NCBI GenBank assembly: GCA_012959275.1
Contig: DUDM01000002.1
Location: 1 to 46,384, forward strand
Direction of reading: 5' to 3'
DNA: 46,384 nucleotides
Origin: Candidatus Poseidoniales archaeon
GTDB taxonomy: Archaea > Thermoplasmatota > Poseidoniia > Poseidoniales > Poseidoniaceae
Part shown: piece after piece, positions 1 through 46,384 of the stretch
Layout of the letters: every line of letters begins with the position of its first letter
How positions within the stretch are numbered: position 1 is the first letter of the stretch
Position numbers and translations under genes: made by a program
Notes under the pieces: generated by a model
What the model saw: the letters and a program-made list of their open reading frames with translations, nothing else
Told to the model about the DNA's origin: nothing
Database searches by the model: none

Positions 1-201
1 GAATACCAGCACCATCGAACCGGCGAGGATAATGGTGATGCCCACCTTCGCCGTCAGTTACTTGGTCAACAAGTCTGTATGCCTTTTCAAGATGGACAAT
101 TACATCTCGGGACATGGGAGCAAATCCATTATGCAGAATTTGATGGCCAACGAAATAAGAGAATCCTCGTCAAAGTATTGGGAGTGATTTGCGATGAGTG
201 A
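1..201 (+). CDS. YjbQ/UPF0047 family protein, 3' end only
   Basis: This is the last 66 codons of a gene that enters from outside the window; it is read in the frame starting at base 1 and stops with TGA at 199-201. The translation carries the C-terminal signature of the YjbQ/UPF0047 family: a [12 protein letters not shown]-like stretch followed by HLGTWEQI and an acidic FDG turn before a run of basic residues. Family members have been linked to secondary thiamine-phosphate synthase activity, but the physiological role is not settled. The stop overlaps the start of the next gene (194) by 8 bases, so the two are probably co-transcribed and translationally coupled. The N-terminus is not visible. 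Confidence 0.85.
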
Positions 202-628
202 ATTATCACAGCCACCTGAATTATCAGGTGTCGCCAAGGCATTAGGGATTAGGGCAGGAGATTGGGGTAAAGGAAGTGCGAGTGTTGTTGTTGAGGTTAA
301 TGACAGCCATACTAACAAAGGAGGAGTTGCTCATGGTGGGCTCTACACAATGATGCTCGACATGTGCTGTGGTGGTGCTCTTGTTAGCACCTTATTGTTG
401 GAGGAATGGTGTGCTACCACTCAATTGAGTATCAGTTTTCTATCACCTGCTAAGCCAGGTGATTCCTTATGTGCTACTGGAAAGTTGGTTAAGCGCGGTA
501 AAAATGTGGCTCATTTGAAAGGGGAAATAATCAGTAAAGAAGGAGTAGTTATTGCGACTGCAAGCGGTACATGGGCGATTTGGCAGAGTAAGCCTAGTTA
601 TATGCCACTGAGAAATAATGATGACTGA
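194..628 (+). CDS. PaaI-type hotdog-fold thioesterase
   Basis: The 144-residue product fits a single hotdog domain of the PaaI/YiiD thioesterase group, which hydrolyses acyl- or aryl-CoA thioesters in the cytoplasm. The diagnostic segment is [12 protein letters not shown] near residues 46-57, matching the HGG signature at the start of the long central helix; the following strands ([13 protein letters not shown], then [17 protein letters not shown]) fit the dimer sheet. The ATG at 194 is preceded by a GGAGTGA Shine-Dalgarno site about 7 bases upstream, lying inside the previous gene. The substrate cannot be told from sequence; the nearby thiolase (2055) makes an acyl-CoA plausible. Confidence 0.85.
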
Positions 629-640
629 TGACATTGTGGC

Positions 641-2014
641 ATGGGCATGAGCGACGAAGTTCTTGACCAAACCAGCCTTGACCGAGGTTTTTTCCATTTT
701 TCTGTGCCGTACATTTGGTGGATGTGGATTATTTGGGCGCTTGGTGCCATTATGGCCGTTGCAGGACTTGCCCTAGCGGCAATAGGTGACATTGCATTGC
801 TTGCATTATCAGGAGTGGGTTTCTTAATTCTCGCATTTTCTTCTCCCGGTTCCTTAGAAGCAACTTTGCACGGTATTAGAAAAGGCGCAATTTCACACGA
901 GGAACAGGAAAAGCAAGCCGAAGAGCGCGGCTATGAAATGCAGTCATGGTGGTTGCAACGCTCATCTTATGCTCCAACCAATGATCCAAACGATTGGATT
1001 CTTCCCGCTCCTGGGCCAACCACTTGGAATATGGAAGACATCTATGCTGCAGATGCAAGCGGCGAGGCATTACCTGAACATCCCCACAAAGTAGGAACGC
1101 CAAGACCTGCAACCCTTTCCGCCTTCGGCTTATTCTCACTATTGTCGATTACTTGCTTCTTGATTTGGATATGGGAGGTCCTCTCCATGAGCCCCGAGGA
1201 ATTTACTGATTCTGGAGGGCAGGGAGATGCTGCATTCATGAAGTGGGTTATGCCTATCCTTGGTGGAATCCTCCTCATCGTCGGATGGTATCAAGCCAAG
1301 ATGTTGGCTCAGATGCTCGATACCCCTACCAGCCTTGTTCGCAGCATGGCAGTTGGTAGCAATGAACTGGTAGGTCAAGTTCGCCCCGCCAAAGAAGGCG
1401 ACCTCAGCGTTGCTGTGGGAGGTGCATCGCACCGCACAGTTCACAATCTTGTATCTCATAAGTGGACCCATCAAGTCTACAGATGCCACAGGACAACAGA
1501 CTCAGAGGGTAATTCCAAGGAGAGTTGTTCTTGGCATGAAGTGGAAAGATCTGCATCTTCAATGCCATTTATGCTGCATGATGGAACTGGAGGCACTAGA
1601 ATCTTGGCTGATTCATTCAAGCGCCTTGACTATGGAAACTTCCTGAAGCGTTGGGAATCAAAGCATGATGACAGCATCGGCAAGGAATTATTTGGGCAGA
1701 TGGCAAGCAAGTTGTTGGGTGGTGGCAACATCAAGAAACACCGTTGGACCATTTGGGGACTGAGAATCGGTAACCCAGTCTATGTAATGGGTAATACTGC
1801 ATCTCGCGGCAGAGAAGAAGCCGAAGCAGAAGGTTGCGATGCGAGCATTGGGCATACCTTACTGCATGTCAACGGTGAAGATGCACCTGGTGTAAAGACC
1901 ATTATTCGAAGAGGTAGCGAATTATCCAATCTCGGTACAATGCGTTCAGGCTTTGAGATGGTCATCATTCCAGCGCTTATGTTGCTGGGTGGTATCGCCA
2001 TGTTCCTAATTTGA
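641..2014 (+). CDS. Multi-pass membrane protein with GIDE-like domain
   Basis: The 457-residue product has predicted membrane segments at about residues 22-48, 50-68, 160-180, 202-220 and 437-457. The soluble part between the last two (about 233-430) resembles the GIDE domain of mitochondrial MUL1-type proteins and prokaryotic relatives. It has a GSNELVGQVRPA opening, a KWTHQVYRCHR strand followed by an ER-S-MPFMLHDGTG block, and a NPVYVMG turn. No RING finger is present, so there is no ubiquitin-ligase part. Function in archaea is unknown; a membrane-associated sensing or scaffold role is speculation. The start could be ATG 641 or ATG 647, and no clear ribosome site separates them. Confidence 0.6.
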   Translation: MGMSDEVLDQTSLDRGFFHFSVPYIWWMWIIWALGAIMAVAGLALAAIGDIALLALSGVGFLILAFSSPGSLEATLHGIRKGAISHEEQEKQAEERGYEMQSWWLQRSSYAPTNDPNDWILPAPGPTTWNMEDIYAADASGEALPEHPHKVGTPRPATLSAFGLFSLLSITCFLIWIWEVLSMSPEEFTDSGGQGDAAFMKWVMPILGGILLIVGWYQAKMLAQMLDTPTSLVRSMAVGSNELVGQVRPAKEGDLSVAVGGASHRTVHNLVSHKWTHQVYRCHRTTDSEGNSKESCSWHEVERSASSMPFMLHDGTGGTRILADSFKRLDYGNFLKRWESKHDDSIGKELFGQMASKLLGGGNIKKHRWTIWGLRIGNPVYVMGNTASRGREEAEAEGCDASIGHTLLHVNGEDAPGVKTIIRRGSELSNLGTMRSGFEMVIIPALMLLGGIAMFLI

Positions 2015-2054
2015 ATCGTATAACTCAAGAACTACTCGCGGCTCGCAGCCATAC

Positions 2055-3278
2055 ATGGAGCACGAAGAAGTAGTGATAATTGGCGGCGCACGCACCCCCT
2101 TCTGTGAATGGGTTGGAGGAAAGAGAGGCGACGGAAAACCAGGCGGCGCTCTGAAAACTCTACGGGCTGAAGAACTCGGTGCTATTGCAATCAAAGGTGC
2201 TCTCGACAAAACTGGAACAGATTCAGCAACAGTTGACCATGTCGTCATGGGTTATGCGCTACAAACTAATTCTCAATCGATTTACGGCGCTCGTCATGCT
2301 GGATTACAAGCAGGAATTCCCGAAGAAGTACCAATGCTCACAGTTTCAAGAATCTGTGGTAGTGGCATTCAATCCATCATAAATGGTGCACAAATGATAA
2401 TGTTAGAAGAAGCAGCAACAGTGGTTGCTGGTGGTATGGAGAACCTTTCACAGGCGCCGCACGTAATACGCGGTGCTCGCGATGGTTGGGGGCTTGGCCG
2501 TGCCCCCAAGGTCGAGGATTATATGATGACAAATTTGCAAGATATGACCTGTGGTTCCTTCATGGCTCAAACTAGTGATGAGTTGTGCAAGCGAGTTGAT
2601 GTTAAGCGCCAAGAAGTCGATGAGTACGCAGCCCTTTCCCATGCTAGAACAGCAGCCTCAATCGACAATGATGTGTTTGAACAGGAAATTGTTCCAGTTA
2701 CTATCAAGTCGCGCCGTGGAGATGTAGTCCTAACTCACAAAGATGAAGATCATCTTGTACGCGATTGTAGTGCTGAATCATTATCCAAATTACCAACAGC
2801 CTTTGGTCCTGAAAGTCTTGTTACAGCAGGGAATGCCAGTGGTATCGTTGATGGTGCTGCGGCTGTAGTAATCAAATCGGCAACAAAGGCACAGGCTGAT
2901 GGAGATAAGCCATTAGCGAGAATTGTATCTTGGGGAATCGTTGGATTGGAGCCTGCAATCATGGCCTATGGGCCAGTTCCTTCTAGTCGAAAGGCATTGG
3001 AGAATGCTGGCTTAACCATAGATGATATTGACCGTTGGGAAATCAATGAAGCATTCGCTGGTCAGGCTGTTGCTTGTATCAAGGAGTTGGGAATCGATGT
3101 GGAGAAGGTCAATGTTAATGGCGGTGCTGTTGGGCTTGGTCATCCATTGGCCGCAACAGGGACTCGTCTTGTTTTGACGCTTGCACTGGAACTGCAAAGA
3201 TGTGGTGAGCGCTATGGGGTTGCTACTGCTTGCATTGGTGGTGGGCAGGGTATTGCTATTGTCATCGAAAAAATTTAG
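2055..3278 (+). CDS. Acetyl-CoA acetyltransferase (thiolase II family)
   Basis: The 407-residue protein is a full-length thiolase that condenses two acetyl-CoA, or cleaves 3-ketoacyl-CoA. All catalytic elements are present: the nucleophile Cys101 in SRICGSG, the NEAFAGQ loop near 331-337, His363 in GGAVGLGHPLAATG and the second cysteine Cys393 in ACIGGGQG. The good match to bacterial AtoB/PhaA-type enzymes, rather than the archaeal mevalonate-pathway thiolase/HMG-CoA synthase pairs, suggests fatty-acid or general acyl-CoA metabolism; this is inference. ATG 2055 has no obvious SD site. The stop (TAG 3276-3278) is interleaved with the stop of the convergent TauE gene, overlapping by 4 bases. 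Confidence 0.92.
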   Translation: MEHEEVVIIGGARTPFCEWVGGKRGDGKPGGALKTLRAEELGAIAIKGALDKTGTDSATVDHVVMGYALQTNSQSIYGARHAGLQAGIPEEVPMLTVSRICGSGIQSIINGAQMIMLEEAATVVAGGMENLSQAPHVIRGARDGWGLGRAPKVEDYMMTNLQDMTCGSFMAQTSDELCKRVDVKRQEVDEYAALSHARTAASIDNDVFEQEIVPVTIKSRRGDVVLTHKDEDHLVRDCSAESLSKLPTAFGPESLVTAGNASGIVDGAAAVVIKSATKAQADGDKPLARIVSWGIVGLEPAIMAYGPVPSSRKALENAGLTIDDIDRWEINEAFAGQAVACIKELGIDVEKVNVNGGAVGLGHPLAATGTRLVLTLALELQRCGERYGVATACIGGGQGIAIVIEKI

Positions 3279-4057
3279 AGCAACCTTGAGCCAATATCCC
3301 AAAGATACCTGCCAAGACTGGCACTAACGGCAACGAGAAATACCCACTTCACAATGTGGATTGGCAAATATTTGATAGCATTCTTCGCCCCAAAGTATGC
3401 CGAACAAAACGCCAATGCTGGTACGATAATTGCGGCTAACAACCCTGTTCTATGATAGACATCGGGCAATGTTCCATCAATCAAAATATGACTAAGCAAT
3501 GCTACAGGAACAACTGCTGCGCCGATTAGATATGAGGTTCCAGCAGCATCTCGGATGTCGAGGCCGGCCATTCTTCTATTGATGGTGACATAAACTGCAC
3601 CGCCACCAATCCCCAATAATCCAGAAGCAAGCCCTCCAAATGCACAACCGATTTTGTATTTGGTCAAGACTTCTACCCCGCCGGTGACTTTTTCGGATGG
3701 ACGAAGATTTCTTTCAATGACATAGATGAGGATTGCTGCAGCAATCACTTTGATGACAAGAATTGAAACATATTCGATAGCCAACCATGCCAAGACGGTA
3801 CCGACAATTGCAGCAGGTATGGCGGTTGTCCTACCAGCATTTGCAACTTTCTTGTTGACATGACCTTCGCCGCTATGAGCAAAACTGCTCCCCAATGCAA
3901 CCATCCAAACCATCGTTAATGATGCAATGATTGCTTCTACCAATGGCCAGCCACCGATATAATGGAGGATGGGGACAAATAGAACTCCGCCTCCAAGTCC
4001 AAGAGGGCTAAAGACGAGAGCGATGCTAAGTAATAGGGAGATTACGAGGAGTTCCAG
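3275..4057 (-). CDS. TauE/SafE family sulfite/anion exporter, CTG start
   Basis: Integral membrane exporter of the TauE/SafE (DUF81) family, which moves sulfite, sulfoacetate or related anions out of the cell. The first ATG in frame (4-base reading gives 3943) would delete the first half-repeat. Reading upstream to the preceding stop restores GLGGGVLFVPILHYIGGWP, the first TauE repeat; the second copy is GLLGIGGGAVYV at about residues 147-158. The best start is CTG at 4057-4055, with GGAGG 7 bases upstream and only 2 bases after the oxidoreductase stop. It gives 260 residues, normal for the family. Last gene of the leftward sulfur operon, so export of sulfite or sulfate made by the upstream enzymes is the natural role. 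Confidence 0.85.
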   Translation of the reverse strand: MELLVISLLLSIALVFSPLGLGGGVLFVPILHYIGGWPLVEAIIASLTMVWMVALGSSFAHSGEGHVNKKVANAGRTTAIPAAIVGTVLAWLAIEYVSILVIKVIAAAILIYVIERNLRPSEKVTGGVEVLTKYKIGCAFGGLASGLLGIGGGAVYVTINRRMAGLDIRDAAGTSYLIGAAVVPVALLSHILIDGTLPDVYHRTGLLAAIIVPALAFCSAYFGAKNAIKYLPIHIVKWVFLVAVSASLGRYLWDIGSRLL

Positions 4058-4059
4058 TA

Positions 4060-6801
4060 TTATTCCTCCTCATTACTTTGCATGTACCAGTGTTTTTTCT
4101 GGGGTGATAATGGTCTCTTCATCCACAGAGGCCGACGTTCTCCTCTTGGATGTGTCTCTTTGTCCTTGGCCCATTGGTTCCACTTCTTGTAGTAAGCGAA
4201 GGACTTCTCGGTATCGACTTCTACATCTCCGTATTCTTCACCTTCCTCAGGTTTGCAAAGTTTGACCTTTTGTAGCCAACAATGGGCGCCGCTGATTGGG
4301 TCGGGTTGTACTGCATGCGTGATGTTCTGATGAACTCCACCGTCGCGCCAAAACAATCGGCTGGTATCGGGGTCCTTCGAATCGAATGGCTGTACACCTT
4401 CGATGGTGCGCATCCTCCACTTACCATCGCCTCTATCTTCAATCGATACGGTATTGGTCATCATTCTATTTCCAGCATCTTGCTTTCTCCGCCATCGGCC
4501 AATATGGTGTGAACAACCAACGATTCCAGGTTTAATGGCTTCAGTTACCCACACTTTGTCAACGAACCAACCGATTTCAGTTTCGATTTTTATCAATCCG
4601 CCTTCAATAATACCAAGTTTTGCAGCATCCTTTGGATGCAACCAGATAGGATTCCTATTGGCAATCTCCACCAACCATTTAGCATTTGCAGAGCGTGAGT
4701 GAATATGCATAGGCAGTCTAAAATTAGGCAGTAGGCAGTATTCATTATCGGCCTGAAGCTTCTCGGGGTGGACGTGAGATTTGATACGATAATGAGGGAT
4801 AGCATGCTCGGGATAACCGAATTCAATCATTGTTGGAGAATAGAATTCCTGCTTGCCTGAAGGAGTTGGCCAGCCCTCTTCTTCGTGCTTTTTGTAAGTA
4901 GATTCCTCGATTAGGAAAGCCCCATGCTTTCTCATGTAATGCAGTTCGGAGAGGTCTTCTTTCTTTGCAGCCTCAGGAAGCCCAGGGATGCGTTCGAAGA
5001 TGTATTGGTAATATTCATCGATTGTTATGGTCTCACCTTTTCGATATGGAGACATGAAATGTTGTTTGATTCCCATTTCGCCATCTGGGTCGATTGCTAT
5101 GCTTAATTCATTCCAAAATTCATCTTCTTCCCAAACTTCTCCGGGGTTAACTTGGTGGGTAAATTCTATCTCTTCGCCACGCCGTCTAGCAAATTCTCGA
5201 AGTACTGGTTGTCGAAAGGCGACCCACTTACCAGATGATGTAGCATAGGAATTGATGTCGTGGCGCTCACTTGCATGGCCCATTGGCAAGACATAATCAG
5301 CGAAGAATGCGGTTTCATTCCAAGTAGGAGTCATGGCGATATGGCAGCCAACGGCTTCTTTGTTCTGCAACATTTCAATCCATGAAAAGCCATCGGGATA
5401 TGTCCATACCGGATTGAATACTCTGGTAAAGTAGACATCCATACTGCCGCGACCATCTTTGATTAAGTGAGGTAGTATTTGGCTCATCTCGAAATGAGCC
5501 AAGGTGTATTCAGATGGATAATGAAGTTCGTTCCATCCATCAGGGTCTGGTGGATTATCGAAGAACTCTGGTTTAAATTTAGACCAAGAATTTGGTGATG
5601 TTCCACCTACTGTTCCAACCGAGCCAGTCAACACATTGAGGAAATGTAGGCTTCTACTTACTTGCCAGCCTCCGAGGTTTCCAATAGCCGCGGCTCTCCA
5701 TACATGAGTACAAAGTTGGCTGCCAGCACTGGCTACTATTTCTCCGGCTTCGATGACTTGCTCGACTGGGATTCTGCATTCTTTGGCTGCGAATTCAGGA
5801 GTGTATTCCGCATACTCTTCTTTTAGTAATGAGATGAATGATTCAACTGATTTTTCTGCATCTGGGTGGACTGCATCTAGCCACTGCTTCCAGTTCACCT
5901 GCTCGTCGAGGAACTTTTTGTCGTAGAGTCCCTTGTCGAGAATGATTTTGGCCCAAGACAAGAATAGTGCAGTTTCGCTTCCCGGCCAAGTTGGCAGCCA
6001 ATGGTCGGCCATAGAGGCTGTATTGGAAAGTCGCGGATCGATAACAATGAGTTTTGCTCCATCCATCATTCCTTCGAGGATTCTTTGGGCATGAGGATTG
6101 AAGTAATGCCCCGTTTCAAGGTGTGATGAACAAAGTAAGATGACCTTTGCATTGGCGTGGTCTGGGCTTGGGCGGTCATGTTTTTGCCAGAGTGCATAGC
6201 CAGTTCTTGCTCCGGCGCTGCAGATGTTAGTGTGCGAGTTATGACCATCTACTCCCCATGCCTTGAGGACTCGGTTGGTATAGCCTTCATGGCCTGGTCT
6301 TCCTACGTGGTAGACTACCTTGTCGCGGGCGCCGGTCTTCAGTGATTTCCGGATTTTCGCAGCGATTTCTTCGATGACTTGAGACCATGGGATTTGCTCC
6401 CACTTGCCTTCTCCTCTTCCCCCGACTCTCTTCATTGGGTGGAGAATACGTTCTGTATCCTTGATTTGATTGATTGTTGCTGGACCCTTTGCGCAATTTC
6501 TGCCGCGGCTTCCAGGGTGGTGAGGGTTGCCTTCGAATTTTGCGACCTCGCCGCTTTCTTTGTCTACATAGGCGAGTAGACCACAGGCTGATTCGCAGTT
6601 GAAACAGGTGGTCGGTACTAATGAATAATTTTTCTCAACTTGTTTTGGCCATGCTTGGGCATCTAACTCCTTATGATTATCCCAGTCCTCGATATCGGGG
6701 TATTTTTTCAGTTCTTCTTTTGCACCATGATGGGCCTGCTTGTCGAGGTTTGGAATGATGCGCAACTTTTGTGCAATATTCTCGATGAATGTTTTTGCCA
6801 T
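4060..6801 (-). CDS. Molybdopterin oxidoreductase, SoeA-like sulfite dehydrogenase subunit
   Basis: Catalytic subunit of the DMSO-reductase family, 913 residues from ATG 6801. The SD (GAGGTG) overlaps the stop of the preceding subunit gene; GTG 6810 is an alternative start. A [4Fe-4S] motif C-x2-C-x3-C with a distant fourth Cys sits at residues 66-103. Cys194 in HTNICSAGARTGYALW is the likely molybdenum ligand. The C-terminal half has the molydopterin-dinucleotide-binding barrel (LPNFRLPMHIHSRSANAKW). There is no twin-arginine signal, so the protein should stay in the cytoplasm, as SoeA does and PsrA/PhsA/TtrA do not. Operon partners favour sulfite oxidation to sulfate. Polysulfide, thiosulfate or tetrathionate chemistry in the reductive direction cannot be excluded. 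Confidence 0.75.
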   Translation of the reverse strand: MAKTFIENIAQKLRIIPNLDKQAHHGAKEELKKYPDIEDWDNHKELDAQAWPKQVEKNYSLVPTTCFNCESACGLLAYVDKESGEVAKFEGNPHHPGSRGRNCAKGPATINQIKDTERILHPMKRVGGRGEGKWEQIPWSQVIEEIAAKIRKSLKTGARDKVVYHVGRPGHEGYTNRVLKAWGVDGHNSHTNICSAGARTGYALWQKHDRPSPDHANAKVILLCSSHLETGHYFNPHAQRILEGMMDGAKLIVIDPRLSNTASMADHWLPTWPGSETALFLSWAKIILDKGLYDKKFLDEQVNWKQWLDAVHPDAEKSVESFISLLKEEYAEYTPEFAAKECRIPVEQVIEAGEIVASAGSQLCTHVWRAAAIGNLGGWQVSRSLHFLNVLTGSVGTVGGTSPNSWSKFKPEFFDNPPDPDGWNELHYPSEYTLAHFEMSQILPHLIKDGRGSMDVYFTRVFNPVWTYPDGFSWIEMLQNKEAVGCHIAMTPTWNETAFFADYVLPMGHASERHDINSYATSSGKWVAFRQPVLREFARRRGEEIEFTHQVNPGEVWEEDEFWNELSIAIDPDGEMGIKQHFMSPYRKGETITIDEYYQYIFERIPGLPEAAKKEDLSELHYMRKHGAFLIEESTYKKHEEEGWPTPSGKQEFYSPTMIEFGYPEHAIPHYRIKSHVHPEKLQADNEYCLLPNFRLPMHIHSRSANAKWLVEIANRNPIWLHPKDAAKLGIIEGGLIKIETEIGWFVDKVWVTEAIKPGIVGCSHHIGRWRRKQDAGNRMMTNTVSIEDRGDGKWRMRTIEGVQPFDSKDPDTSRLFWRDGGVHQNITHAVQPDPISGAHCWLQKVKLCKPEEGEEYGDVEVDTEKSFAYYKKWNQWAKDKETHPRGERRPLWMKRPLSPQKKHWYMQSNEEE

Positions 6802-6811
6802 CTTCTTCACC

Positions 6812-8218
6812 TCATGCTAATGCCTGAATTTGTGGCTTTTCGATAATATGATGTCCATGCAACCAGAATGCCAAAAGGGCACAAATCGCTGCTACGACTA
6901 TTGTGGCATTGCCGATGAGAAGGAGGAGAGTTGCTGCACCAATTGCAGCCGTCTCAAACAAAAATTTCAGCGGTAGCCACTTGTCTGTTGCCCATGAACG
7001 AGCCTTTGCTTGTTGTAGTAGCCATGCCGTGTAAACTCCGGTTAGCAGAGATGCTGGAATACCAATGTAAGCCAGATAGCGGAGATATACCTCATCTAGT
7101 CCAAACAGTAGTACTGCTGCAGTAGCAGAAAGTATTCCACCATAGGCCGCCAAGATATAGGCGCCCTTCACCAACCATGAATCCCAGTTTGGTCTCAGCA
7201 TAACATAGAGGAAGCGTTCTGGGCGGTCTAGGTCTTTGAGCAGTAGTGCGCCAGTTAGGGAGAGGAATACCAAGCCGATTGTAGTGATTGGCCACCATAA
7301 GTCAGTCATGTCTAGGTAGCCCATCAGCCATGCCATCATCGCTACCATGTAAGTTCCAGAAGCAACAGCCTTTGTCCAAATATAGGCGCTAACTTCCCAG
7401 CCCCAGAGGATACCTTTCGATGGTGCATCGTAGGCTCGCTTTGCTTTAGGTGAATTATCTGCTAACTTGGCTGCGACATCTCTAATGATTGCAGCATCTC
7501 TTGGCGCGGCATCTTTTGCTTTCACTTCCATAGCCAGTTGAACTAACATCGAATGTTCATCAGTTGCGCCCATCCTTTCTTGTGCATATTTTGCAAAGTG
7601 CCCAACTCCTGCTGCTTGTTCTCCCCACATTGTTATGGCAGTTTTTTCGCTAGCAAGTGGGTTCAACATTTCTTCTGAGGTGTCGAGGTAGTAGACATTT
7701 GGAATAGTTCCGGCCTCAGGTTTCCTCACAGTCGTCTTATTCTCAGCGATTAATATAGATAGAGATGATTGTGAGTCATGCAGGTCTCCACTGACGATTG
7801 CTTCAACAGGGCAGACGATAACACAAGCAGGCTCGTAGGAGTTCTCAAGGCGGTGGGCACAGTAATTGCATTTTGCTGCTGTGCCTTTGTTTGGGTCGAT
7901 GTAAAGCGCATCATAAGGGCATGCTTGCATACATGACTTACAGCCTATACAGCGGTCATCATCGAAGTCGACGATGCCATCGCTGCGGGTGAATAATGCG
8001 GTAGTTGGACAGATCTTAGTACAAGGTGCATCCTCGCAATGATTGCAGCGGTGGACGCTGAATTCCCGGTTTGAATTTGGATATTCACCTGTTTCGATAT
8101 ACTTGACGTGAGTTCTATTCACTCCTATCGCAACATCGTGCTCCGATTTACAGGCAACAGTACATGCGTGGCAGCCGATGCATTTCCGATTATCAATTGC
8201 GAATCCATAGTTGACCAT
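6812..8218 (-). CDS. Fused iron-sulfur and NrfD-type membrane subunit (SoeB-SoeC-like)
   Basis: One 468-residue chain joins what are normally two subunits. Residues 13-136 hold sixteen cysteines in four ferredoxin-like clusters: 13/16/19/23, 58/61/66/70, 90/93/96/100 and 117/120/132/136, the DmsB/PsrB/SoeB pattern. After a linker of roughly 130 residues, residues 275-455 form a hydrophobic anchor of NrfD/DmsC/SoeC type, with the conserved DRPERFLYVMLRPNW-SWLVKG loop. It should carry electrons between the molybdenum subunit and quinones. The start at ATG 8218 is supported by GGAGG 7 bases upstream; the longer reading frame upstream adds 29 residues unlike the family and would overlap the preceding gene. 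The next gene (SoeA-like) starts 10 bases after this stop. Confidence 0.85.
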   Translation of the reverse strand: MVNYGFAIDNRKCIGCHACTVACKSEHDVAIGVNRTHVKYIETGEYPNSNREFSVHRCNHCEDAPCTKICPTTALFTRSDGIVDFDDDRCIGCKSCMQACPYDALYIDPNKGTAAKCNYCAHRLENSYEPACVIVCPVEAIVSGDLHDSQSSLSILIAENKTTVRKPEAGTIPNVYYLDTSEEMLNPLASEKTAITMWGEQAAGVGHFAKYAQERMGATDEHSMLVQLAMEVKAKDAAPRDAAIIRDVAAKLADNSPKAKRAYDAPSKGILWGWEVSAYIWTKAVASGTYMVAMMAWLMGYLDMTDLWWPITTIGLVFLSLTGALLLKDLDRPERFLYVMLRPNWDSWLVKGAYILAAYGGILSATAAVLLFGLDEVYLRYLAYIGIPASLLTGVYTAWLLQQAKARSWATDKWLPLKFLFETAAIGAATLLLLIGNATIVVAAICALLAFWLHGHHIIEKPQIQALA

Positions 8219-8231
8219 AGCCCGACCTCCA

Positions 8232-9356
8232 TTACGGCTGTTGCGAAGCCGCACATTGATTCTTTCCGATGTCCATGCTTTGGCGTTCATCAGGACAAGG
8301 GTCAAGATGACCTGTATTGACTAACCGTATTTGCGAATAAATTTCTGGTTGAGCACGCATATGAGACTGAATGAATTCGACAAAAAGTTCGACATCATTT
8401 ATTCCGTAGATATCTTCATTATTTTGAATAATTTGACCGAATGTGCTGCAGATGCTTCCATCATCACTCACTTCTTTACTCCAATCTGAAAAGTGTCCCG
8501 GTAATACTTTCAGAGATTCTGGTAGAACTGATATTCTCTGTTTCAAAGTTGCATAAAGTTGACGAGACCATTCAACCACTTTACCTCCTAAATCCGGTCG
8601 TCCAATGCTGACGATGAATACCGTATCCCCAGTTATCATCCATTCTTTATCGATGATGTAGCAGGTTGAGCCAGGAGTATGACCTGGTGAATGTATTACC
8701 TTGATTGTGACTCCATCCAAGTCGTAATTCTCGCCGTCACTAATGGCATGATAATTGAAGGAAGAATCTTTGAAATCGTCTTCATGGACAGCATATATAG
8801 CCTCAAACGCAGGTCCTCCTGAGATATAGTCAGCCTGTAAGTGAGTCTCAAAGACATGGCTTATTTCACATCCATTTTGAGAAGCAAATTGCTGGTAGAA
8901 TTCAACGTTCCGCGAAGGGTCGAAGATAAACATCTCGCCATTTTTTGCAACTGCATAAGAACAAGAAGCCTTGGCTGGGCGAATGAATTGCCATAATTGG
9001 TATGGTTGTGAATGCAATTGTTTAGCCACAAGTAAGTCTTGCCACATAGCATAGCCACCTTCAAGGAAGCCAATCGACTCATACCCATTTCCTTCAAGTA
9101 CTGCAGCTACAAAAACAGAGGAGGCTTCCTTTGCACAGATAATTTTCAAGTCGATATTTTTTGGCACTATAGCAACCGTTGTTTCTTCATCTTCGATGAA
9201 ATCAAAGTATGGGATGTTGACTACTTCAACGGCCCCAGGCATTTCGACATGAGATTCTTCAAAATCGCTTTGGTTTCGAACATCAATTATTAGGCAGTTT
9301 TTTCCGGATTCCAATGAATTGAATAATTCAAGAGCAGTGAAACTGTACATCCCCAT
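8232..9356 (-). CDS. Rhodanese-metallo-beta-lactamase fusion, probable persulfide dioxygenase
   Basis: A 374-residue fusion. Residues 1-110 form a rhodanese domain with Cys74 in the active loop CAKEASS; residues about 120-300 form a metallo-beta-lactamase domain. The usual HxHxDH motif reads H172-L-Q174-A-D176-Y177, so two metal ligands are replaced. His225 (SPGHTPG), Asp244 (TGD) and His288 (LPGH) remain. In ETHE1-type persulfide dioxygenases, iron is held by the first His of the motif, the PGH His and the GD Asp, and all three are kept here. Expected reaction: persulfide plus oxygen to sulfite, with the rhodanese delivering sulfane sulfur. A thioesterase or glyoxalase-II role is unlikely given the lost second site. 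Start ATG 9356 (or 9350). Confidence 0.72.
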   Translation of the reverse strand: MGMYSFTALELFNSLESGKNCLIIDVRNQSDFEESHVEMPGAVEVVNIPYFDFIEDEETTVAIVPKNIDLKIICAKEASSVFVAAVLEGNGYESIGFLEGGYAMWQDLLVAKQLHSQPYQLWQFIRPAKASCSYAVAKNGEMFIFDPSRNVEFYQQFASQNGCEISHVFETHLQADYISGGPAFEAIYAVHEDDFKDSSFNYHAISDGENYDLDGVTIKVIHSPGHTPGSTCYIIDKEWMITGDTVFIVSIGRPDLGGKVVEWSRQLYATLKQRISVLPESLKVLPGHFSDWSKEVSDDGSICSTFGQIIQNNEDIYGINDVELFVEFIQSHMRAQPEIYSQIRLVNTGHLDPCPDERQSMDIGKNQCAASQQP

Positions 9357-9365
9357 TTTCTCACT

Positions 9366-9884
9366 TCAAATGAATAACTGGATATCTGCATCAGCAGCAA
9401 AGTCGAGGAAGGCTGCTGCCCCACCTAAGTTGACTCCATCGATGAACTCTTCTTTCTCAAAACCAAAGACATCCATGGTCATCTGGCAGGCTATTAGGTC
9501 GACTCCTAGCAACACGCACATATCTCGTAATTCTTCGATTGTTGCGACTCCTTTTTTCTTGAAGGTCTTCTTCATCAGTGAAGTTGCCACAGTATCGAAT
9601 CCAGGCATATTGCCACTAACTGCAGCAGGGATTGGCCAGTTGATATTTTGGAAAAACTTCGGCCCGAAAGGCATCTTCATAGGCATCGCTGGATTACCAG
9701 TTGGAGTTACCTTAGCCTTGAGTTTCTTCTTCAAGAGAGGCAGTCCGTAGAATGTGAAGAATATCTTCACTTCCATATCCATGGCAGCAGCAGTAGAAGC
9801 CAAGATAAATGGGGGATAAGCCCAATCAAGTGTGCCTTGGCTGGCAATTAATGCCATCTTTTTCTTAGGCTTTTCTTCGACCAT
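9366..9884 (-). CDS. DsrE2-type sulfur carrier protein
   Basis: The 172-residue product matches the DsrE/DsrF/DrsH-like group called DsrE2. It has an N-terminal strand MALIASQGTLDWAYPPFILA, a mid-section rich in KKKLKAKV, and a C-terminal region with Cys123 and Cys133 (CVLLGVDLIACQMTMDVFG), the cysteines expected to carry persulfide. In sulfur oxidisers DsrE2 is typically encoded next to TusA and a rhodanese, and the three pass sulfane sulfur between them. The same partners flank it here: TusA directly upstream and the rhodanese-MBL fusion downstream, one base and 9 bases away. Some DsrE2 proteins are membrane-associated; I see only moderately hydrophobic helices here. Confidence 0.85.
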   Translation of the reverse strand: MVEEKPKKKMALIASQGTLDWAYPPFILASTAAAMDMEVKIFFTFYGLPLLKKKLKAKVTPTGNPAMPMKMPFGPKFFQNINWPIPAAVSGNMPGFDTVATSLMKKTFKKKGVATIEELRDMCVLLGVDLIACQMTMDVFGFEKEEFIDGVNLGGAAAFLDFAADADIQLFI

Positions 9885-10127
9885 TTAATCACCCCTTTGT
9901 AGCAGGAAAACGAAGCCTTCATCGGTGTTTTCTGTTGAGATCAAAGTATGGCCTACTCTCTCTGCCCAAGCAGGAATATCCTTGCAAGAACCAGGGTCAG
10001 AGGTAATCATTCGGAGTACCTTTCCGGCTTCCATTGTATCCATCTTTAGTTTAGTTTTGATAACAGGCATTGGGCATTGAAGGCCTTTGCAGTCAAGAGT
10101 TTCATCGTGTGCAGTCATATCTTTCAT
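9885..10127 (-). CDS. tusA: TusA/SirA-family sulfur transfer protein
   Basis: An 80-residue, one-domain protein with the family signature DCKGLQCPMPVIKTK; Cys18 of the CPMP motif is the persulfide-carrying residue. TusA accepts sulfane sulfur from a rhodanese or desulfurase and passes it to a partner; here the partners are probably DsrE2 (next gene) and the rhodanese proteins of the cluster. The ATG at 10127 overlaps the stop of the ArsR gene in an ATGA junction. An in-frame ATG at 10118 lies at better distance from the GAGGAG upstream and is an equally possible start, three residues shorter. Confidence 0.92.
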   Translation of the reverse strand: MKDMTAHDETLDCKGLQCPMPVIKTKLKMDTMEAGKVLRMITSDPGSCKDIPAWAERVGHTLISTENTDEGFVFLLQRGD

Positions 10128-10438
10128 CTCCTCATCATATCTTCTTGGGTAGTTGCTAAGCAGTCCAACATTTTGTGGACTAGGGGATTGGGTAGTGAGT
10201 AGAACATTTTGGTACCTTCTCGTCTACAACTAAGAACGCCTTTGTCTTTCATTAAGCGCAGGTGTTGAGAGGTAACTGGTTGTGATAACCCGCACCAATC
10301 GCTGATTTGATTAACACTTCTTTCTTCCTCTCTGATGTATTCTACCATCCGTATTCGGTCAGCATGACCGAGCATTTTGATGACATCTGAAACTTCTCTG
10401 ATAAAATCAGCATCGAGACGACTTCCCCTCTTCAGCAT
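10124..10438 (-). CDS. ArsR-family transcriptional regulator
   Basis: A 104-residue winged-helix protein and the first gene of the leftward sulfur operon. The recognition region reads VNQISDWCGLSQPVTSQHLRLMKDKGVL, the classic ArsR helix-turn-helix, followed by the wing SCRREGTKMFYSL. Cysteines 49, 71 and 93 are present. In BigR/SqrR-type ArsR proteins, paired cysteines sense persulfides, and given the neighbours a sulfur-sensing role is attractive, but the positions here do not let me assign the pair. ATG 10438 is preceded by GGAG with 5-base spacing. It probably represses its own operon and the divergent rhodanese gene through the palindromic, AT-rich intergenic region. Confidence 0.88.
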   Translation of the reverse strand: MLKRGSRLDADFIREVSDVIKMLGHADRIRMVEYIREEERSVNQISDWCGLSQPVTSQHLRLMKDKGVLSCRREGTKMFYSLPNPLVHKMLDCLATTQEDMMRR

Positions 10439-10544
10439 ATAATCTCCATGCGGCTGTAGATGGCACGGTATATAATATTTCTTGAATATTGAAATATATC
10501 TATTTAACGATATACTTGAATAGGAGTGCTATCTCGGCCAAGCC
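10439..10544. promoter_or_regulatory. Divergent promoter and putative ArsR operator
   Basis: This 106-base gap separates the leftward sulfur operon from the rightward rhodanese gene and is strikingly AT-rich in its middle. It has TATA-like runs near 10469-10480 (leftward) and 10508-10514 (rightward). Two inverted repeats are visible: ATATTTC/GAAATAT at 10475-10481 and 10491-10497 (9-base spacer), and TATATC/GATATA at 10495-10500 and 10509-10514. CTTGAATA also occurs twice, at 10481-10488 and 10515-10522. Repeats over TATA boxes are where a repressor could block both directions; that assignment is inference. Confidence 0.6.
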
Positions 10545-10898
10545 ATGTGGAACCTATTTGGCACAAAACAGGATATTTCAGCAAAGAAGGCAATGAGCAA
10601 GTTAGAATCTGGATGGCAACCATTCATTCTAGATGTGCGCTCAATAGCTGAAGTTAAGCAAACTGGAGTCATTCCTGGATGCAAATTATCCCATCCTCAC
10701 AGCAGTATTGGCAAGGTGCGCAAACAAATCCCAAAAAATAAGGATGTATTCCTGATGTGTAAGGGTGGTATGCGCTCTGCAAAAGCAATGGATGCACTAA
10801 TTGCAATCGGCTATGATGAAAGTCGACTATTCAACATGAAAGGTGGAGTTACCGCATGGGCACGTTGCGGCGGAGACTTCGTAAAGTACACGAATTGA
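10545..10898 (+). CDS. Single-domain rhodanese sulfurtransferase
   Basis: A 117-residue cytoplasmic rhodanese domain. The active-site loop is C72-K-G-G-M-R-S, with the preceding strand KDVFLMC and the CDC25-like C-terminal motif MKGGVTAW. The N-terminal LDVRSIAEVKQTGVIPGC is the usual first rhodanese motif. It transfers sulfane sulfur from thiosulfate, persulfide or polysulfide to an acceptor, here plausibly TusA encoded across the shared promoter. It is transcribed alone, away from the ArsR-led operon. The ATG at 10545 has only a weak purine run upstream, so the transcript may be nearly leaderless, with a TATA-like element about 30 bases before it. Confidence 0.92.
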   Translation: MWNLFGTKQDISAKKAMSKLESGWQPFILDVRSIAEVKQTGVIPGCKLSHPHSSIGKVRKQIPKNKDVFLMCKGGMRSAKAMDALIAIGYDESRLFNMKGGVTAWARCGGDFVKYTN

Positions 10899-10900
10899 AA

Positions 10901-12379
10901 CTAAAGGGACAAGGTGGAATTTCCACCTGCTTCGATAACTTCCAATTGGATAAGGTCGCCATACAACGAAGGGCCGGTTACGAAGGTGCCAACGATTCCT
11001 TCTTGATTCCGCACATTATGTGCAAGTGCAATCCAAGGTCGGCCTTCATCATCAATTTCGATATCGATGAAATCACCAAATCCGCCACAGCGAACATTTC
11101 CGCAATCCTCTGAATTATCTAGCGGGTCTTTGAATAGATTTACCGATACGCTGGTAATCAACGGATATTCGTTGAAGGCATCTGTCAATACTGCCATGTA
11201 TCCGTTCCAGCCACTTTGGCCGCCTTGAAGGCCGATATACCCCAAGGCAACTCTACCTTCATCACCTGCGAAAATTGTTGGGAATCCAGTTTGGTTTACC
11301 CCTGGTGCGGCAATCATCATTGGCTCGGACCAAGTATCACCTTGATCACGAGAATATGCGTAGTACGGCATGTTATCGGTTGCAATCCAAGTGGTATGGA
11401 CGTTGCCACCTTCATCTACTGCTACTGCAACTTCGTGATCATGCCATCCATCCTGCATGCCAACAGTAGTTGAAATTGTGTGTTCAGTCCAAGTATAGCC
11501 CCCGTCAAGGCTGCGGTAAACTGCAGGGCCTTCACAGGATGGATTGCCGCGGTAAACTGAGCCATCGCTGCCACCAGCAACATGCCCATGCAATCCAGAG
11601 CATTGGGGTTCACCGATTGGATAACCTGGTCTTTGAATATCCCATGTAACTCCGCCATTCAATGAGCGACTGCATTGGGGTCCAACTGCACTTGCGCCGG
11701 TGTTAATACAAAAGACGTAAATTGATTCATGGAACCCAATCCCATTGACATCAGGCATTGAAGCGATTGATTGATGATCTTGAGTTGAATAATATCCTTC
11801 GGCAGTTAGCGGAATGCTCCATGAGGAGCCATCATCATCTGAATATTCAACGAACATTGCTGTTAGAGCATGCATGTCAAATTTGACAATTCTATCGGTC
11901 CATTTATCGACATAGACATATGGGTCATTGGAACTTGGAACTTGACCTGTTGTTGGAAATATTGGGTTAAATGGGCCAACATCTTCCCAATCTTGACCAT
12001 AGTTTGTGCCTTTGATGATATGTGTGCCATCACCTGTCCCTCGATAATTTGTGAAAAACATCGAGCCCGTGCTGGTTATTCCTAAGGTTGGCTCAAAGGT
12101 GGTAAAACCAATTCCAAAGTATGTTCCATTTGCATAAAACGGAGTGTTATTTCCCGTCAAGTTTGCAGTAATATTGGCTGCATCTACTACACTTTGGTTA
12201 AGAGCGTTGATACCTCCCGCAAAGTGGTAAAATGTCTCCATAGGCAAAGGTTGAGCGAAGGAGAAAGGCCCATCTTCGATGATTTCTTTTACTTCTTCTT
12301 CGGAGCCAAAACAGCCGGAAAACAAGGGAGTGATGACGGCGAGCACAAGAAGTGCTGAGAGGAGACGGCGCTGACCCAT
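10901..12379 (-). CDS. Sialidase-like beta-propeller lipoprotein
   Basis: The 492-residue product starts with a lipoprotein-type signal peptide ending in LFSGC, with Cys23 as the probable lipidated residue. At least four Asp-box repeats (S-x-D/N-x-G-x-T-W) follow, near residues 179-187, 239-246, 290-297 and 343-350, typical of BNR/sialidase-type propellers. No catalytic Arg triad or other glycoside-hydrolase signature is obvious to me, so binding or breakdown of an extracellular glycan is only a suggestion; many propellers of this class have no known activity. ATG 12379 has AGGTGG 9 bases upstream. It ends 3 bases beyond the convergent rhodanese gene. Confidence 0.75.
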   Translation of the reverse strand: MGQRRLLSALLVLAVITPLFSGCFGSEEEVKEIIEDGPFSFAQPLPMETFYHFAGGINALNQSVVDAANITANLTGNNTPFYANGTYFGIGFTTFEPTLGITSTGSMFFTNYRGTGDGTHIIKGTNYGQDWEDVGPFNPIFPTTGQVPSSNDPYVYVDKWTDRIVKFDMHALTAMFVEYSDDDGSSWSIPLTAEGYYSTQDHQSIASMPDVNGIGFHESIYVFCINTGASAVGPQCSRSLNGGVTWDIQRPGYPIGEPQCSGLHGHVAGGSDGSVYRGNPSCEGPAVYRSLDGGYTWTEHTISTTVGMQDGWHDHEVAVAVDEGGNVHTTWIATDNMPYYAYSRDQGDTWSEPMMIAAPGVNQTGFPTIFAGDEGRVALGYIGLQGGQSGWNGYMAVLTDAFNEYPLITSVSVNLFKDPLDNSEDCGNVRCGGFGDFIDIEIDDEGRPWIALAHNVRNQEGIVGTFVTGPSLYGDLIQLEVIEAGGNSTLSL

Positions 12380-12462
12380 AGGGTGCGTCCACCTGCTAAG
12401 GTGTTTTGAAATCTGCTATTGATGTAGGAGTACTCATTAAGCAAAGCGTCGTGGGGAAAGCC

Positions 12463-13038
12463 ATGGATCCAATGCTTATTGGTGGAATAATTGGAGGAGT
12501 CATCCTTTTAATCGCAATTATATGGTTCTTTTCAACCTACAATAGATTGGTCAGATTAAAGGAAAATGTCAACAAATCTTGGGCAGACATCGATGTCCTG
12601 CTAAAGCAGAGATATGATATGATGCCAAACCTAATCAATACCGTCAAAGGATATGCTAGCCACGAAAAAGACCTATTCATGGAATTCGCCAAGGCTCGTC
12701 AATCTGCATCCGATGCACTTTCTCAAGGTGATGTTAGTGGAGTAGCAGCTGCAGAAGGATTGTTGGGTGGAATGATGCCTAAGATTTACGCTCTTTCTGA
12801 GGCTTACCCCGACCTGAAAGCCGACACCCAATTCCTAAACTTGCAGAAAGAGATAACAGCAATGGAGAACCAAATTGCAGACCGCCGTGAGTTCTACAAT
12901 GCATCATCCACAAATTGGAATGCAGCCATCCAGATGATTCCAACCAACATCGTTGCTGGTTTCATGAATGCAGAGCGTAAGACCTTGTTTGAGGTCACCG
13001 TTGCTGTTGAGCGCGAAGTAGTCAAAGTAGAATTCTGA
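12463..13038 (+). CDS. lemA: LemA family membrane protein
   Basis: Product of 191 residues from ATG 12463. An N-terminal transmembrane helix (about residues 5-24) is followed by the LemA core: YNRLVRLKENVNKSWADIDVLLKQR, DMMPNLINTVKGYASHEK, and the C-terminal NWNAAIQMIPTNIVA. LemA proteins have one membrane anchor and a helical bundle; their role is unclear, though they often sit near membrane proteases. A longer reading frame begins at 12406, but those 19 extra residues do not look like LemA, and the family normally begins just before the membrane helix. GTGGGGA lies about 8 bases before the chosen start. Confidence 0.88.
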   Translation: MDPMLIGGIIGGVILLIAIIWFFSTYNRLVRLKENVNKSWADIDVLLKQRYDMMPNLINTVKGYASHEKDLFMEFAKARQSASDALSQGDVSGVAAAEGLLGGMMPKIYALSEAYPDLKADTQFLNLQKEITAMENQIADRREFYNASSTNWNAAIQMIPTNIVAGFMNAERKTLFEVTVAVEREVVKVEF

Positions 13039-13046
13039 ACACATCT

Positions 13047-14195
13047 TCAGAATGTAAAAATAATCCCCGCAGTAGCAATCCATGCTCCAAGCATGCTACC
13101 TAAGTTAGTTAGTGCAACTACCAGTAAAACTCGCCCTGCTTTATTCGACCAAAACAACTTCATTTCATCTAACTTTAGAAAATCCTTCAGGTCCTTTGCT
13201 GAAGGCTCCCTAACTATCATTTGCACATATCCAGCAAACCAACCTGCCGCCAATGCCGGATTTAGGGATGTGATTGGACTAGCAATAGCCGCAGTCAGAA
13301 CCGCCAATGGATGCCCGCGCGCTAGGGCACAGCAGATGGCTGCCAGCACAGCATTAAAAATAGTCCAAGTTGTTAGCATCTGATATAATCCCTGTCTTTC
13401 ACCTGTGTATAGGAAATATCCTACAAGGCCGAATACCATCAATGGGATTCCCCACATTAGCCCCTTCCAAAGTGGATTTGCTTTGGGAACGAACTCTAAA
13501 TCCTCCAAGTTTGAATCCAATGGCTGTTGGTTTAGGATGGCTGATACTCCTGACAAGTGTCCCGCCCCAATCACCGCCAAGACCTTTCCTTTGGAGCGTT
13601 GTTGCTGAATCTTCGTGGCAAGATATCGGTCTCTCTCATCGACTAGAACTTCGCCCGCCGAGGGTGCTACTTTCTTCAGTTCCTCCATCAACTCAGTTAA
13701 CAAATCAGTATTGGAGAGTAATTCTTCCACTTGAATGTCATCTTCACTCTCATCATCAGATGCAACAAGGCTTCTGAGGATTCTGAATTTTTCGCGGAAG
13801 CCCATTTTCCTCCAAGCACGGCGTAAAGTAATCTGAATATCTCGGTCAACAAGAGCAACTTCAATTTCATTTGCTTCCGCAGTTTTCATCGCAGCGAGTA
13901 ATTCTGCACCAGGTTGAACACCTTCGTCCATTCCTAACTTACGTTGCTCTGCTGCCAACATTGATTGGAAGAGGATCAACGGCGCTTTCCCCTCTTTGAT
14001 GACCTTCCGCAGCCCTTCTTGGTCAAGTCGGCGGTCATGCTTGAGAGCCTCTGCTCTGCTGGAGCATAATTCGATGGCCACAACATCAGGTTGCCATTCT
14101 GCTATTTGTTCTTCGACAACCTTTACCGATTCTTTGGAAACATGAGCGGTGCCAATTAGGCGCAATTCATCATCGATAGTTTCGATAGGAATCAC
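13047..14195 (-). CDS. TraB/PrgY-family membrane protein
   Basis: A 382-residue TraB-domain protein. N-terminal markers are RLIGTAHVSKESV, VVAIELCSSRAEAL and VALVDRDIQITLRRAW, all conserved in TraB/PrgY/GumN proteins. From about residue 240 the chain has four predicted membrane helices, including a P-L-W-K-G-L-M-W-G entry, as in archaeal TraB proteins. Enterococcal PrgY inhibits a peptide pheromone; the archaeal function is unknown, and the conserved His and Glu residues have led to suggestions of a metalloprotease-like activity. The start ATG 14195 overlaps the stop of the dihydropteroate synthase gene by four bases (ATGA), so the two are translationally coupled. Confidence 0.87.
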   Translation of the reverse strand: MIPIETIDDELRLIGTAHVSKESVKVVEEQIAEWQPDVVAIELCSSRAEALKHDRRLDQEGLRKVIKEGKAPLILFQSMLAAEQRKLGMDEGVQPGAELLAAMKTAEANEIEVALVDRDIQITLRRAWRKMGFREKFRILRSLVASDDESEDDIQVEELLSNTDLLTELMEELKKVAPSAGEVLVDERDRYLATKIQQQRSKGKVLAVIGAGHLSGVSAILNQQPLDSNLEDLEFVPKANPLWKGLMWGIPLMVFGLVGYFLYTGERQGLYQMLTTWTIFNAVLAAICCALARGHPLAVLTAAIASPITSLNPALAAGWFAGYVQMIVREPSAKDLKDFLKLDEMKLFWSNKAGRVLLVVALTNLGSMLGAWIATAGIIFTF

Positions 14196-15028
14196 ATTCT
14201 TTCCTCCAATGCCGCCAATACTTTGCCGAGGTCGAGATGTTCTTTGATATCGTGTACTCTCAAAATATCCACGCCTAATTTTTGCGCTTGGGCTGCTGTA
14301 GCGAGGGTTGCTGCTAAGCGTTCTGATGAGTTATTTCGCCCGCATATTTCTTTGAACATTGATTTTCTAGAGGTTCCCCACAATATTCTGAAATCATCGC
14401 CCCTATCGATATCTCTTAACAGAGTCAAATTATGTTCCAAGGTCTTGCCAAAACCAATTCCTGGGTCTAAGACGATGAGATTGGGGTCGTGTCCCGCATT
14501 GACCAACTTTCTTGCAGTCCCGATTAATTGATGGTACACTTCCTTGAACACATCCTTGTATGAGGGGTCGTCTTGCATTTCTTTTGGTTCTCCTTTCATG
14601 TGCATGATACATACTGCACAAGCAGATGAAAGCACCAAATCAAACATCTTTGGGTCTCTTAATCCCGATACATCATTTATCATGTCAGCACCTGCTTGCA
14701 AAGCGGCTTGCGCCACTTCATGGTGGCGAGTATCGATAGAAATGAAGCAATCTGATTTACCCCTCAATTGCTTAATTATTGTAATCGTTCTGTTGATTTC
14801 TTGTACAATAGTAATCGGTGGTGAGCCAGGGCGAGTAGATTCACCACCAATATCTATCCAGTCGGCACCCTCCTCAAGCATTTGCAGGGCTTTTTGCAAG
14901 TCTCCATGTTGAGAATCTTGATGAAAAGAATCAGGAGTACAATTGATAATTCCCATCAAGCGAGGTCTACCATTTGAATAGGCACTTAAGGCCATTCGGC
15001 AATCACGAGAGTCCTCATAGACAGCCAT
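14192..15028 (-). CDS. folP: Dihydropteroate synthase
   Basis: Joins 6-hydroxymethyl-dihydropterin diphosphate to p-aminobenzoate to make dihydropteroate. All family motifs are present: MGIINCTPDSF (residues 25-35), DIGGESTRPG, ISIDTRHHEVAQAAL, MINDVSG, IMHMKGEP, LDPGIGFGKT, ILWGTSRKS and RVHDI at the C-terminus. From ATG 15028 it is 278 residues, close to the usual 280. The frame stays open upstream to 15199, but those residues have no family match and would cross the start of the divergent gene at 15087, so I reject them. Dihydroneopterin aldolase (44154) elsewhere in the window argues for a bacterial-type folate route. Confidence 0.93.
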   Translation of the reverse strand: MAVYEDSRDCRMALSAYSNGRPRLMGIINCTPDSFHQDSQHGDLQKALQMLEEGADWIDIGGESTRPGSPPITIVQEINRTITIIKQLRGKSDCFISIDTRHHEVAQAALQAGADMINDVSGLRDPKMFDLVLSSACAVCIMHMKGEPKEMQDDPSYKDVFKEVYHQLIGTARKLVNAGHDPNLIVLDPGIGFGKTLEHNLTLLRDIDRGDDFRILWGTSRKSMFKEICGRNNSSERLAATLATAAQAQKLGVDILRVHDIKEHLDLGKVLAALEERM

Positions 15029-15086
15029 ATTGATGCCTGCTGTATAGGCATCCTTTATCAGATGCAGTACGGCAAGGTCCCGCGGT

Positions 15087-15764
15087 ATGGGCGCCGTAGA
15101 GGATGCAGGAACAGACCCAGAAGGGGCTGATAAGGATGCAGCAGAGGCTTCAACACTGCCTTCAACCCAATCACTTGAGATTGCAGAAAACATTCTCAAT
15201 CGCCTGAATCCAAAAGATCGCCATGATTTGGGTAAAATGATTCACAAGCGCGCTCTTAACTGTGGCAGCATTGCAGCCTCTCTTGCCCTGTTCTGGTGGC
15301 TTTCTATTCAACGCTTAGGAGATGATCCAATTAACCAAAGTGAATCCCTCGTTAAGGGAATAACTTTCACAACTCTCTCATACCTTGTTCCAGTTGTGGT
15401 GTTTTTCGCCTCTATTCTGAATGCTGCAAGCCGTGAGCGCGGCCAACCAGGCCCAGCACTAGTGGCCGGAGCGATGTTTTTGGTGATGGGTTTCTTTTCC
15501 CTTGAACCATTGGTATTAGGTCTACTCAATACGGATGTAGAAGCAACTCATGCAATTTGGCAAACCGCTAGATTAGTTATTCTTGGAGTCGGTTTCTTTT
15601 TCGTTGCTAAGTTATTCATCGAGGCTTTTCTCCTGAATTGGGTCATGCGTCTCGAAGAAGCATTTTCAGGAATGGAGATAATGCCCTTGGCAAATAAGCC
15701 TAAGGTTGTTGAAACTGAACCACAAACTGAAGTTCCAGATGCTGAATTGGCCTTCGACAATTGA
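15087..15764 (+). CDS. Uncharacterised four-helix membrane protein
   Basis: A 225-residue product I do not recognise. It has an acidic, Ala-rich, probably disordered N-terminus (residues 1-30), then an amphipathic stretch IAENILNRLNPKDRHDLGKM. Four hydrophobic segments follow: about 56-76, 90-111, 123-145 and 158-183. The C-terminus is short and acidic. The gene is divergent from dihydropteroate synthase, with 58 bases between the chosen starts, and it ends about 30 bases before the Trm56 start, so it may be co-transcribed with that tRNA methyltransferase. Nothing in the sequence points to a substrate. Confidence 0.6.
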   Translation: MGAVEDAGTDPEGADKDAAEASTLPSTQSLEIAENILNRLNPKDRHDLGKMIHKRALNCGSIAASLALFWWLSIQRLGDDPINQSESLVKGITFTTLSYLVPVVVFFASILNAASRERGQPGPALVAGAMFLVMGFFSLEPLVLGLLNTDVEATHAIWQTARLVILGVGFFFVAKLFIEAFLLNWVMRLEEAFSGMEIMPLANKPKVVETEPQTEVPDAELAFDN

Positions 15765-15793
15765 CAAGTAGGGATGGCTTCTCGCCGCCTTTG

Positions 15794-16324
15794 ATGACAG
15801 GCGAAGTTGTTGTACTCAGACTTGGTCATAGAAAGGGACGCGACCCTCGTATCACAACTCATTTGGGTTTGGTTGCAAGAACCTTTGGAGCCACTAAGTT
15901 TGTTCTAGCAGGTGATGAAGACAAAGAATTATTCGATGGCCTGAAATCCGTCTGTGATAATTTTGGAGGTGCCCTCGAGACTGAGCACGTCAAAAGCCCC
16001 ATGGCTTGGTTGAAGCGTTTCGTGAAGACCGGAGTGGCAGTTCACTTGACAATGTACGGAATCCCGTTCCGCCAAGCCATTCCTTCGATTCGGAGAGATA
16101 GGCCATTGGTCATCGTAGTCGGTGGGGCGAAGGTTCCACGTGCAGTATACGAAGTCTGCCAATACAACGTGGCTGTTGGTAGTCAACCTCACTCGGAAGT
16201 AGCTGCATTAGCCCTTTTCCTCGATTCTTGGATACAATCTCCTGAGGTCTTTGAAGGTGCGCGTCTAACAATTCACCCACATTCTCGGGGCAAAGATGTA
16301 ACTCATTCTGATGAGTCCGAATAA
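15794..16324 (+). CDS. tRNA (cytidine-2'-O)-methyltransferase Trm56
   Basis: Archaeal SPOUT-class enzyme that methylates the ribose of cytidine 56 in the T-loop of tRNAs, using S-adenosylmethionine. Diagnostic stretches are VVVLRLGHRKGRDPRITTHLGLVAR at the N-terminus (only in part conserved), IVVGGAKVPRAVYE and YNVAVGSQPHSEVAALALFLD, the cofactor-binding knot region. The frame is open from a TTG at 15761, but family proteins begin directly before the EVVVLRLGHR strand, which fits ATG 15794 and gives 176 residues. No strong ribosome site precedes either start. The gene ends 60 bases before the carA region. Confidence 0.92.
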   Translation: MTGEVVVLRLGHRKGRDPRITTHLGLVARTFGATKFVLAGDEDKELFDGLKSVCDNFGGALETEHVKSPMAWLKRFVKTGVAVHLTMYGIPFRQAIPSIRRDRPLVIVVGGAKVPRAVYEVCQYNVAVGSQPHSEVAALALFLDSWIQSPEVFEGARLTIHPHSRGKDVTHSDESE

Positions 16325-16335
16325 GTCCATTTTAG

Positions 16336-16351
16336 TGCCTCTCTTGAGGCA
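16336..16351. promoter_or_regulatory. Stem-loop between trm56 and carA
   Basis: A perfect 6-base inverted repeat, TGCCTC at 16336-16341 and GAGGCA at 16346-16351, encloses a 4-base loop. It lies 12 bases after the trm56 stop and 34 bases before the likely carA start. No T-run follows, so an intrinsic terminator is doubtful. It may be an operator or leader structure for the carAB genes, or chance. Confidence 0.3.
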
Positions 16352-16384
16352 ACCATCATAGAGCCCACTTTGGGACCATTGCTG

Positions 16385-17674
16385 ATGTCGAGGACCATCA
16401 ATGCGGGGCGGGGATTCTGTCCGGGGGCTGGTCTTGTCGATTCTGCTGAAATTCCTAGTTTCCCTGATGCAGCAGATTTGATGTTGAAGCCATTTGGAAA
16501 TCCACCTATAGAGGAAGTCCCTGGGCTACTTTTGTTAGCAGATGGTGGGCGTTTTGAAGGGCTACTATTTGGGGCCCAAGAGCAGGCCGAAGGAGAGTTG
16601 GTTTTCAGTACTGGGATGTCTGGCTATCAAGAAAGTTTGACCGACCCGAGTTTTGCCGGCCAAGTTCTTACTTTCACCTATCCGCTGATTGGAAATTATG
16701 GAATTCATGCCCAATGTTCGGAGTCAGCACGCATCTGGCCTCGTGGAGTTGTCGTTAGGCAGGCGATGTCTTGTCCTGACCACAGAGATTCATTGGGAAG
16801 TGTAGATGATTTCCTCCGTCTGCATGGAGTGACTGGAATTCAAGCAGTTGATACTCGAGCCATTACTCGTAGAGTTAGGGAACACGGAACTCTCCTTTGC
16901 GTCATGGGAAGGGCCGATGATGAAAGAGCACTAAAGAGGAGACTAGAGGTATTGAAGGCCCCTGATTTGGAAGATTTGGTCGATGAAGTTTCAATCGACC
17001 AACCGGTTTTGTTGAATCCAGGATTCAGAGGGCCTCGTCTTGGAGCACTCGATTGCGGTATCAAATACAATATATTGAGAGAATTATGTCGGCGTTTTGA
17101 GGTTCTCTGGTGCCCTCCTGATATCTCATTAGATGTCTTAGTGAATGAATGGGCTATTGAGGCAATGTTCGTCTCAAATGGTCCAGGAGACCCTGCCCAC
17201 CCTGGAAAAGCCACTAATGCTCGCCGTACTTTGGCTGCAGCGGTTGCCTCAGGAATGCCAAGCATGGGAATCTGTCTTGGCCATCAATTACTAGGCCTTG
17301 CCAGTGGATTAACCACCTACAAAATGCGTTATGGCCACCGAGGTGCCAATCAACCGGTATTGGACTTAACCGAGAAAACTGTGGCAATCACTTCTCAGAA
17401 TCATGGCTTTGCTGTTGAAGACCCAGTGCAAGGAATGTTGGCTGCTCACCCAAGTGGCGCCAATAGTGGACCGCAAGAGAATCTGATCGGGGCGGAGGTA
17501 TCTGTTAGCCATATCAACGCAAATGACCGTACCGTCGAGGGATTGGATATCATTGGGCTTCCCGCCTTTAGTGTTCAATATCATCCCGAAGCCTGCCCTG
17601 GACCTCATGATGCAGCCCCACTCTTTGACCGCTTCAGCGAAATGGTCTCTTCCACTTTGCGAGGTGATTCCTAA
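16385..17674 (+). CDS. carA: Carbamoyl-phosphate synthase small subunit
   Basis: Glutamine amidotransferase subunit that releases ammonia from glutamine for carbamoyl phosphate in pyrimidine and arginine synthesis. The N-terminal domain shows GELVFSTGMSGYQESLTDPSF and ARIWPRGVVVRQ; the class I amidotransferase domain has the nucleophile Cys in MGICLGHQLLGLA and the His/Glu pair in QYHPEACPGPHD. The start is uncertain: ATG 16385 gives 429 residues with about 30 extra at the N-terminus, ATG 16481 gives a more typical 397, and TTG 16370 is also in frame. No SD site favours any of them. carB begins on the last base of this stop codon. Confidence 0.93.
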   Translation: MSRTINAGRGFCPGAGLVDSAEIPSFPDAADLMLKPFGNPPIEEVPGLLLLADGGRFEGLLFGAQEQAEGELVFSTGMSGYQESLTDPSFAGQVLTFTYPLIGNYGIHAQCSESARIWPRGVVVRQAMSCPDHRDSLGSVDDFLRLHGVTGIQAVDTRAITRRVREHGTLLCVMGRADDERALKRRLEVLKAPDLEDLVDEVSIDQPVLLNPGFRGPRLGALDCGIKYNILRELCRRFEVLWCPPDISLDVLVNEWAIEAMFVSNGPGDPAHPGKATNARRTLAAAVASGMPSMGICLGHQLLGLASGLTTYKMRYGHRGANQPVLDLTEKTVAITSQNHGFAVEDPVQGMLAAHPSGANSGPQENLIGAEVSVSHINANDRTVEGLDIIGLPAFSVQYHPEACPGPHDAAPLFDRFSEMVSSTLRGDS

Positions 17675-20600
17675 TTCCTCGACGCGATGATATTCACAGC
17701 ATCATGGTGCTTGGCAGTGGTCCGATTCGCATTGGCCAAGCAGCGGAATTCGATTTCAGTGGAAGTCAAGCATGTACCGCATTGCGTGAAGATGGATATC
17801 ATGTGATTTTGGTTAACTCCAATCCTGCTACAATTCAAAATGATCCTGAAATGGCCGACCGCGTCTACATTGAACCATTGCTCCCCGATGTGATTCGTTC
17901 CATAATGGAGAAAGAACGCCCTGATGCATTATTGGCGGGAATGGGGGGGCAAACTGCTCTCAACATTGCTACTGATTTAGCTCATGCCGGAGTATTAGAG
18001 GAATTAGGTATTGAGTTGATTGGGTCTGACTTAGAGGCTATAGATGCAGCAGAAGACCGCGACTTATTCAAGAAAGTATGTGAATCGATAGACTTGCCTG
18101 TACCCTTTGCAATAGCCTGTAATTCCATGGAGGAAGTACTCAGTGCTGCTACAGAAATCGCCACTTGGCCTTTGTTGGTGCGCCCTGCCTTTACTCTGGG
18201 TGGACTTGGGGGAGGTACAGTCTGGAATACCGGAGAATTGGTTGAAATTGCCAGCCTTGGCTTGCGCAAAAGCCGAATTAATCAGGTATTAGTAGAAGAA
18301 TCGATTCTCGGATGGCAAGAGCATGAATACGAGGTAATGCGTGATTCTGCTGATAATTGCATCGTTATTTGCACTATGGAAAACATCGACCCCATGGGTG
18401 TTCACACTGGCGAAAGCACTGTAGTTGCCCCTCAGCAGTCTCTTTCGGACGCTGACCATCAATATCTCCGAGATTGTGCTTTGCGATTGATTCGCAAGTT
18501 GAATATCTGTGGAGGTTGTAATTGCCAATTCGCATGGAACCAAGCAACTGGCGAAGTCCGAGTTATCGAAGTCAATCCAAGAGTCAGCAGGTCAAGCGCT
18601 TTAGCGAGCAAGGCAACAGGCTACCCGATCGCCCGAATGGCGGCAAAAATCGCCGTAGGCTACACACTTGATGAATTGCCAAACCCAATCACTGGTGAAG
18701 GCACAACTGCAGCCTTTGAGCCTACTTTGGATTATTGTGTCGTCAAAATACCCCGTTGGCCTTTCGATAAATTCCGCACCGCCGACCGAAGACTTGGAAC
18801 CTCGATGAAATCAACTGGTGAAGTGATGGCAATTGGTCGATGTTTTGAAGAAGCATTCCTCAAAGCATGGGCTTCTCTGGAATATGGTGAACCTCACCCT
18901 CGCCCATTGACCAGAGCCGATGAAAGTGATGGCGAAGGAATGGCAGAGAGAGCCCATGAAGCATTGCCTGAGAGCACCTTGGTAGAATGGCTAAGAGTTG
19001 CTACCGACCGCAGAATGGGAGCATTATTGGAGGCGTTTAGACGAGGCTGGAGCGTAGAGCGAGTTCATGAGATAACCCGCATCACTCGTTGGTTCCTGCA
19101 TCATTTCGAGAATATGGCAAAGGTCGAAAAGGAAATCAGCGAGTATATTGGCTCAATTGAGAATTTAGAAGCATATTCATTACGCAGGTGGAAGCGACTT
19201 GGTTTTTCGGATGCCCACATCGCTGATGCAAAAGCTGAATTCCCGAAAACAGGCTGGAAGAATCTGCCCACACCTGCAGGAGAGTCGGCAGTCATGGCTC
19301 GCAGACATCAACTCGGAATCCATCCAAGGTTCCGAATGGTCGATTCATGTGCGGCAGAATTTGCAGCAACAACTCCCTATTATTACTCAACATACGAGGG
19401 AATTGATATTCTACCAGATATAGAAGAGAGAACTAAGGAGCGAATGGTTGTCATTGGTTCAGGACCCATTCGAATTGGTCAGGGAATTGAATTCGACTAT
19501 AGTTGTGTCCATGCTGTGAAAGCGATTCGTGAATCGGGACGAGATGCTATCATCATCAATAATAATCCTGAGACTGTATCAACAGATTTCGATACCAGTG
19601 ATAGACTCTACTTCGAGCCTTTGACATTGGAATGCGTTTGCGAGGTCCTGATTAGGGAAAGGGCACATGGGATTTTACTCCAATTTGGAGGCCAAACCGC
19701 GATAAACCTCGCCCTCCCTCTAGAATCTCGATTACCGGATCTTGAGAAAATGAACTTGAATCTAAAAATTCTGGGGACATCTACTGATTCCATAGATGAA
19801 GCAAGCGACCGTGAGAGATTTGAGTCATTTGCTGAAAGAATTGGCCTTAAAATGCCAAGAGGTGCAACCGGAACAACGGCTGATGATGTTAGGGCGGCAG
19901 CAGATAAAATCGGTTTCCCTGTACTGATTCGTCCTTCCTATGTCCTTGGTGGCCGAGGAATGGAGGTTTTATCAGACCATCAACAATTAGAGGCATATCT
20001 GAAAGAGGCATACCTTGCTCCTGATAAACCACTCTTGGTCGATGAATATCTTGGCCATGCAATCGAATTGGATGTTGATGCTGTTTGTGATGGCCAAGAA
20101 GTGTTGATTGGTGCAGTAATGGAACACCTCGAGGAGGCAGGAATCCATTCAGGTGATTCAACTTGTTTTATTCCCGTCCAGACTATTTCTCCTCAAATGG
20201 TTGAAAGAGTGCGCGAACAAACTAGAGAAATCGGACTTGGCTTAGGTATTATCGGCTGTTACAATATCCAATTTGCAATTCAAGGCGAGCGCCTATATGT
20301 TCTTGAGGTCAATCCACGTTCCTCTCGTACGGTGCCATTTGTGGCCAAAGCAACCGGTGTTCCAATGGCTAGAATCGCAGCCAGAGCGACGCTTGGTATG
20401 CTATTGAAAGACCAATCAATTCCCAACCCGAGAACAGATTTGGTTTGTGTCAAGGCACCCGTGTTCCCTTTCATCAAGTTGACTGGGCTTGACCCAGCCC
20501 CAGGGCCTGAGATGAAATCAACTGGCGAAGTGATGGGCTCAGACCCAGACCCAGATGTTGCATATCTGAAAGCAAGGATGGCAACTGAAGTTCCAGTTGC

Positions 20601-21012
20601 TTCAGGAGGAGGTGCCTATGTCACAGTTCGTTCAGCAGATAAAGAGAATGTTGTTCCAATAGTTAAGGAATTGCTTGAATTGGGCTTCAAAGTTCACTGT
20701 ACCCCTGGAACTGCAGATGTCATGAGGCGCCACGGATTAGGGGTGCAAACTGCCTATAGAATAACCGAAAGGCAGCAACCCGATGCCTTGAACTTGATGC
20801 GGAAAAATGAGATACAATTCATCATTAATATCCCAACAACGAGTGGAGGGGCAGTTCGCGATGGAAACATGATGCGTCGTTTGGCCGTAGAGTTGAACAT
20901 TCCATTCGTAACTACGCTTTCTGGTGCCAAGGCAGAGGTCTCAGCGATTCGCGCTCAACGTCGTGGTCCATTGATACCTCAACGCCTCAAGGTTACTTAC
21001 CTCAAGGACTGA
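17674..21012 (+). CDS. carB: Carbamoyl-phosphate synthase large subunit, ATT start
   Basis: Synthesises carbamoyl phosphate from bicarbonate, ammonia and 2 ATP. Two homologous ATP-grasp halves are visible, starting VLGSGPIRIGQAAEFDFSG and VIGSGPIRIGQGIEFDYS, each with GGQTA-N and EVNPR-SRSS/SRT motifs, followed by an MGS-like allosteric domain in the last 150 residues. The first ATG (17704) cuts into the N-terminal strand. Upstream codons read PRRDDIHSI, the family's usual opening, and stay open only to 17668. The sole sensible start is ATT 17674-17676, giving 1112 residues. An SD GAGGTGAT sits at 17661-17668 and overlaps the carA end by one base, so the two subunits should be translationally coupled. 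Confidence 0.92.
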   Translation: MPRRDDIHSIMVLGSGPIRIGQAAEFDFSGSQACTALREDGYHVILVNSNPATIQNDPEMADRVYIEPLLPDVIRSIMEKERPDALLAGMGGQTALNIATDLAHAGVLEELGIELIGSDLEAIDAAEDRDLFKKVCESIDLPVPFAIACNSMEEVLSAATEIATWPLLVRPAFTLGGLGGGTVWNTGELVEIASLGLRKSRINQVLVEESILGWQEHEYEVMRDSADNCIVICTMENIDPMGVHTGESTVVAPQQSLSDADHQYLRDCALRLIRKLNICGGCNCQFAWNQATGEVRVIEVNPRVSRSSALASKATGYPIARMAAKIAVGYTLDELPNPITGEGTTAAFEPTLDYCVVKIPRWPFDKFRTADRRLGTSMKSTGEVMAIGRCFEEAFLKAWASLEYGEPHPRPLTRADESDGEGMAERAHEALPESTLVEWLRVATDRRMGALLEAFRRGWSVERVHEITRITRWFLHHFENMAKVEKEISEYIGSIENLEAYSLRRWKRLGFSDAHIADAKAEFPKTGWKNLPTPAGESAVMARRHQLGIHPRFRMVDSCAAEFAATTPYYYSTYEGIDILPDIEERTKERMVVIGSGPIRIGQGIEFDYSCVHAVKAIRESGRDAIIINNNPETVSTDFDTSDRLYFEPLTLECVCEVLIRERAHGILLQFGGQTAINLALPLESRLPDLEKMNLNLKILGTSTDSIDEASDRERFESFAERIGLKMPRGATGTTADDVRAAADKIGFPVLIRPSYVLGGRGMEVLSDHQQLEAYLKEAYLAPDKPLLVDEYLGHAIELDVDAVCDGQEVLIGAVMEHLEEAGIHSGDSTCFIPVQTISPQMVERVREQTREIGLGLGIIGCYNIQFAIQGERLYVLEVNPRSSRTVPFVAKATGVPMARIAARATLGMLLKDQSIPNPRTDLVCVKAPVFPFIKLTGLDPAPGPEMKSTGEVMGSDPDPDVAYLKARMATEVPVASGGGAYVTVRSADKENVVPIVKELLELGFKVHCTPGTADVMRRHGLGVQTAYRITERQQPDALNLMRKNEIQFIINIPTTSGGAVRDGNMMRRLAVELNIPFVTTLSGAKAEVSAIRAQRRGPLIPQRLKVTYLKD

Positions 21013-21709
21013 ACCAAGTTGCTAAACTGATGGCCCAGCCGACATTGAGTAAGGCGTGTCCTGCCATCAAACCAACGACAGAACGAGTTCTCAAAGCGAT
21101 TAGATCGCCTATTATGCCAAGGAATAATGCTAGAGCAATAGCTCCCACCCAACTCATCGAAGGCGCCAGTAATTCCAATTCATAGAGGTGTAAAATCAGC
21201 CAAAGTGAATTTTGCAACAGAATAGCGGGCCGCTCCCCCCATTTATCAGCAGCCTGCAATAATACAAATCCACGAGTCCATAAGTCAGTAATCATGGCCA
21301 TGATGCAGATTAGTGGCAAGGTAAAGGCCCAATCAGATAGCACCGTATCAGTACACCTATTTGCTTGCCAGAAAGTAAATCCACATGATTGAGGTGGCCA
21401 TAACATAAATGCAGCCAAAGCAATGCTATATAGAGCCAAACCAGTACCTATAATGAAAACTTTTTGACCCTTTGGAAAACTCAATCCTAGACTGTTGAAA
21501 GTACCTTCTTTGTTATTTCTATTCAACCACCAAATCGCTGGGATGACATATACAATTAGCATTCTCAGAGTCCTGAATAATGCCGACAGTGGGCGGGAAT
21601 CTAGTAGAGGGTCTATCCAATATTGCTGAATGAGGTATAACAGGCCCGCAGCGGCCGCTGAAAACAGGATAACTGCTATGAAGCCATCATTTCGGCTTTC
21701 ATTTTCCAA
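21002..21709 (-). CDS. CPBP-like membrane protein with altered active site
   Basis: A 235-residue multi-pass protein resembling the CPBP (CAAX protease/bacteriocin-processing) family. Motif 2 is recognisable as a helix ending in LILHLYE, and motif 3 as GLMAGHALLN, giving His and His/Asn. Motif 1, normally E-E-x3-R-G, reads T-D-L-W-T-R-G, so the catalytic glutamate pair is replaced by Thr-Asp. The protein may be inactive, or Asp may substitute. TTG 21709 is the start, with the SD-like GAGGCGG overlapping the stop of the upstream gene. Its 3' end overlaps the convergent carB by 11 bases. Confidence 0.65.
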   Translation of the reverse strand: MENESRNDGFIAVILFSAAAAGLLYLIQQYWIDPLLDSRPLSALFRTLRMLIVYVIPAIWWLNRNNKEGTFNSLGLSFPKGQKVFIIGTGLALYSIALAAFMLWPPQSCGFTFWQANRCTDTVLSDWAFTLPLICIMAMITDLWTRGFVLLQAADKWGERPAILLQNSLWLILHLYELELLAPSMSWVGAIALALFLGIIGDLIALRTRSVVGLMAGHALLNVGWAISLATWFSP

Positions 21710-21719
21710 TCAAACCGCC

Positions 21720-22982
21720 TCAACAAGAGTCGTAGGCTTCGATAATATACTTGGTCAATGGAGATGTCCAAGCCAATTCAGAAAGTCCTTCCTCGCCTTC
21801 CTTGGCGTAAATTTTGACTACGTCTTCAACCCTAACATTGCCGTCAGCAGAACGTGCTAAAATGGTTTTGCGCTTGACAGTCTTTCCTGTGCCATGCGGG
21901 TCATAAACAGTATCAAGAGCATCCTTGAGGAACCAGGATGGTTTGCCTGAGGGGTCATCACCTTCGTATTTCTTGACCACTTTCTTGGCTCCAAACATCC
22001 CACCAGCAGGTTTCTTTGCTGCCATTTTCTTACCAGTAGATGAACTTGAGGTAGTTCGGCTAACGCCGCCTCTTGAGGCGCCACCTCTAGAGGCCATATT
22101 ACCACGGACATCTTTTTCAATTTGTTCACGGACATCTTCTTCGATTTCGTCGCGTAGTTCCTCCTTCAATTCTTCACGCAACTCTTCTAGGAGTTTTTCC
22201 TTCATCTCTGACTTGACTTTTTCTTCATCAATTTCGCCGAGGCGAGATTCGAGATCAGTATTTTGTTTCTTTAGGGCTGCAAGGTCTCCAACATAATGGG
22301 CTGCAACTTGAATCAGTGCCGTTTCCATTGAGGCTTCTAATTGCATCGAGACAACTTCCGAGGAATGATCTCTCCATTTCCTCCATTGCAACATGGTATT
22401 GTTGTGAATATCAGAACCACATTTTGGACAAAAACTTCTCTTTGGCGGCTTTAGGACCGGAATATTGCGCATTGCATCTGGATCGAGCCCCTCACCCTCA
22501 CCACTTGCAACATCGTGGATATGGGTACTTGCATCCATTCCTCGGCTCATTGCATCGCGGAATAATGAGTCTCCCAAGTTTAGGTCACCGGATTGAATAA
22601 GACCCCATGCATCGGTTGCTTTCATGACGGCTCTAACTGCGGCACTGGATGCCTGATTATCACCGAATGACCATTCACTCTTGGAACTGTCATCGGCTCC
22701 AGTAGTCGAAAAAGCCTCTCCAATATCGACTTCGTCACCATCGCCAGCAGCCGCAATTCCCAGTGAGATTGGGTTTGCACCTTCTTCGATTTTGGCAATC
22801 ATATCGAACTTTTCAGCCATTGAGAGGTCATCTCTTTGGCGAATTACATCCTTCAATTGGGCAAGGTCATGGCCTGTGGAGGTTATCGGCCCTTGACCTG
22901 TGAAGTCATGGCCACAGGCAAGGCAGAATTTAGCAACTGCGTCGACTAATGCCTCGCAGGTTGGACAGTGCACCCCAGCCAT
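21720..22982 (-). CDS. Zinc-ribbon and coiled-coil protein of unknown function
   Basis: A 420-residue protein not assigned to a known family. Cys6/Cys9 and Cys20/Cys23 form an N-terminal zinc ribbon (CPTC, CLACG); a single CPKCG pair occurs near residue 187. Residues about 225-295 form a very charged helical region rich in repeated EEL/REEL/KEEL units, a likely coiled coil. A Gly/Ser/Arg-rich linker leads to a basic C-terminal domain (about 340-420) ending SPLTKYIIEAYDSC. The pattern suggests a nucleic-acid or ribosome-associated protein, but I cannot say which. The ATG at 22982 has no SD site. It is probably co-transcribed with the downstream CPBP-like gene, 10 bases away. Confidence 0.55.
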   Translation of the reverse strand: MAGVHCPTCEALVDAVAKFCLACGHDFTGQGPITSTGHDLAQLKDVIRQRDDLSMAEKFDMIAKIEEGANPISLGIAAAGDGDEVDIGEAFSTTGADDSSKSEWSFGDNQASSAAVRAVMKATDAWGLIQSGDLNLGDSLFRDAMSRGMDASTHIHDVASGEGEGLDPDAMRNIPVLKPPKRSFCPKCGSDIHNNTMLQWRKWRDHSSEVVSMQLEASMETALIQVAAHYVGDLAALKKQNTDLESRLGEIDEEKVKSEMKEKLLEELREELKEELRDEIEEDVREQIEKDVRGNMASRGGASRGGVSRTTSSSSTGKKMAAKKPAGGMFGAKKVVKKYEGDDPSGKPSWFLKDALDTVYDPHGTGKTVKRKTILARSADGNVRVEDVVKIYAKEGEEGLSELAWTSPLTKYIIEAYDSC

Positions 22983-23064
22983 GAGTTAACGGAGCCATTC
23001 TCACGCTATTCAAGGATGACGGTTGTTGGCCCCCCGTACAGGCCGAATAGTGAGGCGGATTGGG

Positions 23065-24669
23065 TTAGCCGAGATGATTCAATGTAGAGGTCAATGGAGC
23101 AATGATTTGTTCTTTACCAAGTGCCGAAAGTAGTGCTGCTAATCTTGGCCCCTTGTCTTTGCCAAGGTAGAGGTTGTATAATGTGTTGAATGCCACTTTC
23201 GTTTCTAATTTACAATCCTGGGCCGTATTTCTAATCCACTGATTTATGGCTGATTCCGTATTTTCCAAGATTGTTGTCGATTCTGATAACTTTTGTAAGT
23301 AGGCGATTTGGTCCTCGCCTAGTGAATTCACCCATTCAGTATTGATTTTTTCTTGGATGCTAACTCTAGATGAATCCGGAAATAACTCACCTGCAACCCA
23401 ATTCCTCATTCGCCATAGCCTTTCTTGGAGCACCTTGCTAGGTTGTTTTTCGTCGATACCATGAGTTTGGCTGAGGGATTTCCATACTTCAGCATCTTCT
23501 TGTTTTACTTGCGCAACTAATGAAAGATGACTGAATGAGATTCCGGAACCACTGGCAGTAGAATCTCCTGCAACAACTTGACTATATTTCCAAAAAGCCA
23601 ACGTATCTTCTATTTGGTCGCGCTGCCTTTTCTTCAGTGCCTCTTCAGAATGCAATTTGTCCTGTAAGGAGGGGATTGAATTGCCGAGCCTTTCGAATTC
23701 ATCAGCCATACTGATTAGACCTTCACCAGTATCGAAGTCTATAGCGCGCTTTGGCTTGGTTCTAGCAATTAAGTAGCGCATTATTTCTGGTGGCACAATG
23801 TCCAATAATTGGCGAGCAGACAATGTGATTCCCTTGGAGGATGACATCGCTCCTTGTCCTTTCAGTGAGATCCATTCATAGGGCATACTCATCGGGGCTT
23901 CATAGCCGAGCAGTTTTGCAATTTCCTTGCCGGTATCGTAAGAGCCACCTGATGCTGCATGGTCCTTCCCAAAGGGTTCACAGGTCACGCCGATTTGTTG
24001 CCATTTGGCTGGCCAATCTAATCTCCAAGGTAATTTACCGTCAGCCGTTCTTATGTCTGCTTTTCCTTCTATTCCATGCTGGTCAACCCAATGCACATAT
24101 GGCCATTGCCAGTTGGTGATAACTACTCCATCTATGCTGCCATCCGAGCCTCTTGGGTTGTATGGGAACCAATTATCAGATAATTCACGGCTGCTAACTC
24201 TTTCTATTATCTCCCGTACTTGTTCAGCGGCATCACATAGTTTCCGAGCATTTTCAGCAAAGTCCCCATTCTTGTATGATTGGTAATTATCAATAACTCG
24301 GCATTCAACTCCAGTTTCATCTAGAGCTGCCAAGAATGGAGCCAAGAAGTAGTCTGCATATGTTCCATCACCATCGGGACGCCCTTTCTCATCAGGGGCA
24401 GGAATATCCCCAACCGGATGGCCGATATATTGGGAATAGGAATCATCAAGGAAATCGTAGACCTTGCGAAGTGGGTCTGCTGTGTCGGCGATATAGGCCA
24501 ATTCAGCATTCATTCCTGCATCGCTGCAGGCCCTTCTGAGGATATCTCCAGTCAGAACTTCTCGCATGTTTCCGACGTGAATATGGCCAGAGGGAGTTAT
24601 GCCGGTAGCGATTATATGAGAATCGCCTCTTTGGGCTAAACGTGAAGCGGCAAAATCAGCCCAATGCAT
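23065..24669 (-). CDS. lysS: Lysyl-tRNA synthetase, class I
   Basis: A 534-residue class I enzyme, the form found mainly in archaea, which charges tRNA-Lys. The HIGH signature appears as SGHIHVGNMREV (residues 27-38) and the KMSKS signature as MSSSKG near residue 285. Between them are EPFGKDHAASGGSYDTGKEI and the zinc-free Rossmann core; the C-terminal part is the helical anticodon-binding domain. ATG 24669 has an excellent SD, GGAGGTG with a 5-base spacer. The upstream gene is the PRTase-type regulator, ending 14 bases before. This is one of the clear archaeal markers in the window. Confidence 0.95.
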   Translation of the reverse strand: MHWADFAASRLAQRGDSHIIATGITPSGHIHVGNMREVLTGDILRRACSDAGMNAELAYIADTADPLRKVYDFLDDSYSQYIGHPVGDIPAPDEKGRPDGDGTYADYFLAPFLAALDETGVECRVIDNYQSYKNGDFAENARKLCDAAEQVREIIERVSSRELSDNWFPYNPRGSDGSIDGVVITNWQWPYVHWVDQHGIEGKADIRTADGKLPWRLDWPAKWQQIGVTCEPFGKDHAASGGSYDTGKEIAKLLGYEAPMSMPYEWISLKGQGAMSSSKGITLSARQLLDIVPPEIMRYLIARTKPKRAIDFDTGEGLISMADEFERLGNSIPSLQDKLHSEEALKKRQRDQIEDTLAFWKYSQVVAGDSTASGSGISFSHLSLVAQVKQEDAEVWKSLSQTHGIDEKQPSKVLQERLWRMRNWVAGELFPDSSRVSIQEKINTEWVNSLGEDQIAYLQKLSESTTILENTESAINQWIRNTAQDCKLETKVAFNTLYNLYLGKDKGPRLAALLSALGKEQIIAPLTSTLNHLG

Positions 24670-24683
24670 TAGTACACCTCCAG

Positions 24684-25268
24684 TTAGACTGCAACAGCCC
24701 GAATTATTCCACGCAGGGGCACTTCTTCGATTTCATTGAGCGTAGTCTTGTTGACTAAAACCATGCATAATTTGACTTCAGCCCCCATCTCTTTCATCAT
24801 TGAAATTGTATTCCTCATCGTGGTTCCACTTGATAATACGTCATCGACTATGACCACTCTCTTGCCATTGACTTGACTATATTTATTGGATAATGAACCT
24901 AAACCATCTCCTCCTTCGACATTGCGATGAATAGATACCTCAATATCAAGGAACTTGGCGATTTCATGGGCAAATAGAATGCCGTTTAGGCTGATACCAA
25001 CAATCGTATCAACATCATCATTTATTTCCTCAATGATGACATCAGCAAATATCGAGGCCATAGCCTCAGTACGCACTGGTCTTACTCCGATTGTTCGCCA
25101 ACCAATACGGATATCTTCGGGTTGCTCATCATTTGCTGAACCAGTGCTTGCCAACCAGGCCACTGTATCTTGTGAAAGTGATAACTCATCAGCAATTTGT
25201 TGTGAATTCAAACCCTCTTTTTTGAGATTTGCAACCGTATTTCGCAGTTCATCGACGCTTAGTGTCAT
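24684..25268 (-). CDS. gfcR: GfcR-type phosphoribosyltransferase-like transcriptional regulator
   Basis: A 194-residue protein joining an N-terminal helix-turn-helix (NLKKEGLNSQQIADELSLSQDTVAWL) to a phosphoribosyltransferase fold with the PRPP loop IVDDVLSSGTTMRNT. In haloarchaea the homologue GfcR controls central carbon metabolism genes; whether it does here is unknown. The orotate phosphoribosyltransferase activity itself is not implied. The frame opens at 25295, but the residues before MTLSVDELR do not resemble the family, so I use ATG 25268. It is divergent from aIF2-beta and ends just ahead of lysS on the same strand. Confidence 0.85.
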   Translation of the reverse strand: MTLSVDELRNTVANLKKEGLNSQQIADELSLSQDTVAWLASTGSANDEQPEDIRIGWRTIGVRPVRTEAMASIFADVIIEEINDDVDTIVGISLNGILFAHEIAKFLDIEVSIHRNVEGGDGLGSLSNKYSQVNGKRVVIVDDVLSSGTTMRNTISMMKEMGAEVKLCMVLVNKTTLNEIEEVPLRGIIRAVAV

Positions 25269-25382
25269 GGCTATCGACACTATATGCGAAAGCATCTATC
25301 CATCAATACATCGGTTGTGGGCCTTCCATTGAAGGGAATTTGACGGCAAAGACCTAAACGGGGCGGTTGGTGGGCCGCATCG

Positions 25383-25793
25383 ATGAGTGAGTTTGAGTAC
25401 GAGGCATTGCTTGACCGCGCCCGTGAGAGAATACCTACGGAAATCTCCGAAAGAGCACGTTGGACTTTACCTGAACCGCAGATAATGATTGAGGGGGCCA
25501 ATACCATTTTCCGCAACTTCCAAGAGGTAGTTTCTCACATGGATAGAGATGAAGACCACGTTTTCCACTACATGTTGAATGAATTGGGTACCAGCGGAAG
25601 CCGTGAAGGCCCACGGGCCCGCTTCAAGGGTAGGATTCCACCAAAGCGTCTGAAAAAGTGTGTAGTTAATTACGTCAACACTTTCATCAAATGCAGCCAA
25701 TGCTCAGCACCAGATACCCATTTCATCAAAGAAGATAGAATCACTTTGTTGAAGTGCCAAGCATGTGGTGCATCGAGACCGGTGAAACTCTAA
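25383..25793 (+). CDS. Translation initiation factor aIF2, beta subunit
   Basis: Product of 136 residues, the usual archaeal length. It contains the central IFRNF-EV segment, the domain YMLNELGTSGSREG--RFKGRIPPKRLKK, and a C-terminal zinc ribbon, CSQC and CQAC near residues 104-128, typical of aIF2-beta and of eIF5. As part of the heterotrimeric aIF2 it brings initiator tRNA to the ribosome. The start ATG 25383 follows a GGGGCGG-rich stretch with no clean SD. Its stop overlaps the stop of the convergent ferredoxin gene by 4 bases. Confidence 0.95.
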   Translation: MSEFEYEALLDRARERIPTEISERARWTLPEPQIMIEGANTIFRNFQEVVSHMDRDEDHVFHYMLNELGTSGSREGPRARFKGRIPPKRLKKCVVNYVNTFIKCSQCSAPDTHFIKEDRITLLKCQACGASRPVKL

Positions 25794-26137
25794 GGTTCTA
25801 GATTCATCTGCATCTCTTCAACTGTAAGACCATCGCGAAGATGTTGCTCCATCAATCGAATAAGTTGTTCCTCACTCCCGTTGAGGCTGTACCAAATGCC
25901 TTCTGGATAGACTACACATGAGATGCCGTTCTCACAGAAATCCAAGCAGCCTGATTTCTGCACTCTCACATTATCCAAGCCTCCTTGCCTTACCATTTCC
26001 TTCAAGCGTTGCATGACTTCAAGGCTATTTTTTTCAGAACAACAACCACGCGGACTTCCTTCTGGTCTTTGGTGGCCACAGATGAAAACATGGCGTGAAT
26101 AACCAGGCTCTGTCCTGCCCTTTCCATCCTTTGCCAT
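25790..26137 (-). CDS. Thioredoxin-like [2Fe-2S] ferredoxin
   Basis: About 115 residues of the thioredoxin-fold [2Fe-2S] ferredoxin family. Candidate ligands are the Cys in HVFICGHQR, a Cys in the PRGCCSEK segment, and Cys in QKSGCLDFCENG; the GISCVVYPEGIWY stretch is also typical. These proteins carry electrons or act in repair of iron-sulfur enzymes. Start: GTG 26146 overlaps the stop of the pterin dehydratase gene by 8 bases; ATG 26137, used here, is three codons later and closer to the family. It is the last of three leftward genes (26380, 26139, this one). Confidence 0.88.
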   Translation of the reverse strand: MAKDGKGRTEPGYSRHVFICGHQRPEGSPRGCCSEKNSLEVMQRLKEMVRQGGLDNVRVQKSGCLDFCENGISCVVYPEGIWYSLNGSEEQLIRLMEQHLRDGLTVEEMQMNLEP

Positions 26138-26138
26138 T

Positions 26139-26375
26139 TCATCCACTCAAACCATCAATGGCTTTGCATAGGCGGTAATCACGTTCGGTTATGGAATCAA
26201 CATCATGACTCCATGTGCGAATCAATAATTTTCCCCATGATAATTCAAAATCAGCATGGTGATTTTGTTGCTCACAAATCATACCTGCTTTGTTTAAGAA
26301 TTCTAATGCTTGACTAAAGTCGGAGAAGTTGAATGTTTTTTCCAAATGGTGGTCATCAACATTTAACCAAGTCAT
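26139..26375 (-). CDS. Pterin-4a-carbinolamine dehydratase
   Basis: A 78-residue protein, a little shorter than most members, with the signature CEQQNHHADFELSWGKLLIRTWSHDV. The neighbouring His-His pair binds the pterin. In bacteria and animals the enzyme dehydrates 4a-hydroxytetrahydropterin; in several prokaryotes it is thought to assist molybdopterin cofactor metabolism. Here no aromatic amino acid hydroxylase is seen, but a molybdoenzyme (4060-6801) is, so either role is possible. ATG 26375 lies 4 bases after the stop of the upstream gene. Confidence 0.88.
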   Translation of the reverse strand: MTWLNVDDHHLEKTFNFSDFSQALEFLNKAGMICEQQNHHADFELSWGKLLIRTWSHDVDSITERDYRLCKAIDGLSG

Positions 26376-26379
26376 CTAT

Positions 26380-26820
26380 TCAACCCCAAAGGTGGCTATC
26401 GTCTCTTCCAACCCCTTCTTTCTCCACCTTTTCATTGAGTTTGCTTCGGCGCTTCATATCATCCCTCTCGTAAGTCATCAGGTCGGTATCATCAAGGTAA
26501 GCAGGTCGCATGTGGGCAACGAGAATAACTTCGATAATAGCGTCCCTTGAGACGTAGTGCAATCTTCCATCTTCACACAATAACTCAATGGTCATTTTTC
26601 CACTAGAGATTAACCTCCCTTTCATCCAAGGGTCGCGCCCTTCGGGGAGTAATCTTGCATCAAGTAAAACTTCGAGCAAGTCGTCTTTACGGAGTCCATG
26701 CCGTCTTGCTAAGAGATTACCATTAAGCACTGGACCAAGTGAATCCAACTCTGGGGAACCAATATCTTTCCACATATCTTTAGCCCAATCAGGCATATTT
26801 TCCATGATATCATCACTCAT
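26380..26820 (-). CDS. Uncharacterised acidic protein
   Basis: A 146-residue protein that I do not recognise. It starts with a short acidic helix (MPDWAKDMWKDIG), has a segment GNLLARRHGLRKDDLLEVLLDARLLPEG, then a strand-turn-strand unit KGRLISSGKMTIELLCEDGRLHYVSRDAIIEV that loosely recalls an Sm-like fold (speculative). It ends in a charged helix and DDSHLWG. It opens a three-gene leftward operon with pterin dehydratase and the thioredoxin-like ferredoxin. No signal peptide or membrane helix is seen. Start ATG 26820. Confidence 0.5.
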   Translation of the reverse strand: MSDDIMENMPDWAKDMWKDIGSPELDSLGPVLNGNLLARRHGLRKDDLLEVLLDARLLPEGRDPWMKGRLISSGKMTIELLCEDGRLHYVSRDAIIEVILVAHMRPAYLDDTDLMTYERDDMKRRSKLNEKVEKEGVGRDDSHLWG

Positions 26821-26965
26821 CTTCTTGGCCCCTGCGATGATGTCATCGGGTGGTGGCGTAAAAGGACCACTATTCTAAAGGCTTAGTAATAGGAGGATAG
26901 AATTAACTTTTCTCATCTATTCTTTTGAAGAGGGGGAGGCCCGCGCCTGTGGCTGAGGAGAGCCG

Positions 26966-28039
26966 ATGCGTATCCGTTGGAAGGGCGTGCCAACAGTCTT
27001 GTTTGGAGATGAATTGCTCGATAAGGGCTTCACCCGTGGACGAGCTGCAGCAGACCGAGTCAATGAATCGAATCGTATATTTAGAGTTCGCAAACAGATG
27101 AGTCGAATGGTTCAAACTTCGAGTGATACGATTGCCGAATACCTCTTGGAAGTTGTAAGCACTTGGCCATCATTAGACCGCATGCCTGATTTCGATCAAT
27201 CAATGATTGAGGCCGCAGTTGGTACCGATATGTACCGCAAGAACCTGGCTTCCTTACAATGGGCTGCCAGCCAAATCAGAGTAGTTGCCTCTCAAAATGT
27301 TAAGAAAATCATTCGCACTGCAAATGTTGAGTTCATGCATACATGCCGGAGAGAAGCCTATGGGCGTATCTCGAGTATTGTTGGCCAAGTTGGCAAGGGA
27401 TTGACTTGGTTGAATGAAAGCAGAGAAGTTCTCAAGGTATTACCTACTATACATTCGAATGAGCCTTGTGTGGTGATTACTGGCTCACCAAATGTCGGAA
27501 AATCAGCCCTTATACGTGCACTTTCATCAGGTGAGCCTGAAGTGAACTCTTATCCTTTTACCACTAAACAATTGCATGTTGGCCATTTCACCTCAAACCG
27601 TTTGAAAGTTCAATTGGTAGATACTCCAGGTCTTTTGGATAGGCCGATGATTAAGCGAAATGCCATTGAAATGCAGGCCATTGCAGCATTGGAGCACTTA
27701 GGAAGCCTTGTGTTATTTCTACTCGATAGCAGTGAGAGCGGCGGCGTTTCGGTCGAAGAACAATTGAGTTTATTAGAAGAAGTAAAGGAATTATTGCCTG
27801 GTACAGAATTACTGGTATGCGTCTCCAAAGCCGACCTCTTAGATCCTCTGCCTGAAGGGTGGGAGGATGCAGATGTACCCAGAACGCAAGAAGGTCATCC
27901 CGCATTTAGTGCAATAGATGGCCATGGGGTAGAAGGCTTACGCGAACTAATGATGGAGAAAGTAATGGACGTTCAACGAGGTACGCCTTTGACATTACCA
28001 GAGGGATGGTACGTTAGAGACCCAGATGGGACCGTCTAG
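26966..28039 (+). CDS. NOG1-family GTPase
   Basis: A 357-residue GTPase of the Obg/NOG1 group. An N-terminal helical domain (residues 1-165) with YRKNLASLQW leads into the G domain: G1 GSPNVGKSAL (about 174-183), the switch region EVNSYPFTTKQLHVGHF, G3 DTPGLLDRP and G4 SKAD. Eukaryotic NOG1 acts in maturation of the large ribosomal subunit; the archaeal homologues probably do so too. ATG 26966 is preceded by GAGGAG with 5-base spacing. A purine-rich GAGGGGGAGG lies further upstream. It converges on the scramblase-like gene at 28086. Confidence 0.92.
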   Translation: MRIRWKGVPTVLFGDELLDKGFTRGRAAADRVNESNRIFRVRKQMSRMVQTSSDTIAEYLLEVVSTWPSLDRMPDFDQSMIEAAVGTDMYRKNLASLQWAASQIRVVASQNVKKIIRTANVEFMHTCRREAYGRISSIVGQVGKGLTWLNESREVLKVLPTIHSNEPCVVITGSPNVGKSALIRALSSGEPEVNSYPFTTKQLHVGHFTSNRLKVQLVDTPGLLDRPMIKRNAIEMQAIAALEHLGSLVLFLLDSSESGGVSVEEQLSLLEEVKELLPGTELLVCVSKADLLDPLPEGWEDADVPRTQEGHPAFSAIDGHGVEGLRELMMEKVMDVQRGTPLTLPEGWYVRDPDGTV

Positions 28040-28085
28040 AGGGCCAACTTGGAACTCGCAATCTCTTTCAACCATTCAAATCCAA

Positions 28086-28703
28086 TCAGCGCTGCTCAAA
28101 TACATCGAAGTCGATAAGGAAGAGTGTAAAGAGTAGAGTACAGCGTTCCTGCAATGTCAAATTATTATCCTTAAATTGGATTGAAAAGGTATCGGCTTGA
28201 GTGAATGCCATCTTCATTATACCTTCGAACTGTTTTGCAATTGTAGCAACGACACTGTTATTTCTGGTCACATCAAATGCATGCTTTCCAAATTGGAAAA
28301 TGCTACTATTGATTTCGAAATTTGAACCTCCTTGGACCTCTATTGTATATTTACGTTTGAGAATTTTGAAGCGACGACGAGACCTTCCCACTATTTGGTC
28401 ATCTACAACTGCAGACATCTCAGAGAATATGAAGCGAAATGGTTTCTTTCCGGTAGCAATTTGTTGACCTTTTTGGTCATAGATATGTACTTTACAGGGG
28501 CGTTTATTTCGTAAAAACTGCCTTATCAACCAACCGCCAGCGCCGCTACTTTCTTCAGCAGCAATACCCAATGATCGACCATTTGAATCAAAAAGGGAGT
28601 AGCGATTAGCCGCATCAATTCCCAAAACGATATTTGATACCTCCATATCTTGTTTGGCGATGATTGCGTCTTGTGTTAACATATCCTTTAGCGCTTCATT
28701 CAT
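28086..28703 (-). CDS. LURP-one/phospholipid scramblase-fold protein
   Basis: The 205-residue product resembles the LURP-one-related/scramblase (tubby C-terminal-like) fold: a series of beta strands YSLFDSNGRSLGIAAEE, KVHIYDQKGQQIATGKKP, IVGRSRRRFKILKRKYTIEV and HAFDVTRNNSVVATIAKQF. Eukaryotic scramblases move lipids across membranes, but many prokaryotic members are cytosolic binders of unknown role. No membrane helix is obvious before the last 18 residues. ATG 28703 has a GAGGGG site upstream. It is divergent from an SPFH gene across a palindrome-bearing promoter, suggesting a shared membrane-related function (inference). Confidence 0.72.
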   Translation of the reverse strand: MNEALKDMLTQDAIIAKQDMEVSNIVLGIDAANRYSLFDSNGRSLGIAAEESSGAGGWLIRQFLRNKRPCKVHIYDQKGQQIATGKKPFRFIFSEMSAVVDDQIVGRSRRRFKILKRKYTIEVQGGSNFEINSSIFQFGKHAFDVTRNNSVVATIAKQFEGIMKMAFTQADTFSIQFKDNNLTLQERCTLLFTLFLIDFDVFEQR

Positions 28704-28850
28704 GTTTACCCCTCATTGTCTCGATGATTTATGCTTTTGCCTTTTCTACGATTAAGCCTAACTTTTTACTCGAAAAAGTGATATCATATAAGTATCACTA
28801 AGATATCTTGATAAACCCAATAACCTTCGGCAAGTTAGAGGAGAACTATT
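28704..28850. promoter_or_regulatory. Divergent promoter with palindrome, scramblase/SPFH
   Basis: A 147-base gap between divergent genes. GTGATA at 28778-28783 and TATCAC at 28793-28798 form an inverted repeat around a TATA-like core, CATATAAG at 28785-28792. This TATA sequence can be read in either direction. GATATC also occurs twice nearby. The rightward gene has the SD GAGGAG before its ATG. The repeat over the TATA box would suit a repressor; the RHH protein encoded at 30045 is a candidate (inference). Confidence 0.5.
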
Positions 28851-29774
28851 ATGGCAGACGAACAAGTATCACACGGGGAAATACAATTTAAAGATCGACA
28901 AAGGCCCTCAATAAGTGGCTTTTTAGGTCTGGCTATACACTTAATCGTAATTCCATCTATTTTCTTGTTGGGCATTGTTCTTTATACAGCAGGAGCAGCA
29001 GGGGTCATTTTAGGTATTTTATTCCATCTCGTAGTTGGTCTTTTGTGGCTTATCATGTGGAATTCATATGTAATTATTAATCCCAATGAAACAGCAGTTT
29101 TGCAATTCTTCGGAAAATATGCTGGAACTGTAAAAACTGAAGGTTTTCGCTTTTTCGTCAATCCCTTGTATGAAAAGACTAAGGTTACCTTCAGAATTAG
29201 AAATTTTGAATCTGCAAAATTAAAGGTTAACGATGTAAATGCAAATCCAATCGATATTGCAGCAGTGGTTGTTTGGAGAGTATTTGATTCAGCAGAGGCA
29301 TTGTTCGAGGTAGATGATTATGAAAACTATGTTCAGATTCAAAGCGAAGCCGCACTTAGGGCTATGGCGACAAAATACCCTTACGATATTATCGAAGAGA
29401 AAGATCTCGGTGGAGTCGCACTTTCAAGCCATCAAGAAGTGGTTGCTACAGAGTTGCGCCAATCAGTACAGGAAAGACTATCTCGCGCGGGAATCGAGGT
29501 TCTTGAAGCCAGAATCAGTCACTTAGCATATGCTCCAGAAATCGCTCAAGCAATGCTTCGCCGCCAGCAAGCAAGTGCAGTTGTAGCAGCACGCCGAGAG
29601 ATTGTCGATGGTGCAGTAGGAATGGTGGAACTTGCTTTGGCTCAATTAAGTGCCAAAAATATCATTGATCTAGATGAAGATAAGAAGGCTACAATGGTAA
29701 GTAACCTGCTAGTAGTATTATGTTCTGAAACCGATACAACACCGGTAATTAATACTGGTTCATTATATCAGTAG
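28851..29774 (+). CDS. SPFH/band 7 domain membrane protein
   Basis: A 307-residue protein with two N-terminal hydrophobic segments (about residues 25-48 and 50-72), then the SPFH domain. Typical pieces are VIINPNETAVLQFFGKYAGTVK, the strand TFRIRNFESAKLKVNDVNANPIDI, WRVFDSAEALFEVDDYENYVQ, and the helical tail LSRAGIEVLEARISHLAYAPEIAQAML. SPFH proteins form ring-shaped membrane scaffolds that help organise membrane microdomains and proteases. It resembles the SPFH proteins of actinobacteria more than stomatins, from memory. SD GAGGAG at 7-base spacing. Next come a two-helix membrane protein and a ribbon-helix-helix protein. Confidence 0.88.
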   Translation: MADEQVSHGEIQFKDRQRPSISGFLGLAIHLIVIPSIFLLGIVLYTAGAAGVILGILFHLVVGLLWLIMWNSYVIINPNETAVLQFFGKYAGTVKTEGFRFFVNPLYEKTKVTFRIRNFESAKLKVNDVNANPIDIAAVVVWRVFDSAEALFEVDDYENYVQIQSEAALRAMATKYPYDIIEEKDLGGVALSSHQEVVATELRQSVQERLSRAGIEVLEARISHLAYAPEIAQAMLRRQQASAVVAARREIVDGAVGMVELALAQLSAKNIIDLDEDKKATMVSNLLVVLCSETDTTPVINTGSLYQ

Positions 29775-29784
29775 GTGGGTACGC

Positions 29785-30024
29785 ATGGATGCCACTTCGG
29801 GTGAAATCTGGAACCTTTTGCCCCCTGCCTTGACTGGTCTTATTTGCATGGGATATGCTGTATTCATTTTCGTTAAAGGTGGTACACATCTCCGAGGAAA
29901 AGGGTGGCATACAAAGAAAGAAGCTCCTAAATCATACTACTTCATGCTTTTTCTCATGCTCTTAATTGGCCTTTCATCGATTATTTTCACAGCCATTAGG
30001 GCTTTTCAAATCTTCAATAACTGA
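29785..30024 (+). CDS. Small two-helix membrane protein
   Basis: A 79-residue product with two predicted membrane helices, about residues 12-31 and 52-76, joined by a basic loop KGGTHLRGKGWHTKKEAPK. I recognise no family. It starts 10 bases after the SPFH stop, with AGGTGG 7 bases before ATG 29785, and ends 20 bases before the ribbon-helix-helix gene, so it is almost certainly part of that operon. A partner of the SPFH ring is a reasonable guess and nothing more. Confidence 0.7.
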   Translation: MDATSGEIWNLLPPALTGLICMGYAVFIFVKGGTHLRGKGWHTKKEAPKSYYFMLFLMLLIGLSSIIFTAIRAFQIFNN

Positions 30025-30044
30025 AATATAGCGGTGCTGGGATT

Positions 30045-30197
30045 ATGACAAAGAAAAGATTACTACTTCGGATTGACCCGAAACTCCACGAGGCGTTGAG
30101 AATATGGGCCAAAGATGATTTCCGTTCAATCAATGCTCAGATAGAGTTCTTATTGAAAAAATCATTAGAAGAAAACCGAAGAGACGACGCTCCCTGA
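30045..30197 (+). CDS. Arc-type ribbon-helix-helix DNA-binding protein
   Basis: A 50-residue protein too short for a normal gene finder. The translation begins MTKKRLLLRIDPKLHEAL and continues RIWAKDDFRSINAQIEFLLKK, the ribbon (basic, alternating) and two helices of the Arc/MetJ fold. Comparable short proteins with an R-S-x-N-A-Q-I-E helix are found near SPFH genes in actinobacteria, as far as I recall. It may act as a repressor of the cluster. The last gene of the SPFH operon; no toxin gene is next to it, so a toxin-antitoxin pair is unlikely. Confidence 0.8.
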   Translation: MTKKRLLLRIDPKLHEALRIWAKDDFRSINAQIEFLLKKSLEENRRDDAP

Positions 30198-30203
30198 ATA
30201 AAA

Positions 30204-30223
30204 TACAGAGGGTCCCCTCTGTA
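30204..30223. repeat. Near-perfect palindrome downstream of RHH gene
   Basis: TACAGAGGG (30204-30212) and CCCTCTGTA (30215-30223) are exact reverse complements separated by TC. The repeat starts 6 bases after the RHH stop. It can be read as a DNA-binding site for a symmetric dimer or as a transcript hairpin with a tiny loop; no T-run follows. Confidence 0.6.
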
Positions 30224-30373
30224 CTGATGGATAACGAGGGTACCGACGCGACAGGCACCTCACTCAACTAAGCCAGGATAACTTAAATGAATTAGAAGAA
30301 GAATGTCGAATATTCACTTCTCAAATCAGATGAATGGGGTTAACACCATCAATGACAATGCTGTCGAACAATT

Positions 30374-31399
30374 GTGGACGACTTACGCAAGCCGTTTGCC
30401 CCTACCGCAGAATGGTTTGTTCTGGGGCTGGTTGTACTCGCAATACTTTCGATTGGAATTGAGTCTGAATCAGACTCTCAAGGTGAACTTGAAGTCACCC
30501 ATTTGTCTGGAACGATTATACTTTCGACTCGCTCCTCAATGAATGCACTCGGTTTAGATGATTATGACCGAGGAGCAAAAGCAACACTAGATATTCAAGT
30601 CCAAGGTGTGGTCAGTTCACAATGCGTAACCTGCATAGGAATCTCCATGCAGGGGCCCGTTAATATCACAGAATTGATGGGTGGCCCCATCTCAAATATC
30701 GAGGCGAATATCGCAGTTCTACATCTCCAAGAACATGTTGGCGATGGATTGATTGCTCGCGAATGGCTATCTTTTCATTGGGATGTAACTGGAGAGGATG
30801 ACTTCACTTGGGACATCACCATTGTACACAGCCCACCAATGTGGCAGCCAGAAGATCGTTTCAACGCAGGATTTTCAGAAGGTGAAAGTCGTACAGGACC
30901 TTGGATCCTTATCGAATCAATGCTTGGAGGTGCATATAACGTGCAAGGTTGCTTACCAGAACGTTCGATGCCGTGCTTGATTTCACAACCAGATATCGAA
31001 CTTACTTCAGTCATTGAACCTGTGAAATCACCCCTCTCTATTCCACACCCATCTACCTGGACCGAAATACAAAATGTATCCAGCACAAATGAAACTCCGT
31101 CGAAGACTGAACAAGTTAGAGATTTACTCAATGTCGGCAAGCCTACTTTAGAACTGCATGCATGGTGTAATAACGATTCACAAGAAATTGATGCGGCGTT
31201 CGCTTGGTCTATTGAGGGGAGCGGTACTACTGCGGTAGCACCGATGAGTATCTATTTGGAAGCACTTGCCTTACCAAGCACATCTTTTACCCCAGTTTCA
31301 GGAACTTGGACTGAGGTAGAATCACAGAATCAAGGTTGTGCTTCACTTGTTGATGATGATGGATTACTGCGGATTGGAATTTCCATTTCTGAATTTTGA
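30374..31399 (+). CDS. Secreted or anchored extracellular protein, unknown
   Basis: A 341-residue product with one N-terminal hydrophobic segment (about residues 13-29, EWFVLGLVVLAILSIGI) and a long extracellular-looking body rich in Ser, Thr, Gly and acidic residues. Six or more cysteines (VTCIG, QGCLPERSMPCL, AWCNND, GCASL) may form disulfides. I do not recognise any domain. The start is GTG 30374; the frame is closed by a TGA at 30353, so no earlier start is possible. It precedes the giant surface protein by 60 bases and is probably part of the same surface locus. Confidence 0.6.
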   Translation: MDDLRKPFAPTAEWFVLGLVVLAILSIGIESESDSQGELEVTHLSGTIILSTRSSMNALGLDDYDRGAKATLDIQVQGVVSSQCVTCIGISMQGPVNITELMGGPISNIEANIAVLHLQEHVGDGLIAREWLSFHWDVTGEDDFTWDITIVHSPPMWQPEDRFNAGFSEGESRTGPWILIESMLGGAYNVQGCLPERSMPCLISQPDIELTSVIEPVKSPLSIPHPSTWTEIQNVSSTNETPSKTEQVRDLLNVGKPTLELHAWCNNDSQEIDAAFAWSIEGSGTTAVAPMSIYLEALALPSTSFTPVSGTWTEVESQNQGCASLVDDDGLLRIGISISEF

Positions 31400-31402
31400 C
31401 GA

Positions 31403-31411
31403 TTTTATATG
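31403..31411 (+). promoter_or_regulatory. TATA box upstream of giant surface protein
   Basis: TTTTATATG lies 49-57 bases before ATG 31460, just after the stop of the preceding gene. With the usual archaeal spacing, transcription would begin near 31435. The assignment is by sequence pattern only. Confidence 0.45.
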
Positions 31412-31459
31412 CATTAAATCAGGAGAAACCATCAAATAAGGCTATTATTTAGCCGACAC

Positions 31460-34400
31460 ATGAAGCGTACAGCAGCATTTATTGTTATCCTACTGGCATT
31501 TATGTCACTGCAACCTACATTGGCTGATTATGCTGGTATCCCAGCACCCAATGATAACTATGGAAATGAAGATACCCTGAGCATTGATGGCTCTGTAATC
31601 ACCAAATTAGTGAGCGTCGGTGGAGATGTCGAATTACAAGCCCTGACCCGCGGACATAACAGTGAGACTATCGTCACCGCTGACATCATTCGACTCGATA
31701 TGGATCCGATGGATTTACTTGGAGAATTTGGAAACCCTAGTTCTACCGAGGGTGAACTTGTTGGAACTGTGGTTCTGACAAAAACCGGTGTCCACGAGGA
31801 TGATGCCAATACGGCCATCTGGGATGGAATCTTCACCCTCCCCGTCGCCGAGGTGGGTGGTGTTTATTCGGCAGAGTTCACCGCCGAACACGGCATGATG
31901 CAAGCCACGGATGATGCCACACAGTTGCAGGAAATATTCCGATATGAAATTGAAACTGTCCTGCGAGCCATCGATGATGCATGGGACACTGCAAACCCTA
32001 CGGTGGAAATTCAGGGGGAATTTGATGACCTTGAAATGCAAGTAATTTCCAATGGTGGCTTCCCTGCATTTGTGGATGCTGCAACAGACGGTAGTGGACT
32101 AGGTAGTTGGCAGGCAATGCTGGATTCAGCAGACCAATACAACCTATCTGATGGCGCAACATTCCTTGAATTGCTAATGGAGTTCTTCGATTCTGAGGAT
32201 GTCGATGCGACACTTGCAATGGTTGCAGGATTGATGACTTATCTCAATGAATTTCCACTGCCAAGATCGATGAATGATTTCGACGAAATGGCAGATTATA
32301 TGATGACCTTTGACCCTATTGAAAATTTCACTCGATTTGAAGGCACTGACCAATTTGAGGCTGCATACAACGCCATGTTGGGCAGTGATGAGTGGACTGC
32401 TATGAAGGGTGCTCTAGATGATTTGGCAAACAGTACCAAGCAGTTTGAAGCAGCACAGACGCTGATGAGGAACATCGCACTTCTCTCTGTATCTGCGCAC
32501 CCTGAGGCGATTATTGCAGGTATTGAAGCCTATCTTGAGCCGTTGATGAATGAGGATATTGACAACATGACGCCGATGCAGAAACTCATCGTCGGGTTTG
32601 CTATCCAAGACGTTGAGATGGTGGATACAGATGGCGATGAAATACCAGATGAGTTCATCTGGGAATACGAACAACTCATGGAAACTCCCGAGGGGCAAGC
32701 ATGGACAGCCAACATGGAATCCAGTGATTCGTGGGTCAATGATGTATTCGATGATTTCAATTCCCTTCCTGAGGACTGTTTTGAACATCTCATGAGTTCG
32801 TTTGATGACCCTGCATGGCAATCTGCTGGAGAAGCAGTGGGTGACTTCGGTTCATGGATGGCCAACGCCTCGGGCGGTGAGCGTGAAAGCGAATGGTATC
32901 AAGAATGGGAGGATGAGGATGGGGATGGTGAGAATGACAATGGTCCTGCCGTCATCATCTTCGAGGAATTGTACGATATTGAAACAACCGTTTACAATCC
33001 ACATATTCTCGACCTTGGCATCAATATGCGCTTCGATGGCCCTGACGATACGCACAATTCACATTACCCAGAAACATTTACGATGACAATGACTGATTCC
33101 TCAGGAATACACGTTCAATCCACTCTGTTGACACAGAGAGACAATGATCATCACACATACATCGGCCGATTGACTGCTGATTCAATCAAAGACACGGTGT
33201 GGTCATTTAGCCAACCGATGGAAAACTACGCCTATGCAGACGAAGTCTCGAACGCAAGAATCGAGGTTAAGTCGCTACGCCCAAGCATGCTTGAAGCGAT
33301 GATTTACGAGGGGGCTGATGAAACATTCATCGGTTCCGCCCTTGGTGTTCTAGTGGACCAAGATGAAACCATGTCAGTTGATTCCCCATACAGTGTGTCT
33401 GCACTGTCATACGATGCCTATGGCCCAGTGAGTGGTGCAGAGGTGGATATCGCAATCCTCCGTGTATCACCACAGAAGGCGATGGAGGCTATTGAGACAC
33501 TATCTCCAGAGGGAGGTGTTGACATTACCAGCAGTTCCACAAACATCGTTGCTCAATACACTGGTGATGACCTCGACGGGAATGTCAATGGTATCATCGC
33601 AGAGTTCAGTGGCAAGGGTGACAGAGAAGGCCACGAACATCCGCAAGCCGTACAAAATGGCGATTGGGAAGATGACTACGAAGACATCGAACGTTCAGGC
33701 CTCGGTAGCACCTGGGGCGCAAGCCACAGTGACGCCCTACCTGAAGAAGGTGGTTTGGCTGACGTGATTACAATTGGGACCACTGAATCGGGCCTAGAAT
33801 TCGAAATCATGCATCAAGTTCCACTACCCGGTACGGCAGGATGTGCGCGAACCCAAGGCAACGGTGGTGGGGGTCATGCCAGCATCGGATGGAGTTATGC
33901 AAATTTCGGATACTGGGACGATGAGAATGAAGAACAAGTGTCCTACGACAAACCTGACCTCGACACACTATCGATTAGTTGGGGAGATGGAAATTACTAC
34001 GATTACACATACGGTGAGAACGATGATTATCGCGAAGAAGGGTGGGGAGAACATGACTACCAAAATCATGGTGACTATTACATTGACATCTCGTACACGC
34101 CTGTCGCTGGATACAGTACGGTTTACCATTCAATGACGTATGTCTATTCTGATGAAGAAAAAGGATTCCGAGTCTACGAGGATGATGAGTCCTACGTGAC
34201 TGGATGGACAGATGTCGGATGGTGCGATCTAAATGACGATGAATCAGCCATTCCCAGTCCTGAGATTATTGATGCCTTCCTTACCGATGGTCCGTTCGAA
34301 GTTATGGACGAACAGATTTTCACCTCGGATGCAGATGGTGGTGTGACCATGACGGCCACACCCACCTTACCGGGCGCATACATCAGCGTGGTCCAGACCA

Positions 34401-36433
34401 AGTATTTCCGAGATGGCGAGGAACTAATCGGCATCGGTCTCAACGTAGGGGCAGCCACTGAAGCATCGATTGCGCTCTCTGGAATCACCGAACAGACCAC
34501 ATTTGCTGGAATCCCAGTGTACATTGCCACTCCATCCACAAGCGGGCTGACGACCATCGAGGTTACACCTACGGGAATGGGAGATGAGGATTACACTGCA
34601 ATGCTGATGTTGATGCCAGTGAATCTCGGAATCGCTTTCCCTGATATTGCAGAGGATGAATGGGGCGAGCCCCAAGAGTATGAACTGGAGTTCCAGCAGG
34701 GTACGGCCACACGCAGCCAAGAAGTGTACATTGATGCACCCTTGACGCTGGTGGCCAGCCTCATCATGGAAGAAGGGGCACTATGGCCCACAGCGATTCA
34801 GTTTGGTATGATTCTCAACGACGCAGGTACTTTGACCTTTGACGGCGCACTCGGACCCGGACAGACCACCAACATCGCTCTAGATGCTGATGATGGTATC
34901 GCATCGCGAATCTTGGCAGTGGCCACACCCAAGGTTGGACTTGATCCAGCCTCCATCGACCTCTCGGCATTTACTGAGATTGCCTATGGTGACTTTTTGC
35001 GCAGTGATGTACTAGGTTGGGTCAATATCGAAGAATCCCTAGAAGCGACCTGCGAGAAACTCGAGGGTTGGTCGGAAGAGGGACATGATATGACCGGAAA
35101 TCTGGAAAGCAATGTGAAAATGTCATTGAGGGATGAATCGAACGAATACGTCCACACCTCCTCTTACACACCAAATGCAGTTTTGACCGATGATGCTGGC
35201 AATACTGTTGAACCTGCCCAAGACTGGGACAAGGAATGGGACTGGGAGGAAGATTACCGAGCCACCTTCAATCTGGATTCAGGTGCATACACCTTGACGG
35301 TTGATTCAGGTAAAATCAAATTTGAAATTACAGAAGCGGGGGAATTTGATTGGAATAACGATGAGGTTTGTTCAAATGATGCCGAAATGACCGAAGAGGA
35401 AAATTTCGATTTCTTTGATGACATCTTCAGCAACCTCGATTCAGTTGCATGGGGTCTAGGTTCTAGCGCAGACCTGCATTTGTCGGATCTATCTTCGCCA
35501 CAAGATGACTACACTGTCATTGCAATAGCACAAATCGGCGAGGGTGAGGGTGCAACCGTCGTGGCTGCACTCGACACAAAGGTGGCTGAGCCAAACCCAG
35601 AGCCTCCCGTCATGATGAACATATCACTGAGTTTTGGTCCTACAAACCCATTGCCAGGTGATACCGTACAAATCACTGCAGTTGACAACCTGACAAAACA
35701 GCCCATTGAGGGCCTATCAGCTGTATTGATTCGCGATAACATAACACTCTTTGCACTAATTACAGATGAGGACGGAATAGTTTCTTTCGGTGTCACCGAG
35801 GGTACAATCATGATTCGCTTCTCAGGTGAGATGTACAATACGAAGGAGTTGACCATTGTAGTCACCGCTGACGGTATCGAAACTGGTGACGGAGATAATT
35901 TGCCAACTGATTCTGATGGAGATGGTGCGTTAGATTCCAGTGATGCATTCCCTGATGACTCTAGTGAATGGTTGGATTGTGATGGTGATGGAGTCGGTGA
36001 TAATGCTGATGATGACGATTCGGCATGTGATCCCAATGAGCCTGTGGAAAACAATACCACCCCTATCAATAATACAACGAATGATACTGGAAATGAGGAA
36101 GCAGATGAGGAAGGACGTAGTACTAGTGCAAGTTCTGGTTCAGACGTAGTAACCATTGGGATTTTTGCAGGCATTGTAACCGTACTCATGCTCGTAATTT
36201 CAGCCGCTGTTCTATTGTTAAGAGGGCGTGGTGATTCTGACGATAATTGGGTAGGAGAGCCAGCCACTATGATGGCTGCTCAAGATCATATGTTTGACGG
36301 AGGCCCCAGTGGTCCCTCGCCCACAATGCGTGGTTCGATGCAAGATGGTTTCGAAGTTCTAGAATACCCTGAGGGGAGTGGATCATGGTACTATCGCGAC
36401 AGTTCCACTGGCAAATGGTCCGAATGGGTTTGA
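31460..36433 (+). CDS. Giant secreted, C-terminally anchored surface protein
   Basis: A 1657-residue, very acidic protein with a signal peptide (residues 1-22, cleavage near LADYA). The body is a mixture of beta-rich modules and helices that I cannot assign. Acidic Ca-binding-like loops occur (DTDGDEIPDEF, DEDGDGENDN). Near the C-terminus are an Ig-like or regulatory strand module (PIEGLSAVLIRDN, TDEDGIVSFGV), TSP3-type repeats (DSDGDGALDSSDAFPDD, DCDGDGVGDNADDD) and a Thr/Asn-rich stalk. One membrane helix (about 1565-1587) and a 70-residue cytoplasmic tail ending in aromatic GSWYYRDSSTGKWSEWV complete it. A surface structure or adhesin is likely, but the ligand is unknown. The MMPL gene follows 76 bases later. 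Confidence 0.75.
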   Translation: MKRTAAFIVILLAFMSLQPTLADYAGIPAPNDNYGNEDTLSIDGSVITKLVSVGGDVELQALTRGHNSETIVTADIIRLDMDPMDLLGEFGNPSSTEGELVGTVVLTKTGVHEDDANTAIWDGIFTLPVAEVGGVYSAEFTAEHGMMQATDDATQLQEIFRYEIETVLRAIDDAWDTANPTVEIQGEFDDLEMQVISNGGFPAFVDAATDGSGLGSWQAMLDSADQYNLSDGATFLELLMEFFDSEDVDATLAMVAGLMTYLNEFPLPRSMNDFDEMADYMMTFDPIENFTRFEGTDQFEAAYNAMLGSDEWTAMKGALDDLANSTKQFEAAQTLMRNIALLSVSAHPEAIIAGIEAYLEPLMNEDIDNMTPMQKLIVGFAIQDVEMVDTDGDEIPDEFIWEYEQLMETPEGQAWTANMESSDSWVNDVFDDFNSLPEDCFEHLMSSFDDPAWQSAGEAVGDFGSWMANASGGERESEWYQEWEDEDGDGENDNGPAVIIFEELYDIETTVYNPHILDLGINMRFDGPDDTHNSHYPETFTMTMTDSSGIHVQSTLLTQRDNDHHTYIGRLTADSIKDTVWSFSQPMENYAYADEVSNARIEVKSLRPSMLEAMIYEGADETFIGSALGVLVDQDETMSVDSPYSVSALSYDAYGPVSGAEVDIAILRVSPQKAMEAIETLSPEGGVDITSSSTNIVAQYTGDDLDGNVNGIIAEFSGKGDREGHEHPQAVQNGDWEDDYEDIERSGLGSTWGASHSDALPEEGGLADVITIGTTESGLEFEIMHQVPLPGTAGCARTQGNGGGGHASIGWSYANFGYWDDENEEQVSYDKPDLDTLSISWGDGNYYDYTYGENDDYREEGWGEHDYQNHGDYYIDISYTPVAGYSTVYHSMTYVYSDEEKGFRVYEDDESYVTGWTDVGWCDLNDDESAIPSPEIIDAFLTDGPFEVMDEQIFTSDADGGVTMTATPTLPGAYISVVQTKYFRDGEELIGIGLNVGAATEASIALSGITEQTTFAGIPVYIATPSTSGLTTIEVTPTGMGDEDYTAMLMLMPVNLGIAFPDIAEDEWGEPQEYELEFQQGTATRSQEVYIDAPLTLVASLIMEEGALWPTAIQFGMILNDAGTLTFDGALGPGQTTNIALDADDGIASRILAVATPKVGLDPASIDLSAFTEIAYGDFLRSDVLGWVNIEESLEATCEKLEGWSEEGHDMTGNLESNVKMSLRDESNEYVHTSSYTPNAVLTDDAGNTVEPAQDWDKEWDWEEDYRATFNLDSGAYTLTVDSGKIKFEITEAGEFDWNNDEVCSNDAEMTEEENFDFFDDIFSNLDSVAWGLGSSADLHLSDLSSPQDDYTVIAIAQIGEGEGATVVAALDTKVAEPNPEPPVMMNISLSFGPTNPLPGDTVQITAVDNLTKQPIEGLSAVLIRDNITLFALITDEDGIVSFGVTEGTIMIRFSGEMYNTKELTIVVTADGIETGDGDNLPTDSDGDGALDSSDAFPDDSSEWLDCDGDGVGDNADDDDSACDPNEPVENNTTPINNTTNDTGNEEADEEGRSTSASSGSDVVTIGIFAGIVTVLMLVISAAVLLLRGRGDSDDNWVGEPATMMAAQDHMFDGGPSGPSPTMRGSMQDGFEVLEYPEGSGSWYYRDSSTGKWSEWV

Positions 36434-36509
36434 GTGCCAATCAAAACACCGTGTTTCTCTATAGGGCACCCGTTGGGCTGATATGACGTAATCTCTACCA
36501 TGGCACAAC

Positions 36510-38714
36510 ATGCGACCTGAGCAACTCCGCCTGACTCTATTGGTTGGCATGCTATTGTCAGCAGGATTGCTGTTCTTTCATCCAGTTGAACCGAAAATGA
36601 ACACTGAAGTTATTTTCGATGATGAAGCTGTAATAAGAATCAATGATGAACGTATTGGCGGTGAAAATCACCAATTGGTTCTCAGAATTAGACACGATGA
36701 AGGGGGGTTGGTTACAAACAATCTCAGCCGTGTTCAGGATTTACTACAATTGGAGATAGAACTTCTAGATGGCTCAAATCCTCAGACCTCTTGGGAATCA
36801 TGTAGTCATAATGATTCTACTGAATGTCAATACGGTTCCTTGTATATTGAACGAGTTGTTACACCATTTTCTGCATGGGCAGATGCATTTGATTCTAAAA
36901 ATCGCTCGCTTAGAAATGCATCCCGGTGGGCGGATGTGTTGCAGCCTGAAATCGAAGACGGATGGTGCAGTAATACTGCGAATAATGCAGAGAAAGCGGC
37001 TTTTGAGGCCACCTTATTGATGTTACCTGAAGGAACGGATTTCGGCATTGCTTGCCCTGCCTTCGCGGGTGCTTTTGCAACACAGCCACCAGCAACCAAC
37101 GAAATTCTTTGGATCGTATATGTCGGTGCTGGAGGTGGAGATTGGAACGAACTGAATATTTGGGCGGACAAGGTCAGTGCGAATACCGATTACGAAATTT
37201 CAGCTACTGGCATCAATATGATGTATGGAAAAGCGAAGGCTATTGCTGAAGAAGAACTCGCTTACGTCATCATCCCATCTATATTCCTCCTTGGAGCAAT
37301 GCTGACAATTGGACTGAGAGATTGGCAAACTGCTGCCGCTACAATCAGTGGGGTCGGACTAGTCATCTGTGCAGAATTAGGGGCACTTGCGGCACTAGGG
37401 TTCGAATTTTCAGTACTAGATGGGATCGCCTTACCTATCATCATGGGTGTAGCAGTCGATGGAGCGTTCTGGTATTCGCGCTCCTCTAGGGGGAGAGAGG
37501 AGGTGCGTAGAATGCTATTCGTTGCAATGCTTACAACCGTTGCTGCAGTTTCTTTGGCTCTTTTTTCTCCCATTCGCGCACAACGCTCATTGGGTCTCGT
37601 GATGGCAATTGGTATCGTTTTAGATTGGGTTTTGACACGCTATGTGCTTGAAGATTTTTATCTAAAGCGGAGGGTATTACAGGAAGAAAAATCTAATGAA
37701 TCCCCCTTCTTTTCTTCAATTTCAACCCCTTGGGCTTGGCCTATTGCACTGCTGATTCTCGCTACTATCACAGTAATTTCACCACCTGGAGTAAATGTCA
37801 TAGAAGTTGAACAGTTTCTTCCAGATGGCGACCCAGCATTGGATGAAATGATGGATTTACAGTCAAAGTATGTTCTTGCATCGAGTACAATCGCTTGGGT
37901 TGTTGTTGATGCTGAGGGCGATAGTCAATCAGATTACGAGGAAATACTGAATCTTCAACAACAGTTGGGCCAACATCCTAGCGTGATTTCTCTTGAAGGG
38001 GGACTGATGCGTACACCAATGGTCATTGGCATTCCTGAAGGCGCTACCACTGTCGATGGATCTACTGCTGAGGGTAACTCCTCATTGTTCTTGGATCAAA
38101 GATTACAGAGAGATGGAGTGACCACCGGACTTTCAATAGCAGTTTTTATCGATGGACAAAATTCAGAGGCTGCAATTCAATTTGTAGACGATGTTGAAAA
38201 TCTACTTGCAGTGAATGGAATATCAGGTCTTGTAGGTGGCGACTTACCAACAGGTGCCAAGGCAGCCCAAACCTTCGAAGGGACGCGTATGACTCAAATC
38301 CTTTCGGCAGGAGTCGCAATCTTCCTAGTTGCCCTATTCGCCCTACGAGTCCCCATTCAAGCCGCTAGAATAGCAGTAGGTGCTGTCGCCATAGGCGCGG
38401 CAGTTGATGGAATGGCTAGCATCTTTGGGGGACGAGGGGTCAATACAGCACTTGCAGTTCTACTAGGCATGGGTTTCGCAGCGGATTACCTTTCACATGC
38501 AAGTTCGCAACACCGCCCCACAAAGTTGGATATGTCGGCACGTTGGTGGGCTGCATTGACTTCGGTTTCTGTCTTCATCTTACTGTCAATGACTACATTC
38601 CCTCCTGCTCGGAATTCTGGCCAACTCCTTACCATCAGCATTCTATTTTCAGTAATTTTAGCGACATGTCTAGCGATGATGCACGGAAATTCAGCAACGG
38701 AAAGCGAAGAATAG
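36510..38714 (+). CDS. MMPL/RND-superfamily membrane transporter
   Basis: A 734-residue protein with the duplicated RND layout of 12 helices. One N-terminal helix (7-24) is followed by a large outer domain to about residue 245, then five helices; the second half repeats one helix, a domain (about 430-585) and five helices. Conserved pieces are DGIALPIIMGVAVDGAFWYS and, in the second half, VNTALAVLLGMGFAADYLSH, the fourth-helix regions where proton-relay acids sit. MMPL-type proteins export lipids or hydrophobic compounds, and some act in protein or cell-envelope assembly. Next to a giant surface protein, a cell-envelope role is plausible. Start ATG 36510, no clear SD. Confidence 0.85.
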   Translation: MRPEQLRLTLLVGMLLSAGLLFFHPVEPKMNTEVIFDDEAVIRINDERIGGENHQLVLRIRHDEGGLVTNNLSRVQDLLQLEIELLDGSNPQTSWESCSHNDSTECQYGSLYIERVVTPFSAWADAFDSKNRSLRNASRWADVLQPEIEDGWCSNTANNAEKAAFEATLLMLPEGTDFGIACPAFAGAFATQPPATNEILWIVYVGAGGGDWNELNIWADKVSANTDYEISATGINMMYGKAKAIAEEELAYVIIPSIFLLGAMLTIGLRDWQTAAATISGVGLVICAELGALAALGFEFSVLDGIALPIIMGVAVDGAFWYSRSSRGREEVRRMLFVAMLTTVAAVSLALFSPIRAQRSLGLVMAIGIVLDWVLTRYVLEDFYLKRRVLQEEKSNESPFFSSISTPWAWPIALLILATITVISPPGVNVIEVEQFLPDGDPALDEMMDLQSKYVLASSTIAWVVVDAEGDSQSDYEEILNLQQQLGQHPSVISLEGGLMRTPMVIGIPEGATTVDGSTAEGNSSLFLDQRLQRDGVTTGLSIAVFIDGQNSEAAIQFVDDVENLLAVNGISGLVGGDLPTGAKAAQTFEGTRMTQILSAGVAIFLVALFALRVPIQAARIAVGAVAIGAAVDGMASIFGGRGVNTALAVLLGMGFAADYLSHASSQHRPTKLDMSARWWAALTSVSVFILLSMTTFPPARNSGQLLTISILFSVILATCLAMMHGNSATESEE

Positions 38715-38826
38715 TCAAATCAACAAATGGCAAGCGGTTGTTGTTGAGCGCCTATACCCGAAGCGCTGTGTTCGCAAAGGTGCGCACTTAAGTCAAGCAG
38801 AACCGATGGAGACTTCTTGATGGGAT

Positions 38827-39342
38827 TTAATCAACGACTTTTGAATAAACTAACAAGCCAACTCCAATCAATGCCATTGCCAATATTGGTGTAGTATTGA
38901 GTGATGCCTGCCATTCATAGGTGACGCTATTTGAGCGCAGACTTGAAGAAACGCTATCCGAACCGCTGGCGAAGCGATAATGTCCAGGAGTTGCCTCCCA
39001 AGAGAATCCTTCCTTTTGGTCTGGTCCACCGGCTACAAATGTCAGGTCATTTTCATCACATGTGAAATGAGTTGGTAATTTCTTACAGTCATTTGGCAAG
39101 CCTTCTTCAATGACTCCAATCCAAGCGCTATTTTCAGACCAAGAGACAGTCGTTGTTGCATCTAGCCAACCTACAATGGCTGGCAGGTCAAGAGTCTCGA
39201 TAGTGACTCCAGCATCACAAAGAGAAGGCGGAAGGCAAGGTGGTACATTGGCATCAATGCTACCATCACCTGATACTCCAATCGCCCCAAAAACCGACAA
39301 ACCAATGAATAAAAGGCCAATTATTGCAGGTAAAACTCTCAA
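38827..39342 (-). CDS. Predicted surface protein with two membrane helices
   Basis: A 171-residue product with an N-terminal hydrophobic segment (about 4-24) and a C-terminal helix (about 150-168, TPILAMALIGVGLLVYS). Between them lies an extracellular-looking stretch with four cysteines (PPCLPPSLCDAG, NDCKKL, FTCDEND) that may form disulfides. No family is recognised. The start is TTG 39342, which overlaps the stop of the DUF2116-like gene by four bases (TTGA), so the two are coupled. Confidence 0.6.
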   Translation of the reverse strand: MRVLPAIIGLLFIGLSVFGAIGVSGDGSIDANVPPCLPPSLCDAGVTIETLDLPAIVGWLDATTTVSWSENSAWIGVIEEGLPNDCKKLPTHFTCDENDLTFVAGGPDQKEGFSWEATPGHYRFASGSDSVSSSLRSNSVTYEWQASLNTTPILAMALIGVGLLVYSKVVD

Positions 39343-39638
39343 GAGAATACCCCGAATCTGCTTAATATCAATGGGGCAAAGAATACCAGTGCGAAGAAGA
39401 AGAAGGCAATCCTAACCATTTTTTCGTTCTTTTTATTTTGCAACCATTTTTTGTCGCAGGCTTCATCTCCACAAACTTCAGGCTCTCGCTTGATATCGAT
39501 TGGTAGGTGGCATATTCTGCAATGCTTGTGGACGACAACTCCCTTATGGCGACCTTTACCACCGGCCTTTTTGACCCCATCTTTGAGAGCGTTAGAGGTT
39601 TTTTCAACTTGTTTTTTCAATTTCTCTTTGCTGACCAT
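39339..39638 (-). CDS. DUF2116-type zinc-ribbon protein with membrane anchor
   Basis: About 99 residues. A basic N-terminus (KEKLKKQVEKTSNALKDG), then a zinc-ribbon-like CRIC and CGDEAC pair (residues about 40-62) with PIDI between, then KKWLQNKKNEKMVRIAFFFFALVFFAPL, a C-terminal membrane helix. This fits DUF2116-type archaeal proteins with a zinc ribbon and a tail anchor; the role is unknown. ATG 39638 has GAGGTGA 5 bases upstream, better than GTG 39647. It follows UMP kinase closely. Confidence 0.72.
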   Translation of the reverse strand: MVSKEKLKKQVEKTSNALKDGVKKAGGKGRHKGVVVHKHCRICHLPIDIKREPEVCGDEACDKKWLQNKKNEKMVRIAFFFFALVFFAPLILSRFGVFS

Positions 39639-39648
39639 CACTTTCACC

Positions 39649-40356
39649 TCAGGCGCTTATTTTGGTACCTTCAAATTCCAATCCAAGAATTGCGTTCTCT
39701 AAGCGGTCCATTTGGCGACCATCTACAACTGCAAGGTCCAAGGATGCTGAAATCGCTCTCTCTACTGCTATAGGGTCAACTACTGCTGAGGTTCCTGCCG
39801 GAAGAGGAGTTCCTATGCCGCAGATTTCACCAAGTTGTGATAGGCTCATTTCTGTAAATGATTTTGCCTCTTCATTGACTCTCGGGTCGCTATCATAGAC
39901 ATGTGAGACATTGGTTGCGATTATACAGATTTTTGCTCCTGCCTCGATAGCCAAACTAGTTGCAACCGCATCGGTGGTATGTCCGGGAACTGTTCCACCC
40001 ATACATACGATTGAATGGCTCTGAAGTAAATCTGCTGCATGAGAAGTGGTACTCGGGATTTCTTCTGCAACATCAATTCCTACTTCCGCTAAGACTTGTT
40101 GGATTATGCTGGCATTTAATCGCGTAGCAGCGATGCCTATTTTGTCCAATTTACTTTCATCGCTGATGTGCTTGCGAGCAACTTCGATTCCCTCTCTGGC
40201 TGGCGCCCCACCTCCAACGACTATACCGATTGAATGCTGCATTCCTTCGAGGTGTACTACCATTTGCTTTAGTCGGGAAAACCATTGCTCGCGCTTTTCG
40301 GCTTCTTCAGGACGAAGTAGGCTGCCTCCCAAGGCGATGACATGGATTGTAGCCAC
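39649..40356 (-). CDS. pyrH: Archaeal UMP kinase
   Basis: Phosphorylates UMP to UDP, using ATP; archaeal type of the amino acid kinase fold, about 235 residues. Motifs are HVIALGGSLLRPEE near the N-terminus, GIVVGGGAPAREGIEVAR, IGIAATRLNASII, CMGGTVPGHTTDAVATSLAIEAGA and TNVSHVYDSDPR. The frame is open to a GTG at 40377. I prefer the in-frame GTG 40356, which puts ATIHVIALGGS at the start as in the family; TTG 40368 has a better SD (GGGAG) and cannot be excluded. It is divergent from aRF1. Confidence 0.9.
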   Translation of the reverse strand: MATIHVIALGGSLLRPEEAEKREQWFSRLKQMVVHLEGMQHSIGIVVGGGAPAREGIEVARKHISDESKLDKIGIAATRLNASIIQQVLAEVGIDVAEEIPSTTSHAADLLQSHSIVCMGGTVPGHTTDAVATSLAIEAGAKICIIATNVSHVYDSDPRVNEEAKSFTEMSLSQLGEICGIGTPLPAGTSAVVDPIAVERAISASLDLAVVDGRQMDRLENAILGLEFEGTKISA

Positions 40357-40465
40357 GAAGGCTGCCAATGGTAGCACTCCCTTGATGCTGTCGGCTCACA
40401 CCGTAGGTGTGAAGCACGGCAGGCTGATAAACCGGAGTAGCGGCCAGTTGGATGGAGGAGTTGGC
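40357..40465. promoter_or_regulatory. Divergent pyrH-aRF1 region with inverted repeat
   Basis: The space between the two starts contains TCACACC (40396-40402) and GGTGTGA (40406-40412), a perfect 7-base inverted repeat with a GTA centre. The SD of aRF1, GGAGGAG, is at 40454-40460. The repeat could be an operator or a transcript hairpin; nothing else stands out. Confidence 0.4.
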
Positions 40466-41707
40466 TTGGCTGAAGATGTTGAACAACAGGCTAGGCGCCT
40501 TCGCCTGAAGATAGTCCTTGAGGACCTCAAAGAGATGAAGGGATATGGTACAGAATTAGTCACCATCATCATCCCACCAGATAGGCAGGTACACGATGCT
40601 CGCTCCCTGCTGCAGAATGAACATGGTCAAGCAGCCAATATCAAATCGAAAGGCACTAGAAAAAATGTGCAAGGGGCGATTGAATCAGCCCTCTCTACCT
40701 TGAACCGATTCAAGAATGCCGGTGAGCGAGGTATAGCATTATTCGTTGGGGCAGTTATTGTAGGCAATAACAAAACAAGAATGGTCAACATTTGTATCAC
40801 CGATCCGCCAGAGGAATTGCAATCTTTCCGCTACCGTTGTGAATCAGTATTCGAGACTTCACAACTTGAAGAGATGTTAATCGACCGTAATTCCTATGGT
40901 TTATTCGTTATTGACCGTTCAGAAGCAACCTATGGGATTGCTACTGGAAAGAGAATCCACATTCAGGAGCACTTAGTTTCTAACATCATGGGAAAGCACA
41001 GACAAGGAGGTCAATCGGCTCAAAGATTCGAGCGCTTAATCGAAGAGGCTGCCCACAAATTCTTCAAGCGGGCTACTGAACATGCATGTGATTATTGGCT
41101 TCCAAATCTTGTAGATATCAGAGCCATAATCATTGGAGGACCTGGGGCGACCAAAGATTATGTTGTAAAGCACGGCTATTTCCATCACGAAATAGCCAAG
41201 AAAATAGCAGCCACTCATTTCGATGTCGGCTACTCAAACGAGAGTGGTATCAGGGAACTTGTTGCCAATGCAGGTGCCTTAATGGGAGAAATTGAATTAG
41301 ATAGTGAGCGTAAAATGATGAATAATTTCCTTAGAGAGATTATGCAGGCTCATCCCAAGGCGACATATGGTGAGATGATGGTCCGCAATGCTCTGGAGCA
41401 AGGAGCAGTCGCAATTTTGCTGATTTCTGAATCACTTCGAAAGCGAAATGTCGACTTACAGTGCAATTCCTGTGCTAATGAATGGACCACTTCTTTAGGG
41501 CGAATGGATGAAACTCCGCCTTGCCCTTCTTGTAAATCAGAAGATGCAAAGGAATTGGCGGAGCGGGACTTGATAGATGAGTTCACTGAAATGGCGAGTC
41601 GCTCATCCTCATCAATTTCCTTCGTTTCAACCGATACTGAAGAGGGATTACAACTCCACTTGGGATTCGGTGGATTAGCGGCAATATTGCGCTATCCAAT
41701 GGGCTGA
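40466..41707 (+). CDS. prf1: Archaeal peptide chain release factor aRF1
   Basis: Recognises all three stop codons and triggers peptide release, about 413 residues from TTG 40466. The NIKS motif (AANIKSKGTRKN) and the GGQ motif (KHRQGGQSAQRF) are both present. A C-terminal CNSCANEW and CPSC zinc-ribbon insertion occurs as in archaeal members. The frame runs upstream to 40046 antisense to pyrH, but the family starts near the EQQARRLRLKIVLEDLK helix. TTG 40466 has the SD GGAGGAG at 5-base spacing and gives the right length; ATG 40385 is a longer alternative without SD. ArgRS follows 11 bases later. Confidence 0.92.
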   Translation: MAEDVEQQARRLRLKIVLEDLKEMKGYGTELVTIIIPPDRQVHDARSLLQNEHGQAANIKSKGTRKNVQGAIESALSTLNRFKNAGERGIALFVGAVIVGNNKTRMVNICITDPPEELQSFRYRCESVFETSQLEEMLIDRNSYGLFVIDRSEATYGIATGKRIHIQEHLVSNIMGKHRQGGQSAQRFERLIEEAAHKFFKRATEHACDYWLPNLVDIRAIIIGGPGATKDYVVKHGYFHHEIAKKIAATHFDVGYSNESGIRELVANAGALMGEIELDSERKMMNNFLREIMQAHPKATYGEMMVRNALEQGAVAILLISESLRKRNVDLQCNSCANEWTTSLGRMDETPPCPSCKSEDAKELAERDLIDEFTEMASRSSSSISFVSTDTEEGLQLHLGFGGLAAILRYPMG

Positions 41708-41718
41708 GGTGTGGATGA

Positions 41719-43527
41719 ATGGAATTACTCCGCAAAGTATTGGAACCCCATTTAGCCGAAGTATTGGCTGCTGCAGGTTTAGATAACTTGCCTTGGCAAA
41801 AGATGTTGACAATTGCTCGTGAATCTGCTCAAGGAGACCTTGCTTTACCTTGTTTTCCCTTTGCAAAAATCCTCAAACAATCACCTGTTCAGGTCGCAAA
41901 TGACCTTTGTGAAGCGGTGCAGTTGCGTAAGTCGCAAGATAATGACTTTGATGAGGCCTTGCTATCAGTTGAGGCTATCAATGGTTACTTAAATTTCATG
42001 ACCAACCCTGCTTGGATTGCAAAACAAATACTTTCTCAATACGATGAAAACAGTGGAAAGGCAGCAAACAAAGGTCACCGTGTTCTGATTGAGCATACAT
42101 CAGCAAATCCAAATGGTCCATTCCACGTAGGCAGGGCACGAAATGCAATCCTTGGTGATACTCTCGTCCGCCTTCATCGATTACATGGTCATGAAGTTCA
42201 GGCAGAATACTATGTTGATGACATGGGAAAGCAGGTTGGAATATTGGCATGGGCTTTGAAGAATCTCGATGCTGAGAAAGTGTCTGAAGTTCTTGCAAGT
42301 GCGGGGCGCCAAGATGACCTTGGGCCATGGCAAGGAAAACAAGACCATGAACGGGTGCGCTGGTACCAAGCAGCAAACATCGTCAAAGAAAACAACCCAC
42401 AGGTCGATGAAGAAGTTGGAGAGATGGTCAGATTAAGTGAAGAAGGCGACCAAGAAGTCCTACAATCATTCAATGATGCTTACCAGCCGGTCCTTGATGG
42501 AATGTTAGATACCTTGGCTGAATTGGGAATTGAATACGATGCTTTCACCAAGGAATCAAAGTTCGTTGTCGATGGAAGCGTCGGCCTCATAATGGAACAA
42601 TTAGAAGCAAGCGAATTACACGGAACGGCTGATAATGGAGCCCATTATTTAGAATTAGAAAGCAAAGGAATCAAGGGCAAGAGTACAAAATTCTTCTTCA
42701 GAAGAGGCGATGGCTCCTCTCTCTATGCAACTAGGGATGTGGCTTATCACCAGTGGAAATGGCAGCAATGCGATCGTCTCATCAATATCTTAGGAGAAGA
42801 CCACAAATTACAATCTCGTCAAGTTGGTATTGCCTTAGAGGAAGTTGGTCAAAGAGTTCCAGAGGTAGTTTTCTATGCTTTCATCAAATTACCGGATGGA
42901 AAAATGTCAACCCGCCGTGGCAATGTTGTATTTATGGACGATTTGTTGGTTGAAGCCCGCGCCCATGCACTGCTTGCAGTTAAGGAATTACGGGCCGATG
43001 AATTGAGTCAAGAAAAGATGGAGGAAATCGCAGAAGCAGTTGCAAGCAGTGCCGTTCGCTTCAACATCATTCATGTAGCCCCCGAAAAAGGATTCACCTT
43101 CCGTTGGGAAGATGCACTTTCCTTTGAAGGAGATTCTGCCCCTTTCCTGATGTATTCTCATACCCGTGCTTGTGCAATACGACGTAAAGTTGTCAGAGAG
43201 GGACATGATGTAGAGGCGCTTATTGAGGAGGCCAAATCCCAAGAAGTTTGGAATCAAGTTGGTGATTCTAAATCCGCTAATGAGTTATTGAGATTATTAG
43301 GAAGGCATTTGGATGCCTTAGAAAATGCAGTAGAGAATCACCGGCCGCACTTATTCGCCTCCCACTTATTGGCTCTTGCATCTGCTTTCAATGGCTTTTA
43401 CCGCGACCATCCGGTGATTTTCGAGGGTAAAGTGAATCTGCTCAATCTTTTGTTGAGTGAGACTAGTAGAAGGCATCTTGCTTCAGGTTGCCAAGGTCTC
43501 GGTGTTATTCCAATCGAAGAGATGTGA
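41719..43527 (+). CDS. argS: Arginyl-tRNA synthetase
   Basis: A 602-residue class I synthetase for tRNA-Arg. The N-terminal Add-1-like domain leads to EHTSANPNGPFHVGRARNAILGD (the HIGH motif as HVGR), and later KLPDGKMSTRRGN (KMSKS as KMSTR). The C-terminal helical anticodon domain follows, ending with a Met rather than the typical -VM pattern but of normal length. The gene directly follows aRF1 on the same strand and converges on the zinc-finger protein at 43530. Confidence 0.95.
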   Translation: MELLRKVLEPHLAEVLAAAGLDNLPWQKMLTIARESAQGDLALPCFPFAKILKQSPVQVANDLCEAVQLRKSQDNDFDEALLSVEAINGYLNFMTNPAWIAKQILSQYDENSGKAANKGHRVLIEHTSANPNGPFHVGRARNAILGDTLVRLHRLHGHEVQAEYYVDDMGKQVGILAWALKNLDAEKVSEVLASAGRQDDLGPWQGKQDHERVRWYQAANIVKENNPQVDEEVGEMVRLSEEGDQEVLQSFNDAYQPVLDGMLDTLAELGIEYDAFTKESKFVVDGSVGLIMEQLEASELHGTADNGAHYLELESKGIKGKSTKFFFRRGDGSSLYATRDVAYHQWKWQQCDRLINILGEDHKLQSRQVGIALEEVGQRVPEVVFYAFIKLPDGKMSTRRGNVVFMDDLLVEARAHALLAVKELRADELSQEKMEEIAEAVASSAVRFNIIHVAPEKGFTFRWEDALSFEGDSAPFLMYSHTRACAIRRKVVREGHDVEALIEEAKSQEVWNQVGDSKSANELLRLLGRHLDALENAVENHRPHLFASHLLALASAFNGFYRDHPVIFEGKVNLLNLLLSETSRRHLASGCQGLGVIPIEEM

Positions 43528-43529
43528 AA

Positions 43530-44111
43530 TCATTCTTCTTCATTAGGTAAATCAGCTAGTGCTGTGCCAAGCCCGACACTTCCTTCTTTGCGTAAGATTC
43601 TCTCCATCCGAGTCTTTGCATCCTCCATGCTATACTCGACCATTTCATCATCAACATCTCCACCAGCAGCTCGCATTTCTGCTGCCTTTTTCCTAAATTC
43701 AGTCATCGCTTGTTTAATCGACCTTGCTTGGTGTAACCAACGGATTGCTGGCAATCCGATATCGATGACTTCAGGCTCGTAGATATTGTCTTCCATCCAT
43801 GCGCCACAGGCTGTACCATGGCAAAGGGCACTGAAATTATCTAGGTCAATCCAAAAAGTTGGTCGATCACAAATTGGACAAACTTGGCAAGACCATTTTG
43901 CTAATAGGGTTAGAGCATCTTGCCCGATTAGGTCAACCTGCCAGCGGGCTAAATTTGCTGAGATTATTTTCCCTTTCCAAGAATGTTTAAAGTAATTTTT
44001 GAGGACATTAAGAGCGATTTTTTCACTTGAAAAAACCCCTAAGCCGATGATGTTCCCACCTTCTTCCTCTACAGTTGGTACGAATACCTCACCAACAACT
44101 GGCTCGTCCAT
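43530..44111 (-). CDS. Uncharacterised zinc-binding protein
   Basis: A protein of about 193 residues not matched to a known family. An N-terminal part (VGEVFVPTVEEEGGNIIGLGVF) precedes a basic helix; near residues 75-105 are CQVCPICDRP and ALCHGTACGAW, likely a zinc ribbon of four or more cysteines. A long helical C-terminal part (KQAMTEFRKKAAEMRAAGG) follows. Start ATG 44111 (GTG 44114 is in frame). It is the last gene of a leftward set with FolB and parvulin. Confidence 0.5.
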   Translation of the reverse strand: MDEPVVGEVFVPTVEEEGGNIIGLGVFSSEKIALNVLKNYFKHSWKGKIISANLARWQVDLIGQDALTLLAKWSCQVCPICDRPTFWIDLDNFSALCHGTACGAWMEDNIYEPEVIDIGLPAIRWLHQARSIKQAMTEFRKKAAEMRAAGGDVDDEMVEYSMEDAKTRMERILRKEGSVGLGTALADLPNEEE

Positions 44112-44153
44112 CACTTGCAGGCCGATACTGATGGGGCATGAACCTGCCCCTAT

Positions 44154-44528
44154 TCATTCACCGCGTTGCCATGTTTTCTCGATTACCGCGAGTCCACCAG
44201 CATGCGGAAGGGGGGCTTCTGGTTTTTCGATTCTGATTTTCAAAGCACTAACTACGCTTTGGGATATTGCTTGGTCGACTATCCTTGCTGCTAATTCTTC
44301 CAATAGGTGGGCTGATTCCATCTCTAAGAATGCCTTGTCAATCCAAGTTTGGATGAGACCATAGTCAAGGCTTGCAGAGAGGTCTTCACCTCTTGGCTCG
44401 CCAATTATTGTAGCCCAAACGCTGACGACAAAAGTTTGCTCTTGCTCTCGTTCCCAATCAAAGGCACCATGAGATGCACGTATTGAATAGGACTCAAGGC
44501 CCACCTGTATAGGCATGAAATCACTCAT
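44154..44528 (-). CDS. folB: Dihydroneopterin aldolase
   Basis: A 124-residue enzyme that splits 7,8-dihydroneopterin to 6-hydroxymethyl-dihydropterin and glycolaldehyde in the folate route. Signatures are the LDYGLI segment near residues 54-59, HLLEELAARIVDQ and IRIEKPEAPLPHAGG, where the catalytic Lys and the substrate-binding Glu lie. This is the bacterial-type FolB, not the archaeal MptD-type. The ATG at 44528 overlaps the parvulin stop by 8 bases. It pairs in the pathway with dihydropteroate synthase at 14192. Confidence 0.92.
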   Translation of the reverse strand: MSDFMPIQVGLESYSIRASHGAFDWEREQEQTFVVSVWATIIGEPRGEDLSASLDYGLIQTWIDKAFLEMESAHLLEELAARIVDQAISQSVVSALKIRIEKPEAPLPHAGGLAVIEKTWQRGE

Positions 44529-44805
44529 CTCTGGAATGCACCCAAATCAGGTGATACCCAAATTGAGTTCGCACTGGGTCGCTGCAAGAATTGAGGTCAA
44601 TTGACCATACTGCTTTGTCGAAGGCGGGAACCATTTGTCCTTGTGCGAAGGTCCCTAAATCACCTAACTTACGGCTGCTTGGGCATTTACTGGCTTTTGT
44701 TGCGTAGCGCTGAAATTCTTTCAAATTAGAGATATTGCGCTTGAAATTTAGTGCATCACCTTTGGAGTTAACCAAGATGTGGCTTGCATGTGCCTTCTTC
44801 GCCAT
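44521..44805 (-). CDS. Parvulin-type peptidyl-prolyl isomerase
   Basis: A 94-residue single-domain PpiC-type isomerase with no signal peptide, so probably cytoplasmic. Markers are KAHASHILVNSKGDAL, the loop KLGDLGTFAQGQMVPAFDKAVWS and the C-terminal FGYHLIWV. It speeds cis-trans isomerisation at proline. The short, stand-alone form is like those of marine archaea. ATG 44805 has no SD. The stop overlaps folB. Confidence 0.93.
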   Translation of the reverse strand: MAKKAHASHILVNSKGDALNFKRNISNLKEFQRYATKASKCPSSRKLGDLGTFAQGQMVPAFDKAVWSIDLNSCSDPVRTQFGYHLIWVHSRDE

Positions 44806-44830
44806 GTTGTAGGCTGCAAGGAACTGTTGT

Positions 44831-46372
44831 TTAAATCTCTGCTAAATAACGCAGGTATGTTCCATAGATTGTTCCCGAAACAGAGAGGCTTTCTTCATTG
44901 AAGTGGGTCATGTCATCTGCATAGGTATGGTACTCCCAAGAGCCGCTTCCATAGCAGACCACAGCACGACCATTTTCACCATCGCCGAGGTCATAGACGA
45001 ATGGTCCGTGGTCAGAATTATATGGCATTCCATCTAATTCACCTTTAGCGCCATCTAGGAGATTGAAATTAATAGTATACTTTGAAGCGACTTCGGATTT
45101 TTCATCTTGGTAAATCGCAGCAATCGCCTTGACATGTGTAATATCAGCCTCATAATTACTGAATAGAGTCAGAGCATTCCCCCGCTCGGCAAAGTCTGGG
45201 TCGACGTGATTCATATCGAGATTAACATAGAGACGGAGATTATCGCGTAATTCTTGTTGATGAGCCTCGACCCAAGAGCTTGAACCCCACAAGCCTTCTT
45301 CCTCACCACCCCATGTACAGAACATTATCGTCTTGGCTGGGCGAGCATTACCAGTTAACATCTCAGAAAAGGTTGTTGCCAATTCCAAAACTGTGGCACT
45401 TCCTGAAGTATCATCGATCGCTCCTGGCCCATTGTAGACAGTATCGTGATGGCCACCAGCCATTATCAATTCATCACTGATGCCTTGCCATTTGCCACAT
45501 GGAACATAGACATCTAAATTACCGGTGTTTTGTACATTTGTACTAAGAGAAACTTTGCCACCTGAATTGTTAACAGCATCCCAGATTTCATCTCCAGCTT
45601 CGCTTGAAATCATCATGAAGGCAATATCATCTGGCATCGAGCCACCATTTGCAGCCTTCACCTCATCGACTCCAACACCTTTGAAGATGGGCACGCAATT
45701 GTCTGCTTCCACCTTATCACAATTATAGGAACTGACTACCAATAATGCCGCTAAGCCATATTCTGCCGCCTTACTGAAGAGGTAGGTATTACTTGCAAAG
45801 CCTCCCCCTTCTAAGAAGACCAATCCAATATTATCGCTTGCCAAATCCCAATCTGCTTCCTCTGAGCCATTGCCTAAGTTAATGAGGTCTGCATCGTTGA
45901 AGTTCAGGGTCCTTGTTCCCGAAAAGCCTTGCAGTACTACTTCAGTACGGTGCTCATAATCGGTTATCTGACGATTGGTATCGAGGAATCCACAGGATTG
46001 GACAAATGGGGTATTACCAGGAACACAGAGTTGTAAAGTTGGAGCACTGAGAATTGAGAACATCGGCACACTAAATGATTCCAAGGTTGCTGCATACCCT
46101 AATTCCTCAAATGTATCATGGATGTATTGGGCCGCATTCCGCTCTTCTTGACTTCCTGACATTCTGCCTTTCCATTCGGCGTGTCCATATCCAACTAAGG
46201 TGTCCGCATATTCACGAGCCCGCCCAGAGTTGAATTCTATTAGTTCAGGATAATCAACCTCCTCATCCAAGAAGGCTGATACCAATTCGTAACCAACGTA
46301 TCCAAGACCTCCAGTGACTAGTAGCCCTGTAACAATGATGACTGGGAGAGGGAGGGCGAGAAATTCTTTCAT
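44831..46372 (-). CDS. M28-family aminopeptidase-type metalloprotease
   Basis: A 513-residue protein, anchored by an N-terminal hydrophobic segment (about 8-28) or secreted. The zinc-binding M28 pattern is clear: GGHHDTVYNGPGAIDDTSG (His and bridging Asp), WGGEEEGLWGS (catalytic Glu), NLDMNHVDP, and the last His in WEYHTYADDM. A PA-like insert lies in the first half (about 150-290). It would release amino acids from peptides outside the cell, as expected of protein-degrading marine heterotrophs. Four pairs of Cys suggest disulfides. ATG 46372 is 12 bases from the window end, so its upstream region is not visible. Confidence 0.92.
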   Translation of the reverse strand: MKEFLALPLPVIIVTGLLVTGGLGYVGYELVSAFLDEEVDYPELIEFNSGRAREYADTLVGYGHAEWKGRMSGSQEERNAAQYIHDTFEELGYAATLESFSVPMFSILSAPTLQLCVPGNTPFVQSCGFLDTNRQITDYEHRTEVVLQGFSGTRTLNFNDADLINLGNGSEEADWDLASDNIGLVFLEGGGFASNTYLFSKAAEYGLAALLVVSSYNCDKVEADNCVPIFKGVGVDEVKAANGGSMPDDIAFMMISSEAGDEIWDAVNNSGGKVSLSTNVQNTGNLDVYVPCGKWQGISDELIMAGGHHDTVYNGPGAIDDTSGSATVLELATTFSEMLTGNARPAKTIMFCTWGGEEEGLWGSSSWVEAHQQELRDNLRLYVNLDMNHVDPDFAERGNALTLFSNYEADITHVKAIAAIYQDEKSEVASKYTINFNLLDGAKGELDGMPYNSDHGPFVYDLGDGENGRAVVCYGSGSWEYHTYADDMTHFNEESLSVSGTIYGTYLRYLAEI

Positions 46373-46384
46373 CGAGCGTTGCCA

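Follow-up and report, generated by a model that had tools for sequence, protein, structure and literature searches.

A putative two-module sulfur-oxidation operon with a fused SoeBC-like subunit in a Poseidoniales archaeon

The closest described counterparts of the locus analyzed here are the yrk clusters of Bacillus licheniformis and B. subtilis and the CST system of Staphylococcus aureus, in which DsrE-type and TusA sulfur carriers, a rhodanese, a rhodanese-MBL or persulfide dioxygenase (PDO) protein and TauE are combined in a single repressor-controlled operon; for the B. licheniformis cluster, sulfide oxidation by SQR and PDO has been demonstrated experimentally, with YrkD sensing sulfane sulfur (PMC9918477). 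Oxidation of sulfite is the task of SoeABC, a cytoplasmic sulfite:quinone oxidoreductase which in Allochromatium vinosum and Aquifex aeolicus is built from a Mo/Fe-S catalytic subunit, a four-cluster Fe-S subunit and a separate 8-helix NrfD-like anchor, SoeC (PMC8076601). Both sets of genes are found in Beggiatoa leptomitoformis, which has PDO, TusA, DsrE, rhodanese, TauE and SoeABC without rDsr or sHdr, but which also possesses Sox and SQR (PMC11507549). The same carrier proteins recur in the rhodanese-TusA-DsrE2 clusters linked to sHdr genes, which do not adjoin the locus described here. Our best reading of this locus is as a variant of the known route through PDO and a sulfite:quinone oxidoreductase.

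The window, by which we mean the whole stretch of DNA analyzed, comprises 46,384 nucleotides of contig DUDM01000002.1 of a Candidatus Poseidoniales archaeon (assembly GCA_012959275.1). Seven genes form a near-gapless run on the minus strand (3275-10438), and a further gene diverges from them. All eight are open and intact, and open reading frame, Pfam and NCBIfam analyses confirm the gene set and families that the sequence-only reading had named. The run begins with an ArsR/SmtB-family repressor (10124..10438; Pfam HTH_5, with the cut-off of NCBIfam subfamily NF033788 reached), which overlaps by 4 bp the gene for the sulfur carrier TusA (9885..10127; CPMP motif; Pfam 1.1e-24, and recovered in a PF01206 search of its own genome). 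Abutting TusA is the sulfur carrier DsrE2 (9366..9884; Pfam DrsE_2 6.4e-52; NCBIfam equivalog NF047629, 215.3 against a cut-off of 210), and the remaining genes are separated by gaps of ~1-14 bp. These are a rhodanese-MBL protein (8232..9356), a predicted PDO with Pfam rhodanese and Lactamase_B domains in one open reading frame; a fused SoeB-SoeC-like protein (SoeBC; 6812..8218, most likely starting at the ATG at 8218), which joins a four-cluster ferredoxin (Fer4_11) to an NrfD-type membrane anchor, again in one frame; a SoeA-like molybdopterin oxidoreductase of 913-916 residues (4060..6810) with N-terminal Fe4S4 and C-terminal dinucleotide-binding domains; and a predicted TauE/SafE-family anion (sulfite) exporter (3275..4057; Pfam TauE 3.6e-18), homologs of which occupy the same position in many relatives. 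The TauE frame remains open to ~4057, just past the SoeA stop, and is thus longer than the ATG/GTG/TTG-initiated frame; upstream of 3943 an AGGAGG precedes a non-standard CTG or ATA codon, and the gene probably starts at a non-ATG codon. On the plus strand lies a single-domain rhodanese with a CKGGMRS loop (10545..10898; Pfam 1e-10), found at the same position in L063 and L065, two genomes from a different family. These two genomes preserve the entire gene order, including the flanking genes BNR (upstream) and thiolase (downstream), and this shared order, together with the co-occurrence of DsrE2 and SoeA described below, indicates that the layout is not due to chance.

With a probability that we put at roughly 0.7, these genes form a two-module sulfur-oxidation operon. 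The first module (ArsR, TusA, DsrE2, rhodanese-MBL and the divergent rhodanese) would gather sulfane sulfur on protein cysteines, from which rhodanese-MBL, acting as an O2-dependent PDO, would free it as sulfite. The second module (SoeBC and SoeA) would be a cytoplasmic molybdenum sulfite:quinone oxidoreductase that converts sulfite to sulfate and passes the electrons to the quinone pool. TauE would ship out surplus anion, and ArsR probably holds the operon repressed until persulfide builds up. Within this scheme we infer the substrate and direction of SoeA, the PDO activity, the order of the carriers, the TauE substrate and the regulation. The route from sulfane sulfur through sulfite to sulfate plus quinol had been proposed before, and its sulfur chemistry fits the neighboring genes that recur in relatives; the electron yield needs revision, since the PDO step uses O2 and only sulfite oxidation would give quinol. 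Counting against our reading, aerobic proteomics of Beggiatoa, which has PDO and SoeABC genes, detected no SoeABC, and sulfite was inferred to pass to thiosulfate (PMC11507549).

The assignment of rhodanese-MBL as a PDO is likely on the basis of conserved residues and structural relatives. Among the latter are 3r2u (2.9e-22), 3tp9 and ETHE1 (4chl, 6.1e-9). The positions H172, H226 and D244, conserved in 34/34 aligned proteins, correspond to H79, H135 and D154 of ETHE1, which we take to be its mononuclear Fe ligands. Two further metal-site histidines of the MBL fold (ETHE1 H81 and H84) are replaced by Q and Y (Q174 and Y177 in the present protein) in all 15 Poseidoniia proteins, a loss which disfavors a glyoxalase II-type hydrolase. 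The protein of a yrk/CST-like Sporosarcina locus is 38% identical. The yrk and CST systems differ from the present operon in having a CsoR/CstR-type repressor and SQR and in lacking SoeBC-SoeA. The ArsR protein is likewise distinct from the persulfide sensors of the BigR/SqrR type, which have two conserved cysteines: Cys93 is kept in Poseidoniia homologs whereas Cys49 and Cys71 are variable, and the NCBIfam BigR and TsoR models remain below cut-off (BigR, 47.9 against 155 bits). The spacer that separates arsR from the divergent rhodanese contains an imperfect inverted repeat (10487..10522, with no strand assigned; 14-nt arms, 86% complementary, 8-nt spacer), which is weakly suggestive of a possible operator.

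The SoeBC subunit has 16 invariant cysteines in its four-cluster ferredoxin part, and the B and C portions are fused in all readable members of the family. The anchor is shortened in Poseidoniia, with 5-6 hydrophobic segments in 50 proteins as against 7-9 in 63 bacterial and haloarchaeal proteins, so that approximately two membrane helices present in 63/63 of the latter are absent from 50/50 of the former (locus L081, from the Poseidoniia MAG G144, resembles a bacterial contaminant and was excluded from the Poseidoniia counts). A structure model, usable in its membrane part and of low confidence elsewhere (mean pLDDT 47), places six membrane helices between residues 274 and 457. The Poseidoniia anchor would thus have about six helices, a previously unreported trait which, together with the B-C fusion, sets it apart from the separate 8-helix SoeC.

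The two modules are not equally distributed. The SoeBC-SoeA core occurs in 84 of 340 genomes of the class (~25%) and the sulfane module in only ~23 (~7%). The two halves are therefore not obligate partners, and the idea of one indivisible cassette does not hold: most Poseidoniia with the core carry no sulfane module. Where they do occur, the genes are linked rather than scattered in relatives, as a survey of gene order suggested by the sequence-only reading makes clear. These data bear on the alternative that the core job is disposal of sulfite from any source, such as sulfonate or cysteine breakdown, by SoeBC, SoeA and TauE, with a yrk/CST-like persulfide module gained or kept in some genomes as a feeder. 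The excess of core over sulfane carriers suits this explanation, as do four loci lacking the module in which BNR directly adjoins SoeBC (L037, L042, L066, L067) and a congener (L033) in which the degraded 3' end of rhodanese-MBL persists as a deletion scar. However, SoeA is present in 22 of the 23 DsrE2-bearing genomes (Fisher p = 8e-14, treating genomes as independent), and PDO is a recurrent neighbor of SoeBC in bacteria and haloarchaea, which makes persulfide-derived sulfite a favored input. We regard this alternative as unlikely; it overlaps the two-module reading and does not exclude it. As a gauge of vertical inheritance of the module, the identities of module genes and SoeA were compared across 12 loci and are weakly correlated (Spearman -0.13 to 0.31).

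Similar loci are widespread outside Poseidoniia. Of 84 loci in bacteria and haloarchaea, 43 carry one or more of PDO, SulP, SQR, TauE, DsrE2 and TusA no more than 8 kb from SoeA, and in most cases no more than 4.5 kb away. Roughly half of the bacterial loci have no sulfur neighbor within reach, in part because of contig ends. These recurring neighbors point to a path from sulfane sulfur through sulfite to sulfate. Haloarchaeal loci combine rhodanese-MBL, TauE, SoeBC, SoeA and MobA. Cultured organisms that carry SoeBC-SoeA include Thermomicrobium roseum, Chlorobium sp. N1, Flavilitoribacter nigricans and Natrinema caseinilyticum. In Chloroflexota and Bacteroidota, three operons (L107, L115, L138) encode the same fused SoeBC, SoeA and PDO, to which two of them (L107, L115) add TusA and DsrE2; the three differ in having SulP in place of TauE and a full-length 8-helix anchor. 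A Chloroflexota genome (L107) has TusA, DsrE2, rhodanese-MBL, SoeBC and SoeA in the same order, and L138 brings together PDO, SoeBC, SoeA, SulP and an SQR-like gene. The occurrence of the set in an archaeon is thus not distinctive, contrary to the initial emphasis.

The SoeA-like protein has an N-terminal [4Fe-4S] motif (CX2CX3CX29C) and an invariant cysteine within HTNICSAG that is likely, from the alignment, to be the Mo ligand. No Tat motif is present in 25 members of its clade or in SoeBC, and we infer a cytoplasmic orientation of the catalytic subunit. In the phylogeny that had been proposed as a check, the clade stands apart on a long stem from the TtrA, PhsA, PsrA and ArrA references (SH-aLRT 100; 24-28% partial identity), grouping with none of them. 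Nor is it sister to the P. graminis protein, an unproven SoeA candidate; candidate proteobacterial SoeA (L247) is distant. "SoeA-like" therefore names an analogy, the clade being separate from each tree reference and the references including candidate proteobacterial SoeA and no biochemically proven one such as that of A. vinosum or Aquifex. The Azoarcus KH32C complex was rejected as a SoeA reference, its Tat signal and sensor-kinase neighbors resembling a Ttr-type system. A search for intermediates in 297 genomes of the phylum of L137 yielded further fused members, along with Tat-type enzymes of distant relationship, but no clear SoeA. NCBIfam has no named model for the fused family, and we know of no assayed enzyme from the clade. 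Tentatively, and at slightly less than even odds, we propose that fused SoeBC-SoeA may be an unnamed sulfite:quinone oxidoreductase family, only distantly related to characterized SoeABC and occurring across numerous bacterial phyla and in two classes of archaea, of which the Poseidoniia form would have lost two anchor helices, and with them part of a proposed ion path, but would still pass electrons to quinone.

That the molybdoenzyme instead reduces polysulfide, thiosulfate or tetrathionate, in a cluster for anaerobic sulfur respiration, is very improbable. PsrA is the top PDB relative, PhsA and DMSO-reductase types are among the best-scoring named models, and the bSreA/SoeA lineage includes a reductase (PMC10100899). 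Yet all named models score far below cut-off (PhsA 189/694, TtrA 111/1750, ArrA 107/1600 bits), the protein falls outside the reductive clades, and it lacks a Tat signal, which is present or apparently present in the PhsA, PsrA and TtrA references; on tree, cut-offs and missing Tat signal together, we reject a tetrathionate, thiosulfate or arsenate reductase. The neighbors, O2-dependent PDO and SulP, also speak against reduction, as does the oxygen-respiring electron transport chain described for Marine Group II (PMC6336850). Most improbable is a CstB-type ending in which PDO sulfite reacts with persulfide to give thiosulfate for export by TauE, SoeBC-SoeA handling only spill-over: the closest PDB relative of rhodanese-MBL is an MBL-rhodanese (3r2u), the operon contains TauE and thiosulfate is the inferred product in Beggiatoa (PMC11507549), but the rhodanese domain is N-terminal here, a different domain order, and the operon-like packing with SoeBC-SoeA and the repeated bacterial pairing suggest that the sulfite is meant for oxidation.

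In the two-module operon, the sulfur would have to come from elsewhere. The locus had been called self-contained, a description we do not retain: none of its genes would supply sulfane sulfur, and inspection of the Pyr_redox_2 proteins of the 77%-complete genome revealed no SQR. Cysteine- or thiosulfate-derived sulfane sulfur is therefore a likelier source than sulfide. In the same 77%-complete genome, DsrAB (siroheme sulfite reductase domain PF01077) is absent, with controls matched, and no sHdr gene set was recognized, CCG-domain proteins standing in other contexts; a SoxY search gave no match in this genome and none in control genomes either. The benefit of the operon is likely to be detoxification with some extra electrons for a heterotroph, rather than lithoautotrophy.

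Marine Group II ranks among the most abundant archaea of the plankton. In the studies consulted, its members are regarded as photo- or organoheterotrophs whose sulfur metabolism is assimilatory at most, and, in line with the sequence-only reading, a literature search found no description of this gene set in Poseidoniales. If our reading is correct, Marine Group II would gain a sulfur-oxidizing capacity, with ~7% of the class carrying a sulfane-to-sulfate operon and ~25% a probable sulfite oxidase, and the operon genes would serve as markers for field data. In a survey from 2021, SoeC was counted in no groups other than Proteobacteria, Clostridia and Aquificae (PMC8076601); the fused SoeBC-SoeA family may escape surveys based on proteobacterial SoeABC, and sulfite oxidation in Bacteroidota, Chloroflexota and other groups may be undercounted. 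With its sulfite-oxidizing half common to many bacteria, the interest of the operon lies not in archaeal uniqueness but in a sulfur pathway that can be tested in abundant members of the marine plankton.

The window, contig C2 of a genome that measures 1.92 Mb and is 77% complete, carries a sulfur operon that is real, conserved and functionally coherent. ORF reading and profile searches place genes for ArsR, TusA, DsrE2, rhodanese-MBL (a putative persulfide dioxygenase, PDO), SoeBC, an SoeA-like molybdopterin oxidoreductase and TauE leftward from 10438, with the 5' end of TauE on the minus strand at about 4057 rather than 3943, and a divergent rhodanese gene runs rightward on the plus strand from 10545. 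This is the gene set proposed by the sequence-only reading, and all its reading frames are intact. SoeBC is a single ORF (6812-8218) in which a four-cluster ferredoxin is joined to an NrfD anchor. The overlaps and gaps between the operon genes are of only a few bases, suggesting that ArsR to TauE form a single transcript. Elsewhere in the window, by-eye reading finds a 1657-aa secreted, acidic surface-type protein (31460-36433) followed by an MMPL/RND-like membrane protein (36510-38714).

The SoeA-like protein (4060-6810) is present in 84 of the 340 genomes of the class Poseidoniia, spanning 16 of 25 genera, and full-length copies mostly show 67-96% identity. SoeBC precedes SoeA in nearly all examined class loci, and TauE frequently follows, then frequently a thiolase gene. 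The gene set is linked in relatives, and the window's order (BNR, rhodanese, ArsR, TusA, DsrE2, rhodanese-MBL, SoeBC, SoeA, TauE, thiolase) is identical in two loci (L063 and L065) from genomes of another family of the class. In locus L083 (10696-10965) and in about 25 Poseidoniia loci, SoeA has a gene for a small DUF2061 membrane protein downstream, and some of these loci are without TauE at that place; the protein may be a TauE replacement or an accessory subunit. SoeA is split or has an in-frame stop in genomes G310, G311, G312, G314, G323 and G326, as a result of pseudogene formation or assembly errors. One contig in a Poseidoniia MAG (L081, G144:C94), which also has SoeBC-SoeA paired with MBL-rhodanese, has a bacterial look and an SoeA identity of just 50-55%, and is probably contamination.

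Of the self-contained cassette envisaged earlier, the linkage stands but the unity does not: there are two modules, and most genomes with the SoeBC-SoeA core have it alone. That the sulfane module is optional is evident from DsrE2, found in only 23 of 340 class genomes, 22 of which have SoeA (Fisher p = 8e-14, an optimistic value as the genomes are related). DsrE2 adjoins SoeBC-SoeA in most of the 23, shares its contig at a distance of about 12 kb in G016, G237 and G324, and is on a different contig in some fragmented assemblies. It is also evident from loci of relatives. In several, BNR directly adjoins SoeBC and the sulfane genes are absent. In a congener whose SoeA is 96% identical (L033), the stretch between BNR and SoeBC still reads VNAGRLGPFNDERRSMDIGKNQWAASQQQ, a deletion scar (1750-1903) with the degraded 3' end of rhodanese-MBL, and in another locus of the genus (L093) only rhodanese-MBL is left of the module.

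The operon is not unique to archaea. The closest plasmid matches of the SoeA-like protein, from haloarchaea and Thermomicrobium roseum, are 48-53% identical over the full length, and PhsA and TtrA just 24-27% with partial coverage. A scan of named genomes yielded at least 583 relatives; the 80 retained belong to Chloroflexota, Bacteroidota, Chlorobiota, Planctomycetota, Acidobacteriota, Calditrichota, Rokubacteria and others, and SoeBC is fused in every relative where it is readable. A Chloroflexota locus (L107) has TusA, DsrE2, rhodanese-MBL, SoeBC and SoeA in the window's order. Other arrangements are rhodanese-MBL, TusA, DsrE2, SoeBC, SoeA (L115); SoeBC, SoeA, TauE, DsrE2, TusA (Chlorobium); rhodanese-MBL, TauE, SoeBC, SoeA, MobA (haloarchaeal plasmids); and, in Saprospiraceae, MBL-rhodanese upstream, SulP adjoining SoeA and sometimes an SQR-like gene. 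At least one such sulfur gene lies within 8 kb, clustered near SoeA, in 43 of 84 bacterial and haloarchaeal loci, a count made without a matched random control.

In a quick maximum-likelihood tree of SoeA, a branch supported by an SH-aLRT of 100 sets off the fused clade, whose stem is long (1.16). TtrA, PhsA, PsrA, ArrA and Tat-type relatives all fall outside it, and the SoeA-like protein is not in the reductive clades. A candidate proteobacterial SoeA, from a Paraburkholderia graminis locus with the order A-B-C, a DmsC-type anchor and no Tat, is also outside. Relations among the reference enzymes are unsure, since PsrA, ArrA and FdhF are represented by incomplete sequences taken from printed alignments and several reference branches are long. 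The nearest outgroup includes Tat-type CISM enzymes with a VPYTCLxCNIEDGG motif (L236-L238, from G445, G522 and G365). Poseidoniia SoeA forms one clade (100) and haloarchaeal SoeA another, not its sister, and beyond the class Saprospiraceae give the best matches (63%); these observations fit separate acquisitions from bacteria by the two archaeal groups.

The ETHE1 iron ligands H79, H135 and D154 correspond in position to H172, H226 and D244 of rhodanese-MBL, kept in all 34 proteins aligned. Two further MBL metal positions are Q and Y in 15/15 Poseidoniia proteins, which fits a mononuclear metal site. The rhodanese Cys is retained wherever that domain is present. The operon's ArsR has one conserved Cys where BigR/SqrR types have two, and a role for it in sensing persulfide is therefore only a guess.

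Within the bounds of 77% completeness, the genome gave no siroheme sulfite reductase domain (controls were positive), no recognised SQR among its Pyr_redox_2 proteins, and no CCG proteins in an sHdr set; a SoxY search, run without a positive control, found no match. One small SUOX-fold protein of the genome (PF00174; 203 aa; G000:C8:37252-37704, L250:1432-2043) is possibly a second sulfite-related molybdoenzyme.

Presumably, PSRLC3 of green sulfur bacteria is CT0494-0496. Of two studies (PMC8076601 and PMC6338057), one assigns C. tepidum CT0494 as FqoC (formate:quinone) and the other green sulfur bacterial PSRLC3 as a sulfite-oxidising system. One study counted only 5 archaeal members among the 1,354 sequences of its bSreA/SoeA lineage (PMC10100899). 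The operon's sulfane half corresponds to yrk/CST systems (PMC9918477), the combination of PDO and SoeABC genes is already known in Beggiatoa (PMC11507549), and the route is a known kind in variant form. Marine Group II studies report at most assimilatory sulfite or sulfate reduction (PMC6336850, PMC6864105); among open-licence papers we found no mention of this operon in that group, as the sequence-only reading had supposed for Poseidoniales-type archaea.

The fused SoeBC-SoeA enzymes are probably a family unrecognised so far, and the most interesting part of the operon. All 50 Poseidoniia SoeBC proteins are 441-490 aa long with 5-6 hydrophobic segments, compared with 497-597 aa and 7-9 segments in all 63 bacterial and haloarchaeal ones. 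On alignment the Poseidoniia proteins lack a single internal stretch of roughly 80 residues, equivalent to two helices and a conserved loop, and a structure model of the window's SoeBC, poor elsewhere, has six membrane helices. Judged from these sequences (the window and 49 homologues versus 63 others), the loss of about two anchor helices is specific to Poseidoniia. Since NrfD proteins have their quinone site in helices 1-4 and part of a proposed ion path in helices 5-8 (PMC8076601), the deletion would leave quinone reduction and take away part of the ion path.
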